Assembly: GCA_021463195.1 (NCBI GenBank)
Contig: JAJTXZ010000032.1
Coordinates: 1 to 47,826, forward strand
Length of the DNA stretch: 47,826 bases
Reading direction: 5' to 3'
Source: Anaerolineae bacterium
Lineage (GTDB): Bacteria; Chloroflexota; Anaerolineae; UBA4142; SHND01
This document shows, one piece after another, positions 1 to 47,826 of this stretch. Every line of letters starts with the position of its first letter. The stretch's first letter is position 1. The position numbers were made by a program, and so were the translations under genes. Below the pieces are notes generated by a model. That model worked only from the letters and a program-made list of their open reading frames with translations, searched no databases and was not told the DNA's origin.

Positions 1-96
1 ATCTCGTTTGACGCGCAAGGTCGAGATTTCTCGCCTCCGCTCGAAATGACAGTTTGCGCGACTTTGTGCCAGCCCTATATCTAACCGCAAGTACTG

Positions 97-126
97 TTGA
101 CGCATCAATTTCGTTTAAGGTATAAT
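97..126 (+). promoter_or_regulatory. Sigma70-type promoter for the DUF4388 operon
   Basis: A -35 box TTGACG at 97-102 and a perfect -10 box TATAAT at 121-126 are separated by 18 bp. They lie about 65 bp upstream of the first gene, so they plausibly drive the three-gene DUF4388 / GTPase / V4R cluster. Confidence 0.65.
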
Positions 127-192
127 CGCCGTTGAGCAATTTGCGACAGACGGAACAATGCCGCACTCTTCCGTTTATCGCATGGAATCACT

Positions 193-1029
193 ATGGCGCT
201 TAAAGGCAACCTGCGAGATTTCTCTATTCACCAGCTGTTGAATCTAATCAACTTGGCGCACAAGACCGGTTCGCTCCAAGTCAAACCCGAACCGCTGGCG
301 CATTCCACCAACGGACGCGGCGCGCTCGCCGCGCTCTTTTTTCGTGAAGGGCGTTTGATTCATGCCTCGTTCGAAGGCAAATCCGCGCGTCTGACCGATG
401 TGCTGGTGCAGGTTGGGCGTTTGACGACGGAACAGGCGCAGACGGTGAATGCGCGTTCGCGCGTGGATACGGACAAAGAGCTCGGCTTGCTCTTGATTCA
501 AAACGGCTATCTATCGCAGAACGATATTATTCAGGGCGTGCGCGGTTATTTATTGGAAACGGTGTATCAGCTGTTTACGTGGGCGGCGGGCGATTTTCAT
601 TTTGAGCCAAATCAACTGCCGCCGGAAGAACGTATCACCGTGCCGCTCTCGCTCGAAAATGTCATTCTCGAAGGCAATCGCCGCCAACAAGAATGGGAAC
701 GTTTGCGCGACGAGATTCCGGACCTTGACGCGCCGCTGCGTTTTGCCGAACGTCCCAGCGCGAACCTGCGCGATATTTCGCTCACGCGCGAACAATGGCA
801 GGTCATTTCTTTTATTAATTCCAAAAATACGATTAAACAAATTTCCGAATATCTTGGCTGGGATGAATTTCAAATCCGCCGCATTGTTCACCAGCTCAAG
901 CAGAACGGTTTGATTGAAATGGCGCAGCCCACGCGCCCCGAACCCCTCACGCCACGCGGTCCGGTGCCTGGCGCCAAGTTATCGCGCAGCGTGCTTTTGC
1001 GTATTATTGACGGCGTTCGCCGCCGCTAA
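193..1029 (+). CDS. DUF4388 (PATAN-type) signalling protein
   Basis: The 278-residue product opens with MALKGNLRDFSIHQLLNLI, the typical start of a DUF4388 domain, followed by the usual SGSLQV / FREGRLIHA pattern to about residue 60. The middle resembles the part of this family that predicts helical dimerisation. Residues 200-245 (QWQVISFINSKNTIKQISEY...) look like a winged helix that closes many DUF4388 proteins. The family is common in Chloroflexi, Myxococcota and Cyanobacteria next to small GTPases and response regulators; its biochemical role is poorly defined. It is the first gene of a cluster with an MglA-like GTPase 46 bp downstream and a V4R protein. ATG at 193 was chosen because the upstream ATG at 182 is out of frame. 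It is cytoplasmic, with no signal peptide or membrane segment. Confidence 0.8.
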   Translation: MALKGNLRDFSIHQLLNLINLAHKTGSLQVKPEPLAHSTNGRGALAALFFREGRLIHASFEGKSARLTDVLVQVGRLTTEQAQTVNARSRVDTDKELGLLLIQNGYLSQNDIIQGVRGYLLETVYQLFTWAAGDFHFEPNQLPPEERITVPLSLENVILEGNRRQQEWERLRDEIPDLDAPLRFAERPSANLRDISLTREQWQVISFINSKNTIKQISEYLGWDEFQIRRIVHQLKQNGLIEMAQPTRPEPLTPRGPVPGAKLSRSVLLRIIDGVRRR

Positions 1030-1075
1030 GTCCGTCGCAATTCGATTTCATTTTTCTGTACTCGCGCAAGGAATT

Positions 1076-1606
1076 ATGCAGACCGTCAAAATGGTAATTA
1101 CCGGCCCCTTTTCCGCCGGTAAAACGGAATTTATCGGCAGCATCAGCGAAATCGCTGTCGTACGCACTGAACGCAAAATCACCGACGAGACGCGCGCGGT
1201 CAAAGCGCAAACGACCGTCGCAATGGATTTCGGACGCATCACCATTGACAAAGATTTGGTGCTGTATCTTTTTGGCACGCCCGGACAGCGCCGCTTTGAT
1301 TTCATGTGGGAAATTTTATCCGAAGGAATGTTGGGGTTCGTGGTGATGGTGGACAGCGTGCGCCCTGAAACGTTCCGTGAAGCGCGTTCGATTTTGGATA
1401 CTTTTCGCCGCTATAGCGAAACACCGTTCGTCGTCGCCGCGAACAAACAAGATCATCCCGATGCGTGGTCGCCTGAAGATATGAAGATTGCGCTCGGCTT
1501 GGACGACGGCATCAAAGTCTTGCCGTGCATCGCCAATCAAAAAGAGAGCGTCAAGTACGTTTTGCTCGAATTGTTGTATACTATCTTGGAACGCGCGCAA
1601 GACTAA
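1076..1606 (+). CDS. Small Ras/MglA-like GTPase
   Basis: The 176-residue protein has a complete set of GTPase motifs: P-loop TGPFSAGKTEF (about residues 8-18), G3 LFGTPGQRRF (about 64-73), G4 NKQD (about 121-124) and a G5-like CIAN near 145. The protein is a single G domain of the type found beside DUF4388 and roadblock proteins (CvnD/MglA-like, Pfam ATP_bind_1-like). The G3 Gly-Thr-Pro-Gly-Gln replaces the common DTPGQ aspartate by threonine. The frame is open to 914, but ATG 1076 is preceded by AAGGA at 1069-1073 and gives the normal family N-terminus. Stop to next start is 18 bp, so it is co-transcribed with the V4R gene. It probably works as a nucleotide switch with its two neighbours; the output is unknown. 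Confidence 0.82.
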   Translation: MQTVKMVITGPFSAGKTEFIGSISEIAVVRTERKITDETRAVKAQTTVAMDFGRITIDKDLVLYLFGTPGQRRFDFMWEILSEGMLGFVVMVDSVRPETFREARSILDTFRRYSETPFVVAANKQDHPDAWSPEDMKIALGLDDGIKVLPCIANQKESVKYVLLELLYTILERAQD

Positions 1607-1624
1607 TCCTCTCCCGAGAAACTT

Positions 1625-2275
1625 ATGAGCGCTCCACAACCAACTATTCCCGATCGCGGCATGCCCAGCGGCGCGCTGCGCCTGCTGTTTCTTTCGATTG
1701 AAGAAGTTATGGGCAAGGACGGCATCAAAGCCGTGCTGAACGGCGCCAAGCTGTCCGCCTATATCAACAATTATCCCGAAAATACGCTCGAGCATGGCGT
1801 GACGTTCGGCGAGTACGGCCGCGTAGAACAAGCTGTCGAAGATTTTCTGGGACCGCGCGGGGCGCGCGCGATTTTGATTCGCGTCGGACGCGAACTATTT
1901 CGCTACAGTTTGCGCGAACAGTCCGCACTGCTCGGCATCGCGGGCAACGCGTTAAAAAATATGCCGCTCATTTCGCCGCAAGCGAAAATGAAAATTCTGC
2001 TCCAACAAATCGTCGGCGCGGCGAACAAAACGGTGAATCAACCCGCGCGACTGGAAGAGGACGCGGAAAATTTCTATGTCGTGATTGATCAGTGCATGTG
2101 TCAGTGGCGCCCGAAACACGAAAAACCATGCTGTCTCGTCACCGTCGGCACATTCAGCGAAGCGATGAAGTGGCTCACCGATCGCCCGGTCGAAGTCAAA
2201 GAAATCACGTGCCTGAACAATGGCGCGGACGCGTGCCGCTATCAGATTCCGAAAAAATTGCCGGAAGAAGCGTAA
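1625..2275 (+). CDS. V4R-domain protein
   Basis: The 216-residue protein carries a C-terminal V4R (4-vinyl reductase-like) small-molecule-binding domain. The cysteine-rich signature CMCQW...KPCCLVTVGTF and the ending CLNNGADACRYQI (about residues 155-207) are diagnostic of the family. The N-terminal half (RLLFLSIEEVMG...) is the helical lead-in usual in stand-alone V4R proteins. These domains bind hydrophobic or tetrapyrrole-like ligands, and the cysteines may bind metal. As the third gene after DUF4388 and a GTPase it could be the sensory input of that cluster; this is inference from co-location. No membrane segment is seen. Confidence 0.72.
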   Translation: MSAPQPTIPDRGMPSGALRLLFLSIEEVMGKDGIKAVLNGAKLSAYINNYPENTLEHGVTFGEYGRVEQAVEDFLGPRGARAILIRVGRELFRYSLREQSALLGIAGNALKNMPLISPQAKMKILLQQIVGAANKTVNQPARLEEDAENFYVVIDQCMCQWRPKHEKPCCLVTVGTFSEAMKWLTDRPVEVKEITCLNNGADACRYQIPKKLPEEA

Positions 2276-2571
2276 CGCGAAATCCGCGAAAAAAATTAAC
2301 GCGAAATCCGCGAACAAATTAACGCGAAATCCGCGAACAAATTAACGCGAAAATCGCGAACAAATTAACGCGAAAATCGCGAAAAAAATTAACGCGAAAA
2401 TCGCGAACAAATTAACGCGAAATCCGCGAAAAAAATTAACGCGAAAATCGCGAACAAATTAACGCGAAATCCGCGAAAAAAATTAACGCGAAAATCGCGA
2501 AAAATTAAAACGAAATCCGCGAACAAATTAACGCGAAAATCGCGAAAAATTAAAACGAAAACCGCGAAAGG
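2274..2571. repeat. Tandem array of 23-24 bp palindrome-bearing units
   Basis: Thirteen head-to-tail units follow the V4R stop codon. Each has the form AACGCGAAATCCGCG or AACGCGAAAATCGCG followed by AACAAATT or AAAAAAATT. The CGCGAAAATCGCG core is self-complementary. Two core variants are interspersed, and the last four units decay (AAAACG in place of AACGCG). The TAA stop of the V4R gene is the first base triplet of the array. Any open frame through it is only repeat translation. Confidence 0.9.
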
Positions 2572-2595
2572 GAAATCCTTTGCGCGGTTTTTTTT
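2562..2595 (+). terminator. Intrinsic terminator of the DUF4388-GTPase-V4R cluster
   Basis: CCGCGAAAGG at 2562-2571 pairs with CCTTTGCGCGG at 2577-2587 (one bulge), followed by eight T residues. It is formed by the last unit of the tandem array. Confidence 0.65.
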
Positions 2596-2624
2596 ATCCA
2601 TTTTTGGGCTCTATCAGTATACAG

Positions 2625-2780
2625 ATGGGCGAAACGAATCAAACGACGGCGTTCACCTACGACGCGGCAAATCGCACGTTGACCAAGACCGACACGCTTA
2701 ATGGCATGACCTCGTTCGCGTATGATAACGTTGGAAATCTGCTCACGCGGACCGAACTCGGCAATTTGGCAACGGCCTAG
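2625..2780 (+). pseudogene. RHS/YD-repeat gene remnant
   Basis: This 51-codon stretch contains two consecutive YD-repeat motifs (TAFTYDAANRTLTKTD and SFAYDNVGNLLTRTE), the unit of RHS/teneurin-type secreted toxins. It ends in a stop after two repeats and has no signal peptide, core or toxin domain. Genuine RHS proteins have dozens of repeats, so this is a stranded fragment left by deletion. It lies between the terminator and the pdxS promoter. Confidence 0.6.
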
Positions 2781-2857
2781 ATCTAGGATGCCGCCAATCG
2801 TGTCACGTCAAATTTTTTTCATTGTCCGTTCACGATGCGCCATCCTGAAAAATTTTT

Positions 2858-2886
2858 TTGACAGCGTCGCGCCTTTATGTTAAGAT
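2858..2886 (+). promoter_or_regulatory. Promoter of the TPP-riboswitch / pdxST operon
   Basis: TTGACA (2858-2863), a 17-bp spacer and TAAGAT (2881-2886) form a near-consensus sigma70 promoter. The predicted start falls about 20 bp before the riboswitch aptamer. Confidence 0.75.
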
Positions 2887-2910
2887 ATTTTTACAATTCA
2901 ATCATTGAAT

Positions 2911-3020
2911 GTGCGGGGAGCTGGAGCGAGTCCGGCTGAGAGGAAGAACTGACGCGGCGTTGTTTGCCGCAGCCCATCTTCGACCCCATGACCTGATCCG
3001 GATAATGCCGGCGTAGGCAC
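2911..3020 (+). promoter_or_regulatory. TPP riboswitch (THI element) upstream of pdxS
   Basis: The conserved TPP aptamer blocks are present in order: GGGGAGC (2915-2921), GGCTGAGAGG (2934-2943), the variable P3a arm with a GCGGC...GCCGC stem, GACCCCATGACCTGATC (2982-2998) and GGATAATGCCGGCGTAGG (3000-3017). GTGC (2911-2914) and GCAC (3017-3020) close P1. A terminator hairpin follows at 3044, so thiamin pyrophosphate should turn transcription off. The first downstream gene is a PLP-synthase gene rather than a classical thi gene. Confidence 0.9.
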
Positions 3021-3043
3021 ACGAGAATTTTACAACGCTTCCG

Positions 3044-3071
3044 CCGACTCATCCGAGTCGGTATTTTTTTT
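3044..3071 (+). terminator. Riboswitch-controlled terminator before pdxS
   Basis: CCGACTC (3044-3050) and GAGTCGG (3055-3061) form a 7-bp stem with a 4-nt loop, followed by TATTTTTTTTG. Position directly after the TPP aptamer marks it as the expression platform. Confidence 0.8.
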
Positions 3072-3171
3072 GTTGCGCAAGCAGACGCGCTGTCCGTTCG
3101 TAGACTTGTAGATTCGTCTACTCGCCCGCTCATCTGCTTGCCCATTATTCTCAACTCAAGGGGTGATTCAC

Positions 3172-4059
3172 ATGGAGAAACAAACCGGAACGTGGGCGGT
3201 CAAAGCCGGACACGCGCAAATGCTCAAGGGCGGCGTCATTATGGATGTGACGGACGCGACACAGGCGAAAATCGCCGAAGAAGCGGGCGCGTGCGCGGTG
3301 ATGGCGCTGGAACGTGTGCCCGCCGATATTCGACGCGATGGCGGCGTGGCGCGCATGAGCGATCCCACCAAAATTATCGAAATCATGGAAGCGGTCAGCA
3401 TTCCCGTAATGGCGAAAGCGCGCATCGGACATTTTGTCGAAGCGCAAGTGTTGGAAGCGCTCGGCGTGGATTATGTGGACGAGTCCGAAGTGTTGACCCC
3501 CGCCGACGAGGCGCATCACATTGACAAGCATCAATTCCAAGTTCCGTTCGTCTGCGGCTGTCGCAATCTGGGCGAAGCGCTGCGCCGCATCGGCGAAGGC
3601 GCGGCGATGATTCGCACCAAAGGCGAAGCCGGCACCGGCGACGTGGTGGAAGCGGTGCGGCACGCGCGCGCGGTGCTGGGCGAAATTCGCCGCTTGCAAG
3701 GCATGCGCCCAGACGAACTGTACACCGTCGCCAAAGAATTGGGCGCGCCGTATGAATTGGTCGAACAAGTCGCCAAAGCCGGCAAACTGCCCGTCGTGAA
3801 TTTCGCGGCAGGCGGCATTGCGACGCCGGCGGACGCGGCGTTGATGATGCAGCTCGGCGTTGAAGGCGTTTTCGTCGGCAGCGGCATTTTCAAATCGGGC
3901 GATCCCGCCAAACGCGCCAAAGCGATTGTGCTGGCGACGACACATTATAACGACCCGAAAATTATCGCCGAAGTTTCGCGCGGATTGGGCGAAGCGATGG
4001 TCGGCATTTCCGCGCGCGATATTCCCGAAGGGCAGCAGCTCGCGGTGCGCGGGTGGTGA
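3172..4059 (+). CDS. pdxS: Pyridoxal 5'-phosphate synthase subunit PdxS
   Basis: PdxS condenses ribose 5-phosphate, glyceraldehyde 3-phosphate and ammonia to PLP, with PdxT supplying the ammonia. The 295-residue length matches the family. The TIM-barrel catalytic residues are visible: Asp25 (VIMDVTDA), Lys82 (VMAKARIGH), which forms the first covalent intermediate, and Lys150 ([10 protein letters not shown]). The family motif [18 protein letters not shown] is complete. The frame is open to GTG 3163, but ATG 3172 has an AAGGGG Shine-Dalgarno sequence ending 8 bp upstream and gives the standard N-terminus [13 protein letters not shown]. The gene lies downstream of a TPP riboswitch and terminator, so it is predicted to be repressed by thiamin pyrophosphate. 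It probably forms the usual dodecamer with PdxT. Confidence 0.97.
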
Positions 4060-4134
4060 TGCAAGTATCAGGGACCAAGTAGCAGGTAGCAAATGCGCCA
4101 TCCCACCTGCGACTTGCTACCTAACACTCGAACC

Positions 4135-4719
4135 ATGAAAATCGGAGTTCTCGCGCTGCAAGGCGCGTTCCGCGAACATATCGAAATGCTACGCGGGATG
4201 AACGTGAACGCAATCGAAGTGCGTTTGCCTGAACAGTTGCGCGATATTGACGGCTTGATTATCCCCGGCGGCGAAAGCACGACGATTGGAAAAATCGCGA
4301 CCCAGTACGGTTTGATTGAACCGATCCGTGAAATGGCGGCGCAAGGCAAACCGATATGGGGCACCTGCGCGGGGATGATTGTGCTGGCAAAAGATGTTGG
4401 CATGAAACAACCGCTCGTCGGTGTGATGGATGTCAAGGTGAAACGCAACGCGTTCGGGCGCCAAGTGGATTCGTTTGAAACGGATTTGGAAATTCCCGAA
4501 ATCAAGAATGGCGACGCGACGCCCTTTCACGCGATTTTTATTCGCGCGCCGTTGCTCGAATCGGTTGGCAAAAACGTCCAAGTGTTGGCGAAATTGGATA
4601 ACGGCGCCATCGTCGCCGCGCGCCAAGATAATTTGCTCGTGACAAGTTTTCATCCCGAATTGACCCACGACGCGCGGTTCCACAATTATTTTTTGCGCAT
4701 GGCAAAAGACGATGACTAG
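4135..4719 (+). CDS. pdxT: Pyridoxal 5'-phosphate synthase glutaminase PdxT
   Basis: This class-I glutamine amidotransferase of 194 residues hydrolyses glutamine and channels ammonia to PdxS. The triad is intact: nucleophile Cys78 in WGTCAGM, and His173 and Glu175 in SFHPELTHD. The oxyanion segment IIPGGESTTI (about 42-51) is the PdxT signature. The frame extends upstream to 4093, but ATG 4135 yields the canonical start MKIGVLALQG. The 75-bp gap after pdxS holds a short repetitive sequence (AAGTATCAGGGACCAAGTAGCAGGTAGC...) rather than a promoter, so co-transcription with pdxS under the TPP riboswitch is expected. Confidence 0.96.
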   Translation: MKIGVLALQGAFREHIEMLRGMNVNAIEVRLPEQLRDIDGLIIPGGESTTIGKIATQYGLIEPIREMAAQGKPIWGTCAGMIVLAKDVGMKQPLVGVMDVKVKRNAFGRQVDSFETDLEIPEIKNGDATPFHAIFIRAPLLESVGKNVQVLAKLDNGAIVAARQDNLLVTSFHPELTHDARFHNYFLRMAKDDD

Positions 4720-4730
4720 TCATCACGCAT

Positions 4731-5176
4731 ATGAATCATTCAGGCGCATCGGATCCAACTGAAGCGGAGATTGCCCAATACATCGTCAACACGTTCCCGG
4801 GCGTCGAGACAATCACGAACTTGGCTACACGTTCTTTTTCTATGGCGACGAACGAATGCTGGCTTTCGTGACGATTGCTTCATCAGGCAACGAGTATGAG
4901 AAAATCTCCAACCTCGCTCGCCCCGGCGTGTTCCGCCTAAACATCGGCGTCAGCAAGCAGACCTTTCATTCATTGTTCGGCGCTTTTCCGGTGAAACGCG
5001 ATAACTATGATTACACCGCGCTGGACACGATCATGCCGCATCCAGATTATGCCGCGCAGTCTTTTATTTGCGTTCTCAACCCGAGCAAGCAGACGTTTGA
5101 ACGCGTGCAGACGTTTTTGGCGGAAGCATACGCGTTGGCGCGTAGCCACGCAGCGAGACGCGCCAAAACAGAATGA
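4731..5176 (+). pseudogene. DUF6194-like gene, frameshifted
   Basis: The ATG frame at 4731 reads MNHSGASDPTEAEIAQYIVNTFPGV..., then runs out of frame near 4820-4830 and stops. The +2 frame continues the protein as GYTFFFYGDERMLAFVTI and on to RPGVFRLNIGVSKQTFHSLFG, with YDYTALDTIMPHPDYAAQSFICVLNPS, ending at 5176. Both halves match the pattern I recall for DUF6194 proteins, so this is one gene split by a one-base indel (or a sequencing error). The region between the halves also looks shorter than the family norm. The function of DUF6194 is unknown. It sits in the pdxST-thiN operon 11 bp after pdxT, but that alone does not imply a vitamin role. Confidence 0.65.
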
Positions 5177-5191
5177 CCGCTTTGCGCTAAC

Positions 5192-5836
5192 ATGAACGCT
5201 GTCATCGTCGCCAACGGCGAATTATCCAATAATGCGCGCTTGCAAAATATCTGGCAGCAAACAGAGCTGCGCATTGCGGCGGATGGCGGCGCGCGCAACG
5301 CGCGTTTGTTTCTCGAACGCGCGCCGCAGGTTGTCATTGGCGACATGGATTCGGTGGATAAAGAAACTCGCGTATGGCTTGCAGCCCATCACGCCGAGTT
5401 GATTCAATATCCGCGCGCCAAAGATGAAACGGATTTGGAACTCGCGTTACAGCTTGCGCACGCGCGCGGCGCGGACGAAATCACAATACTTGGCGCATTG
5501 GGCGGACGCGTAGATCAATTTCTGGCGAATGCGCTGTTATTGGCGCAGTATGCCAATTTAAAAATTGTGGATGCGGCAAGTGAACTGTGGATTGGCAAAG
5601 GCAACGATGTTGTGCATGGCGCAAAGGGTGAGATCGTTTCCTTGATTCCACTCGATGCAAAAGTTCAAGGCATCACGACAAAAGATTTAGAATATCCGCT
5701 GCGCGACGAAACATTGGAACGCGGCAGCACGCGCGGGATCAGCAACGTGATGCTTGGCGAACGCGCGCAAGTGAGTTTCAAACGCGGGATGCTGCTGATT
5801 GTGCATCTGTTTCGCCAAGCAAAATCTGAAATCTGA
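5192..5836 (+). CDS. thiN: Thiamine pyrophosphokinase
   Basis: ThiN transfers pyrophosphate from ATP to thiamine, making TPP in one step from salvaged thiamine. The 214-residue protein shows the family blocks RIAADGGARNA (about 28-38), VIGDMDSVDKETR (about 49-61), YPRAKDETDLELAL (about 74-87) and ITILGALGGRVDQFLAN (about 96-112). The acidic residues of DMDS and DETD bind metal-nucleotide. The C-terminal beta-domain is present (GSTRGISNVM). It follows pdxST and precedes a second TPP riboswitch with the thiamine importer, so uptake plus pyrophosphorylation form a salvage route. ThiN rather than ThiK/ThiL suggests free thiamine is the imported form. Confidence 0.93.
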   Translation: MNAVIVANGELSNNARLQNIWQQTELRIAADGGARNARLFLERAPQVVIGDMDSVDKETRVWLAAHHAELIQYPRAKDETDLELALQLAHARGADEITILGALGGRVDQFLANALLLAQYANLKIVDAASELWIGKGNDVVHGAKGEIVSLIPLDAKVQGITTKDLEYPLRDETLERGSTRGISNVMLGERAQVSFKRGMLLIVHLFRQAKSEI

Positions 5837-5842
5837 AATTTC

Positions 5843-5931
5843 TCCCGGGGAGCTCGGTAGAATCGGGCTGAGAGGGTGGTTCAAAACCACCGACCCTTTG
5901 AACCTGAAACAGGATAATGCCTGCGCAGGGA
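5843..5931 (+). promoter_or_regulatory. TPP riboswitch upstream of the thiamine ABC transporter
   Basis: The aptamer blocks are GGGGAGC (5847-5853), GGGCTGAGAGG (5865-5875), a P3 stem GGTGGTT...AACCACC, GACCCTTTGAACCTGA (5892-5907), and AGGATAATGCCTGCGCAGGGA (5911-5931). TCCC/GGGA close P1. It starts 7 bp after the thiN stop, so it may regulate read-through from the upstream operon as well as any local promoter. Confidence 0.92.
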
Positions 5932-5980
5932 ACATCGGTTTGCGTCGTTGAACATCAAGCGCCAAGTTTTTGATCATCAA

Positions 5981-6015
5981 CCGCCTCTCGCACTCGGAGG
6001 CGGTTTTTGTTTTTG
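5981..6015 (+). terminator. Riboswitch-controlled terminator before thiB
   Basis: CCGCCTC (5981-5987) and GAGGCGG (5997-6003) form a perfect 7-bp stem followed by TTTTTGTTTTTG. It lies 50 nt past the aptamer and 16 nt before thiB, so TPP is predicted to cause premature termination. Confidence 0.82.
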
Positions 6016-6031
6016 TCCACAAAGGAGCAAC

Positions 6032-7117
6032 ATGAAACATTTTCTCACGTTCTTCACGATCATTGTTTTCACTGCGCTCGCGGCATGTCAAGGCACGTCG
6101 CTACAGCCAACAACTGCGCCCGGACCTACGGCGACCATCCACATTATTCCCGCCGAATTGGTGGTCGTCACGCACGATTCGTTTGCGATGAGCGATAAGG
6201 CGCTGGCGGAATTTCAAAACGCCAATCACGTCAAGGTGGAAATTTTGAAAGCGGGCGACGCGGGCGCGGCGTTGAACAAGGCGATTCTCGCGGGCGCTGA
6301 CAATCCGTTGGGCGATCTGTTTTTCGGCGTGGACAATACGTTTTTGTCGCGCGCAGAGAAAGCGGATTTGTTTGAAGCATACAAACCAAAGGGCGCGGAC
6401 GCGATTCCCGACGCGTTCAAACTCGATCCGCAATTTCGCCTGACGCCGATTGACTATGGCGATGTGTGCCTGAATTACGACAAGGCGTGGTTCAAAGAAA
6501 AAAATATCGCGCCGCCGACAACGCTCGACGATTTGATCAAACCCGAATACAAAAGTTTGCTCGTGGTGGAAAATCCCGCGAGCTCTTCGCCCGGCCTCGC
6601 GTTCTTGCTCGCCAGCATTTCGCGATTCGGCGCGGACAACTATCTCGATTTTTGGAAAGCGCTGCGCGCGAATGATGTCGCCCTCAGTGAAGGATGGAAT
6701 GACGCGTATTACAATAAATCCACGTGGAGCGGCAATGGCGACCGTCCGCTGGTAGTGAGTTATGCGACGAGTCCCGCCGCCGAAGTTTTTTTCAGCGAAG
6801 GCAAATTGACCGCACCGCCGACGGGCAACGTATTGGGCGATGGCGCGTGTTTTCGCCAAATCGAATTTGCGGGCATTTTCAAGAACGCCAAAAATCCCGA
6901 AATGGCGCGCCGCTTTATGGATTTTATGCTGACCGAAACATTCCAAGAGGATATTCCGACGCAAATGTTTGTGTTTCCCATAATGCCCAACACGCCGCTG
7001 CCCGATTTTTATAAATTCGCGGAAACGCCCAAACAGCCCGCGCAACTTGCGGCTGAGGTGATTGACGCGAACCGCGAAAAATGGATCAAAGAATGGACGC
7101 AAGCGGTGTTGCGGTAG
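6032..7117 (+). CDS. thiB: Thiamine ABC transporter substrate-binding lipoprotein (ThiB-like)
   Basis: The 361-residue extracytoplasmic protein starts with a lipoprotein signal, MKHFLTFFTIIVFTALAAC, with lipobox LAAC and lipid-modified Cys19. The mature part has the ThiB order of motifs: VVTHDSFAM, AGDAGAALNKAIL, NPLGDLFFGVDNTFLSRAEKA, PIDYGDVCLNYDK and PASSSPGLAFLLA. Closest relatives are the thiamine and iron-type binding proteins of cluster D; the TPP riboswitch directly upstream favours thiamine. ATG 6032 has a strong AAAGGAG 4 bp upstream, whereas the open frame upstream runs through the riboswitch platform. It would deliver substrate to the ThiP permease encoded next. Confidence 0.9.
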   Translation: MKHFLTFFTIIVFTALAACQGTSLQPTTAPGPTATIHIIPAELVVVTHDSFAMSDKALAEFQNANHVKVEILKAGDAGAALNKAILAGADNPLGDLFFGVDNTFLSRAEKADLFEAYKPKGADAIPDAFKLDPQFRLTPIDYGDVCLNYDKAWFKEKNIAPPTTLDDLIKPEYKSLLVVENPASSSPGLAFLLASISRFGADNYLDFWKALRANDVALSEGWNDAYYNKSTWSGNGDRPLVVSYATSPAAEVFFSEGKLTAPPTGNVLGDGACFRQIEFAGIFKNAKNPEMARRFMDFMLTETFQEDIPTQMFVFPIMPNTPLPDFYKFAETPKQPAQLAAEVIDANREKWIKEWTQAVLR

Positions 7118-7165
7118 TGTGATAGCGCGGTAGTGTGATAGTGCGATGGTGCGACAGCGCCTTGT
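7118..7165. repeat. Heptamer-type repeat tract between thiB and thiP
   Basis: The sequence is built of degenerate 7-mers (GTAGTGT, GATAGCG, CGGTAGT, GTGATAG, TGCGATG, GTGCGAC). It is followed by a small palindrome GACAAATTTAAAATTTGTC at 7180-7198. Confidence 0.5.
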
Positions 7166-7209
7166 GCCTGCTTCTGTATGACAAATTTAAAATTTGTCGT
7201 GCCTTTGAA

Positions 7210-8901
7210 ATGTCTCTAACATCAGCAAATAAAATGCGCGCGCGATTCAGTCTCCAGTCTCTAATTCTCTTTTTGCCGCTCGGATTCCTCGCGCTATTTT
7301 ATTTTTATCCGTTCGCGGCGATCCTTGGCTTTGCGTTTTTTGGAAACGGCGCGCTCGACCTTTCCGGGTTTCAAGCAATTTTCAGCGACCCGTACTATCT
7401 GAGCGTTTTATGGTTCACCACTTGGCAAGCCGCGCTCTCGACGCTCTTGACGGTTATTGCCGCGCTGCCCGCCGCGTACATTTTCGCGCGCTATCAATTT
7501 CGCGGGCAAACGCTCGCGCGCGCGTTGACGACGCTGCCGTTCTTGATGCCGACGATTGTGGTTGCGCCCGCGTTTATCGCCTTGTTCGGACCGCGCGGCA
7601 TTTTGAATGTCGCGTTGATGAATCTATTCGATCTGACCTCGCCGCCGATTCAACTGCTCGACACGATTTGGATCATTCTGCTCGCGCACATTTTTTATAA
7701 TTACACCATCGTGTTTCGCATCGTCAGCACGGCGTGGGCGAATCTCGACCCGCAGTTGGGCAATGCCGCGCGGATGTTGGGCGCGAACCGCCCGCGCGTT
7801 TTTTTGGAAATCACGCTGCCGTTGCTGCTCCCTGCCATTCTCGCGGCGTCCCTGCTCGTTTTCATTTTCGATTTCACTTCGTTCGGCGTGATTCTGATTT
7901 TGGGTGGCGCGCGTCTTGTCACGCTCGAAGTCGAAATTTATCGCACCGCCGCGAATTTGTTCGACCTGCCGCTCGCCGCCGCCTTGTCACTCGTCCAAAT
8001 TTTTTTCACGCTCATTTTTATTTTCGCCTACACACGGCTGCAAGCGCGCGTCACCGCGCCGGCGCGCCTGCGCCCGCAGCATATTACGAAACGCGCGTTG
8101 AAAACGCTCGGCGAAAAAATTTTTGTCGTCGCCAATCTCGCGACGATGCTCTGCTTTTTGCTCGCGCCGCTCGGCGTTTTGATTTTGCAATCGCTGCAAA
8201 CGGCGCAGGGTTTCGGTTTGCAAAATTATTTTGCGCTGCATGAAAATACGCGCGGTTCCGCCACATTCATCGCGCCCACCGACGCGATTCGCAATTCGCT
8301 CGTTTTCGCCGGCGTCACCGTCGCGCTCGCGGTCGCGCTCGGTTTGCTCGCCGCGTACGGCATTACGCGCGCGCAAAAAGGGGGAGGGCTATTCGACGCG
8401 CTTTTCTTGCTGCCGCTCGCAACCTCGGCGGTGACACTCGGTTTTGGGTATATCATTGCCTTTAGCCGCGCTCCCTTGGATTTTCGCGCGGCAGTGTGGC
8501 TCGTGCCGATCGCGCATACGCTCGTCGCGCTGCCGTTGGTCATTCGCAGCGTCGTGCCAATGCTCCGTCAAATCCGTCCAAATTTGCGCGAAGCGGCAGC
8601 CACACTCGGGGCGAATCCAACGCGCGTTTTTCGCGAAATTGATTTGCCAATTGTGGAACGCGCGGTGATTGTGGGCGCGGTGTTTGCGTTTATTATTTCG
8701 CTCGGCGAATTTGGCGCGACGACTTTGATCGCGCGTCCGGAATTCACAACCATTCCGCTCGCGATTTATCGTTTTCTCGGGCAACCGGGCTTGGCGAATT
8801 ACGGCCAAGCGATGGCGTTGAGCGCGCTTTTGATGCTCGTGAGCGCGGCGGCGATTGCGTTGATGGAGCGCGCGCGGGTGGGGGAGGGCGCGGAGTTTTG
8901 A
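7210..8901 (+). CDS. thiP: Thiamine ABC transporter permease, fused two-half type
   Basis: This integral membrane protein of about 563 residues consists of two homologous binding-protein-dependent permease halves, about 12 membrane segments in all, as in ThiP and FbpB. Each half carries the EAA loop that docks the ATPase: GNAARMLGANRPRVFLEITLP in the first and REAAATLGANPTRVFREIDLP in the second. Start is uncertain. The frame opens at GTG 7135, but the region before 7210 is repeat sequence; ATG 7210 or ATG 7234 are the realistic starts and neither has a clear Shine-Dalgarno. The last 20 bp of the gene, including its stop, are duplicated immediately downstream. It works with ThiB and ThiQ. Confidence 0.88.
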   Translation: MSLTSANKMRARFSLQSLILFLPLGFLALFYFYPFAAILGFAFFGNGALDLSGFQAIFSDPYYLSVLWFTTWQAALSTLLTVIAALPAAYIFARYQFRGQTLARALTTLPFLMPTIVVAPAFIALFGPRGILNVALMNLFDLTSPPIQLLDTIWIILLAHIFYNYTIVFRIVSTAWANLDPQLGNAARMLGANRPRVFLEITLPLLLPAILAASLLVFIFDFTSFGVILILGGARLVTLEVEIYRTAANLFDLPLAAALSLVQIFFTLIFIFAYTRLQARVTAPARLRPQHITKRALKTLGEKIFVVANLATMLCFLLAPLGVLILQSLQTAQGFGLQNYFALHENTRGSATFIAPTDAIRNSLVFAGVTVALAVALGLLAAYGITRAQKGGGLFDALFLLPLATSAVTLGFGYIIAFSRAPLDFRAAVWLVPIAHTLVALPLVIRSVVPMLRQIRPNLREAAATLGANPTRVFREIDLPIVERAVIVGAVFAFIISLGEFGATTLIARPEFTTIPLAIYRFLGQPGLANYGQAMALSALLMLVSAAAIALMERARVGEGAEF

Positions 8902-8995
8902 GGGAGGGCGCGGAGTTTTGAGGGAGGGAGAATGGGGAGTGGGTGATTGGGTGATTGGAGATTGGAGACTGGAGACTAGGGAGTTGGGCGGTTGG
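8882..8995. repeat. 20-bp duplication and heptamer repeats between thiP and thiQ
   Basis: The unit GGGAGGGCGCGGAGTTTTGA occurs twice (the first copy contains the thiP stop). It is followed by 7-mers such as GGTGATT, GGAGATT, GGAGACT (twice), AGGGAGT, TGGGCGG and TTGGGCG. The rest of the 232-bp gap to thiQ holds a GGCAAATTTGAAATTTGCC palindrome near 9036 and no clear promoter. Confidence 0.7.
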
Positions 8996-9133
8996 GCGAA
9001 TTTTAAATTACGAACTGATGTTACGCAAGGGTAGGGCAAATTTGAAATTTGCCGCACGTTTGCGCGTTATTTTTTAGCGAATGCGCGTAACGCGAGTTAC
9101 GAATTTTGAATTACGAATTGCGATTTTTGAACG

Positions 9134-10210
9134 ATGCTTCAGATTCAAAACATTTCAAAGAATTACAACGACGCGCCGCTGCTGCGCGATATTTCGTTCG
9201 ACGTCGCCGACGGCGAGATTGTTTGTTTGCTGGGTCCGAGCGGCACGGGCAAAACGACGCTGCTGCGGATCGTCGCGGGTTTGGAAAACGCTGACGCGGG
9301 GCGCGTCGTGTTCGATGGGAACAATTTGAAAAATGTTCCGCCGCACGCGCGCGGGTTCGGGCTGATGTTTCAAGACCTCGCGCTGTTTCCGCACAAAAAC
9401 GTTTTTGAAAATGTGGCGTTCGGTTTGCGGATGCAGAACGCGTCCGCGCATGAAATCGCAACGCGCGTGCATAAAACGTTAGAGCTCGTCGGACTCGATG
9501 CCGCGGTTTTTGCGAAACGCGATGTGAATCATTTGTCGGGCGGCGAACAGCAGCGCGTCGCGCTTGCGCGCACGCTCGCGCCGCGCCCGCGTTTCATCAT
9601 GTTCGACGAGCCGCTCGGCGCGTTGGATCGTCTCTTGCGCCAAGAGTTGGCGAACGAATTACGCGCGCTGTTGAAACGTTTGGGCTTGACCGCGCTGTAC
9701 GTGACGCATGATCAAGATGAAGCGTTTGCGCTGGCGGACCGTTTGATTCTGCTGCACCGCGGCAAAATTCAACAAAGCGGGACACCGCTGGAATTGTATA
9801 CGCAGCCGACGAGCGCTTTTGTCGCGCGGTTTATGGGATTGAACAATCTGGTGGAGATTAGAGAATTGGAGACTAGCGAACTGGAGACTGGAGACTGGAA
9901 ATTGCGCGCGCGAACAGAGGTAGGAGTTTTCGAGATTGCAAAAGAACGCGCGGGCAAAGAAAATGAATTTGTTTTGCCGCGTCCGCGCGCCATCGAACGA
10001 GTTGTGGAACATTCAGCGCGCGCGGAAAATGTTTTGCGCGGAAAAATTGTCGGGACGCAATGGCGCGGAGGGCATCAACAAATCGTTGTGGAAACGCGCG
10101 CGGGCAAATTTTTCTTTGAATGGGATGGCGCGGTAGAATTGAATCGCGAACGATTTTTCGAGTTGGACGCGCGCGAAATTCAATTTATCGCGCAAGGAGA
10201 AAAAACATGA
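9134..10210 (+). CDS. thiQ: Thiamine ABC transporter ATP-binding protein
   Basis: The 358-residue ABC ATPase powers the ThiBP importer. Visible motifs are Walker [10 protein letters not shown] (34-42), Q-loop MFQDLALFP (78-86), signature LSGGEQQ (134-140), Walker B FIMFDEP (154-160) and the switch histidine THD (191-193). After residue 235 comes a TOBE-like C-terminal domain, more like PotA/FbpC than the short E. coli ThiQ, so the transporter could accept another substrate. The link between the two domains (about 237-255, [14 protein letters not shown]) is translated heptamer repeat. ATG 9134 is the natural start of the nucleotide-binding domain. The stop overlaps the next ATG by 4 bp. Confidence 0.88.
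9850..9905. repeat. In-frame heptamer repeat inside thiQ
   Basis: GGAGATT, TGGAGAC, CTGGAGA (twice) and CTGGAAA units encode the acidic linker [14 protein letters not shown] between the ATPase and TOBE regions. It is the same repeat type as in the thiP-thiQ gap. Confidence 0.65.
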
Positions 10211-10569
10211 ATCTAGTTTCAGAAAAATGCATCGCGTGCCGCGCCGATGCGCCGCGCGCGACGGAACAAGAGATGCAAGAATGGTCGCCGCAAATTCCCG
10301 ACTGGCGCGTCATTGAACGCGCGGGCGAGCCGCAGTTGACGCGCACGTACAAATTCAAAAATTTTGCCGAAGCGTTAGCGTTCACGAATCGCGTGGGCGC
10401 GCTGGCGGAACAAGAAGATCATCATCCCGCGCTGCTTACCGAATGGGGTCAAGTGACGGTGAATTGGTGGACGCACAAAATCAGGGGACTGCATCGCAAC
10501 GATTTTGTGATGGCGGCGAAAACGGACGAATTGTATCAAACGCCAAACGCGCCCGAAAAAATATCGTAA
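10207..10569 (+). CDS. phhB: Pterin-4a-carbinolamine dehydratase
   Basis: The 120-residue enzyme dehydrates 4a-hydroxytetrahydrobiopterin formed by aromatic amino acid hydroxylases; in bacteria without a hydroxylase it is also linked to molybdopterin or folate metabolism. The active-site pattern E-x-DHHP ([11 protein letters not shown], about residues 65-75) followed by [18 protein letters not shown] is complete. An N-terminal extension with CIAC and ATEQEMQEW leads into PDWRVIE, normal for the family. ATG overlaps the thiQ stop (ATGA), so the gene is translationally coupled to the transporter although no functional link to thiamine is known. Confidence 0.93.
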
Positions 10570-10620
10570 CAGAATCGCCAAGCGCGCGGTATATTTTACA
10601 AGCTCCGCGCGCCGCATCAA

Positions 10621-12237
10621 TCAGAACGACGCGTCTCCTATCGTGAGCAGGATGCTAAATTCGATGGTTTGAAATTCAATGCCGTCAGCCGGCGCGGCTC
10701 GATGCAAAAATTCTTGAACCTTGGCATTGAACGCGCGTTGATTCGCCGCCTGTCCGCGCAGCGCGGCATCCGTCGTGACGAATAGCAGCGCTTGTTCAAT
10801 CAGCATTTCGGCGCGTTTTTCCAACGCGCTTTGGACTGTTTTCAAATCCAACGGGGCGGGCAGCCCGAGGGCTTGCGGACGCGCCAAGTCCGCCAGCACG
10901 CGGTCCCAACACAAATCCGGCGCGCGTACGCGATAGGACGCGTCAATATGCGCGCTGAGCCAACGGTTATCCCATTCGACGACATTGTGTTTGAAACGGC
11001 TATAGAGTTGGTCCGAGGTCGGGACAAACGCGACCACATCTTGATGAAACGGAATGAGCCAATGCACGCCGCGCGCTGTCAGGGGCCAAACACGTCCGCG
11101 TTCGACAAGGACTGCCGCTTGATTTGCGGGCAAACGCAGCCAGAGCTGGCGCGCGCCGGCGAGAATGACTAAAGCGAGCAACGCTAAACCAGCGCCCACA
11201 ATAACGCCGCCAATCAGATAGCGAACGAGATTACTCTCGTATTGCCAAAGCAGCGGCAGCGCTAATAGCAGCAATCCTGCCAGCGAACCGCCGAGCACGC
11301 CCAAACCTAAAAATGAAATCCATGTCCAAAACGTGACGCCGTGCGCCAAAACCAGGCGCGTCGAAAGCAAGCCCAAAGGCAAATGCGCGGGCGATTTAGC
11401 CGCCTCTTTTTGGGTTTTGGAAGATTCATTCGCTTTTGACGCGGCGGCAGCGTCTTGCTCCGCCGTGGGCTCTTTTTTGGGCGGAGGCACGGCAGAGTCT
11501 GTATTCGCGTTGAAATGAGCTTGATGCGACGCGGACGCGCTTGCGTTAGCGTTTGCGCCCGTGTCAGGCGGCGCGTCGCTTGGTGTTTCAGCCGTTTGTT
11601 GGTTTGCGTCGCGCGTCGCGTCAGCTGAATTGGGTTCGTTCGCGCGCGCCGTTTTTCCGTTCTGATTATTCACGTCCACGTTGGCGGACGCGGCTTGCGA
11701 TTCCGTCGCTTGGGCTTCGGCTTCGTGCGCCAAACCGAGTTCCACATATTTTCGCCCTAATTGCCCATACGCTTGGCGCGCGCATTCGGCGAACTCTTCC
11801 GAAGTCGGGCGCAGTAACACAAACGCGTCCGTAAAAGCGCGAAAACCCTGTGTCCAGCGATCGTGCTTGGCGTCGCACAACGCTTCATAGATGAAACCGC
11901 GCGTCAGCTGCGCGATGCCTTGTTCATGTTTAGCTTGCTGCTGCTCGAAATGATATACCGCTTTCTCGCACAATTCCGCCGCGCGCTCCCATTCTTCAAC
12001 GCTGGCGGCAAAGAAATAGGTCCACGCCATATACAGTCGCGCCGCGCCCAAAACATAATCGTCGTTCAAACGTTTGGCGCTCTCGATGCTCGACCACAGC
12101 AAGCGCAGCGCGGGCTGCAGTTGTCCGTTCGTCGCCAAGGTCGCCGCCTGTTGATGCAGCAAAATATTATTGTGGTCGCGTTCTTGCAAACCGCCCAATA
12201 ACATCTTGCAATTTTGCTGCGGTGACTGTTGAGTCAT
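10621..12237 (-). CDS. Membrane protein with TPR-like N-terminus and SPFH-like C-terminus
   Basis: This 538-residue protein has three parts. Residues 20-175 are helical repeats of TPR character (ALRLLWSSIESAKRL, AAELCEKAVYHFEQQQ, AYGQLGRKYVELGLA). Residues 180-285 are a low-complexity linker rich in Asn, Ala, Thr and Pro. Residues 300-332 and 337-365 are two membrane segments. The C-terminal 165 residues begin NQAAVLVERGRVWPLTARGVHWLIPF and continue with a prohibitin/band-7-like arrangement, matching the end of the neighbouring WD40 protein in style. ATG 12237 has GAGGTG upstream. It lies 103 bp downstream of the WD40-SPFH gene on the same strand, so the two probably act together as a membrane scaffold. 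Exact family is not recognised; the SPFH call is inference. Confidence 0.6.
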   Translation of the reverse strand: MTQQSPQQNCKMLLGGLQERDHNNILLHQQAATLATNGQLQPALRLLWSSIESAKRLNDDYVLGAARLYMAWTYFFAASVEEWERAAELCEKAVYHFEQQQAKHEQGIAQLTRGFIYEALCDAKHDRWTQGFRAFTDAFVLLRPTSEEFAECARQAYGQLGRKYVELGLAHEAEAQATESQAASANVDVNNQNGKTARANEPNSADATRDANQQTAETPSDAPPDTGANANASASASHQAHFNANTDSAVPPPKKEPTAEQDAAAASKANESSKTQKEAAKSPAHLPLGLLSTRLVLAHGVTFWTWISFLGLGVLGGSLAGLLLLALPLLWQYESNLVRYLIGGVIVGAGLALLALVILAGARQLWLRLPANQAAVLVERGRVWPLTARGVHWLIPFHQDVVAFVPTSDQLYSRFKHNVVEWDNRWLSAHIDASYRVRAPDLCWDRVLADLARPQALGLPAPLDLKTVQSALEKRAEMLIEQALLFVTTDAALRGQAANQRAFNAKVQEFLHRAAPADGIEFQTIEFSILLTIGDASF

Positions 12238-12340
12238 ATAGACACCTCGCGCCTAATACGCAATAACAATTTAAGAGCCGCGCGCCGGGTTCGGTATAAA
12301 ATCTTTTAGCGCATCAATCTCTGTCGAACGCGCGACGAAT

Positions 12341-15300
12341 TCAAGGCGAATCGAACGCTTCCGCTTGCGGCGGCGTCCCCGGCGGGACGTTGACTTGTGT
12401 CGAGTTTGGCAGCGCGCGCTCGACAACCGTCCCCTCAATCGCTTCGTCTTTTTTAAGGTTCCACAAATCGTCCTGAATAAAATTCAACGAGAGCCGCTCA
12501 ATCGCTTCGATATACCGCACCGCGATTTCGGAATCGAGAATAACGCCGCGATTTTTATCGCGCAGCGGGTCCGCGATTTGGCGCAGCAGCGCGTCGCGCA
12601 GCGCGGTCTTGGCGTCTTGTTGAATAATGATGGCATCGCGGCGCGTTTGCGCGCGCGCGATTTTCACCTGACGGTCCAGTTCGGCGTGTTTGCGATCTTG
12701 CAGCGCTTTGACCATCCGCTCTTCCAATTCAATTTCCGTAATGTTGAGCGATTCAATTTCGATGCCTTGCGCGCGCATCTTGTTTGACACTCGTTCGCGC
12801 AGCGTCCGAATCAACGTTTTACGCGCGCCCACGCCGCCCACGTATAAATCTTCAAAATATTCTTCGCCCGCCAAATCGCGCACCTGACTCGTCACATACG
12901 CTTCAATGGTCTTGGTGTAATCCGAATGTTCGGGCGTCCAAATTTTGGAGCGGATAATCGCTTCGAGCAATTCAAAGTTCTTTGTCTTGGCGTCGGACGG
13001 TTTAGTTCCATGCGCCGCAAAATCGCACGCGCCCTGCACGCAATGACGCGCCACCACTGTAATTTTTTCAAAGCGCATCTGGTCGCGCGTCAAAACATTT
13101 TTGACATTTATCGTCAAACTGCGCGCGTATAACGCCACCGGCATCGTGACGATTTCGCCTTGTTCGAGAAAAAATACGCCGGCGCCGACGACGCGCGAAA
13201 TGCGTCCGCCGCGCTCCAATACCGCCGCATAACCCTCGTCCACTGTCAGGACGCCGGGACCGCCTTGCTTGGGCGACGCGGAGCTGCCGATATTTTCGAT
13301 TTTATTATTGCGGACCGCCAGCGCCAGCAGCGGTTTGCCTTCGCGCACATTCGCCACATATTGCTGCGCGAGCCGCGGGTTCACCTCCGGCTGCGCGGCA
13401 AAATGAAAGGCGGCAATCTCTTTGTTCGTTCCATAAAACCGAAACCAAAACAATCCGGCAAAAAAGATGGCGGGAATGAATAACGCAAAAAGCAGACGCG
13501 AAGTCGGCGCGCGCATAATCCATTCTTCCAACGGACTGCGCAAACCCGGCTGCGTCAGCTCATCCATATCCACCGACAAGTACTGTTGGATCAAAGATCC
13601 GTCCGGCGCGGCGGTGACAATTTGATGTTCCGCATTCAGCGCGACCGCCATGATATTGCGCGAGAGCGTTTCGATGGGTTTTGGTTGACTCGCGCCGTCC
13701 TGTATATCAAACAGGTACAAGTTTTCATCGTCGCCCGCGCCGACGAAATGCCGATTATCCGCCGCGATAATCAGATTGGTAAATTGAATGCCCGACGCTT
13801 GAAATTCGCGCATCAATTTATAATCGGGCTGCGTTTGCCATACGCGCACCGTCGGTTGCGGTTTGGCATTGGCTCGCGGATTTTCAAAAATCACGCCCGC
13901 CGAAACGAGATACGCGCCATTCGGCGCAAAGCTGAGCGCGGTAATACGCAGCGGATGCGCGTTTTCGGCGCGCGCCGCAGCGTCGGGGCGAAAGACCCAG
14001 GCAAGCCATGCTTTGGGTTTATCCGGATCGAACTGCCAAAGATACACATTGCCTTGCGTATCGCCCGATGCCATTTGTTTGCCGTCCGCGCTAAAGGCGA
14101 GCGCCGAAATTTCATTCGTATGTTGACGCGTATCGGCGTACTCTGATTTATTTGTATTCCACAAACGCAGCGTGCCATCCGCATTGCCCAAAGCCACTAA
14201 CGGCAGCTTGGGATTGATTGCCATCGCGCTGATTGCGGCGTCGTTCCAGATTAATTCACGCTGCAAAAAAGCGCTTTTGCCCGAAAGAATCCATTTGCGC
14301 GCGGCGCCTTCGCGACTGAGCGTAATCAGCTCTTCGGCTTGGGTGGCAGCGTCCGAGTCAGCTTGACTATTCGCGCGCGCCGTCTGCGCCGCTTGCGTTG
14401 GCATAAAGCCAAGTTGGACAATATCATCGCGCGCGCCGCGCAGCGGATGACATTCCGCCGGCTGTTGAAAATCGAACGCGACGCAAATATGCACCACGCG
14501 CTTGCTGTCCACCGCCGCCACCATCGGACGCGCCGAGTTGCGATTCCACGCCAACGCTTGAATATCATTCACGGTATCCGATGTCGCGGCATTGAGGTCA
14601 AACGCTTGCGGATGCGCTTGAATCTTGTATTTGAGGCGCGACGACGCGATGCTGGGACAAGCGATCTTGTTGCGAGCGTCATATTCAGTCTGATTCACGC
14701 GTGTCAGCGGAAAAATTCGCACTTGGCCCGACGTTTCGCCCGTGACGAGATAATTGCCGGAAGGATCGAACAAAACGCGCGTGACGCGACTCGGCAATTC
14801 AAGCAAATCATAACGGCAGCCGATTGGATAGTCACGCAAAAAGACGCGCCCTTGAACCGCCGCGTTAGCGGGATTGAACGCGTCTGCGCCTTCCGCTGTC
14901 GCATAGATTTGCGCGGCGGGGCTAAAACCGGCGGCGGTTAGATTCATTACATCCGGCCGCCCATCCACTCGGGACAAATAGTGTGGAACTTCGGAAACGA
15001 TATTTTTATTCCAATTGATTTGCGTTGGATTAAAAACCCACGAATCCACTTTGCCGTGTTCGCTCACCACGGAAAGACGTACGCGGTTTCCATCGAGCGG
15101 CATAAATTCGAGCGCCATGATACTGTACGGCTGCCCTTCAAAATCATAAACCAAGCGCTGCCGCGCCAAGTCAAATAGGCGGATCTGATAATCGGCGCCG
15201 CCCGTCGCCAAAAAGCGGCTCGACGCGTCTAATGTCAACGCTGTTACCTTTAGCGCGTGCGCGCGCGTTTGATCTAACATGAGAACGGCGTCTGAACCAT

Positions 15301-16081
15301 CGCGCTTGATTTTCCATACAGCGACATCGCCGCTCACAAAGCCCGCGACCAACACAATTTTGTTAATGCTTGCGCCGCCGGCGTCCGCTTCGGGCCAAAG
15401 CCCCATCGCGAGCTGCGACACGGCGCCGTGTCCGCCCAAGAGTTGGCGTTTAAAGGTCGTGCCTTCGGCGTTCCAAAGCAGAATGTTGCCATCGCTGTCG
15501 CCCACCGCCAACATGTCGCCAAACGGCGAATACGCGACGGCTTGCAAATTTTGCGGATAGGTCGGCGGAATGGTTAGCTTATGCCGCCCATCATTATCCA
15601 TAATGTACGCATTGCCATTGCTGTCACTGGTCGCGAGACGCGAACCATCTTGATTGAACGCCATGGCGGCGATGCGGTCTTGAGTTTGAAGCGTTTGAAA
15701 CGGTCGGCGCTCGATGCGATAGTTAAAGTACGAATAGAAAAACAAGCCAAACAGCAGCGCCATGAGGCCTGCCATAAAATAGCGCATGGGGCGCATCACT
15801 TGCGTATGTTTGTTTCCGCCGAGACGCGCGCGCGCGTAGGGAATGGCAACGCGCCAAATGAAAAAGACCATGAGCAGCAAAAACGCCGCCGCAAAGGGTC
15901 CGTCAATTTTCAAGCGTTTGCCGAGCGGGATGCCCTGAATCTGAAAATTGGCGAGCGCGTCGCTTTTCTCATAGAGCCGAATTTCTTCCATTTGCAGCAC
16001 GTACACCAGCCCCAATAGAAAAACCGCGCCCAGAATCAATTTGAGCGTCAATTCGCCGTTTGCTTTGAACCAATCTTTCAT
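12341..16081 (-). CDS. WD40 propeller - SPFH/band 7 membrane protein
   Basis: The 1246-residue protein has three N-terminal membrane segments (about 11-31, 62-82, 103-122). A long WD40-type propeller region follows to about residue 850, with repeated units such as LATSDSNGNAYIMDNDG, LAVGDSDGNILLWNAEG, LATGGADYQIRLFDL, MASGDTQGNVYLWQF and LGNADGTLRLWN, enough for one or two propellers. A fourth membrane segment (LLFALFIPAIFFAGLFWF, about 890-910) precedes a C-terminal SPFH/prohibitin domain: VDEGYAAVLERGGRI...GVFFLEQGE, then ERMVKALQDRKHAELDRQVKIARAQTRRDA. SPFH proteins form cage-like membrane microdomains. Joining of a WD40 region to an SPFH domain in one chain is unusual. The AT-rich 450 bp upstream contains likely promoters in both directions. 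Confidence 0.75.
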   Translation of the reverse strand: MKDWFKANGELTLKLILGAVFLLGLVYVLQMEEIRLYEKSDALANFQIQGIPLGKRLKIDGPFAAAFLLLMVFFIWRVAIPYARARLGGNKHTQVMRPMRYFMAGLMALLFGLFFYSYFNYRIERRPFQTLQTQDRIAAMAFNQDGSRLATSDSNGNAYIMDNDGRHKLTIPPTYPQNLQAVAYSPFGDMLAVGDSDGNILLWNAEGTTFKRQLLGGHGAVSQLAMGLWPEADAGGASINKIVLVAGFVSGDVAVWKIKRDGSDAVLMLDQTRAHALKVTALTLDASSRFLATGGADYQIRLFDLARQRLVYDFEGQPYSIMALEFMPLDGNRVRLSVVSEHGKVDSWVFNPTQINWNKNIVSEVPHYLSRVDGRPDVMNLTAAGFSPAAQIYATAEGADAFNPANAAVQGRVFLRDYPIGCRYDLLELPSRVTRVLFDPSGNYLVTGETSGQVRIFPLTRVNQTEYDARNKIACPSIASSRLKYKIQAHPQAFDLNAATSDTVNDIQALAWNRNSARPMVAAVDSKRVVHICVAFDFQQPAECHPLRGARDDIVQLGFMPTQAAQTARANSQADSDAATQAEELITLSREGAARKWILSGKSAFLQRELIWNDAAISAMAINPKLPLVALGNADGTLRLWNTNKSEYADTRQHTNEISALAFSADGKQMASGDTQGNVYLWQFDPDKPKAWLAWVFRPDAAARAENAHPLRITALSFAPNGAYLVSAGVIFENPRANAKPQPTVRVWQTQPDYKLMREFQASGIQFTNLIIAADNRHFVGAGDDENLYLFDIQDGASQPKPIETLSRNIMAVALNAEHQIVTAAPDGSLIQQYLSVDMDELTQPGLRSPLEEWIMRAPTSRLLFALFIPAIFFAGLFWFRFYGTNKEIAAFHFAAQPEVNPRLAQQYVANVREGKPLLALAVRNNKIENIGSSASPKQGGPGVLTVDEGYAAVLERGGRISRVVGAGVFFLEQGEIVTMPVALYARSLTINVKNVLTRDQMRFEKITVVARHCVQGACDFAAHGTKPSDAKTKNFELLEAIIRSKIWTPEHSDYTKTIEAYVTSQVRDLAGEEYFEDLYVGGVGARKTLIRTLRERVSNKMRAQGIEIESLNITEIELEERMVKALQDRKHAELDRQVKIARAQTRRDAIIIQQDAKTALRDALLRQIADPLRDKNRGVILDSEIAVRYIEAIERLSLNFIQDDLWNLKKDEAIEGTVVERALPNSTQVNVPPGTPPQAEAFDSP

Positions 16082-16392
16082 CGCGCGCCTCCTGAGGATT
16101 CCAGCTGCGCGTCGCTATGGCGCGCAGCAAGCAAAGTCTTGAATATTTTAACAAAATTAGTATTTGGGTTTGTAATGAAATTGTAATATAAAAATACAAT
16201 TTTGGGCGATGAAAACCGATACAAAATTAGATTAAAAATTCGCGCAGCGGTTTGGACGAGACACCAGTTTGATATCGCAGGCAGCGACTGACCTGCGAAA
16301 ACGTCCGCAGGGACGTTTTGTATTCTTGTTGGCGCGAATTGGATTCGCCCGCAAACTGACCCCGAAGACGAATGCGCATGGATTTTACGAAA

Positions 16393-16420
16393 TTGTTTTT
16401 TGCATCGGTTGCGATACAAT
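16393..16420 (+). promoter_or_regulatory. Probable promoter of the TolB-like gene
   Basis: TTGTTT (16393-16398) and TACAAT (16415-16420) are 16 bp apart, 110 bp before the start codon. The remaining 16082-16392 gap is AT-rich around 16135-16230, a plausible promoter zone for the minus-strand WD40-SPFH gene, but no single pair of boxes stands out there. Confidence 0.4.
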
Positions 16421-16529
16421 ATATCGGCGCGGAAAAATTATTTACGCTTGCCCGCGCGTTTGATTCGGCAAGCCCAAGCGCTCGCAAGCATTCCGCAAGC
16501 ATTCTCGACCAAAGGAAAGTCATTTTTTC

Positions 16530-17921
16530 ATGAACAAGCAACTTGTGCGTTTCGGTTTATTAGCTTGCGCCGCGCTGTTCGGCGCGACGCTATTATTTAG
16601 CGGCGTGAGTTTTGCCGCGGGCGGAACCGGACCCGGCGACGCGTTTCTCATCAATGGCGCCACCATTACCGCGCCGCCCAATTCTCAAACGTGGTACAAA
16701 TTTCACGAGGCGGGCAACGCGCAACCGGTCAAAATAACGTTGGACGCGAACACGGTGCCCGGCATCGCTTTTCGCGTGTACACGCCCGACTCGATTGCGC
16801 GTTGGATTGCGCAATACGGACTGAATCCGGTCGGTGTCAGCAGCAAGTCACCGGGCAGCGATCAGGCATGGGTGGGACGTTTTGAATTTGAAGGCGCTTA
16901 TTACGTCGTTGTCGAAAACACGACGCCCTACTATGTCGCGTATCGGTTGAACGTCAGCGGCGATGGCGTCCAGACAGTCGTGACGCGCGCGCCAACGCCA
17001 ACGCCTTTGCCCAATCCGTTTGCGGCGGCGCCGCCGCTTGGCGCGCTGCGCGGCGGCGGAAAAATCGTGTTTCAAGAAGCGGCGGGCAGCAGCATTTATA
17101 CGGTGAACGCGGATGGCGCGAATTTGCGGCGCATCACGTACGGCATGGATCCCGCCTTTTCGCCCGACGGCAGCAAAATCGCGTTTGCGCGCGAAGGCGC
17201 GGTCGCGGGTCTATTTGTCATTAACGCGGATGGCACGAACGAGCGTATTGTGTATGGCAGCAATCAATTGCGCTCGCCGACCTGGATAGACAATAATCGG
17301 ATTGTCTTTTCAACAGTGACCGCTGAAAAAGAGAGCGCGCCAATTTGTTTTGGCGGACGTTGTTTTGGCGGCGGCACCTTTACCAAATGGTCGCTCAAAG
17401 AATACAATCTTGTGAATAAAGCGGTCAATGAGGTGATTACACCGCCGACGGGCGGCACAACGCCAAGTTACAATCCGGTCTTGAAAAATATCGCGTTTAT
17501 GAATCCCGAAAAGGGCTTGATGCTAACGACCTTGCAAGATGATGTTGTGCCACAGCTCATTAACGACGATATGTCCATCAATACACCCGTCATGTCGCCC
17601 GACGGCGCGCGGCTCACTTATATTGTGAGTCAACCACCCGCTTGGCAAACAGTCGTTTCAGTGTGGGATGGCACGAACCCGACGCTGTTGACCAAGAATG
17701 ATCCGTTATCGTTTCAACATCCCGATAATGTCGCGCCGACCTTTTCGCCGGATGGACAAGAAATTCTGTTTCTCTCGAATCGCAATGGCAAGTGGGAATT
17801 TTTCGCGATGAACGTTGACGGTTCGAATCTGCGCCAAGTGCTAAAAAATGTGACCAATCTTTTACGCATGGATTATAATTATGCGGCAGAGCGCATGGCG
17901 TCGTGGACAAGCGGCAATTAA
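16530..17921 (+). CDS. Secreted TolB-like beta-propeller protein
   Basis: The 463-residue protein has a Sec signal peptide (MNKQLVRFGLLACAALFGATLLFSG, cleavage likely after SFAA). Residues 32-150 form a beta-rich domain resembling bacterial pre-peptidase domains (QTWYKFHEAGNAQPVKITLD..., AYYVVVENTTPYYVAYRLNVSG). A proline-threonine linker (APTPTPLPNP) leads to a PD40/TolB-type propeller with the classic strands IYTVNADGANLRRIT, PAFSPDGSKIAFAREG, GLFVINADGTNERIV and PTFSPDGQEILFLSNRNGKWEFFAMNVDGSNLRQV. Such proteins are frequent in Chloroflexota and probably bind ligands or wall components outside the cell; no catalytic residues are evident. AAAGGA lies 13 bp before ATG 16530, and a strong terminator follows at 18016. 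Confidence 0.8.
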   Translation: MNKQLVRFGLLACAALFGATLLFSGVSFAAGGTGPGDAFLINGATITAPPNSQTWYKFHEAGNAQPVKITLDANTVPGIAFRVYTPDSIARWIAQYGLNPVGVSSKSPGSDQAWVGRFEFEGAYYVVVENTTPYYVAYRLNVSGDGVQTVVTRAPTPTPLPNPFAAAPPLGALRGGGKIVFQEAAGSSIYTVNADGANLRRITYGMDPAFSPDGSKIAFAREGAVAGLFVINADGTNERIVYGSNQLRSPTWIDNNRIVFSTVTAEKESAPICFGGRCFGGGTFTKWSLKEYNLVNKAVNEVITPPTGGTTPSYNPVLKNIAFMNPEKGLMLTTLQDDVVPQLINDDMSINTPVMSPDGARLTYIVSQPPAWQTVVSVWDGTNPTLLTKNDPLSFQHPDNVAPTFSPDGQEILFLSNRNGKWEFFAMNVDGSNLRQVLKNVTNLLRMDYNYAAERMASWTSGN

Positions 17922-18015
17922 CTGTCGCGCTATTTGCGCGACGAACTATTGAGTTGAATGAACGCAATGCGGCAAGCTATATGCGATGAGTTTGCCGCCA
18001 TAACGCAAATAGCTT

Positions 18016-18050
18016 GCGCGCCGCGAGAAAAACTCGCGGCGCGCTTTTTT
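18016..18050 (+). terminator. Strong intrinsic terminator after the TolB-like gene
   Basis: GCGCGCCGCGAG (18016-18027) and CTCGCGGCGCGC (18033-18044) form a perfect 12-bp stem with an AAAAA loop, followed by six T residues. Confidence 0.85.
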
Positions 18051-18318
18051 ATTTCGCGCGTTTGGCTTTTTGTGAAAAAGGAACGGGGAAAAAGCTGTAC
18101 GGTACTCTATTTCTTTATTTATATCTTTAGTAGTCGTAGTAGGGGCTGGGGACAAGTGGAGGAATTTAGGCGGTCGCGCGCGCGCGGCGTTATTTACGCG
18201 ACGCGTCGCGTAGAACATTCGTGCAGGAGCGAACTATGGGCGCGCGCGCATTTTTTGGTTTGCCGCGGACGCGACAACCTGTTTACGCGTTCCGTATAGA
18301 TTCGCGCATTTGAGCGAG

Positions 18319-18537
18319 TTATCCCCGCGCGTCTGTGGTACACGCAAAGCTGTGGACGCGACAAGCGCGAACAAGACGGAATAACAAAATTCGCTAAAAA
18401 TAACTATATTTTCAACACACAAGAATTTGTGGCATTCGCCGATTCGACATCCCATATATCGTGCCACGATATAGCGGATGATGGAGGTTATCCCCATATT
18501 TGCCTATTTATCCACAGATATAGGGGGGTTTTCCACA
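18319..18537. other. Cluster of DnaA-box-like sites in a gene-free region
   Basis: The 711-bp gap between the TolB-like gene and hsdR contains a perfect DnaA box TTATCCACA (18508-18516). It also holds one-mismatch copies TTATCCCCA (18488-18496) and TTTTCCACA (18529-18537), and weaker sites TTATCCCCG (18319), TGTGGTACA (18334) and TGTGGACGC (18351). Between them lie an AT-rich stretch (18387-18430) and a 17-bp palindrome ATATCGTGCCACGATAT (18456-18472). No replication gene is adjacent in the window. It could be a replication origin, a DnaA titration site or chance. Confidence 0.4.
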
Positions 18538-18564
18538 GACAGGTTGTCATAATATTTGTTGAGG

Positions 18565-18635
18565 GTAGGAGCAAAGCATTGACAGGCACATCCGCGTATC
18601 GAACCGCAGCCGCAAATATCAATGCTTTGCCCTTA
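18565..18635. repeat. 72-bp palindromic element, copy A
   Basis: The left arm GTAGGAGCAAAGCATTGACA and right arm TCAATGCTTTGCCCTTA are inverted repeats around a divergent centre. The right end supplies the TAA stop of hsdR (18633-18635). One of five related copies within 6.7 kb. Confidence 0.8.
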
Positions 18636-21600
18636 TGTTTTTGTTTTGCGATAGCGTTCAAACAACCAATCAAATAATTGTTTGGCGAATTCAGGGTCGT
18701 CGGTGACCTGTTTGTAAAATTTGAAATCGGAATCAATGATTTCTTGCAGATGGTCGGTGGCAACGTGGTCAAAGGTGAGGCGCGCATTGTCGGGGGTGTT
18801 GATTTGGACGCTGGCGTTGAGCGCGGGGTCGGCGGCGAGTTTCGTTTCCAAATCTTGAATCGAGCGCAGCGCCTGCGCGCCGAGCTGCGCGCCGAAACGG
18901 TCATTCAGTTCCTTGATAATTTGCGACAGCGGTTCGATTTCTTCGGGATTGGAAACGGCGACGCCTTTTGGCGCGGCGGGGTCGAGTTCGGTGACGCCGC
19001 GCGCGAGTTTGATTTTGCCGCTCGAGGTTTGTTGCACGCGGTACGATTCCATGTCAATGTTTTTTTGAATTTCAACCGGCAGTTGTTCGCGTTTGATGGG
19101 CAGCTTGCGTAACAACAATCGTCCGAACACATACAAGCGTTCGAGGTCGGCGTCAACGAACGTGATGACTTGGGAGAGGAACGCATAGAGCCGCACGTAA
19201 TCTTGCAAGGTGCTGCGAAAGCCGACGCGTTCGTCATCGCTTGCTTGCGTGTAACGCGCGACGGTGGGCGCGAGCGCGGCGTGCAATTTGTCTTGCGTCG
19301 CTTTGGGGTCAAAAAAAATGTTGGCGAATTGATTTACGTCCGCGCTCGTGAAAAAACGATAATCGGCGAGGCGCGTTTCCAAATCGTACAACAAATTCGG
19401 GTCAGTCGCTTCTTTGAGCAGCAAGCGGTCATAGTACGGCTCGAACCCTTTTTGAATGTCGTCGGGTTCATTCGCAAAATCCAAAACGAGCGTGCCGTCT
19501 TTAGCGGGATGCACGCGATTGAGACGCGATAAAGTTTGAACGGCGTGCAAGCCGCGCAATACTTTATCAACGTACATGGCATATAGCAGCGGTTGGTCAA
19601 AGCCCGTTTGAAATTTTTCCGCGACGATGAGCAGTCGAAATTCGTCTTGATTGAAAAATTGCGCGGTCTGTTTTTCGCCGATGCTTATGCCCGCCGCGCG
19701 CGTGTTCATTTCCGTTTCCGTGTACAACAAACCGTCGTCGGGATCCTTGACCGTTCCCGAAAACGCGACGAGCGCTTGAAAATCGCAGCCGCGTTCGCGC
19801 AAAATTTTATCCACCGCGAGTTTGTAGCGCACGGCGTGCAAGCGCGAACGCGTCACAATCATCGCTTTGGCTTGACCGCCAATGCGCGGCGCGACGTGTT
19901 CGACAAAATGTTCCACCATGATGGCGGCTTTTTGCGCGATGGTGGATTCGTGCAGTTCGACAAACGAACGCAGCAAATACGTCGCTTTGCGGCGGTCATA
20001 GCGCGGGTCGGCGGCGACGCGTTTCAGCAAACTCCAATACGCTTTGTAGGTCGTGTAATTTTCCAAGACATCGAGAATAAAATTTTCCTCAATCGCTTGG
20101 CGCATACTGTACAAACTGAACGGCGCGTATTCGCCGCCGAGTTGTTTCACGCCAAAGAGTTCGAGCGTTTGCGGTTTCGGCGTCGCGGTGAACGCGAAAT
20201 AACTCACGTTCGGCAGCGGTCCGCGCTTTTTGATTTCCGCAATCACGCGGTCCTCGTAATCGGGTTCCTCGCCCATTTCTTGCGCTTCGGCTTCCGCCAA
20301 TGTTTTGGGCGCCAGCACCGCTTGCACTTGGGCGTTCGCTTCGCCGCCTTGCGACGAGTGCGCTTCGTCAATGATGACGGCGAAACGATTGATGGAAAAC
20401 ATTTGCATCTCGCGCGCAATGACGGGAAATTTTTGCAGTGTGGTGACGATAATTTTTTTGCCCGCCGCGAGCGCGTCTTGTAATTGCCTCGAAGTTTGGT
20501 CAATGTTTTCGACGATGCCGAGCGTTTGCTCGAATTGGCGCACGGTGCGTTGCAGTTGACGGTCCAGCACGCGGCGGTCAGTGATGACGATGACGGAATC
20601 GAAGACGTTTTGATTGTCTGCGTTGTGCAAATGCGTGAGTTGATGCGCGAGCCACGCAATCGAATTGCTCTTGCCGCTGCCCGCGCTGTGCTGAATCAAA
20701 TAACGCTGTCCCGCGCCGCGCGTCCGCGCATCGGCGAGCAGACGGCGCACGGTGTCGAGTTGATGATAGCGCGGGAAAATGAGCGCGCGTTTGTTGGTTT
20801 TGTTGCCGTCGTCGTCCTCTGCTTGAATCTCTTGGACAAAATTTTGCGCGAGGTCGAGCAAACTGTCGCGCGCCCAAATTTGTTCGTACAAATACGCGGT
20901 GGCGAAACCGCGCCACGAAGGCGGATTGCCCGCGCCGTTTTGATTGCCTTGGTTGAACGGGAGAAAACGCGTGTGCGCGCCTTGCAAATGCGTCGTCATG
21001 TACGCCAAATCGGGGTCGAGCGCGAAATGCGCGAGGACGCGCCCGAACGCAAACAACGGTTCGCGCGGGTCGCGCGTCGTTTTGTATTGTTTAATCGCGT
21101 CTTGGACGGTTTGACCGGTGAGGGGATTTTTTAATTCGGCGGTGACGATGGGCAAGCCGTTGAGAAAGAGTACGAGGTCGAGCGAGTTTTCATTTTTGAC
21201 GCTGTATTTGAGTTGGCGAATTTCGGAAAAGAGATTGCCGAGATATAGTTTTTGCGATTGTTCGTTCAAACCGGACGAAGGGCGAAAATAGGCGAGCCGA
21301 AAGCGGCTGCCGTTCGCTTTTAACCCATTCCGCAACACATCGAGCGTGCCGCGCGCTTGAATCTGCTGCGCGAGCCGTTGAAATAATTTGTCGTGCGCGT
21401 CCTTGCCGTGCTGTTTTTTGAATTTGTCCCATTCTTGCGGCTGCGTGGCATAAATAAAATCCAACACGTCTTGGCGAATCAAACACAACTGTTTGTCGTA
21501 CTGTTCGGGTTCGCGTTTGTGATAGCCGCCGGGGATAAATTCATGCGCGGCGTTTGACGTTTCGCGCGTGACCTGCACCGCCGCGCGCCCCGCATCGGGT

Positions 21601-21662
21601 CCGCCGAGCAAGAGGGTCGCCTCGAGCGTGGCTTCAAAATTTTTTTCGGAAATGTCTATCAT
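18633..21662 (-). CDS. hsdR: Type I restriction enzyme, R (endonuclease/translocase) subunit
   Basis: HsdR cuts DNA after ATP-driven translocation in complex with HsdM and HsdS. The 1009-residue length fits the family. An N-terminal PD-(D/E)xK nuclease domain has Asp162 (LDLVLF) and Glu176-x-Lys178 (VTAELKNP). The SF2 translocase has Walker A HSAGSGKSN (326-334), DEAH at 432-435 (IIDEAHSSQGG), motif III YFAFTATPKP and late motifs (VAEKFQTGFDQPLLYAMYVDK, QTLSRLNRVHPAKDG). The C-terminal helical domain that contacts the methylase is intact, ending FERYRKTKT. The stop lies in palindromic element A, and element B lies 19 bp upstream of the start. It is separated from hsdS by a RAYT transposase gene, and no close promoter was seen. 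Confidence 0.95.
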   Translation of the reverse strand: MIDISEKNFEATLEATLLLGGPDAGRAAVQVTRETSNAAHEFIPGGYHKREPEQYDKQLCLIRQDVLDFIYATQPQEWDKFKKQHGKDAHDKLFQRLAQQIQARGTLDVLRNGLKANGSRFRLAYFRPSSGLNEQSQKLYLGNLFSEIRQLKYSVKNENSLDLVLFLNGLPIVTAELKNPLTGQTVQDAIKQYKTTRDPREPLFAFGRVLAHFALDPDLAYMTTHLQGAHTRFLPFNQGNQNGAGNPPSWRGFATAYLYEQIWARDSLLDLAQNFVQEIQAEDDDGNKTNKRALIFPRYHQLDTVRRLLADARTRGAGQRYLIQHSAGSGKSNSIAWLAHQLTHLHNADNQNVFDSVIVITDRRVLDRQLQRTVRQFEQTLGIVENIDQTSRQLQDALAAGKKIIVTTLQKFPVIAREMQMFSINRFAVIIDEAHSSQGGEANAQVQAVLAPKTLAEAEAQEMGEEPDYEDRVIAEIKKRGPLPNVSYFAFTATPKPQTLELFGVKQLGGEYAPFSLYSMRQAIEENFILDVLENYTTYKAYWSLLKRVAADPRYDRRKATYLLRSFVELHESTIAQKAAIMVEHFVEHVAPRIGGQAKAMIVTRSRLHAVRYKLAVDKILRERGCDFQALVAFSGTVKDPDDGLLYTETEMNTRAAGISIGEKQTAQFFNQDEFRLLIVAEKFQTGFDQPLLYAMYVDKVLRGLHAVQTLSRLNRVHPAKDGTLVLDFANEPDDIQKGFEPYYDRLLLKEATDPNLLYDLETRLADYRFFTSADVNQFANIFFDPKATQDKLHAALAPTVARYTQASDDERVGFRSTLQDYVRLYAFLSQVITFVDADLERLYVFGRLLLRKLPIKREQLPVEIQKNIDMESYRVQQTSSGKIKLARGVTELDPAAPKGVAVSNPEEIEPLSQIIKELNDRFGAQLGAQALRSIQDLETKLAADPALNASVQINTPDNARLTFDHVATDHLQEIIDSDFKFYKQVTDDPEFAKQLFDWLFERYRKTKT

Positions 21663-21681
21663 GGTGATACGTTGGGCATCC

Positions 21682-21753
21682 GTAGGGGCAAAGCATTGAC
21701 ATTCGCGGATGCGACTCGATGCGCGTACGTTCCTGTCAATGCTTTGCCCCTAC
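21682..21753. repeat. 72-bp palindromic element, copy B
   Basis: Perfect 20-bp terminal inverted repeats GTAGGGGCAAAGCATTGACA (21682-21701) and its complement (21734-21753) enclose a 32-bp centre. It lies between hsdR and the RAYT transposase gene. Confidence 0.9.
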
Positions 21754-21779
21754 GCGCGTATCGCGCGATACGCGCGCCA

Positions 21780-22379
21780 TTATACGTGATAATTTTCATC
21801 GGTTTGCCAATTCATTGGATTATTTTCAATGTATACGCGAATGCGTTCCAACGCGGCATCGTTACGAATGATGTGTTCGTAATAATTGCGCTGCCAAATC
21901 GGACGGTCCGCGTGCGTGGGAATTTTGTGAATGTGCCGCGCGGTGATGGATTTGAAATTTTGGACAATCGCGTTCAATGAACGCGGTTGTGTGCCATGCG
22001 GCGTATTTTGTAGGGGCAAAGCATTGGCATTGGCATCCGCGTCGGATAAACCAGCCGCGTCTGCCAATGCTTTGCCCCTACGCGCGTCGTCGGCGATACG
22101 CGCGGGGTTGTGGACAATGACGACAATGCCGTGAATATGATTCGGCATGATGACAAACGCATCCAATTCGATGTTCCGAAAATGCGTGGCTAATTGTGTC
22201 CAACAGGTTATCACAATTTCGCCGATTTGGTTGGTTTGCATTTCGCCGTTGGCGATGTCGCCGAAAAGACATTCGCGTTGGTGCGCGCACAAGGTGATGA
22301 AATACGCGCCTTGTTGGGTGTAATCGTATCCTTTGAGCCGAATCGAACGGCGATGATGTTTTTGCGGGTCATATTTCAT
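21780..22379 (-). CDS. REP-associated tyrosine transposase (RAYT, Y1 family) with in-frame insertion
   Basis: The 199-residue protein is a TnpA-REP-type HUH transposase. It has GYDYTQQGAYFITLCAHQRECLFG near the N-terminus, the HUH motif in FVIMPNHIHGIVVIV, and the catalytic tyrosine region PIWQRNYYEHIIRN near the C-terminus. Single-copy RAYTs act on short palindromic repeats. After the HUH motif, 24 residues (RRGKALADAAGLSDADANANALPL) are encoded by palindromic element C, inserted without breaking the frame. The open frame upstream to 22472 is element D translated in the same way, so the true start is ATG 22379 (MKYDPQKHHRRS). Whether the interrupted enzyme is still active is unclear, because the insert lies between the HUH and tyrosine motifs. 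Confidence 0.85.
   Translation of the reverse strand: MKYDPQKHHRRSIRLKGYDYTQQGAYFITLCAHQRECLFGDIANGEMQTNQIGEIVITCWTQLATHFRNIELDAFVIMPNHIHGIVVIVHNPARIADDARRGKALADAAGLSDADANANALPLQNTPHGTQPRSLNAIVQNFKSITARHIHKIPTHADRPIWQRNYYEHIIRNDAALERIRVYIENNPMNWQTDENYHV
22010..22081. repeat. 72-bp palindromic element, copy C, inside the RAYT gene
   Basis: Terminal repeats GTAGGGGCAAAGCATTGGCA (22010-22029) and its exact complement (22062-22081) flank a centre with GTCGGATAAACC. The length of exactly 72 bp preserves the reading frame of the transposase and adds 24 codons. Confidence 0.92.
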
Positions 22380-22390
22380 GATTGTTATAT

Positions 22391-22462
22391 GTAGGGGCAA
22401 AGCATTGGCATTCGCGTTCGCGTCGGATAAACCATTCGCGTCTGCCAATGCTTTGCCCCTAC
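22391..22462. repeat. 72-bp palindromic element, copy D
   Basis: It has the same 20-bp arms as copy C (22391-22410 and 22443-22462) and a nearly identical centre. It sits between the RAYT start codon and the hsdS stop codon. Confidence 0.92.
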
Positions 22463-22468
22463 GGACGA

Positions 22469-23743
22469 TCAACCATCCCGCACATCCACCTTACCTGTCA
22501 CCGCCGCCGCAATCAACGCGCCGCGATATTCGCGCAATCGTTCAATGGCGTCTTGGATTTTTGCGACAAGCGCGTCGTATTTTGATGTTTCACGCTCGAT
22601 GTGATTTGTAATTTCCATCTGCTCTTTCAAGGGTGGTAATGTTACCAGAATTTCTTTGAGATGATACGCTTTAATTCCAATGGCGGTCGAACCTGTTGCG
22701 CGGCTCCATAATTCACCTTGTCCTGCAAGCGATGTCAAAAAGTACTGAAGAAAATCATTCGTTATTTGAGATTTGTCCGCTTTTAACAAAATGATTCGTT
22801 GGGCAAGCGCAATTCTTGTGTCTGTAATTTGGGCGGTTTCCCCCAACGGAGCTTCAGTTGTCACAAGTACATCGCCAAGTTCTGGCAATCCGCGAATCAT
22901 CCAATCATCATAATCTTGCTCGCGAAGATATTCTTGTGATAATTCAAAATCAATTCGTCCATTCTTGACATTTCTTGCTGTAACCAATGGTATTCCAGCA
23001 GAAACCTTTTCAGGAGTTGCGCCACGATAATCAACGAATTTATTGATTACACGACGGAGTGGACAAAGCCCCCACCCCTCCGGCACCTCCCCCACCCATT
23101 CCACGCCCGAATCTTTCATCGGCGCGTTGGCGTCCAACCCTTTGGTCACGGCGCGGCTGATGAGCGCGGTGCGTTTTTCTTGCAAGCGTTCGATGAGTTG
23201 TTCTTTTTTGGCGATGAGTGCGTCGAGGCGCGCGGTCTCACGGTCGAGGAACGCGGCGATGGCGTGTTGTTCGGGGAGAAGGGGCACGGGAATGAAATTG
23301 CCATAAGCGACATCGCGACTCAATCCGGGTATCGCACTATCTTGAGACGCTTGGTCAAGATTAAGCAAACGTAAAACATGAGCAAGCCATTTTAAATCCG
23401 CAGAGGTGTTGCGCGAATCTATAAAATATGTTGTATCAATCGCAAAGACAGGAACTTCTGAAAAATTTATCTTGCCAAACGAACCTTTGCGCCCAATCAC
23501 AATGACAGGAGCAAACGTATTTGCCACGCTATGAACATCAACTTGTCCATTTGAACCATATACAGGAACATTGCCTCGTTCACGTTCCTCTGCCGCAAGC
23601 GAATCGCCATAAATGAAACGCGCGACACTTTTTAACCGCCTCACCTCCCAATGCGCGGGGATGTCGCCGAGCCAGGGGACGTTGGAGGGTTTGTAGGCGG
23701 GGTAGGGTTGCCAACGTCGGGTGTTTTGAATCATGGAATTCAT
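22469..23743 (-). CDS. hsdS: Type I restriction enzyme, S (specificity) subunit
   Basis: HsdS supplies DNA sequence recognition for the methylase and nuclease. The 424-residue protein has two target recognition domains, each followed by a conserved helical spacer: LPEQHAIAAFLDRETARLDALIAKKEQLIERLQEKRTALI after the first (its motif split here only for citation) and LKEQMEITNHIERETSKYDALVAKI after the second. The start of the first domain (YPAYKPSNVPWLGDIPAHWEVRRLK) and of the second (GVEWVGEVPEGWGL) are typical. The frame is open from a TTG at 23764; ATG 23743 or ATG 23734 is more likely. It is followed by palindromic element D 6 bp after the stop. The partner hsdM lies 1.5 kb away beyond an opposite-strand gene pair, so hsdS has its own promoter in 23744-23992. 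Confidence 0.94.
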   Translation of the reverse strand: MNSMIQNTRRWQPYPAYKPSNVPWLGDIPAHWEVRRLKSVARFIYGDSLAAEERERGNVPVYGSNGQVDVHSVANTFAPVIVIGRKGSFGKINFSEVPVFAIDTTYFIDSRNTSADLKWLAHVLRLLNLDQASQDSAIPGLSRDVAYGNFIPVPLLPEQHAIAAFLDRETARLDALIAKKEQLIERLQEKRTALISRAVTKGLDANAPMKDSGVEWVGEVPEGWGLCPLRRVINKFVDYRGATPEKVSAGIPLVTARNVKNGRIDFELSQEYLREQDYDDWMIRGLPELGDVLVTTEAPLGETAQITDTRIALAQRIILLKADKSQITNDFLQYFLTSLAGQGELWSRATGSTAIGIKAYHLKEILVTLPPLKEQMEITNHIERETSKYDALVAKIQDAIERLREYRGALIAAAVTGKVDVRDG

Positions 23744-23891
23744 GGGTAAAAATTGAGAATTCAAAAATAGCTCTTGACTTGGAACGGATGTTCTGTCATA
23801 ATTGCGTCAAATCGAACGCGCGTTCTGATGGAATGTTTTGTCCCCGCGCGCCGCTCCGCGCTACTATTTTCCTCGGTTGTTTCAATTCGCG

Positions 23892-23920
23892 TTGACACCC
23901 GCGCGCGCCGCTTGTATAAT
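23892..23920 (+). promoter_or_regulatory. Perfect consensus sigma70 promoter
   Basis: TTGACA (23892-23897), a 17-bp spacer and TATAAT (23915-23920) match the sigma70 consensus at every position. It drives the opposite-strand pair beginning at 23993 and is the strongest promoter seen in the window. Confidence 0.85.
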
Positions 23921-23992
23921 CCGAAAGAAGGTCGCAAAGCGTCACGCTTGGCGCAAATCGGGCAGAGGGCGTGACAACTTGCGAGGTGCGAA

Positions 23993-24736
23993 ATGGATAA
24001 CGATACGCTAACCCTTGCGCTCAATGGCGAGGTCCCCTTGCAAGAGTTTGCCCAGGCGCTGAACTATTTCAACGCGCTGGTGCAAGGCCTCTCCAATGAA
24101 ATTGCCCATGACGCCGCGATTGAATGGGTCATTGACACGCTCGAGGCGGGCAGCGCCATTACGACGGTGAAAGGCGAGACGGAACAGATGGAACGGCTCG
24201 CGGCGGTTATCACTGGGTACGCGACGGTGGGCAAAGCCCTGCACACGCATCAACCCATTCCCTATTCTGACAAAGTTCGCATCCCCGCGCAAAACCTCAC
24301 CAAACTGCTCAACGGTCATATCACCTCGCTGCGCTTCGAGACGTCGTACGATGATTATATCGTCGAAAGTCGCGCGGAAGGCAAGTCCGCGCTCAAACCC
24401 ACGTATGCGTATGGACGTTTGAAAGGAATTGTGCAAACGCTCTCGGCGCGGCGCGGCATTCGCTTTACGCTCTATGACGTTCTCTCGGACCGCCCCATTG
24501 CGGGCTATTTGAAAGAGAGCCAAGAAGAGCTCATTCGTCCGTACTGGGGCAAAAAAGTGTACGTCTCGGGCAAAATCGGACGTGACCCCAAAACGGGCAG
24601 AGCGTTTGCGATTCGCGAAATCTCTGACATTCAAGCGGTCGAAAGCAAACCCGGCGGATTTCGTCGCGCCAGAGGCATTCTCGATTTAGCGGGCGAAACT
24701 TCGGAAAGCATCACGGCGGCGCTTCGCAATGGCTAA
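23993..24736 (+). CDS. Conserved-looking protein of unknown function in the hsd island
   Basis: I do not recognise this 247-residue protein. It starts MDNDTLTLALNGEVPLQEFAQAL; the N-terminal 80 residues look alpha/beta (ALNYFNALVQGLSNEIAHDAAIEWVIDTLEAG), and the C-terminal part has beta-rich motifs (RGIRFTLYDVLSDRPIAGYL, WGKKVYVSGKIGRDPKTGRAFAIREISDI) suggestive of a small barrel. There is no signal peptide or membrane segment. It has a perfect sigma70 promoter 72 bp upstream and a GAGGTG ribosome site. Its stop overlaps by 8 bp the ATG of a PIN-domain gene, so the two form a unit. It is larger than a standard VapB antitoxin and lacks an obvious DNA-binding N-terminus. The pair lies inside the type I restriction locus, opposite in strand to hsdS and hsdM. 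Confidence 0.7.
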   Translation: MDNDTLTLALNGEVPLQEFAQALNYFNALVQGLSNEIAHDAAIEWVIDTLEAGSAITTVKGETEQMERLAAVITGYATVGKALHTHQPIPYSDKVRIPAQNLTKLLNGHITSLRFETSYDDYIVESRAEGKSALKPTYAYGRLKGIVQTLSARRGIRFTLYDVLSDRPIAGYLKESQEELIRPYWGKKVYVSGKIGRDPKTGRAFAIREISDIQAVESKPGGFRRARGILDLAGETSESITAALRNG

Positions 24737-25226
24737 ATCACCGCGCCTTTTTTAGTGGGACAGCTGCGTGTTCATTGCCTACATGACAAAAGAAGCGACG
24801 CGTATTTCGACGCTCGAATCCATTGTGGACGATATTGAAAACAGCGACGGCAAGAAAAAAATCGTCACATCGGAAATGTCTCAAGTCGAGGTCGCTTACA
24901 CGGCGTATGAAAAAACGACGCGTCAATTAGACGCGGCTTACGAGCAGATGCTGGACGATTTTTGGGCAGACGATTCCGTTGTCGAACTCGTCGAATTTCA
25001 CGAACAAATCGCCAAAGATGCGCGGATGCTTATTCGCGAGTCTATTCGCATGGGCATCAAAATTGTAAAACCATTGGATGCGATTCATCTTGCGACTGCA
25101 AAATGGATTGACGCCTCCGAGTTTCACACATACAACCTCCACCATTTTCAGCCCCTTCAAAATTTGGTCAAGTGTAAAATCTGCGAACCGTATATCGCGC
25201 AACCGCGTTTGATTGCGCCCGAGTAA
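24729..25226 (+). pseudogene. PIN-domain protein gene with in-frame amber codon
   Basis: The frame from ATG 24729 reads MAKSPRLF, then TAG (24753-24755), then WDSCVFIAYMTKEATR and continues to 25226. LWDSCVFIAYL-type sequence is the first strand of a PIN nuclease, with the first catalytic Asp in WDS. A single TTG-to-TAG change would explain the stop. The rest is a normal PIN domain: VTSEMSQVEVAY (second acidic residue), LDAIHLATAKW (third) and a C-terminal FHTYNLHHFQPL. Restarting at GTG 24768 would delete the first strand and its aspartate. The gene is therefore probably inactivated, unless the base is an error or the codon is read through. The start overlaps the preceding gene by 8 bp and the TAA stop lies in palindromic element E. 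Confidence 0.75.
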
Positions 25227-25294
25227 GAGCAAAGCGCTGACCGACGCGTTCGCGCATCGAGTCACATCCGCGAATGTCAATGCTTCGCCCCTAC
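25223..25294. repeat. 72-bp palindromic element, copy E
   Basis: Diverged arms GTAAGAGCAAAGCGCTGACC (25223-25242) and TGTCAATGCTTCGCCCCTAC (25275-25294) enclose a 32-bp centre. The left end supplies the TAA of the PIN gene and the right end the TAG of hsdM, so the element terminates both convergent reading frames. Confidence 0.8.
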
Positions 25295-27333
25295 GCGCGC
25301 AACATCTCCAAAATCTCCTTTTCCAACAATTTAATGTCCGCTTCGATTTCTTCCAACGGGCGCGGCGGTTGGTATTGATAAAAATAGCGGTTGAAATTGA
25401 TTTCGTAGCCGACTTTGCCAATTTCGCCGTCCAACGCGTCGCGGACCTCCGAATTAAGCCACGCATCGGGAACGTGCGGCAAAACCTCGCGCGCAAAAAA
25501 ATCATGTACGTCTTGCCCCAGCGGCACATTTTCGTAATCGCGCAATTCCGCGTCGGCTTCGGGTTTGCCGTCTTGGTCAAAACAAATGTCCGCCGTTGCG
25601 TCGCGTTCGGAAAGCGCGTTGAGCAGCGCTTTGCGAACGGGCGCGGAAATTTTTACCGTGTCGAGCCGTTCCGTCGCGGCGCCGAGCGCGGTATCGAGCT
25701 GCGCTTCGAACGCCGCGCGATTTTTGTAGAGTGTGTTCGGCAATGAACGGACGAGCGCGAGAATTTTTTCTTGGAACGCGCGTCCCGCCTCGATTTCTTG
25801 TTGCGCGGCGCGTTTTTCCTTTTTCTTGCTCGTCGCCAAATTTTGAAACGCGCGTTCGCCGCGCAAACGCTCGATGCGTTCCGCGCTCGCTTGAAAATTC
25901 AAACGCAGCGGACGTTCGACGGTGATTTTGCGATAACCGAACGCGGTGGTCTCGAAAATTTTCGAGTGTTCATTTTCCGCGCACGCCGTAAAGAGTTTCG
26001 TGATTTCCTCGATCTGCGCGTCCGAAATTTCGCGGCGTTTGTCGCCCAAACTTTTTCGCATCGGCGTCCAAAAAGTCGTTGCGTTGATCAACTGCGCCTT
26101 GCCGCGCCGCGCGTCCGCCTTGCGATTCGACAAAATCCACACATACGTTGCGATGCCCGTGTTGTAAAAAAGTTGTTCGGGCAATGCCACAATCGCTTCC
26201 AACCAATCATTTTGCAAAATCCAACGGCGAATTTCGCTCTCGCCGCTGCCCGCGTCGCCGGTGAACAACGGCGAGCCGTTCATCACAATCGCCACGCGTC
26301 CGCCGTTTTGCGCGGGCGCGTGAATGCGTTTCAACATGTGCTGCAAAAACAAAAGTTGTCCGTCGCTGATGCGCGGCAAGCCCGCGCCGAAACGTCCGAG
26401 GTCGCCCTTTTCCGCTTCTTTATTCACCGCGTCCGCGTCCATCTTCCATTCTTTGCCATACGGCGGATTGGCGAGCATGTAATCGAAATGCCGCGTCGCG
26501 TGTTGGTCATTCGAGAGGACGCTGCCAAATTTGATATTGTCCGCGTCCGTGCCGTCGGGACTCTTCATGTACAAATCCGCTTTGCACACCGCGAACGTTT
26601 CAGGATTCACCTCTTGCCCAAAGAGATGCGCTTGCGCGTTTGGGTTCATTTCCAAAATGCGTTCTTTGGCGATGGTCAACATGCCACCCGAACCGCAGCA
26701 CGGGTCGGCGACGGTGCGAATCACATGATTGTGACTCAACGCCTCGCGGTCTTGGGCGAGAAGCAAATTCACCATCAAGCGAATCACTTCGCGCGGCGTA
26801 AAGTGTTCGCCGGGATTTTCGTTCAACGCTTCATTGAATTTGCGAATCAGCTCTTCAAAGATATAACCCATCTCTAAATTGCTGACGACGTTCGGGTGCA
26901 AATCAATCGCGTTGAAACGCTCCAACACGAGAAACAACAAGCCCGCTTCGTCCAATTTCGTAAGCGTGTTGTCGAAATCAAATTTTTCCAACACCTCGCG
27001 CATGTTGGGACTAAAGCCCGCGATGTAATTGCGCAGATTCGCCGCGAGATTTGGCGCGTCGTTCAACAATTTTTCAAAATCGTACAACGACGTATTGTAA
27101 AACGCATAGCCCGACGCTTTGCGTAATTGGGTGTCGAGATTCTGCAGCCCTTGCGCTTTCAAACGCGCTTGGCGTTCCAACACCTTGGCTTTCGTCGGCT
27201 GCAACACGCAATCAATCCGCCGCAAAACGGTCAACGGCAAAATCACATCTTGATACTTGCTGCGCTTGAAACTGTCGCGGAGCAATTCCGCGATGCTCCA
27301 CAGAAAAGAAATTTTTTCGCTAAAATTTTTCAT
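25291..27333 (-). CDS. hsdM: Type I restriction enzyme, M (methyltransferase) subunit
   Basis: HsdM is the N6-adenine methyltransferase of the complex. The 680-residue protein has an HsdM N-terminal helical domain (FLWSIAELLRDSFKRSKYQDVILPLTVLRRID split over residues 10-41), the SAM-binding motif I DPCCGSGGM (210-218) and the catalytic motif IV NPPYG (289-293), after FTPREVIRLMVNLL. It is longer than the typical 500-residue HsdM; the extra C-terminal region contains a helical part and ends in a coiled segment (EEIEADIKLLEKEILEML). The promoter at 27346-27374 would leave only about 6 nt of leader before ATG 27333, and no Shine-Dalgarno is visible, so the transcript may be nearly leaderless. 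The stop codon is inside palindromic element E. Confidence 0.95.
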   Translation of the reverse strand: MKNFSEKISFLWSIAELLRDSFKRSKYQDVILPLTVLRRIDCVLQPTKAKVLERQARLKAQGLQNLDTQLRKASGYAFYNTSLYDFEKLLNDAPNLAANLRNYIAGFSPNMREVLEKFDFDNTLTKLDEAGLLFLVLERFNAIDLHPNVVSNLEMGYIFEELIRKFNEALNENPGEHFTPREVIRLMVNLLLAQDREALSHNHVIRTVADPCCGSGGMLTIAKERILEMNPNAQAHLFGQEVNPETFAVCKADLYMKSPDGTDADNIKFGSVLSNDQHATRHFDYMLANPPYGKEWKMDADAVNKEAEKGDLGRFGAGLPRISDGQLLFLQHMLKRIHAPAQNGGRVAIVMNGSPLFTGDAGSGESEIRRWILQNDWLEAIVALPEQLFYNTGIATYVWILSNRKADARRGKAQLINATTFWTPMRKSLGDKRREISDAQIEEITKLFTACAENEHSKIFETTAFGYRKITVERPLRLNFQASAERIERLRGERAFQNLATSKKKEKRAAQQEIEAGRAFQEKILALVRSLPNTLYKNRAAFEAQLDTALGAATERLDTVKISAPVRKALLNALSERDATADICFDQDGKPEADAELRDYENVPLGQDVHDFFAREVLPHVPDAWLNSEVRDALDGEIGKVGYEINFNRYFYQYQPPRPLEEIEADIKLLEKEILEMLRA

Positions 27334-27345
27334 AGTGTGCCGCCG

Positions 27346-27374
27346 ATTGTATTCTGCCCATGCGGGAACGTCAA
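27346..27374 (-). promoter_or_regulatory. Promoter of hsdM
   Basis: On the minus strand TTGACG (27374-27369), a 17-bp spacer and TACAAT (27351-27346) form a good sigma70 promoter whose expected start lies only a few bases before the hsdM ATG. Confidence 0.65.
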
Positions 27375-27414
27375 CCGCAATCGCGAAAATTTTATTCCAT
27401 TTCTGGCGATTGCC

Positions 27415-27466
27415 CGGATTTCCAGACCCTAAGGGTTTTCGAAAACCCTTAGGGTCTGGAAATCCG
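27415..27466. repeat. 52-bp perfect palindrome
   Basis: CGGATTTCCAGACCCTAAGG (start) is followed by GTTTTC and then the exact reverse complement. The 26-bp arms meet without a loop at 27440/27441. It resembles the core of the palindromic elements near 29350 and 36481 and lies between the divergent hsdM and cysteine desulfurase promoters. Confidence 0.9.
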
Positions 27467-27507
27467 TTGCGTTTTCGAGAAGTGGATAATCACCAGTTCC
27501 ATTTCCT

Positions 27508-27536
27508 TTGACCTCGCTCCAGCGCGGCGTTATAAT
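27508..27536 (+). promoter_or_regulatory. Promoter of the cysteine desulfurase gene
   Basis: TTGACC (27508-27513), a 17-bp spacer and TATAAT (27531-27536) lie 75 bp before ATG 27612. Confidence 0.75.
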
Positions 27537-27611
27537 AGACGCGTTCGCGTATCGCAGACTGTCAATCGCAACTCCTCTTTGCGATACGTCCTACGCGATT
27601 TGTCTTTGGCT

Positions 27612-28772
27612 ATGATTTATCTCGATCATTCCGCGACCACTCCCGTTGACCCGCGCGTGCGCGACGCGATGTTACCGTACTTTGTCGAAAGTTTTGGGAA
27701 TCCTTCTTCGCTGCATCGTTACGGGCAGCAGGCGCTCGCGGCGGTGGACGCGGCGCGACAAACGGTCGCGGATCTTCTCGGCGCGCATACGCGTGAAATC
27801 GTATTTACGGGAAACGGGACGGAAGCGAACAATCTCGCGCTGCGCGGCATTGCGTTCGCGGCGCGCGCGCGCGACGAACGCCGCAATCACATTATCACCA
27901 CGCCGATTGAACATCACGCGATTCTCCGCACGTGCGAACAACTCGAACGCGAATTCGGTTTTGAAATCACCTACGCGCCCGTGAATCGTCACGGCATAGT
28001 TAATCCGGATGACATTGCGCGCGCCATCACCGCGCGGACCTGTTTGATTTCCGTGATGTACGCGAATAATGAAATCGGCGCGCTGGAACCCATCGCCGAA
28101 ATCGGCAAACTCGCGCGGGCGCGCGGCGTTTATTTTCATACCGACGCGGTGCAGGCGGGCGGCTATTGCGAGTTGAATGTGAACGCGCTGGCGGTGGATT
28201 TGATGTCGCTCGGCGCGCACAAATTTCACGGGCCCAAAGGCGTCGGTCTGTTGTATATTCGTAACGGCACAAAAATTTTGCCGACGCAAACCGGCGGCAA
28301 TCAAGAAGGCGGGCGGCGCGCGGGAACCGAGAATGTGCCGTACTTGGTCGGCTTGGCGCGCGCGTTGGAAATCGCGCAGACCGAACGCGATACGCACAAC
28401 GCGAACTTGCGCGAAAATCGCGCAAGTTTGGTGGAAGGATTGCTTGAAGCGATTCCGGGCGCGGAATTGACCGGACATCCGACCGAACGTTTGCCCGGCC
28501 ATTCCAGTTTTGTCATTCCCGGCGCGGTCGGCGACGAGATGGTGTTTGCGTTGGATTTGGCGGGCATCGCGGCTTCGACCGGTTCCGCCTGCACGGCCGG
28601 CTCGCCTGAACCGTCGCACGTTCTCGCGGCATTGGGTTACGCGCCTGAACTCGCGCGCGGCGCGCTGCGTCTCACCTTGGGACGCGAAAACACCAAGGCG
28701 GAAACAAGTCAAGCGTTGCGGCTCATTCCCGCGACGATTCAAAAAATTAGAGAGTCGAAATCAGAAATCTGA
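27612..28772 (+). CDS. Cysteine desulfurase (NifS/IscS family)
   Basis: This PLP enzyme of 386 residues removes sulfur from cysteine for Fe-S cluster and thiocofactor assembly. The start IYLDHSATTPVDPRV, the PLP-stacking His101 (IEHHAIL), Asp178 (FHTDAVQAGG), PLP-lysine Lys204 (GAHKFHGPKG) and the persulfide Cys327 in STGSACTAGSPEPSHVL are all present. The placement of this cysteine in a group-I type loop favours NifS/IscS over SufS. The frame is open from 27579, but ATG 27612 gives the canonical N-terminus. It has its own promoter. It is followed 38 bp later by a ferritin, so sulfur mobilisation and iron storage are side by side. No iscU or sufB is in the window. Confidence 0.93.
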   Translation: MIYLDHSATTPVDPRVRDAMLPYFVESFGNPSSLHRYGQQALAAVDAARQTVADLLGAHTREIVFTGNGTEANNLALRGIAFAARARDERRNHIITTPIEHHAILRTCEQLEREFGFEITYAPVNRHGIVNPDDIARAITARTCLISVMYANNEIGALEPIAEIGKLARARGVYFHTDAVQAGGYCELNVNALAVDLMSLGAHKFHGPKGVGLLYIRNGTKILPTQTGGNQEGGRRAGTENVPYLVGLARALEIAQTERDTHNANLRENRASLVEGLLEAIPGAELTGHPTERLPGHSSFVIPGAVGDEMVFALDLAGIAASTGSACTAGSPEPSHVLAALGYAPELARGALRLTLGRENTKAETSQALRLIPATIQKIRESKSEI

Positions 28773-28797
28773 ATCAGAAATCAGAAATCTGAAATTT
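28748..28797. repeat. Heptamer repeat tract before the ferritin gene
   Basis: Units AATCAGA, AATCTGA, ATCAGAA (twice) and ATCTGAA run through the last codons of the cysteine desulfurase and up to the ferritin ribosome site. Confidence 0.6.
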
Positions 28798-28810
28798 CAA
28801 AGGAGTTGTT

Positions 28811-29320
28811 ATGCTTTCTCAATCACTGCAAGACGCGCTGAACGAACAAATCAAAAATGAATTTTATTCGGCGCATGTTTACCTTGCCATGTCATCGTGG
28901 TTTGAAGATAAAGGATTGCCCGGCTTTGCCAAATGGATGCGCGTGCAGTACGGCGAAGAATTGGAACACGGGCTCAAGATTTTCGATTTTATCAATGACC
29001 GCGATGGCCGCGCGTTGGTGTTGGGCTTTGACGCGCCGCCCGCCGATTGGAAATCGCCGCTCGATGTCTTTGAAAATTCGTACGCGCACGAGCAAAAAGT
29101 GACGGCGATGATTAACAATTTGTATGCGATAGCGCAAAAGGAACCGGACTATGCGACGCTGGTGCTGATGCAATGGTTCATCAGCGAACAAGTGGAAGAG
29201 GAAAAGAGCGCCAAGCTGATTGTGGACCAGTTGAAATTGGCGGGCGACAGCGCGAGCGCGATTTTGATTTTGGATCGCGAGTTGGGAGCGCGCGCGCCCG
29301 CGGACGGCGACGCGACCTAG
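28811..29320 (+). CDS. ftnA: Ferritin (iron storage, FtnA type)
   Basis: The 169-residue non-haem ferritin oxidises Fe(II) and stores it in a 24-mer shell. The ferroxidase ligands are seen in NEQIKNEFYSAHVYLAM (Glu17), YGEELEHGLKIF (Glu50, His53), YAHEQKVTAM (Glu near 94) and WFISEQVEEEKSA (Gln/Glu near 126-130). The length matches bacterial FtnA, and no haem-binding Met of bacterioferritin is evident. AAAGGAG ends 7 bp before ATG 28811. It is probably co-transcribed with the cysteine desulfurase gene. The C-terminal 20 residues (DRELGARAPADGDAT) are somewhat longer than usual. Confidence 0.95.
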   Translation: MLSQSLQDALNEQIKNEFYSAHVYLAMSSWFEDKGLPGFAKWMRVQYGEELEHGLKIFDFINDRDGRALVLGFDAPPADWKSPLDVFENSYAHEQKVTAMINNLYAIAQKEPDYATLVLMQWFISEQVEEEKSAKLIVDQLKLAGDSASAILILDRELGARAPADGDAT

Positions 29321-29321
29321 A

Positions 29322-29503
29322 GTGAATTTCTGTTTGATCCAAGGTAAAAGACCCTTTGGGTTTTCGGAAACCCAAAGGGTCTGTCCTCTAAATCAAATCG
29401 GAAACTGGTCCAGAGTGAATTTCTGATGGGACCAGGGACAAACCTTTCGGGTTTCCGAAACCCGAAAGGTTTGTCCCTTCCATCGAATAGGAATTCGTTC
29501 TAA
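29322..29503. repeat. Two tandem copies of a 90-bp palindromic element (family 2)
   Basis: Each copy begins with a GTGAATTTCTG block, has a long hairpin in the middle, and ends with a block resembling the inverted start (AATCGGAAACTGGTC, AATAGGAATTCGTTC). The hairpins are GACCCTTTGGGTTT/AAACCCAAAGGGTC (29350-29381) and GGGACAAACCTTTCGGGTTT with its complement (29435-29477). Stem sequences differ but remain complementary. A third copy lies at 36450-36543. Confidence 0.8.
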
Positions 29504-29516
29504 AAATTTTTTTCGC

Positions 29517-29554
29517 AACGCGCGCCGTTCTAGAAAAAAAGAACGGCGCGCGTT
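29517..29554. terminator. Long hairpin downstream of the ferritin gene
   Basis: AACGCGCGCCGTTC (29517-29530) and GAACGGCGCGCGTT (29541-29554) form a perfect 14-bp stem with an A-rich 10-nt loop. It is followed by GTTTTGG. The short T run makes it a plausible but not ideal terminator for the ferritin transcript. Confidence 0.5.
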
Positions 29555-29589
29555 GTTTTGGACGCCATTTGAATTGAATCAAGCGCAGT

Positions 29590-29625
29590 AAAAAAAGCGC
29601 GGGCAGGTCGCATGCGACCTGCCCG
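29590..29625 (-). terminator. Intrinsic terminator of the amidohydrolase gene
   Basis: The perfect palindrome CGGGCAGGTCGCA / TGCGACCTGCCCG (29600-29625) is followed on the minus strand by CGC and seven T residues (complement of A 29590-29596). It lies 27 bp after the amidohydrolase stop. Confidence 0.8.
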
Positions 29626-29652
29626 TGTCAATTTGGAATCGTGTGCGAGACG

Positions 29653-30981
29653 CTATGATTGATACTTTTGCGTCTGCGCCAAGTTGCTCTGCGCCATGCG
29701 AATGCCGCGCGTTTCTGCCTCGCGCATTATTTTTTTCTCGTCCAGCGTCGTCAGTTCCCCTTTACGCAATAATACCTGCCCGTCCACAATCGCATAATTC
29801 ACATCGCTGCCTTGCGCGGAGTGAACCACATTCGCGGCGAGGTCATGGCGCGGAGTGAGATGCGGTTTGTCCAAGTTGATGAGAATCAAATCCGCATCTG
29901 CGCCGACTTGAATGACGCCGCTCTTTGAAAAGCCCATTGCGCGCGCGCCCTGTCGAGTCGCAAGTTTTAGCGCCTGCATCGAAGGCAGGACAGTCGCGTC
30001 ACCCGTGTCATGTTTTTGCAAGAGCGCGGCGAGACGCGTCACTTGCGACATATCGAGGTCGTTGTTTGATGCCGCGCCGTCGGTGCCGAGCGCGACATTC
30101 ACTCCTGCATTCAACAAATCCACAATCCGCGTCGTTTTCATTGCTAGCTTGAGATGCGTCTTGGGACAGGCGGCGACGGTCACATTCTTGGCGCGCAGAA
30201 TTTCAATGTCGGCATCGTCAATATAGATCGCGTGCGCGGCGATAGAGGGCTGATCGAAAATTCCGAGAGCATTCAAATACGCGACGGGGGATTTGCCGTG
30301 CTGTTTGTATGAATTGGCGACTTGCTCGGACGATTCCGAAACGTGAATGTGGCAGCCGACGCCGAGTTTGTGCGCGACATTGGCGGCGTCGCGCAACGCG
30401 CGTTCGGCGCTGATGTAGGGGGAATGCGGGCCGAGCATCGTTTGGATACGTCCGCCCGCGCTATTTTGAAATTCCGCGACAAATTCCTCGGTGAGCGCAA
30501 GCGTTGTAGGCCCCATTTCCGACGCAAAATCAGAACCAAAGACGCACCACGCCAACAGCGCCTTCATACCTGCTTCTTGCGCAACGCGCGCGACATTGTG
30601 CATATAAAAATAATGGTCGGAAAAAGCGACCGTGCCGCTGCGAATCATTTCGCACGCCGCGAGCGCAGCGCCCCAATAGACATCGTCCTCTTGGAGCGCG
30701 GATTCGGTGCGCCAGATCCCTTCGTTGAACCAACGCTCCAGCGGCAAATCTTCTGCCGAACCGCGCAAGAGGGTCATTGCCGCGTGCGTGTGCGCGTTAA
30801 AGAATCCCGGCAAGGCGACGTGATTTTTCGCATCAATAATTTCGTCCGCGGAGAAATCGGGCGCGATGTCACCAATGGCGACGATCTGTTTATTTTGGAT
30901 TGCAAGACTTGAATTTTTGAGAATCGAATTGTCAGCGTCGAGGGTGAGGATATCGGCGTGTTTGATGAGAAGAGTGGACAT
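29653..30981 (-). CDS. mtaD: Amidohydrolase, MTA/SAH deaminase type
   Basis: The 442-residue metal-dependent hydrolase most resembles 5'-methylthioadenosine/S-adenosylhomocysteine deaminase (TrzN/AtzA-SsnA branch). Metal ligands are visible: His64 and His66 in FFNAHTHAAM, His in VGCHIHVSES, His in SIAAHAIYI and Asp in VALGTDGAASNNDLDM. The family marker GSAEDLPLERWFNEGIWRTE is complete. The reaction would deaminate adenosine-type nucleosides in the methionine cycle; guanine or chlorohydrolase activities cannot be excluded from sequence. It is on the minus strand with its start codon only 33 bp from the last repeat of CRISPR array 1, and array transcription runs towards it. No promoter fits in the 33-bp gap, so it is probably expressed from inside or beyond the array. 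Confidence 0.85.
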   Translation of the reverse strand: MSTLLIKHADILTLDADNSILKNSSLAIQNKQIVAIGDIAPDFSADEIIDAKNHVALPGFFNAHTHAAMTLLRGSAEDLPLERWFNEGIWRTESALQEDDVYWGAALAACEMIRSGTVAFSDHYFYMHNVARVAQEAGMKALLAWCVFGSDFASEMGPTTLALTEEFVAEFQNSAGGRIQTMLGPHSPYISAERALRDAANVAHKLGVGCHIHVSESSEQVANSYKQHGKSPVAYLNALGIFDQPSIAAHAIYIDDADIEILRAKNVTVAACPKTHLKLAMKTTRIVDLLNAGVNVALGTDGAASNNDLDMSQVTRLAALLQKHDTGDATVLPSMQALKLATRQGARAMGFSKSGVIQVGADADLILINLDKPHLTPRHDLAANVVHSAQGSDVNYAIVDGQVLLRKGELTTLDEKKIMREAETRGIRMAQSNLAQTQKYQS

Positions 30982-31014
30982 GCTCGGAACAGATGCTCAA
31001 GTGAGGGGTAGATT

Positions 31015-33473
31015 GTTTCAAACCGCTTGCGCGAATTATTTCCTCTGTGACCCCAGCGCAAAACATTTTTACGCTCTATGAAAATTTGGTTTCAAACCGC
31101 TTGCGCGAATTATTTCCTCTGTGACTCGTGCTCCGCCTAATCTCCAGCAACAGGAGGAAGGTTTCAAACCGCTTGCGCGAATTATTTCCTCTGTGACACC
31201 GCCCGCCCTATGGTGGCTAGGCACAAGAAGTAAGTAAGTTTCAAACCGCTTGCGCGAATTATTTCCTCTGTGACCTGGCATTGGTGCTGGCGCTGAAGAA
31301 ACCCGTCAGTTTCAAACCGCTTGCGCGAATTATTTCCTCTGTGACCGAGCACGACAAGTGGTGGGAGGAATTTTGGTCTGTTTCAAACCGCTTGCGCGAA
31401 TTATTTCCTCTGTGACGGGGATAAGAATTATCCCTTCTACTTGCCGTTGAAGGTTTCAAACCGCTTGCGCGAATTATTTCCTCTGTGACGGGATCGGCGT
31501 GGGAATTTTCCTCCTCGCCGTTTTGTTTCAAACCGCTTGCGCGAATTATTTCCTCTGTGACGTCGAATTTGGCATGTACTGAAATGAGACTCAATACAGT
31601 TTCAAACCGCTTGCGCGAATTATTTCCTCTGTGACTTGACTCAACAGTACGCCCCTCTCGCCGGCTATTCGTTTCAAACCGCTTGCGCGAATTATTTCCT
31701 CTGTGACGTTGAAGACATTTATGTCGTGAAATATACAGGCGCTGGTTTCAAACCGCTTGCGCGAATTATTTCCTCTGTGACCGGTGACTGGCGGCTTTTA
31801 TAGCGTCGTTACCCAAGAAGTTTCAAACCGCTTGCGCGAATTATTTCCTCTGTGACCTCTTACCAAGAGACGGGAGTAGGTCCCATGAAAACGTTTCAAA
31901 CCGCTTGCGCGAATTATTTCCTCTGTGACCCGCCTCCCGCTTTGGGGGAGCTCCCGAACGTTGGGAGTTTCAAACCGCTTGCGCGAATTATTTCCTCTGT
32001 GACCCGCGCTAGGAGGGGCCAAAAAAATGCTGAAGAAACTGTTTCAAACCGCTTGCGCGAATTATTTCCTCTGTGACTGCCCTCGATGACACGGTGAAGT
32101 TTGCAGACGATGGTTTCAAACCGCTTGCGCGAATTATTTCCTCTGTGACTTATCATGACCGATTCGCTCAAAGCTTCGATGCCGAAAGTTTCAAACCGCT
32201 TGCGCGAATTATTTCCTCTGTGACACAGGGCGACGCCGAAGAGGCGCTCGTCCTGCTCGTAAGTTTCAAACCGCTTGCGCGAATTATTTCCTCTGTGACC
32301 TCCCTTGACAAATCCGCAAAAAAGCGATAATATCAAGTTTCAAACCGCTTGCGCGAATTATTTCCTCTGTGACATTTAGTGAGTCGTCACGCTCCCATTG
32401 ATATAACATGTTTCAAACCGCTTGCGCGAATTATTTCCTCTGTGACCGGCACGGCAGTGTCGCTCAAGCAAGCGGAATATCTGTTTCAAACCGCTTGCGC
32501 GAATTATTTCCTCTGTGACTCCGGAATTGCGGGTGCGGGTGGTGGCGTTGAACGAAGTTTCAAACCGCTTGCGCGAATTATTTCCTCTGTGACTTTTTGG
32601 AAATGGAATACACATGCCCAGAGTGTAAGTTTCAAACCGCTTGCGCGAATTATTTCCTCTGTGACGGGCCTCGGCCCACTCACTAATTCTGATCGTTGTG
32701 GTGTTTCAAACCGCTTGCGCGAATTATTTCCTCTGTGACTGGATTCAGGACATCATTGTCAATCTGCGAACAAGCGGTTTCAAACCGCTTGCGCGAATTA
32801 TTTCCTCTGTGACCGATACCCGCGCCGACGAGCGCGCCGACGAGCGCGCGTTTCAAACCGCTTGCGCGAATTATTTCCTCTGTGACCCGTGCATGGGATT
32901 TGGCATACCAGAAGCCAATAGAGTTTCAAACCGCTTGCGCGAATTATTTCCTCTGTGACGCCGCACGTCGTCGTCAACCATGACGAACGATTCGTGTTTC
33001 AAACCGCTTGCGCGAATTATTTCCTCTGTGACAACCCCTGTTCTATAAACGTATCTTCAATAAGCCAAGTTTCAAACCGCTTGCGCGAATTATTTCCTCT
33101 GTGACGTGAAAATTCCCAAGCGCGTTGCTATGACGCATTTGTTTCAAACCGCTTGCGCGAATTATTTCCTCTGTGACATAAAGAGGAAATAATTAAGCTG
33201 CTCAAATCGGCAAGTTTCAAACCGCTTGCGCGAATTATTTCCTCTGTGACAACGCGGCAAGCGGGCACAAACATTTTGCCGAATCAGGTTTCAAACCGCT
33301 TGCGCGAATTATTTCCTCTGTGACAGGTGAAATGCCCATGACGCTTAGCGCGCTCGCACAGGTTTCAAACCGCTTGCGCGAATTATTTCCTCTGTGACAG
33401 CGCAGCGCCGCAATCAAAGACCTGTCTCCAAACTCCGTTTCAAACCGCTTGCGCGAATTATTTCCTCTGTGAC
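31015..33473 (-). CRISPR. CRISPR array 1: 34 repeats, 33 spacers
   Basis: Thirty-four copies of a 37-bp repeat (plus strand begins GTTTCAAACCGCTTGCGCG and ends TTATTTCCTCTGTGAC) alternate with spacers of 34-40 bp. The repeats looked uniform on reading. The complement ends GGTTTGAAAC, giving a predicted 8-nt crRNA handle UUUGAAAC, and forms a CGC-GCAA-GCG hairpin just before it. A leader matching that of array 2 lies to the right, so transcription is leftward. Open frames through the array on either strand are repeat translations, not genes. No spacer matches another part of this window that I could see, except the repeat-complementary spacer at 33178-33213. Confidence 0.98.
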
Positions 33474-33650
33474 CGCATCATTAATCTTTTATGCTTTGCA
33501 CCATTTTTCACCTTCCCGTGATGTGTTCACCCAATCATTGCCCCACTCCTTACCCATTTTTGACCTCCAGAGCCCTTTTTCGTCCCACTCGCCACAACCC
33601 TTCGCAAACCTTTCTGACAACCGGCGCCTACCCTGTCCGCCGTAATAATT
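33474..33650 (-). promoter_or_regulatory. Leader of CRISPR array 1
   Basis: Starting at the last repeat, the right flank shares blocks with the flank of array 2 at the same distances: CATTAATCTTTT (offset about 5), CGCCA (117), AAACC (132), TGACA (142), CCCTG-CCG-GTAATAA (157-175). This identifies the leader, which is read on the minus strand. The WYL gene starts 80 bp beyond it in the opposite direction. Confidence 0.8.
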
Positions 33651-33730
33651 CAGACTTGCGTGTCCGCCACAACTATCATACCATTACCCAATCCCAATTT
33701 CAACTCTCATTTTTTTCACCCTCACACACC

Positions 33731-35458
33731 ATGAACCCATTTACTCTCCTCCGCGCCGACATGCTCACCTTTCTCTCGTATCTCCAGGCGCATCCTTGCA
33801 AAATTATCGGCGCGCGTTTTCTTGCCACCGCCAATCTCGTCGCCCTCAACGCGTTGCTTACCAAGCGCACTCCAACATTGCTTAACCCAACCAAAAACGC
33901 GCGCGGCGAATTTCAACGCGGCGCCATCACCAAACTGCGCGAACGCGACTTGCCGCGCCTTTGCTTGCTCCACGCGCTCGCCGAAGCCGCGCGCCTCATC
34001 GCCTATCATCAACGCCAAATCATTCTCACCCCTCACGCCGCGCGGTGGGTCGAATCCGATTCCACCACCCAAGCCAACCTCCTCTTACAAGCCCTCTTGC
34101 CCGCAAGACCAACCGACGCGCATCTCCAACTCTGGCGCGCCTTTCATTTGCCCGGCTATCATCTCAATACCCCTTGGCGTTTGATTACTCCCCTCCTCGA
34201 AATCATTCACGCCGCACCCGACCAAACGCTCCGCTTTACCACCTTTCTCAAAATGATTCCGCTCCCAACCTTTGACGACGACGCCCCGGCCCACGCGCCC
34301 GAAACCGTACTCCGCGAAATGCTCAACCTGCTCCAAACTCTTGGACAACTCACCTGGCAATCGCGCGCGACCATACAAATTCACCGCGTCCCCGCGCTCG
34401 ACACGCCTACAAAACCAAATCCGCTCGTTTGGTCCAAAACAAAAACCGACGCCGCCCCAACTCTCATTGCCGACGAAACGACCCAACCGCGCGCCCTCTT
34501 TCAGCTTTCCAAGTATGCGAACCATCTCACGACCCTTGTCACGACGCGCTCCTTACGCCGTCTCTATGCGCTTGACCCCGAAAAAATACGTCGCGCCCTC
34601 GATCAGGGCGCGACGCTTGCCGACCTCCAACTTTTTCTCGAAACCATCACCGCCGCCGAACTACCGCCGCGCGTGCATCATTGGCTTGACGCAATCGGTG
34701 AAAAATATGGCGCATACGCCCTGCGCCACGTCATCCTCCTCGAAAGCGACGACCCCCAAAAAATCAGCGCGCTCGCCCAAGCCAAAACCATCCGCGCCTG
34801 TTTCCAGCGCCCCCTTTCCCCGCGCGCCATCATCATTCGCCCTGACCGCGCGCAACATCTCATTCGCCGCCTCCAACATCGCGGCATCTTCCCACGCATC
34901 GAGATACCAATCAACAGTCAACAGTCAACAGTCTCCATTCTCCAGTCTCCAGTCTCAAATCTCTATTTCGCCCTTCAACTCACTCGCCAACTCGCCGCGC
35001 GCCATCTGATCAACTATTCCCTTCCCTATTCCATCCTCGAAACACTCACCCAAACCATCCCCGCCGCCGAAATGGAACAGCTCGACGCCCAAATCCAAGA
35101 CATCCTCAACGCCAGCCCGCTCTTCCAAGACCCACAAAAAAATCGCGCAGCGACACCCTTCGTCACCGCGCAATCGCATCCCGTTCCCGCTTCCCTCGTC
35201 TCAAAACATCTCGCCCAAATTCAAAACGCCCTCCAAACCCAAACCGCGCTTACCATCACCTACTATTCCCCCTACACCGACGAAACCACCATACGCGTCA
35301 TCGAACCCCATCTCCTCGAAACCCGCCGCCACAACGATTATCTCATTGGCTACTGCCACCGCGACCATGCCGAACGCACCTTCCGCATTGACCGCATCTT
35401 GGAAATAATGTCGGAAGAAAAAAACGCGCGCGCGGCGCGCAATGCCGTCAGCCGATAA
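33731..35458 (+). CDS. WYL-domain protein with helicase-XPB-like middle, CRISPR-linked
   Basis: The 575-residue protein ends in a WYL domain (LTITYYSPYTDETTIRVIEPHLLE, then NDYLIGYCHRDHAERTFRIDRI, about 490-550), a ligand- or nucleic-acid-sensing domain found in many CRISPR-associated regulators. Residues about 270-385 (LRRLYALDPEKIRRAL...TLADLQLFLETIT...PKAIIIRPDRAQHLI-like pattern) resemble the XPB/helicase-C3-type N-terminal domain that accompanies WYL in some bacterial proteins. No classical N-terminal HTH is obvious, and there are no helicase motor motifs. An in-frame heptamer repeat encodes INSQQSTVSILQSPVSNL around residue 395. The frame is open from 33491, but that part is CRISPR leader; ATG 33731 is chosen. 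Codons are markedly C-ending, unlike other plus-strand genes. It is divergent from array 1, so control of the leader or cas genes is a reasonable guess. Confidence 0.72.
   Translation: MNPFTLLRADMLTFLSYLQAHPCKIIGARFLATANLVALNALLTKRTPTLLNPTKNARGEFQRGAITKLRERDLPRLCLLHALAEAARLIAYHQRQIILTPHAARWVESDSTTQANLLLQALLPARPTDAHLQLWRAFHLPGYHLNTPWRLITPLLEIIHAAPDQTLRFTTFLKMIPLPTFDDDAPAHAPETVLREMLNLLQTLGQLTWQSRATIQIHRVPALDTPTKPNPLVWSKTKTDAAPTLIADETTQPRALFQLSKYANHLTTLVTTRSLRRLYALDPEKIRRALDQGATLADLQLFLETITAAELPPRVHHWLDAIGEKYGAYALRHVILLESDDPQKISALAQAKTIRACFQRPLSPRAIIIRPDRAQHLIRRLQHRGIFPRIEIPINSQQSTVSILQSPVSNLYFALQLTRQLAARHLINYSLPYSILETLTQTIPAAEMEQLDAQIQDILNASPLFQDPQKNRAATPFVTAQSHPVPASLVSKHLAQIQNALQTQTALTITYYSPYTDETTIRVIEPHLLETRRHNDYLIGYCHRDHAERTFRIDRILEIMSEEKNARAARNAVSR
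34908..34968. repeat. In-frame heptamer repeat in the WYL gene
   Basis: CAACAGT (three times), CTCCATT, CTCCAGT (twice) and CTCAAAT encode INSQQSTVSILQSPVSNL, a serine/glutamine-rich insertion between the XPB-like and WYL parts. Confidence 0.7.
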
Positions 35459-35614
35459 TCCGCCAAGCCACCGCGCGTTGGACAGGCGTATTCCCAATCA
35501 CTTCCGACCGCGCATCAAAACGCTCATTCTTTATGGAAAAGCCCAAAGCGGCTGTCACAATTTGAGAGCGCAAAAAGCGAAATTCAAGCGTGGCGTTCAT
35601 TTTCGGGATTCGGT

Positions 35615-36415
35615 TCACGCAATTTCCGCCGAGGGTGTGTAAAAATGATTGTTGTTATGCCATTCGTAGAGTTGGAGCGGTCCGATGGCATTTGCGAGTC
35701 GTCCAATCCAACATGCCAAGCCCCATGGGATTGCGCTCAAGAGATGAACGCGTTCATAGTTCGAGTCGGAGCGTTGCGCGATCAAGAGGTTGCGCAGTTG
35801 CTGCGCGATGCTCGCTGCCTCTGCGGCGCAGAGTATGTAACCCAGCGGTTTGTCTTGGGCACGTACTTGAAGGCGGCGCCGTATCGGGCGCGGTAATTGC
35901 ATGACCAGTTGATTCGCTTGTGCGCTCAAATCCAACGTCAGCGAGATTTCCAACATCAACTCGCGCGCAAAGAGTAAACCTATTTCTGTATTGACCTCCA
36001 AGTCAAATGCTTGGCTAGTGGGCGCGTCCGCATCCCAACGCGCGCCTTGCTGATTCACCGACAAGGGAAAACCGGTTTGCTTGTCAAACACATTGCCGAT
36101 GAGATAGCCAATCGTTAAATGCGCGTTGGGAGAAAAGCATACACGCGGGAGACCAATTTCCGCCGCGAGCGCGTTTCGCAACTCCAAGAGTGCGCCGTGA
36201 ATTTCTGTCCACGCATTTGGTTTGGGAGTGTATTCATCTACAAACAAATCATTGAAATCCAAAAGCAAGTGCCGCTGGTTATCGCGCGGTAGGTTCACTT
36301 TGCGGCTCTGAACGCCGATTTTGATTTCGGCGGGATTGCTTTTGCCGATGCGGCGCGCGATGGTTTGGATATTCGGTTGCGCGGGAGACGATTGATTAAA
36401 ACGAATTGTGAACAT
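35615..36415 (-). CDS. Stand-alone SAVED-domain protein
   Basis: The 266-residue protein matches the SAVED domain over its length. It has LLLDFNDLFVDEY followed by a helical ALLELRNALAAEIG, the strand FSPNAHLTIGYLIGNVFDKQTGFPLSV, a tryptophan-containing strand, and the closing helix-strand IPWGLACWIGRLANAIGPLQLYEWH. SAVED is a CARF-related sensor of cyclic oligonucleotides used in CBASS effectors and in type III CRISPR effectors such as CalpL. Here no nuclease, protease, TIR or CHAT effector is fused to it. The gene lies 126 bp downstream of a small membrane-protein gene, separated by a palindromic element, and in the same orientation as the cas operon with an intact Cas10 cyclase. I infer that it reads a Cas10-made cyclic oligoadenylate and acts through the neighbouring membrane protein. 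It ends convergently with the WYL gene. Confidence 0.75.
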   Translation of the reverse strand: MFTIRFNQSSPAQPNIQTIARRIGKSNPAEIKIGVQSRKVNLPRDNQRHLLLDFNDLFVDEYTPKPNAWTEIHGALLELRNALAAEIGLPRVCFSPNAHLTIGYLIGNVFDKQTGFPLSVNQQGARWDADAPTSQAFDLEVNTEIGLLFARELMLEISLTLDLSAQANQLVMQLPRPIRRRLQVRAQDKPLGYILCAAEAASIAQQLRNLLIAQRSDSNYERVHLLSAIPWGLACWIGRLANAIGPLQLYEWHNNNHFYTPSAEIA

Positions 36416-36449
36416 ATGTCGTGGATGCCAGAATGGAAAAAGAAAATTA

Positions 36450-36543
36450 CTTGCGAATTCCTGTTTGGTTATGGGTAAAAGACCCTTTGGGTTTTCGGAA
36501 ACCCAAAGGGTCTGTCCCCTAAATCGAATCGGAAACTGGTCTA
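36450..36543. repeat. 90-bp palindromic element (family 2), third copy
   Basis: The hairpin GACCCTTTGGGTTT-TCGG-AAACCCAAAGGGTC (36481-36512) and flanks GAATTCCTGTTTGG and GAATCGGAAACTGGTC match the copy at 29322-29412. It sits between the membrane-protein and SAVED genes and its end contains the TAG stop of the membrane-protein gene. It might terminate or stabilise the transcript between them. Confidence 0.85.
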
Positions 36544-37041
36544 GGCGCGGGGGCGGGTCGTAATTATACTGACCAATACATCGTTCAAGAGTCGGCCGCG
36601 CAAGTTGACCACCGTTGCATTGCGGTGCGCGTTGATTTTTGCCATATAGGTTGGATTAATAAAACCGTCCTCTTGGGGCGAGTATACGATGAGCGCGGTC
36701 GCATCTTGTTTCATTGCCAAAATTTTTTCCATCTCGTCCTCGAATGCTTTGTAATGCACCAAGAACAGATTATACGCTTCCGCTTTTTTCAAGGAGGACT
36801 TGGTGATCTGGATGACGTTGGATTTTTGAAATAGACCGGAATCCACGAGCAGCGCTTCGAGATCTTCAAATTGACTGTCGGCAAACACCGCGATTTTTCG
36901 TCGGGAGAGACCGATCCCCAGTCGCCAGAGCACCGGGGCGATGCCTTTGGCAAAGGCATAGATGGCGATCACGACGCCAATCAAAACGATGATTGTAGAG
37001 ATATAACCCAGCGCGTTGAGTAAATCGAAAAAGGATTGCAT
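36541..37041 (-). CDS. Single-pass membrane protein with Rossmann-like cytoplasmic domain, putative type III effector
   Basis: The protein of about 166 residues has one strong membrane helix near the N-terminus (GYISTIIVLIGVVIAIYAFA, about 12-31) and a basic stop-transfer LSRRK. The following 120 residues alternate strands and helices as in a receiver/TIR/flavodoxin-like Rossmannoid fold: RKIAVFADS, EALLVDSGLF, NVIQIT, YNLFLVHYKA, ATALIVYSP, ATVVNLRGRLLNDVLVSII. I do not recognise the exact family, and no NADase glutamate or nuclease motif can be assigned. ATG 37041 has AAAGGA nine bases upstream; ATG 37047 is the alternative. The open frame to 37350 is CRISPR repeat. Its position after CRISPR array 2 and before a stand-alone SAVED gene suggests a membrane-acting effector triggered by cyclic oligoadenylate; this is inference. 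Confidence 0.65.
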   Translation of the reverse strand: MQSFFDLLNALGYISTIIVLIGVVIAIYAFAKGIAPVLWRLGIGLSRRKIAVFADSQFEDLEALLVDSGLFQKSNVIQITKSSLKKAEAYNLFLVHYKAFEDEMEKILAMKQDATALIVYSPQEDGFINPTYMAKINAHRNATVVNLRGRLLNDVLVSIITTRPRA

Positions 37042-37124
37042 GTTCATCCATCCTTTGGCAGATGCTTTGCGAGAAGAGACATCGGGTGTCTTGCGATCGC
37101 GAACAATTCCACGCGGTTCATGGT

Positions 37125-37160
37125 TGCGTTTTCCACTTTCCGCCTTCCACCTTCCGCCTT
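37125..37160. repeat. Heptamer repeat at the distal end of CRISPR array 2
   Basis: TTTTCCA, CTTTCCG, CCTTCCA, CCTTCCG and CCTTCAG units abut the degenerate terminal repeat of array 2. Confidence 0.6.
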
Positions 37161-38013
37161 CAGTCAAACCCCTTTCGGGAATCGCCCCTCTTTGAACTCC
37201 TCGGAGTTGCAGACGCAGCTTACCATGGAATACGGTCTTAAACCCCTTTCGGGAATCGCCCCTCTTTGAACCGAGGGGGGGTGGCACCTGATCGAACGTC
37301 CAAGTGTCGGTCTTAAACCCCTTTCGGGAATCGCCCCTCTTTGAACGCAAATGACCTCATTTTGCCAAGGAGGGCAAAATGAGTCTTAAACCCCTTTCGG
37401 GAATCGCCCCTCTTTGAACGGAGAGCATCCCGGACCACCGCGAATAGAGTCTACAGTCTTAAACCCCTTTCGGGAATCGCCCCTCTTTGAACTCAAAGTT
37501 CGCCAAATTTTATTTTAAAGAGGATCAAAGTCTTAAACCCCTTTCGGGAATCGCCCCTCTTTGAACGGCTCAAACTGTAATATCTCCCAGTATGGCACGA
37601 TTAAGTCTTAAACCCCTTTCGGGAATCGCCCCTCTTTGAACGTCCCCCCGCCCGCACCGCCCGTCGCGCAGAATATCGCGTCTTAAACCCCTTTCGGGAA
37701 TCGCCCCTCTTTGAACTCGGCCGTGCCCAAGTGGCTGGCCAGGACCAAAATTTTGTCTTAAACCCCTTTCGGGAATCGCCCCTCTTTGAACAAGTAATCT
37801 TTCCCGCGGGGCAAAAAGCCGCTTGCCGTCTTAAACCCCTTTCGGGAATCGCCCCTCTTTGAACTCTGTGGACCGTCCTTGGCGTTGGCGCTACTCTCGC
37901 ACTGTCTTAAACCCCTTTCGGGAATCGCCCCTCTTTGAACTGAAATGATAAAAAATTCACGAGGACGAATCGTCGTGTCTTAAACCCCTTTCGGGAATCG
38001 CCCCTCTTTGAAC
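37161..38013 (-). CRISPR. CRISPR array 2: 12 repeats, 11 spacers
   Basis: Twelve copies of a 37-bp repeat (plus strand begins GTCTTAAACCCCTTTCGGG and ends CGCCCCTCTTTGAAC) alternate with spacers of 36-39 bp. The leftmost copy (37161-37197) has a degraded 5' end (CAGTC in place of GTCTT), as expected for the leader-distal end. The complement ends GGTTTAAGAC (handle UUUAAGAC) after a CCC-GAAA-GGG hairpin. The spacer at 37347-37382 contains an inverted repeat CATTTTGCC/GGCAAAATG, perhaps taken from a terminator. Transcription is leftward. Confidence 0.98.
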
Positions 38014-38190
38014 ACCGTCATTAATCTTTTTAGAGAAACCCCATTTGCACTCTCCTTTTCATCCTAAAACACAATATTCTCACCACTATCGCCTCATTTC
38101 CTCTTTCAATTTCACTGCGGCGCTCCACCGCCATTTTCACCCGTAAACCTCTTTGACATATGGTGAAAACCCTGCCCGTTGTAATAAATG
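38014..38190 (-). promoter_or_regulatory. Leader of CRISPR array 2
   Basis: It carries the same blocks at the same distances as the leader of array 1: CATTAATCTTTTT next to the repeat, CGCCA, AAACCT, TTGACA and CCCTGCCCGTTGTAATAA. It lies directly after the cas6 gene, between it and the array. Confidence 0.8.
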
Positions 38191-38218
38191 GCACATTGCA
38201 TCTCGCGCATCGCATCTC

Positions 38219-38325
38219 GCAAATCATCAATCAACAATCAACAATCAAAAATCAAAAATCAAAAATCAAAAATCTCGCCGTCTCTAATCTCCAGTCTCCA
38301 ATCTCCAACCTCTCACCCCTTCACT
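38219..38325. repeat. Long heptamer repeat between cas6 and the CRISPR leader
   Basis: Consecutive 7-mers CAACAAT (twice), CAAAAAT (four times), TCTCTAA, TCTCCAG, TCTCCAA (twice) and CCTCTCA run from 38226 into the last codons of cas6. They are read as a tract of slipped-strand repeats. Confidence 0.75.
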
Positions 38326-39101
38326 CTCCGCGTCTGTCCCATCCCTTGCGTTGTCTTGCGTCCCGTCCCACAGAACGTCGCATAGTCCGCCAACACATTC
38401 AACCAATGCACCTTGTCCGCATCCGCCCACGCATTTTTTTGCACGCAATACTTGACGCGTCCCACGCAGCCCGTATGCGCGTATTCCCGATACGGATGCA
38501 GCGCGGAATGTAAATCAAAACTCGCCAGCGCCACCTTGTTCTCAACCCATTCGAGCAGCGCATCCGCCGGTTCCAACACCCATCCCGAAAATTCATTCCA
38601 CCGTTTCAAATAACTCTCGAACACGCGCCGCGCGTCCGGCAGCGGATAATCCATCCCTTTCACATGAAAACTCGTCGGCGACAAAAACTCCAACACAATC
38701 TCTACGTCATGCGCCGCGTCGTTTTTCAATTCTGCATAACTGCGATGCCACACGCGCGGCGTATCCGACACATACAAAATTTCCTGATTCACGCGCAGCG
38801 AATATCCGCCGCGCGACTTGTCACGCAAAGCGCGCTCGATGCCTTCAGACACAAACGCGCCGTATTCGTCCTCCAACAACGTCACCCGAAAAACATATTG
38901 CCCCTCACGCAAACGCGTCAATGGCGACACCGTAAACGGTTTCATCTGCGCCGCGCGGTCATGCACAAACTCGACAATCCGTTTGTCAGCCGCGTCCAGC
39001 CAATGATACACCATTGCGTTCAACGCGCGCGGGGTCTCCCCCCCCCCTTTATCGGTTCGCCATTCTTGGCGCGTTAATGGAATTTCCAAAAGATAGGGCA
39101 T
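38313..39101 (-). CDS. cas6: CRISPR repeat endoribonuclease Cas6
   Basis: Cas6 cuts the array transcript within each repeat to release crRNAs. The 262-residue protein ends with the glycine-rich Cas6 loop in FCGTGRKTTQGMGQTRRVKG (split here: GTGRKTTQGMGQ), typical of type III/I-B Cas6. The N-terminal ferredoxin-like half starts MPYLLEIPLTRQEW with an expected histidine candidate among His33 and His47 (MVYHWLDA, FVHDRAAQM). The mid region has FTVSPLTRLREGQYVFRVTLL, the usual substrate-groove segment. It begins 1 bp after the stop of the TIGR03986-type gene (TGAGATG), so it is the last gene of the cas operon. Its substrate hairpins are the GNRA-capped stems of both arrays. Confidence 0.93.
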   Translation of the reverse strand: MPYLLEIPLTRQEWRTDKGGGETPRALNAMVYHWLDAADKRIVEFVHDRAAQMKPFTVSPLTRLREGQYVFRVTLLEDEYGAFVSEGIERALRDKSRGGYSLRVNQEILYVSDTPRVWHRSYAELKNDAAHDVEIVLEFLSPTSFHVKGMDYPLPDARRVFESYLKRWNEFSGWVLEPADALLEWVENKVALASFDLHSALHPYREYAHTGCVGRVKYCVQKNAWADADKVHWLNVLADYATFCGTGRKTTQGMGQTRRVKG

Positions 39102-39102
39102 C

Positions 39103-41619
39103 TCACACCGGCGCGCACACTACAATTTCAACATCATGCTCATCTTTGTCTAAATCCACAATCTCTATTGTTACCAACTCGTCTTGCGCGAACTCGCGCC
39201 CCCGCCGATTCTCCGGGTCAATGATGCCGTAACGTTTCTCGGCGCCTTGATTCGGCAAATCCAAAAACACAAATCCATCATCTTCGTGATGCACCACTGC
39301 CTTCAAGCGCGCGCCTTTATGATACGTTACCGGCTGCGCGGTTTTTTTTTCTGCCTCCGTCATAAATGCTGTAACATCCGGCAGCGCCGGACGTTCCTTG
39401 TATTCATTGCGGTCCCTTTGAACTCCCGGAATTTGAATCATCATATAACGCGTGTTCGGATGACTTGCCAACATCCGATTCTGCTGATTCGCCGGGCTGC
39501 CTTCCAATACCTTTTCCGCCGGAAATCCCGGAAACTCCATCATCTTGAGCAGCATTGCGACACGCGGCATTTCATACAAATGCTTCACTGGCTCATTGGG
39601 CTGCAACTCTTGCAAAACATATTGCTCGAACGACGCGACGCGCGTTTCTAACGCGTGACGGTCCAATTTTTCAACCGTCGTTTCACCCTCTGCCCAATCC
39701 GTGTCGGAAAACAACGCCCCATAACGCGCCTTGCGGTCCGTCAAATGCAAAGTCGCGCTCAATTGCACCGCGCCCATTCCGAACGGTTTGCCCATCCCGA
39801 GCGCATGACAATACTTGGCCGCCGTCTCTCCCAACGGCTGCAATGTCCAACACAACGCGCCCAACTCTTCCGCGCTCAAATTTTCAAAATACACGCGGAA
39901 TTTGAATTCCACGCCCTCGCGCACAGGACGGAATTGGGTGTGTTGAGTACTGCTCGGTTCAGGCAATGGATTCGCGGTCAATCGTTTTGCATTTGGATTG
40001 TCTTGATGCCAATATAACTTGTGCCCGCGCAACGTGGTCTTGGGGCTTACCTCCCCATCGTCTGTCTCCGTTGGTGAATCATAATGCGTCAAAATTTTCT
40101 TTCCATCATCCAACTGTACCAGATACTGTTGAAATGCCGTCGGTTTGGGTGTCGCCAAAATCGGCGGCGTTATCGCACCGCGCGCCAGCCATAGTTTGTC
40201 CTGCGCATATTCCTTCATCAATCGCGCGTCAGTAACAAAAATGCGGCTTGCGTACGCGCGCGCTTTTTGCCCTTGTTTGGCGCTCTTGTCCTCGCGCACA
40301 TATCCAAACATCGCCTCTGCAAAATCAATCAACATCGGGTCACGCAGCGGCTCGGGCAACAAATCGCGCGGGCTGTTTTCGTATGGCAGGCGAAACAACT
40401 GCGCGCGTCCGAAAAATTTGGCGCGACCGTTTTCTTCCAAATAAAACACCGGCTCGCCATCGCGTAAATTGCCTTTTTGACCGCGTTCTGTTCCGTTCGG
40501 TTTATCTTGCGGAAACGCCTTTTCTTGCCATTGCGAAATCTGGTCATCATCTTGAAAACGATCCACCAGACGGCGACTCCAATCATCCGATTCGCTTTGA
40601 TTCCAAACCTCAACCGTTTGACCAGTCTTGGGTCCAAAGATAAACCCCCAATGCTTGTTTTCCATCCAACCAGTCAAAACGACAATCCCCTGCGTCTTGT
40701 GCGAATTTGGAATTGTCTCAAGTTTTTTGCCTTTTGACATCCGCAAATAGAGATCTGGGTGAATCAGTCGTTCACCCATTGAACCATCACGCCTCCGAAC
40801 CTGTACAGTTTTCTTGCGGAAAAAGATCGGTTTTTCTGACTCAACATCAAACCACACATCCGCGTGTTGCACATCCCATCGCGGCGTAACATTTGGATTC
40901 ACACTCTTGAGCGGATCCAGTGTCTTGCCGTTCAGCTCGTACAAATCATGTACAGTGGTTTTTCCAAATGCACTCGCAATCTCTTGCAATTCAACTCGTG
41001 CCACTGTGCATTCTTCAATCTCGTATGTGCCATCCTTCAGAATCCGGAAAATGCCGCCTTTGACGCGACTAGCATAATACGGCGCACGGCGATTTGGTTT
41101 TACCTCGGTCTCGCCTAAATCCTCCACCATTTGAGAGCGATAATGTTCTCCCACTGCCGTATCATCCACCGTCCGATAAAACAATTGCTTGTCTGTCACG
41201 CGCGTCATTTTCCCGTAACTCACAATCTCCAAAAGTCCGCGCAGCATCCCGCGCAAACTGCTGCCAGGAATCACCGGCGCATCTTTTTGGCGCGTATAAA
41301 AAAAGTCCGCCTTGTTTTTCATCAGCGCGCGAAAATTATCTTTCGGTTCATCGCCGCGTTCCTGCTTTTCAAATTCTTGGAGCGTCAACGGCGCGCGCAC
41401 ATACACTGGCGATTTCGTCGTCAACGTCACATCAAAGTAACCCGTGTGTGCGTAACCCGCGTTCGCATACGTGTTGTGATGCGGCAACTGATTCGCATTG
41501 TCCACCGCCGTCACCATCACTTCAGGCAGCGGAATAAAATTGTACGGCGCGGATGCGATGCGCTGAGGGTCTCTGGAATTTTTATGCTCTTTCGGTTTGG
41601 GTTCAATCCGTGTTGTCAT
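39103..41619 (-). CDS. Large RAMP-superfamily protein, TIGR03986-like
   Basis: The 838-residue protein opens APYNFIPLPEVMV and has a first Cas7-like RAMP domain with the loop VIPGSSLRGMLRGLLEIVSYGKM (about residues 112-133). A second, less conserved RAMP-like part follows around residues 575-640 (WTLQPLGETAAKYCHALGMGKPFGMGAVQL), with the glycine-rich G-x-G-KPFGMG loop. This layout matches the TIGR03986 family of type III-D systems. It likely forms part of the crRNA-bound backbone; the catalytic residue for target RNA cleavage cannot be assigned with certainty. Its start overlaps the csx19 stop by 17 bp, with a GGAGG ribosome site inside csx19. Confidence 0.85.
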   Translation of the reverse strand: MTTRIEPKPKEHKNSRDPQRIASAPYNFIPLPEVMVTAVDNANQLPHHNTYANAGYAHTGYFDVTLTTKSPVYVRAPLTLQEFEKQERGDEPKDNFRALMKNKADFFYTRQKDAPVIPGSSLRGMLRGLLEIVSYGKMTRVTDKQLFYRTVDDTAVGEHYRSQMVEDLGETEVKPNRRAPYYASRVKGGIFRILKDGTYEIEECTVARVELQEIASAFGKTTVHDLYELNGKTLDPLKSVNPNVTPRWDVQHADVWFDVESEKPIFFRKKTVQVRRRDGSMGERLIHPDLYLRMSKGKKLETIPNSHKTQGIVVLTGWMENKHWGFIFGPKTGQTVEVWNQSESDDWSRRLVDRFQDDDQISQWQEKAFPQDKPNGTERGQKGNLRDGEPVFYLEENGRAKFFGRAQLFRLPYENSPRDLLPEPLRDPMLIDFAEAMFGYVREDKSAKQGQKARAYASRIFVTDARLMKEYAQDKLWLARGAITPPILATPKPTAFQQYLVQLDDGKKILTHYDSPTETDDGEVSPKTTLRGHKLYWHQDNPNAKRLTANPLPEPSSTQHTQFRPVREGVEFKFRVYFENLSAEELGALCWTLQPLGETAAKYCHALGMGKPFGMGAVQLSATLHLTDRKARYGALFSDTDWAEGETTVEKLDRHALETRVASFEQYVLQELQPNEPVKHLYEMPRVAMLLKMMEFPGFPAEKVLEGSPANQQNRMLASHPNTRYMMIQIPGVQRDRNEYKERPALPDVTAFMTEAEKKTAQPVTYHKGARLKAVVHHEDDGFVFLDLPNQGAEKRYGIIDPENRRGREFAQDELVTIEIVDLDKDEHDVEIVVCAPV

Positions 41620-42298
41620 TTTTCGCCTCCAAACTCACCAAACGACTCGCCGCAACGCGCGCGGCATCTTCGTCTGCCAAATAATGCCGCACCACCAAAC
41701 GCAGCGGGCGCAACGCCTCCCGACTGCCATTTTCTACGTTTTCCGGAACACTTTCGACATGTATCGGCACCGCATGTCTCATCCCCTGCGCGCCGTCCGT
41801 CATCAACGTAAAATCATCATCCAACGGTTTCGCATCCGTCCCCCACAAAATTTGCGGCTCATCGAACGCCTCTTGAAAACGCATCCCCTCTCCATCCGCC
41901 GCCGACGCGCCGCCCTCTTGAATCACGCGCGCGTGAAACAAATTATCCCCATCGCGCCACAAAAACAATTCCGCGTCGTCGCCAAAAATGCGCGCTTGCC
42001 ACAACGTCTCCTTGCGTAATTGCGCGCGCCCCCAACCTTTCAGATATTCCGCGTCATATTTCGCGTTCGCGGACGCCTCAAACGACGTTTTCAAATTTCC
42101 ATCATCATCGAACTTGCCCCATATCACGCCGTCCTCTGCATGCGCCAATAAAAACCGCGCGCCAATTTTTTTCGCGCGATTTTTATCTTCCAGCCAAGCG
42201 CGCGGGTCACCCAAAGCATCCTCGCTTACATCGCTTGCAATCCCACGCGCCGTCGCGGGATGCGCTTGAAGCTCGCGTTTGAATTTTGGCTCGCTCAT
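41603..42298 (-). CDS. csx19: Type III-D protein Csx19 (TIGR03984 family)
   Basis: The 231-residue protein has the Csx19 order of blocks: ARFLLAHAEDGVIWGKF, LRKETLWQARIFGDDAELFLWRDGDN, FQEAFDEPQILWGT, GAQGMRHAVPI and RPLRLVVRHYLADED...VAASRLVSLE. In characterised type III-D complexes Csx19 is a structural subunit of the effector. It is diagnostic for subtype III-D together with Csx10. The ATG overlaps the preceding Cas7-Cas7 stop (ATGA), showing translational coupling. Confidence 0.88.
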   Translation of the reverse strand: MSEPKFKRELQAHPATARGIASDVSEDALGDPRAWLEDKNRAKKIGARFLLAHAEDGVIWGKFDDDGNLKTSFEASANAKYDAEYLKGWGRAQLRKETLWQARIFGDDAELFLWRDGDNLFHARVIQEGGASAADGEGMRFQEAFDEPQILWGTDAKPLDDDFTLMTDGAQGMRHAVPIHVESVPENVENGSREALRPLRLVVRHYLADEDAARVAASRLVSLEAKNDNTD

Positions 42299-43839
42299 GC
42301 TTGCACCCCCGTAGTGACGAACTCATTCGTCTGAACCTGCACCTCGTTCAGCGCAGTCTGCAAATCGGTCACCCAATCATTCAGCGTCTTGATATCGTCC
42401 GGCAGATGCATCACACTTTTGCCCTCCACAATTTCTTCTCTAATTTCCCATGCGCCTTTTCCGCCATCCTTTGGCATTTGCGTCAATGTCGCGTGTTTGC
42501 CGCGCAAGCGCCCGCGCCCCACACTGCTCTCGCCGCCCAACGCCAAATCGCCCGTCCACAAATCTTTGAGCAAAAGCAAAAGCAGTCCGATTTCACCCTT
42601 GCGCGGTTTTTGCGCCACCAACTTGATCTGCAGCGTCGTCGCTTGATCGCCGAACGCGGGCTGCTCATTAAACAACGCCGTCTCGAACGCGCCGCCCGTA
42701 AAGCGGTCAATGCTTACGCGGCTTTGCGCCAAATCCATTATCGCGTTTTTCACCACCTGTTCACTCACGCGCAGACGACTCGCTTTTATCTTTTCGCGCT
42801 TGGCGCGCGCTTTTTCCATATCCGTGCCAAAGAGTCCATCTACCCAATCCGCCGCCGCATCGCCTTTACCCGGCGCCAGCGTCCGCACAATCTTTTCCGC
42901 CCGCGCCCGCAGCGCGCCCGCCAGACTCGTTCCCGACAACACCGGCAGCTCTTTGCCGCCCGCCTGCCTCGCGCGCAAATACGCCATGTCCGGACCCGTG
43001 TCATCCTTGCCGCCCTGCGAACGAATCAACAGCGAACCGTCCAACCAAAACGTCGCGTCAATCTCAAAATACGCGCGCTGGTCCGCAACGCCGCCTTTCG
43101 CCTGTTCACTCTGTAACATTTTCCAAATATCTTTTTTCTTTTCGTCGTCTTTTTCAGGCGGCAATGGTTTATCACCCGTTTCGATCCACGCCAACAAATC
43201 GTTCACATCCGACAAATCATATTCGCGCGCGCGCCACTCGCTCACCTTGACCGCGCCCAGCCCGCGTCGTTTGCGCATCCCGAATGAAATCTCGCCGTTC
43301 TGCAATCCTTCCAGCGCTGTCGCCAACGCGCGTTTTAACGCGGCTTCATCACTCGCGCCGCAAATCAACAATTCAAAACGCAGCGGAAAAATCGTTCCCG
43401 CTTGCCACGTTTGCGCGTCGTACAACATGCCATGTTCAGCGGTGCGGCTTGCGCGATTGATCCGCACGCCCTCGCGCAACTCGACGCCGAATGTATTCTC
43501 GCGCGCCCGCGCGTCGTCAATCAGCAGCGGGCTTTGCGCGCCATCATCATCCTGTTTCATCCCGCCAAAAAGCAAAACACTCGCGTCCGCGCTTTCCTCT
43601 GCCGCGCCATAACCGCGTTCGCGTTCGCGCAAAAAACTCCGCAGCGCGCCCGCCAGCGTTGCGCCTGTCAAAATGGGCGTCTTGTTATCCAACGCATCGG
43701 TCAACAGCGGCATATCCGTCTCGTCAACGCTGTCGCCATTCCCAAAATGCGTCGGCGTTTGCAAAACGAGGTCGCCCTCGACGACGATGCGCTTGCGGAT
43801 TTTGCGCGATTCTTCGCCCTGCCAAAATTGCATCGCCAT
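42295..43839 (-). CDS. Fused tandem Cas7 (Csm3-like) RAMP protein
   Basis: The 514-residue protein contains two Cas7 RAMP units. The first has FGNGDSVDETDMPLL and the loop PILTGATLAGALRSFLRERE (about 55-74), ending in the glycine-rich FGMRKRRGLGAVKV (about 200-213). The second has GPDMAYLRARQ, VLSGTSLAGALRARAEKIVR (about 310-330) and GGESSVGRGRLRG (about 440-452). Acidic residues in DETD and KDDTGPD lie where Csm3-type subunits place the target-RNA-cleaving Asp. Fusion of two Cas7 subunits is known in type III-D/III-E lineages. Stop and start are coupled to csx19 and csx10 (TGAGATG). Confidence 0.88.
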   Translation of the reverse strand: MAMQFWQGEESRKIRKRIVVEGDLVLQTPTHFGNGDSVDETDMPLLTDALDNKTPILTGATLAGALRSFLRERERGYGAAEESADASVLLFGGMKQDDDGAQSPLLIDDARARENTFGVELREGVRINRASRTAEHGMLYDAQTWQAGTIFPLRFELLICGASDEAALKRALATALEGLQNGEISFGMRKRRGLGAVKVSEWRAREYDLSDVNDLLAWIETGDKPLPPEKDDEKKKDIWKMLQSEQAKGGVADQRAYFEIDATFWLDGSLLIRSQGGKDDTGPDMAYLRARQAGGKELPVLSGTSLAGALRARAEKIVRTLAPGKGDAAADWVDGLFGTDMEKARAKREKIKASRLRVSEQVVKNAIMDLAQSRVSIDRFTGGAFETALFNEQPAFGDQATTLQIKLVAQKPRKGEIGLLLLLLKDLWTGDLALGGESSVGRGRLRGKHATLTQMPKDGGKGAWEIREEIVEGKSVMHLPDDIKTLNDWVTDLQTALNEVQVQTNEFVTTGVQA

Positions 43840-43840
43840 C

Positions 43841-45406
43841 TCAAACCTCCTTGTCGCGTTTCAATTTCAACGCCCGCAGCAGCGCCGCGTCCAAAAAGCG
43901 CATAACATATTCGTTCCGCAATGCGTCGCGCGCGTCCTCCGGTTTATGCATTCCCAAAGTGGGCAGCCCTTTAACGTTGAGGACATCAGCGCGTCGGGCA
44001 TTTGCGGTGTCGAAATCCAAAATACCATTCAGCCAATCCGTCAAACGCGTCTTGTCCACGCGCGCGCGCGTGAATTGTTTTTGCGGCGTGCTGCGCGCCA
44101 TCACCTTTTTTAGATAATTTTGGATGCGCTCAATCGAACGCTGCCCCGCCAACTCGTCGTGAATGATATTCCGCAAACGCGAGAGCTGCGCGGCTTGAAT
44201 CCGCCGCAGCGAATCGGCATCCATGTCCAGCGCATACGCGACGGCGACAACATTTTCATCTAACCGCCGGCGCACCAGCCGTTCCACCAACTGTTTGGCA
44301 ACCTTGGCGCTTTCAGGGTCCAAATCCACCGCTTGCCCCGAAACCGCGTATTCCCATTTTTTCAAACTCAAGGTTTGCTTGACGGGAGAATAAACCGCCA
44401 CGCGCCCGAATCCTTCCGCGCGTCGTTCGCCGATGCCCTGTGTCTCCAATTCTGACAAATTCAAATTGCCCGATGGCAGATTGAATTCAAACACACTCCC
44501 CATCTCAATCGCCATCATTTGCGGCAGCGGCAAGCCCCACGTCCGATTGAATCCGCCGACAAAACGCGTTCGCATCCACGCGTTCAGCGCTCCCAATGCG
44601 TTCGCATCCTTTACGCCCAATCGTTTCGCAATCGCCTGTCCCACAACTTTTGGGTCTGACGTATATTGTCCGCACTCGTCGCGCAGCAGCGCATCACTTT
44701 CCAATATCACAAACAATTTGTCAGTCGTGGTTTGAGATTCAGCAGCCGATGGTGTCTCGGCTTGCGCGAGCTCATCCGCTTTCACCAATTCAATCTGCGC
44801 GCGTCCATACGCGCCAGTGCGCGCGCCGCCCAGCGAAATTTCATCGGACACCAACTTTTTCAATTCCTCCGCGTCGGCATCCACATCGCACTGAATCGCC
44901 GCAATAAAAACCTGGTTCGGCGCGAGCGCCTCGTAACGGTAAATTGCGCCATCGTTGCGCTTTGGGCGTCCGGGCACACGCGGGCGTTGAATATGAATCG
45001 TCAGTTGTCGTTCCGGGTCAATCACGGTGGCATCGCCCGCTTTGACCGCAAAAGGTTTCTTGACGCCGCCCCATTGTTTGTCTGGCTCGAGCGTTTGCGC
45101 GGCAGCATCCTTTGCTAAATCATGAACGCGTTTTTCGCGCTGCCACGAAAGCGGCGTTGGTCGGCTGCGCGTTTTTTTCAATACGGGATAACCATTCAAA
45201 AACCGCGTCTTGCCATTAAAGAAAAACTGCCGCGCGGCATCTGCCGCCGGGTCAATCGTATTTTTTTCGCGATACTTGTGAATCAACGCGCCGCGCAGCA
45301 CGCCGCCGGGAATAAACGGAAACGATGCGCCGCTGTTTGGGTCGCCTTCCAGAGAAGTGAACAATCCCGGCTCCAACAAGGTGATACGATAAAAAATCTC
45401 TTTCAT
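43841..45406 (-). CDS. csx10: Type III-D RAMP protein Csx10 (Cas5-like)
   Basis: The 521-residue protein starts MKEIFYRITLLEPGLFTS and has the Csx10/Cas5-like loop FIPGGVLRGALIHKY (about 31-45), a mid region with SLGGARTGAYGRAQI and GIGERRAEGFGRVAVY (about 360), and a long C-terminal helical domain. Cas5-type subunits hold the 5' handle of the crRNA next to Cas10. The open frame extends to 45544, but ATG 45406 has GGAGAG upstream, overlaps the preceding stop (ATGA) and gives the family N-terminus. It is a subtype III-D marker. Confidence 0.87.
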   Translation of the reverse strand: MKEIFYRITLLEPGLFTSLEGDPNSGASFPFIPGGVLRGALIHKYREKNTIDPAADAARQFFFNGKTRFLNGYPVLKKTRSRPTPLSWQREKRVHDLAKDAAAQTLEPDKQWGGVKKPFAVKAGDATVIDPERQLTIHIQRPRVPGRPKRNDGAIYRYEALAPNQVFIAAIQCDVDADAEELKKLVSDEISLGGARTGAYGRAQIELVKADELAQAETPSAAESQTTTDKLFVILESDALLRDECGQYTSDPKVVGQAIAKRLGVKDANALGALNAWMRTRFVGGFNRTWGLPLPQMMAIEMGSVFEFNLPSGNLNLSELETQGIGERRAEGFGRVAVYSPVKQTLSLKKWEYAVSGQAVDLDPESAKVAKQLVERLVRRRLDENVVAVAYALDMDADSLRRIQAAQLSRLRNIIHDELAGQRSIERIQNYLKKVMARSTPQKQFTRARVDKTRLTDWLNGILDFDTANARRADVLNVKGLPTLGMHKPEDARDALRNEYVMRFLDAALLRALKLKRDKEV

Positions 45407-46068
45407 GGTTTGCTCTCCAACGATTCGCGGAACGCCTTCCAAAAATCTTTTGTCACATCCGCGCCGCTTTGCCGCAAGCGCGCCTGGATGCGTCCGCGCC
45501 CGCGATTGCGCCCGATGCCCCCGCGTCGCATTGCCAGCACGCACGCGCTCAATAATTGCAGATGCTTGTCCTCCACCTTACCTGCAAATGTCAACGGCGC
45601 GGTCAAGGTCGTTCCGCGCAGCAGCGCGCGCATCGAACGCAAACTCCCTTCTTCCGGAGCGCCGTCCACCTCAATGGCGGTCTGGCGGCGAATCGTCGTC
45701 AACGATTCTAAAACGTCGTTCGTCGTCAACGCTTTTTGCGCCAACGCGTATTGGACCGTCTCGACAAGTTTTTGCGGAAACGCCGCGTTGCCCACGCGCA
45801 GCATCCCCGCGTCTGCTTCCCCGCTGCCGCCGCCGCCAAACAACTCTTGCGCGGTCTTGACCAATTCCGCGTACTGGCTATGTGTTTGCAAAGCGAACAA
45901 CAAATTCGCGCACTCTTCGACGAGCAAACCTTTGAGCGCGCGCCCGCGCAAATACGGGAGTCCGGTGAACGGGTCGTGTTCCACTTCTTCATCCACCAAC
46001 CCCGCCACGCCGTCGCCACGCCCGAACGTCGCATCACTTTGCAGTGTAATTTGAATTTCGTAGCTCAT
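45403..46068 (-). CDS. Cas7 (Csm3-like) RAMP protein
   Basis: The 221-residue single Cas7 unit begins MSYEIQITLQSDATFGRGDG. It carries VDEEVEHDPFTGLPYLRGRALKGLL (about residues 25-49; cited parts VDEEVEHD and LPYLRGRALKG), in which Asp26 or Asp32 is the likely target-RNA-cleaving residue of Csm3 proteins. The C-terminal glycine-rich segment RRGGIGRNRGRGRI closes the RAMP fold. Start is ATG 46068, with GGAG 8 bases upstream; ATG 46074, which overlaps the cas10 stop, is an alternative. It follows cas10 directly and overlaps csx10 by 4 bp. Confidence 0.88.
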   Translation of the reverse strand: MSYEIQITLQSDATFGRGDGVAGLVDEEVEHDPFTGLPYLRGRALKGLLVEECANLLFALQTHSQYAELVKTAQELFGGGGSGEADAGMLRVGNAAFPQKLVETVQYALAQKALTTNDVLESLTTIRRQTAIEVDGAPEEGSLRSMRALLRGTTLTAPLTFAGKVEDKHLQLLSACVLAMRRGGIGRNRGRGRIQARLRQSGADVTKDFWKAFRESLESKP

Positions 46069-46070
46069 GG

Positions 46071-47720
46071 TCATTTCTCCAACGGCACGTACCAATCCGC
46101 CAATTCAAGCGCGTCAAAATATACGGCGTGTGCGTCATCATTCGACAACTTGACCCATCCCGTCTTTCGAATTTCCGTTTTCTGAGAATGTGCTGCAAAG
46201 CCATCCGGCAGCAATTCAACCTGGTCGTCCTTGCACAGATACAGTGTTCGGAATCGTTTCACGGACGTTTCCCCTTGCCGCAAGGCATCACGCAACGCTT
46301 TGGCTTTGTTGCGTCGCGTCATCCAATCCTTGCTCTGGAACACACGCGCGAATTTTTCCGTCGCCTGCCACGATTGCAAAGGCGGTAATTCGTTTTCCGC
46401 CACCTCCGGCAGATTCACCGGACGTAAATGCAACCAGCCCGCGCGCGTCCTGTATTCGCGCCGCCGAATTTCGCCAATGTCGCCCGCCAAACCGCTCAAC
46501 GCAAAATGCCAATCCATGCACGCCGATTTATCTGCAAGCGCCGCGCGATGCGTTTTTGCCGATTGACACAAATCCTCCGCCAAGGCATACCCGCGCGCAA
46601 ACGGATAATGCGTCTTGGTAATGGTAACGCCCGCGCACGCCGTTGCGCCCAAATTCTGATTTGCCGCGTTAAAGTCCTCGAGATACTCCGCCGCCAATGC
46701 CAAACCCAACCGCCCATCGCAAACAAACGTCACGTCATCGCCGCCAAACACAATCGGGCGGAAGGGCAGCCAACGCCGTTTGCTTTTGTCGTTCTCCCGC
46801 ATTTCGATTTTTGCGACGAGGTGTCCATCCGGATTGTGTGTGATGCTCGTTTGATTCGCATCAATCCGTTGAATCAATTTGTCCACCAAGTTGTATAACG
46901 CGCTGTGGCTGTTTGTCTTTACTTGTTCAGATAGTTGTCGGACCGCGTCAATGTACTTGCGATTGTCCTCCGGTTTCAAGTGCGAATTGCCACACGCTTG
47001 AAATCGTTCGCTCATGCTGTCGCCGTCGGCATGAACAATCGCAATATGACTGAACTCGCCTTCGCTGCGCCCCAAATGGTCGAGGTCGTACGGAAACTCG
47101 AATTTGCTTTTGAGAAGCGTAGCGAAGCGATTTTCCAATTCCTCATTTGCCTTGTCCACCGCGCGCAATTTCGCGCAAATCTCCGCAGAGGCAGGATAGC
47201 CCGTATCGGTGTCAACGGGCGTCACCCACTCCACCGCCGGCAATCCTGTCCCTTGACATGACGCTGTAATGCCCAGTCCAAGCAGCGGCGCAGTTTGAGC
47301 GCGCATCCGTTTTTGTTCTGCCAATCTTGTGAACGCGTCACGGACGGCTAGAACCAAAGAATCATTCCACTCGAAAGGGTGAGAATCAATCAACAGATGC
47401 AACCCCGGCGCGTCGGTCAAGACTTGGCGCGACAAACCGCGCACAAAATTTTCGGCGGCATCCTTTTCACGAATGAGCGCGACAAAATTGCCCCCGCCAG
47501 CGTAAATCGCTTCGGCTGCCAGCGCCGAGTTTGGCGCGTCTATCTGCGCGTCGGTAAAATTATTTTTCGGTCCGCGATTATTTGGCTCGGGTAAATGCTT
47601 CCATGCCCAATCTTGAGTCGCTTGCGCGACGAGCCAAGACGCGCCCAAATTTTCACGCAAGCGGTTGCTGCCAAAAATGTACGGTTGAATTTGAGCGGTA
47701 TCTACAATGACCAGCTGCAT
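46071..47720 (-). CDS. cas10: Cas10 with intact GGDD cyclase motif, no HD domain
   Basis: Cas10 is the large subunit of type III effectors and, when its complex binds target RNA, makes cyclic oligoadenylates. The 549-residue protein begins directly with the first palm domain (QPYIFGSNRLRENLGASWL, AIYAGGGNFVAL) and has no N-terminal HD nuclease. The second palm has the metal-binding HADGDSM (230-236) and the catalytic FGGDDVTFV (325-333). The GGDD is complete, so cyclic nucleotide synthesis is expected while Cas10 DNase activity is not. The short form is consistent with type III-D. AGGAGG lies 4 bp before ATG 47720. It heads the seven-gene operon; the 106 bp upstream to the window end show no clear promoter. 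Confidence 0.93.
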   Translation of the reverse strand: MQLVIVDTAQIQPYIFGSNRLRENLGASWLVAQATQDWAWKHLPEPNNRGPKNNFTDAQIDAPNSALAAEAIYAGGGNFVALIREKDAAENFVRGLSRQVLTDAPGLHLLIDSHPFEWNDSLVLAVRDAFTRLAEQKRMRAQTAPLLGLGITASCQGTGLPAVEWVTPVDTDTGYPASAEICAKLRAVDKANEELENRFATLLKSKFEFPYDLDHLGRSEGEFSHIAIVHADGDSMSERFQACGNSHLKPEDNRKYIDAVRQLSEQVKTNSHSALYNLVDKLIQRIDANQTSITHNPDGHLVAKIEMRENDKSKRRWLPFRPIVFGGDDVTFVCDGRLGLALAAEYLEDFNAANQNLGATACAGVTITKTHYPFARGYALAEDLCQSAKTHRAALADKSACMDWHFALSGLAGDIGEIRRREYRTRAGWLHLRPVNLPEVAENELPPLQSWQATEKFARVFQSKDWMTRRNKAKALRDALRQGETSVKRFRTLYLCKDDQVELLPDGFAAHSQKTEIRKTGWVKLSNDDAHAVYFDALELADWYVPLEK

Positions 47721-47826
47721 AACGCCTCCTGAGAGCGCATTTGAATATTAGTGAGCAGTGGTAAGACGACGGAGCAAACGGCGAATGGACGCGAGATAGA
47801 CGACCCCTTCACTACTTTTGGTACAC

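Follow-up and report, generated by a model that had tools for sequence, protein, structure and literature searches.

Assemblies built from SPFH-domain proteins are known as cages and as organizers of membrane microdomains. HflK and HflC each possess a single N-terminal transmembrane (TM) helix and a periplasmic SPFH domain. In bacterial conflict proteins, WD40 repeats usually lie in the cytoplasm. The locus described herein, a pair of adjacent genes from an Anaerolineae bacterium, resembles HflK/HflC (SPFH3) and the flotillin 1/2 cages in that paired genes encode two SPFH membrane proteins, a likeness that extends to profile homology. Unlike those systems, the pair adds a WD40 cassette in a TM loop of one subunit and TPR-like repeats on the other. 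Its predicted topology also departs from that of HflK/C, as the WD40-bearing protein has four TM helices and an SPFH domain predicted, by the positive-inside rule, to be cytoplasmic.

Two further systems invite comparison. In the SPFH–NfeD operons (SPFH1/2/5), as PMC2636767 presents them, the likeness lies in an SPFH gene accompanied by a partner, which in relatives of our pair carries a peptidase fold; here, however, the partner is TPR-SPFH or TPR-LexA/S24, and no NfeD domain was seen. For the VMAP ternary systems, Kaur et al. (2020; PMC7159879) place domains of the Band7-like, TPR and propeller kinds in the effector position. Our pair shares these three kinds of domain with the VMAP/MoxR-vWA systems of multicellular bacteria, and EAD, TIR and CHAT domains are encoded near two of its relatives, but no vWA, MoxR or VMAP-type component was present among the 14 window proteins and 20 proteins from relatives' loci that were scanned, and the propeller is predicted to lie outside the cell. 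The LexA/S24 auto-peptidases provide a last likeness, since the partner slot of six relatives contains the A-G site, the Ser and the Lys, whereas the partner in the window is without the domain. In the openly accessible portions of the literature consulted (including PMC7159879, PMC8195603, PMC2636767, PMC10936438, PMC7889975 and PMC13086221, and leaving aside subscription papers), neither a bacterial WD40-SPFH fusion nor an SPFH protein with a TPR-LexA partner is described. New here are the insertion of the WD40 region in a TM loop rather than as a simple N-terminal fusion, the exchange of the partner between SPFH and S24, and the states of the locus.

Architecture of the gene pair

The window, that is, the whole stretch of DNA analyzed (47,826 nucleotides), is the complete contig C70 of a 4.72 Mb genome in 143 contigs. 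An earlier sequence-only reading had proposed that two adjacent minus-strand genes encode membrane proteins with differing N-terminal interaction domains, WD40 and TPR-like, and a shared band-7 C-terminus. Both open reading frames (1246 and 538 aa) were confirmed; they start with ATG, lie on the minus strand and are separated by 103 bp (Table 1). A promoter and terminator scan of positions 10400-16700 returned more matches than shuffled sequences, none of which decides operon status.

Table 1. Features of the gene pair and its flanks (positions in the window)
Feature	Residues	Position	Strand	Basis
WD40-SPFH protein	1246 aa	12341..16081	-	ORF, Pfam
TM1	11-29	15995..16051	-	Hydropathy 2.39
TM2	62-80	15842..15898	-	Hydropathy
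TM3	101-119	15725..15781	-	Hydropathy
WD40 region, predicted extracytoplasmic	~125-840	13562..15709	-	Pfam, repeat model; between TM3 and TM4
TM4	862-880	13442..13498	-	Hydropathy
SPFH/Band_7 domain, predicted cytoplasmic	946-1146	12644..13246	-	Pfam, 65.5 bits; PDB profile matches
TPR-SPFH partner	538 aa	10621..12237	-	ORF
TPR-like helical N-terminal domain of partner		11689..12216	-	Family A2; leave-one-out E 2.2e-55
Low-complexity A/S/N/K-rich linker of partner	~186-300	11338..11682	-	Sequence
Two hydrophobic segments of partner (approximate)	~303-365	11143..11331	-	Sequence reading
Divergent SPFH/Band_7 domain of partner	369-523	10669..11133	-	Pfam, family, PDB profile
Pterin-4a-carbinolamine dehydratase (marks one flank of the site in synteny)		10120..10569	+	Pfam, synteny
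TolB-like PD40 propeller protein (right flank)		16530..17921	+	Pfam; relatives at same locus in G001, G005

The union of WD40 and SPFH in one protein was borne out by Pfam, with 114 bits for WD40 (cut-off 27) and a Band_7 score well over its cut-off of 23.6. When a profile of this SPFH domain was searched against the PDB, PH stomatin was found at 4.2e-9, together with prohibitin and HflK. A repeat model counted eight WD40 repeats in the window protein, a divergent copy, eight in the homologue L026, and 13, 11, 12 and 12 in L027, L028, L030 and L032. The region likely forms two propellers. In the latter four homologues, Pro/Thr-rich linkers run between the propellers and may, judging by composition, resemble those of secreted proteins.

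The C-terminus of the 538-aa protein, on whose relation to SPFH the earlier reading depended, is also an SPFH domain, at a borderline level that is consistent across tests. Band_7 scored 21.4 bits on the whole protein, just under the cut-off of 23.6, 24.1 bits on the C-terminal fragment alone, just over it, and 23.7 bits in a search of the protein's own genome, where both window proteins are among ten matches, nine of them above the cut-off. Four of the five members of the aligned partner family contain Band_7 (best 1.7e-10), and the profile of the family's SPFH domain reached stomatin structures in the PDB at 5e-4. The two SPFH domains of the pair match each other weakly in a profile–profile comparison (E 7.5e-4, probability 25%), and they are therefore only distantly related. 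Since the partner's domain (A3) matches the tandem second SPFH domain of other families about as closely (E 4e-4) as it does that of the WD40 protein (A1; 7.5e-4), its orthology to the former is undecided. The TPR-like character of the partner's N-terminus was upheld through homologues, one of which has a sub-threshold TPR_11 match (20.3 bits against 26.8), and through a low-confidence, all-helical predicted model, whereas Pfam assigns no TPR label to the window protein itself. The structure models, built from two-sequence alignments (window and L025) with mean pLDDT of 46.0 and 33.9, were read for helical content only. Hydropathy for the partner's hydrophobic segments was computed on L026, and the window protein was read from its sequence.

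The WD40 region precedes the SPFH domain, as had been claimed, but it is not N-terminal in the strict sense, as hydropathy places three TM helices before it and a fourth after it. Three weak peaks, all within WD40 or near-SPFH sequence (237-255 of the window protein; 522-540 and 805-823 of L030), were not counted as TM helices. The loop between TM2 and TM3 is rich in Lys and Arg in all six WD40 members (3-7 K/R per 18-25 residues); in the window protein it has 5 K/R and 0 D/E per 20 residues and is predicted to be cytoplasmic. By the positive-inside rule, such a loop would place the WD40 region outside the cytoplasmic membrane and the SPFH domain inside, which is the topology we predict for the 1246-aa protein. 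A WD40-less relative in G001 has the same TM layout, with a TM3–TM4 loop of 34 residues in place of the WD40 region, which therefore constitutes a cassette in that loop.

Module exchange and replacement of the locus

Conservation of the pair, on which the sequence-only reading had also staked its case, was found in a survey of relatives. In the order, 14 SPFH genes occur in 12 of 20 genomes, and a TPR gene adjoins the SPFH gene, or lies one gene away, at 12 of these 14 loci, in eight genera. The one-gene-away case is G013:C15, in which SPFH and TPR-S24 are separated by a TIR gene. The two SPFH genes with no TPR neighbor are those of G018 and G013:C162, the latter a WD40-SPFH gene with no TPR partner within 19 kb. 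The TPR type of the window (A2) was detected in eight of 396 genomes of the class; seven of these are rows of the model itself, all beside an SPFH gene, and one more (G369) matched at 7e-11.

The C-terminus of the partner is exchangeable. Five partners are TPR-SPFH proteins (G000, G001, G003, G006 and G011) and six are TPR-S24 proteins (G004, G008, G012:C29, G013:C15, G016 and G019). A sixth TPR-SPFH partner, that of G012:C10, is truncated where its contig stops, and a C-terminus of the kind it lacks opens contig C29 (Band_7, 33.3 bits). The S24 domain exceeds the Pfam cut-off in all six TPR-S24 partners, in whose alignment the motifs A-G, G-x-S-M and L-K are invariant; we take these to be the LexA cleavage site and the catalytic Ser–Lys dyad. 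The window's own partner has no S24 domain. Within the order, SPFH and S24 partners are each found both with and without WD40, so that all four pairings occur; in G016, for example, a WD40-SPFH protein accompanies a partner that fuses the window's TPR type to S24 (leave-one-out E values of 1.4e-48 and 5.2e-20, respectively). The TPR-SPFH protein of G006 is extended by a PsuG-like domain (Indigoidine_A, 202.7 bits).

In the window's genus, the locus lies between thiamine-transport/pterin-dehydratase genes and a TetR–ABC exporter cluster, and its content is swapped from genome to genome. The pair is absent in G005, where the pterin dehydratase is found about 60 bp from TetR. The site contains TPR-S24 and a short SPFH gene in G004. 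G001 has TPR-SPFH and a short SPFH gene there and, on the left side, a pterin relic and roughly 12 kb of additional DNA. TPR-SPFH and WD40-SPFH occur together in G003, with the pterin gene on the other side, and in G000, which lacks the TetR–ABC genes and has the TolB-like gene next. In G002, no relative of the pair was found, and the pterin gene is located elsewhere. Flanking genes are 66-85% identical to those of G003 or the window in G001 and 57-79% in G004, with the exception in G004 of a 235-aa ORF that shows 29% identity with the TolB-like protein across 170 aa; the SPFH proteins show identities of 26% (G001) and 30% (G004). In the tree, the SPFH protein of G004 groups with G008 and G013 (97-99% support), outside its own genus, while that of G001 groups with G000 and G003 (99/99). 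These placements indicate that at least one state of the locus is the product of replacement, not of divergence at the site.

The WD40 region is present in six of the 14 SPFH genes of the order. As regards a single origin of WD40, the tree requires at least two changes, and its many unresolved forks leave gain and loss indistinguishable. The fusion had been called unusual, and within the genomes searched it is: frames longer than 1000 aa (the WD40 forms) occur only in G000, G003, G006, G012, G013 and G016, all of one order, that is, in five genomes besides that of the window, and are absent from the 376 class-sample genomes outside that order. The SPFH profile A1 alone reaches further, with matches at 1e-20 or better in 39 of the 396 class genomes; in a phylum sample of 400, it matched only the window genome itself. 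In these class searches the best five or eight first-look candidates per genome were scored, so that paralogues may be missed, and eight of the A1 matches, seven of the eight A2 matches and the six TPR-S24 matches below 1e-100 are the models' own rows. The informative point is the scarcity of further strong matches beyond them; the other matches listed for the TPR-S24 model were mostly to the S24 part only, in frames of LexA size. A tblastn search of plasmids (127 records) gave, among the 12 matches listed, the WD40 part only (query ~120-846) and none to SPFH.

Outside the order, 26 of 27 fetched loci yielded a core SPFH ORF. Two tandem SPFH genes are found at 10 of these 26 and a TPR-like neighbor at 10, weak profile matches being counted. 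An S24-like domain at some of these loci (L073 and L084) is, by eye, without the Ser and the Lys. Where neighbors were scanned, PfkB was near two loci and an Indigoidine_A gene beside one.

A candidate envelope sensor and its alternatives

That related bacteria exchange these add-on parts at a single chromosomal site suggests a sensor of the envelope more than a simple scaffold. Our tentative reading, to which we assign a probability of about 0.4, is an SPFH assembly of two subunits, in which a propeller outside the cytoplasm acts as sensor and TPR repeats inside serve as a dock. Both genes would encode subunits of this one membrane assembly. The 1246-aa subunit would cross the membrane four times, extending its double propeller from the TM3–TM4 loop outside the cytoplasmic membrane and keeping its SPFH domain inside, and the 538-aa subunit would contribute two TM helices flanked by TPR-like repeats and another SPFH domain, both of them cytoplasmic. 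On the inner side of the membrane, the SPFH domains of the two subunits could co-assemble as a ring or cage, as flotillin 1/2 and HflK/HflC heteromers do. Binding of an external ligand or an envelope component by the propellers might then cluster or rearrange the ring, upon which a client in the cytoplasm would be recruited or released by the TPR repeats. The output is probably signaling or regulated proteolysis, given that sister loci encode S24 with an intact Ala-Gly site and Ser-Lys dyad, or TIR and TIR-EAD8-CHAT proteins. Further hints at output are an AAA gene adjoining the partner in G019 and a KAP NTPase gene adjoining SPFH in G304. Against this assembly stand the weak SPFH–SPFH match, the WD40-SPFH gene of G013:C162 that is without TPR, the limitation of TIR/CHAT neighbors to two of 14 loci, the lack of a peptidase in the window version, and the usual cytoplasmic placement of WD40 repeats in conflict proteins, set against a topology that is predicted.

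The earlier interpretation, a membrane scaffold with many ligands, is supported in part and is too general. A putative sensor or receptor module fits better because the WD40 region, predicted outside, is dispensable, a LexA-like domain can take the place of the partner's C-terminus, and the locus is swapped between species. A more specific form of the scaffold idea is that of a quality-control or microdomain device like HflK/C or flotillin, in which an SPFH cage surrounds or adjoins an AAA protease, and WD40 and TPR act as client adaptors with no signaling. The precedent of the SPFH family, the presence of HflK among the PDB matches and the tandem SPFH genes at non-order loci, arranged like hflK-hflC, all speak for it, as does a ClpB/ClpC-type AAA gene near the modules in L029 and, by a look at the sequence, in L031. 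We nevertheless consider it rather unlikely: the SPFH domain of HflK/C is periplasmic and the one here predicted cytoplasmic, neither FtsH nor NfeD was seen beside the window pair, whose immediate neighbors are the pterin dehydratase and the TolB-like protein, and a swapped locus with TIR, CHAT and S24 associations is atypical of housekeeping proteostasis.

A further alternative is an anti-phage or conflict module, in which the SPFH assembly would sense an infection-induced change of the membrane and trigger TIR, CHAT or protease effectors, the effector of the window version being encoded elsewhere. TIR or TIR-EAD8-CHAT genes neighbor the relatives at two of the 14 order loci (the latter adjoining SPFH in G018) and are not found beside the window pair. 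The swapping within the genus, the domains shared with VMAP ternary systems as described in PMC7159879, and a contig rich in defense genes (a type I R-M system, Cas10/RAMP genes and two CRISPR arrays) fit such a role. However, PADLOC 2.0.0 matched no system to the pair, recovering one gene only through its generic WD40 repeats (HEAT-ARM_XIII) and the other not at all; none of the neighboring genes was recognized as vWA, MoxR or VMAP-type; and outside the genus PsuG/Indigoidine_A and phosphonate-type transport genes, most of them judged by a look at the sequence, are the commoner neighbors. This explanation, too, appears rather improbable.

A bolder extension of the sensor reading would see a new class of Anaerolineae transmembrane receptors, an SPFH hetero-ring in which an external WD40 antenna gates a cytoplasmic TPR platform. 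This platform would be wired exchangeably to TIR/CHAT death effectors, to an autoprotease of the LexA type or to another SPFH domain, and the whole would be swapped between species at one site, much as an immune-receptor locus is; we regard this as unlikely. Already disfavored, and very improbable, is the view that two functionally unrelated membrane genes merely adjoin and share a common fold, which accords with the weak match of their SPFH domains but not with their common strand and close spacing, the recurrence of their adjacency across eight genera or the near absence of the TPR type away from an SPFH gene.

If the sensor reading is true, an SPFH protein with a large external propeller, dispensable in close relatives, and a partner whose output domain is exchangeable for a self-cleaving peptidase fold would offer a direct handle on how an SPFH ring converts external signals into cytoplasmic ones.

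Other features of the window

Both TPP riboswitches of the window are listed in the table together with its defence-related genes and repeats. The second riboswitch is directly followed by genes for a solute-binding protein and an ABC transporter, which are presumably thiamine related. The two CRISPR-like arrays carry repeats that differ from each other, and the first array, together with the WYL gene, is flanked on both sides by copies of a 90-nt direct repeat containing a hairpin-like inverted repeat. CRISPR effector genes are found in the region 39103-47720.

Features of the window and of relatives' loci (L065, L067)
Feature	Position	Remark
TPP riboswitch 1	2904-3036	
TPP riboswitch 2	5836-5948	
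Type I R-M genes HsdR, HsdS, HsdM	18633-27333	
IS200-type transposase ORF	21780-22472	between HsdR and HsdS
90-nt direct repeat, two copies	29324-29413; 36455-36544	90% identical
CRISPR-like array 1	31012-33400	34 repeat copies
WYL/helicase-C gene	33491-35458	after array 1
CRISPR-like array 2	37160-38033	12 repeat copies
RAMP-like protein	39103-41619	CRISPR effector gene
Cas10d-like protein	46071-47720	PADLOC Cas10d, 1.9e-128
TIR gene	L065:6785-7588	adjoins WD40-less SPFH gene
TIR-EAD8-CHAT gene	L067:9089-11959	adjoins WD40-less SPFH gene

Modules in relatives

In genome G006, a PsuG-like (Indigoidine_A) domain forms the continuation of the partner protein (L027:5107-7323), and in several other relatives the TPR gene adjoins PsuG-like genes, as judged by sequence. 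Genome G012 holds two SPFH modules, located on L028 (contig C10) and L029 (contig C29), one combining WD40 with a cut TPR gene and the other a short, WD40-less SPFH with TPR-S24; C10 and C29 may be neighbours in the chromosome, in which case a ClpB-type gene would separate the two modules. The TIR and TIR-EAD8-CHAT genes are candidate effectors of the SPFH module.

Follow-up and report, generated by a model that had tools for sequence, protein, structure and literature searches.

A palindromic GTAG repeat translated in frame within a RAYT gene and within housekeeping genes of an Anaerolineae bacterium

The closest described system is TnpA-REP subclass 2.4 (RAYT group 4), which is abundant in the Cyanobacteria and Bacteroidetes and scattered elsewhere, and for which Quentin et al. 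(2018, PMC6006769) described REPs inside the tnpA-REP genes themselves, generally between the HuH and Y motifs and with the frame undisrupted, calling them predominant. That RAYT genes of subclass 2.4 can contain REPs is therefore already known, and since these insertions of own REPs were published in 2018, so is the core finding reported here; what we add are numbers with controls, and in-frame copies in housekeeping genes of which the genome has a single copy. Di Nocera et al. (2013, PMC3733652), in the portion of their paper drawn on here, list REPs located within genes, compare these with the Rickettsia elements, and describe GTAG REPs as often supplying stop codons. Among the papers searched, none joined Chloroflexi with palindromic repeats within genes.

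The window, i.e. the whole 47,826-nucleotide stretch of DNA that was analysed, is contig C70 of a 4.72-Mb Anaerolineae assembly consisting of 143 contigs. A predicted RAYT gene encoding 199 aa is placed between hsdS and hsdR of a type I restriction operon, in a module with the order REP, RAYT containing a REP in frame, REP (copies D, C and A, respectively), and the features are as follows:

18565..18636, strand unassigned: copy B, REP at the 3' end of hsdR
18633..21662, minus strand: hsdR, type I restriction subunit
21682..21753, minus strand: copy A, 26 bp 3' of the RAYT stop codon, between RAYT and hsdR
21780..22379, minus strand: predicted RAYT / TnpA-REP gene, 199 aa plus stop; Y1_Tnp (PF01797), with REP_Tyr_transpos as the best NCBIfam model at a score under the curated cut-off
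21870..21896, minus strand: Trp/Tyr motif WQRNYYEHI, residues 162-170, with W162, Q163, Y166 and E168 nearly invariant
22010..22081, minus strand: copy C, 72-bp double-foot GTAG...CTAC REP, translated in frame in the RAYT gene (RRGKALADAAGLSDADANANALPL)
22128..22145, minus strand: HUH motif PNHIHG, residues 79-84, with P79, H81 and H83 present in all of 70 RAYTs compared
22391..22462, minus strand: copy D, 93% identical to copy C, between hsdS and RAYT, with the same frame open upstream of the start
22469..23764, minus strand: hsdS, type I restriction specificity subunit, in the host operon of the REP-RAYT module
25223..25294, strand unassigned: copy E, a diverged REP beyond hsdS

As the first-pass annotation had described, copy C is exactly 72 bp long and lies in frame in the minus-strand open reading frame, without stop codon or frameshift, between MPNHIHG (HUH) and WQRNYYEHI (Tyr), where it encodes the peptide given above. 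It is a GTAG...CTAC palindrome with perfect 20-bp arms that folds into a 20-bp stem (−29.6 kcal/mol as DNA, z = −8.5, with none of 200 shuffled sequences being equally stable), and a search of Rfam returned only sub-threshold hairpin matches. Its closest relative is copy D, in which the same frame is indeed open (RGKALADANGLSDANANANALPL); the idea that this represents a second coding copy had to be dropped, as copy D is located 5' of the conserved RAYT start MKYDPQKHHRRSIRLKGYDY, with the ATG 11 bp past the end of the element, and is therefore most likely part of a 5' untranslated region. The TAA stop codon of hsdR (18633-18636) is, as read from the sequence, provided by the terminus of copy B, in line with the stop codons supplied by GTAG-tagged REPs in the quoted portion of Di Nocera et al. 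(PMC3733652).

The window contains other repeats as well. There are two CRISPR-like arrays, one of about 34 repeats at 31012-33400 (GTTTCAAACCGCTTGCGCGAATTATTTCCTCTGTGAC) and one of 12 repeats at 37160-38033 (GTCTTAAACCCCTTTCGGGAATCGCCCCTCTTTGAAC), and a tandem array of approximately 23-bp units at 2243-2578 (AACGCGAAATCCGCGAACAAATT). Another palindrome family (AGACCCTTTGGGTTTTCGGAAACCCAAAGGGTCT and variants) is present at 27415-27466, 29349-29383 and 36480-36514, the first of these being a perfect inverted repeat with 26-bp arms.

The predicted RAYT protein scores over the cut-off for Y1_Tnp (PF01797) in Pfam, while its match to the best NCBIfam model, REP_Tyr_transpos (NF047646), is under the 80-bit cut-off at 67 bits (E = 1.4e-18). 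The NHxH and Trp-Gln...Tyr motifs are present and invariant or nearly so across 70 relatives, and the fold matches IS200/REP transposases including 4er8, the nearest REP-bound solved structure. The spacing between the HUH and Tyr motifs is 77 aa, compared to 37-130 aa (median 70) in the relatives. In the AlphaFold2 model the loop (beta3-alphaC) is bounded by E81-88 and H135-150; residues 92-108 are modelled as a helix, and the pLDDT, which exceeds 90 in the core, falls to about 55 in residues 111-130 with its minimum at 118-125, so that the insert is poorly ordered in the model. The shared features, namely the Y1/HUH domain with its motifs, the large insertion between HUH and Y, and the flanking and in-frame double-foot REPs, make the predicted enzyme a probable member of the RAYTs of TnpA-REP subclass 2.4. 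Our locus resembles that subclass (PMC6006769) both in the Y1 HUH enzyme with its expanded beta3-alphaC loop and in the GTAG/CTAC double-foot REPs which flank the gene and sit in frame between HUH and Y; unlike in that report, the genome is from the Chloroflexota (Anaerolineae), the element is long at 72 bp, the same family is found in frame in housekeeping genes, and counts are given with controls.

Matches to the copy C arm in the 4.72-Mb genome numbered 34 in forward and 35 in reverse orientation, versus 3 and 3 for a reversed control. Pairing of arms gave 29 full elements, with 72 bp as the commonest length. A covariance model based on 27 of these found the family at about 36 places in the genome, as well as many elements in other species of the genus. 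When coding status was judged one element at a time, most copies were intergenic and five were in coding sequence backed by protein families; elements on contigs C58, C63 and C123 also lie in long open frames, which, given the high GC content of the genome, were discounted as spurious or upstream frames. The family thus has the traits of the GTAG-tagged REPs as given in the quoted portion of Di Nocera et al. (PMC3733652), i.e. a GTAG end, palindromic structure, multiple copies, and a mostly intergenic location beside genes with some copies inside open reading frames. It is presumably recognised and cleaved by its RAYT.

These data bear on whether the 24 residues belong to the normal structure of the protein, with the palindrome in the DNA being incidental. 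The helix modelled at residues 92-108 would fit this, as would the fact that close homologues all have some extra loop sequence. Comparison with uninterrupted RAYT homologues, proposed in the first-pass annotation, did identify insert-free proteins, with loops of 37-46 aa, so that the 24 residues are not present in all homologues. As the insert also belongs to a family of about 36 copies, with the same sequence occurring intergenically, matches flanking DNA, varies between relatives and is modelled with low confidence at residues 111-130, the structural reading is largely refuted and we regard it as hardly credible.

Besides the RAYT, four conserved proteins in this genome carry an in-frame element: RlmD, YchF, RlmI and hydantoinase B (HyuB). 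In RlmD it separates the first cysteine of RCPHF from CGGC, these being cluster ligands in E. coli RumA, and in YchF it adjoins the NTDE motif. RlmD and YchF are both the only match over the respective cut-off in the genome, and insert-free orthologues were found for YchF in four congeners (84-90% identical) and for RlmD in three (G002, G004 and G005). In congener G002 the element is also in frame in a xanthine-dehydrogenase-type protein; an HsdS-like N terminus in the same genome (G002:C111, without a Pfam match) and an RnpA-like N terminus in G005 (G005:C325) were omitted as unproven. RlmD, YchF, RlmI and HyuB are not among the hosts of GTAG-tagged REPs quoted here from Di Nocera et al. (PMC3733652).

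The likeness to Rickettsia palindromic elements (RPEs), which had been noted together with the in-frame insertion itself, is borne out by these four further host proteins and the insert-free congeneric YchF and RlmD. In both cases a short palindromic repeat is present in frame in unrelated conserved proteins and is apparently tolerated; the element described here differs in phylum, in its GTAG termini and in being located in and around a RAYT, whereas to our knowledge no transposase is associated with the RPEs. Because of its phylum and termini, which rather than a sequence comparison set it apart, we do not class it as an RPE.

In RlmI a 73-bp element is located at one shared position in genomes G000 and G001, with the G003 RlmI lacking it. 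Within the arms of this element, all 13 codons for the same residue are identical between the two genes, versus 66% in the remainder of the gene, which is suggestive, although given the few codons involved it could be caused by hairpin selection, gene conversion or repeated insertion alike.

The RlmD and RlmI loops gather several repeat families in frame. The G005 RlmI (L290) has an unrelated palindrome with approximately 20-bp arms (GAAAATTCAAATTCGATTTC...) in frame near the position of the GTAG element in G000 and G001, the G000 RlmI (L170) also contains a repeat-like stretch (PPVSNLQSPIFNLQFPVSNLQSPI), and the loop between the cysteines of the G001 RlmD (L286) contains a different repeat peptide in three tandem copies, together with VTEPALSVSKGHPS.

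We expanded the comparison to 106 distinct RAYTs from many phyla, the sources being 60 relatives, 396 genomes belonging to the class and a scan of named genomes; since similarity to the query governed the sampling, the fractions apply to relatives of this protein and not to RAYTs at large, and the positions of the gene starts are approximate. Of the 106 loops, 54 contained a strict double-foot GTAG palindrome, versus one each of the 106 N-terminal and 106 C-terminal parts, with 0.15 expected from shuffled loops. The loop DNA matched the flanks of its own gene in 54 of 104 loci, compared to 1.6% of foreign pairs, and such matches were much rarer outside the loop (6/106 in the N half, 4/106 in the C half). 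They fall steeply with distance, with 112 of 184 located within 150 bp. The density of double-foot palindromes was 4.8/kb in the loops, 1.6 in the adjoining 100 bp, 0.08 in the rest of the gene and 0.02 beyond 1.5 kb, and when single-foot hairpins were included these values became 6.4, 2.8, 0.25 and 0.2/kb, respectively. The HUH-Tyr loop of RAYTs is a recurrent niche for GTAG palindromes.

The motif GTAGG.GC occurs in these loops 56 times in phase 0, 18 times in phase 1 and never in the phase in which its TAG is read. The commonest length of the loop palindromes is 28-29 bp, which rules out a frame-preserving length as the general cause; as they are not multiples of three, the frame is maintained by selection on the whole insertion. 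Plotted on the RAYT tree, presence or absence of the palindrome requires at least 26 changes, compared to a mean of 35 with shuffled labels, which indicates turnover plus some inheritance.

Taken with the own REPs already reported in subclass 2.4 genes, the dense loop means that the RAYT in the window is no isolated accident. We consider it probable that RAYT-mobilised REPs insert locally and that in-frame copies survive in exposed loops, through a tolerance like that of the RPEs. Acting on single-stranded DNA, the RAYT would cut and join REPs with a marked bias towards nearby DNA, and copies would for this reason land around and within its own gene. Insertions in conserved parts, those shifting the frame and those with the TAG of GTAG in frame would be purged, and those in the exposed, poorly ordered loop would survive and be translated as about 24 presumably harmless residues; the same filter could account for the copies that are in frame in RlmD, YchF, RlmI and hydantoinase B. 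Movement of these REPs by the RAYT, mostly to nearby sites, is our proposal for what is a predicted enzyme.

A second RAYT in the same genome, on contig C143, has GTAGAGACGCAAGATTTTGCGTCTCTAC inserted at the corresponding loop, likewise in frame. With up to three mismatches allowed, this palindrome has three copies in the 4.72-Mb genome, located upstream of, inside and downstream of the C143 RAYT, and congener G003 shows the same three-copy layout with an element in frame in its RAYT. The arrangement is thus common to both full-length RAYTs found in the genome and one in G003. With all three copies at the C143 RAYT, random spill of an abundant repeat cannot explain them, while local enzyme action or the arrival of a three-REP module as a whole can.

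This congeneric G003 RAYT with its in-frame element, L212 (G003:C161:6634-7314), shows HLQ where the HUH motif would stand and an apparent second partial element in its loop, and is possibly inactive. Such a gene would be expected if the RAYT were a decaying pseudogene in which the insert persists for want of counter-selection, as would the broken or split RAYT matches seen in some genomes. For the RAYT in the window we consider this very unlikely, as its frame is full length with intact HUH, Trp and Tyr motifs, many intact relatives have in-frame inserts, and the single-copy YchF and RlmD bear the same element in frame.

The loop palindromes are 2-4 times denser than those in the adjoining 100 bp, both with and without single-foot hairpins, which exceeds what local spill-over plus tolerance predicts. 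Also counting against that explanation, no empty allele of this RAYT was found, its nearest homologue (57% identical) being insert-bearing too. The in-gene REP could possibly be a selected part of the module instead, a reading we hold tentatively, either as a master or cis copy linking enzyme and substrate (for example in horizontal transfer) and shielded from decay by being coding, or as a hairpin by which the enzyme governs its own mRNA or gene. The C143 family, with every genomic copy at or in its RAYT, fits this, as does the like arrangement of the two full-length RAYTs and that of G003, while the RlmI arms suggest that in-gene palindromes can outlast synonymous drift, although so few codons could also reflect gene conversion. 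Such a role is harder to reconcile with about half of the RAYTs lacking a strict double-foot palindrome in the loop, with the number of presence/absence changes on the tree, and with the occurrence of the same element, also in frame, in proteins for which such a function would not be expected.

One form of this reading, which we regard as rather unlikely, is that the RAYT-internal copy is a protected master, kept intact and translatable by coding selection, that seeds the other copies; intergenic copies would then keep the same frame open, and a REP family could consist of just three copies. The RG frame is open in 94% of 52 distinct 72-bp elements versus 85% after column-wise shuffling (9 or 10 of 500 shuffles reaching 94%), and both strands are open in 88% versus 74% (3 of 500 reaching 88%). 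These 52 elements are those in the loci at hand, mostly intergenic, and their shared ancestry may inflate the excess. An earlier version of the test with shuffled centres was discarded, as it overstated the effect because the copies share a consensus; the column-wise shuffle leaves a smaller excess, which is modest, yet seen even in intergenic copies, and which would be consistent with a coding master copy as their ancestor. The earlier description of copy C as tolerated selfish DNA therefore survives in that RPE-like tolerance is the favoured explanation, but mere tolerance is not the sole reading, as the loop is denser in palindromes than its immediate flanks.

With these data, the 2018 remark on REPs in RAYT genes has now been counted against controls. 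The genus offers in-frame palindromic insertions alongside the enzyme that presumably moves them, and alleles of sole-copy genes that lack the insert in congeners can serve as controls. This makes it testable whether translated palindromes, be they the RPEs of Rickettsia or intragenic REPs, are merely tolerated or are kept.
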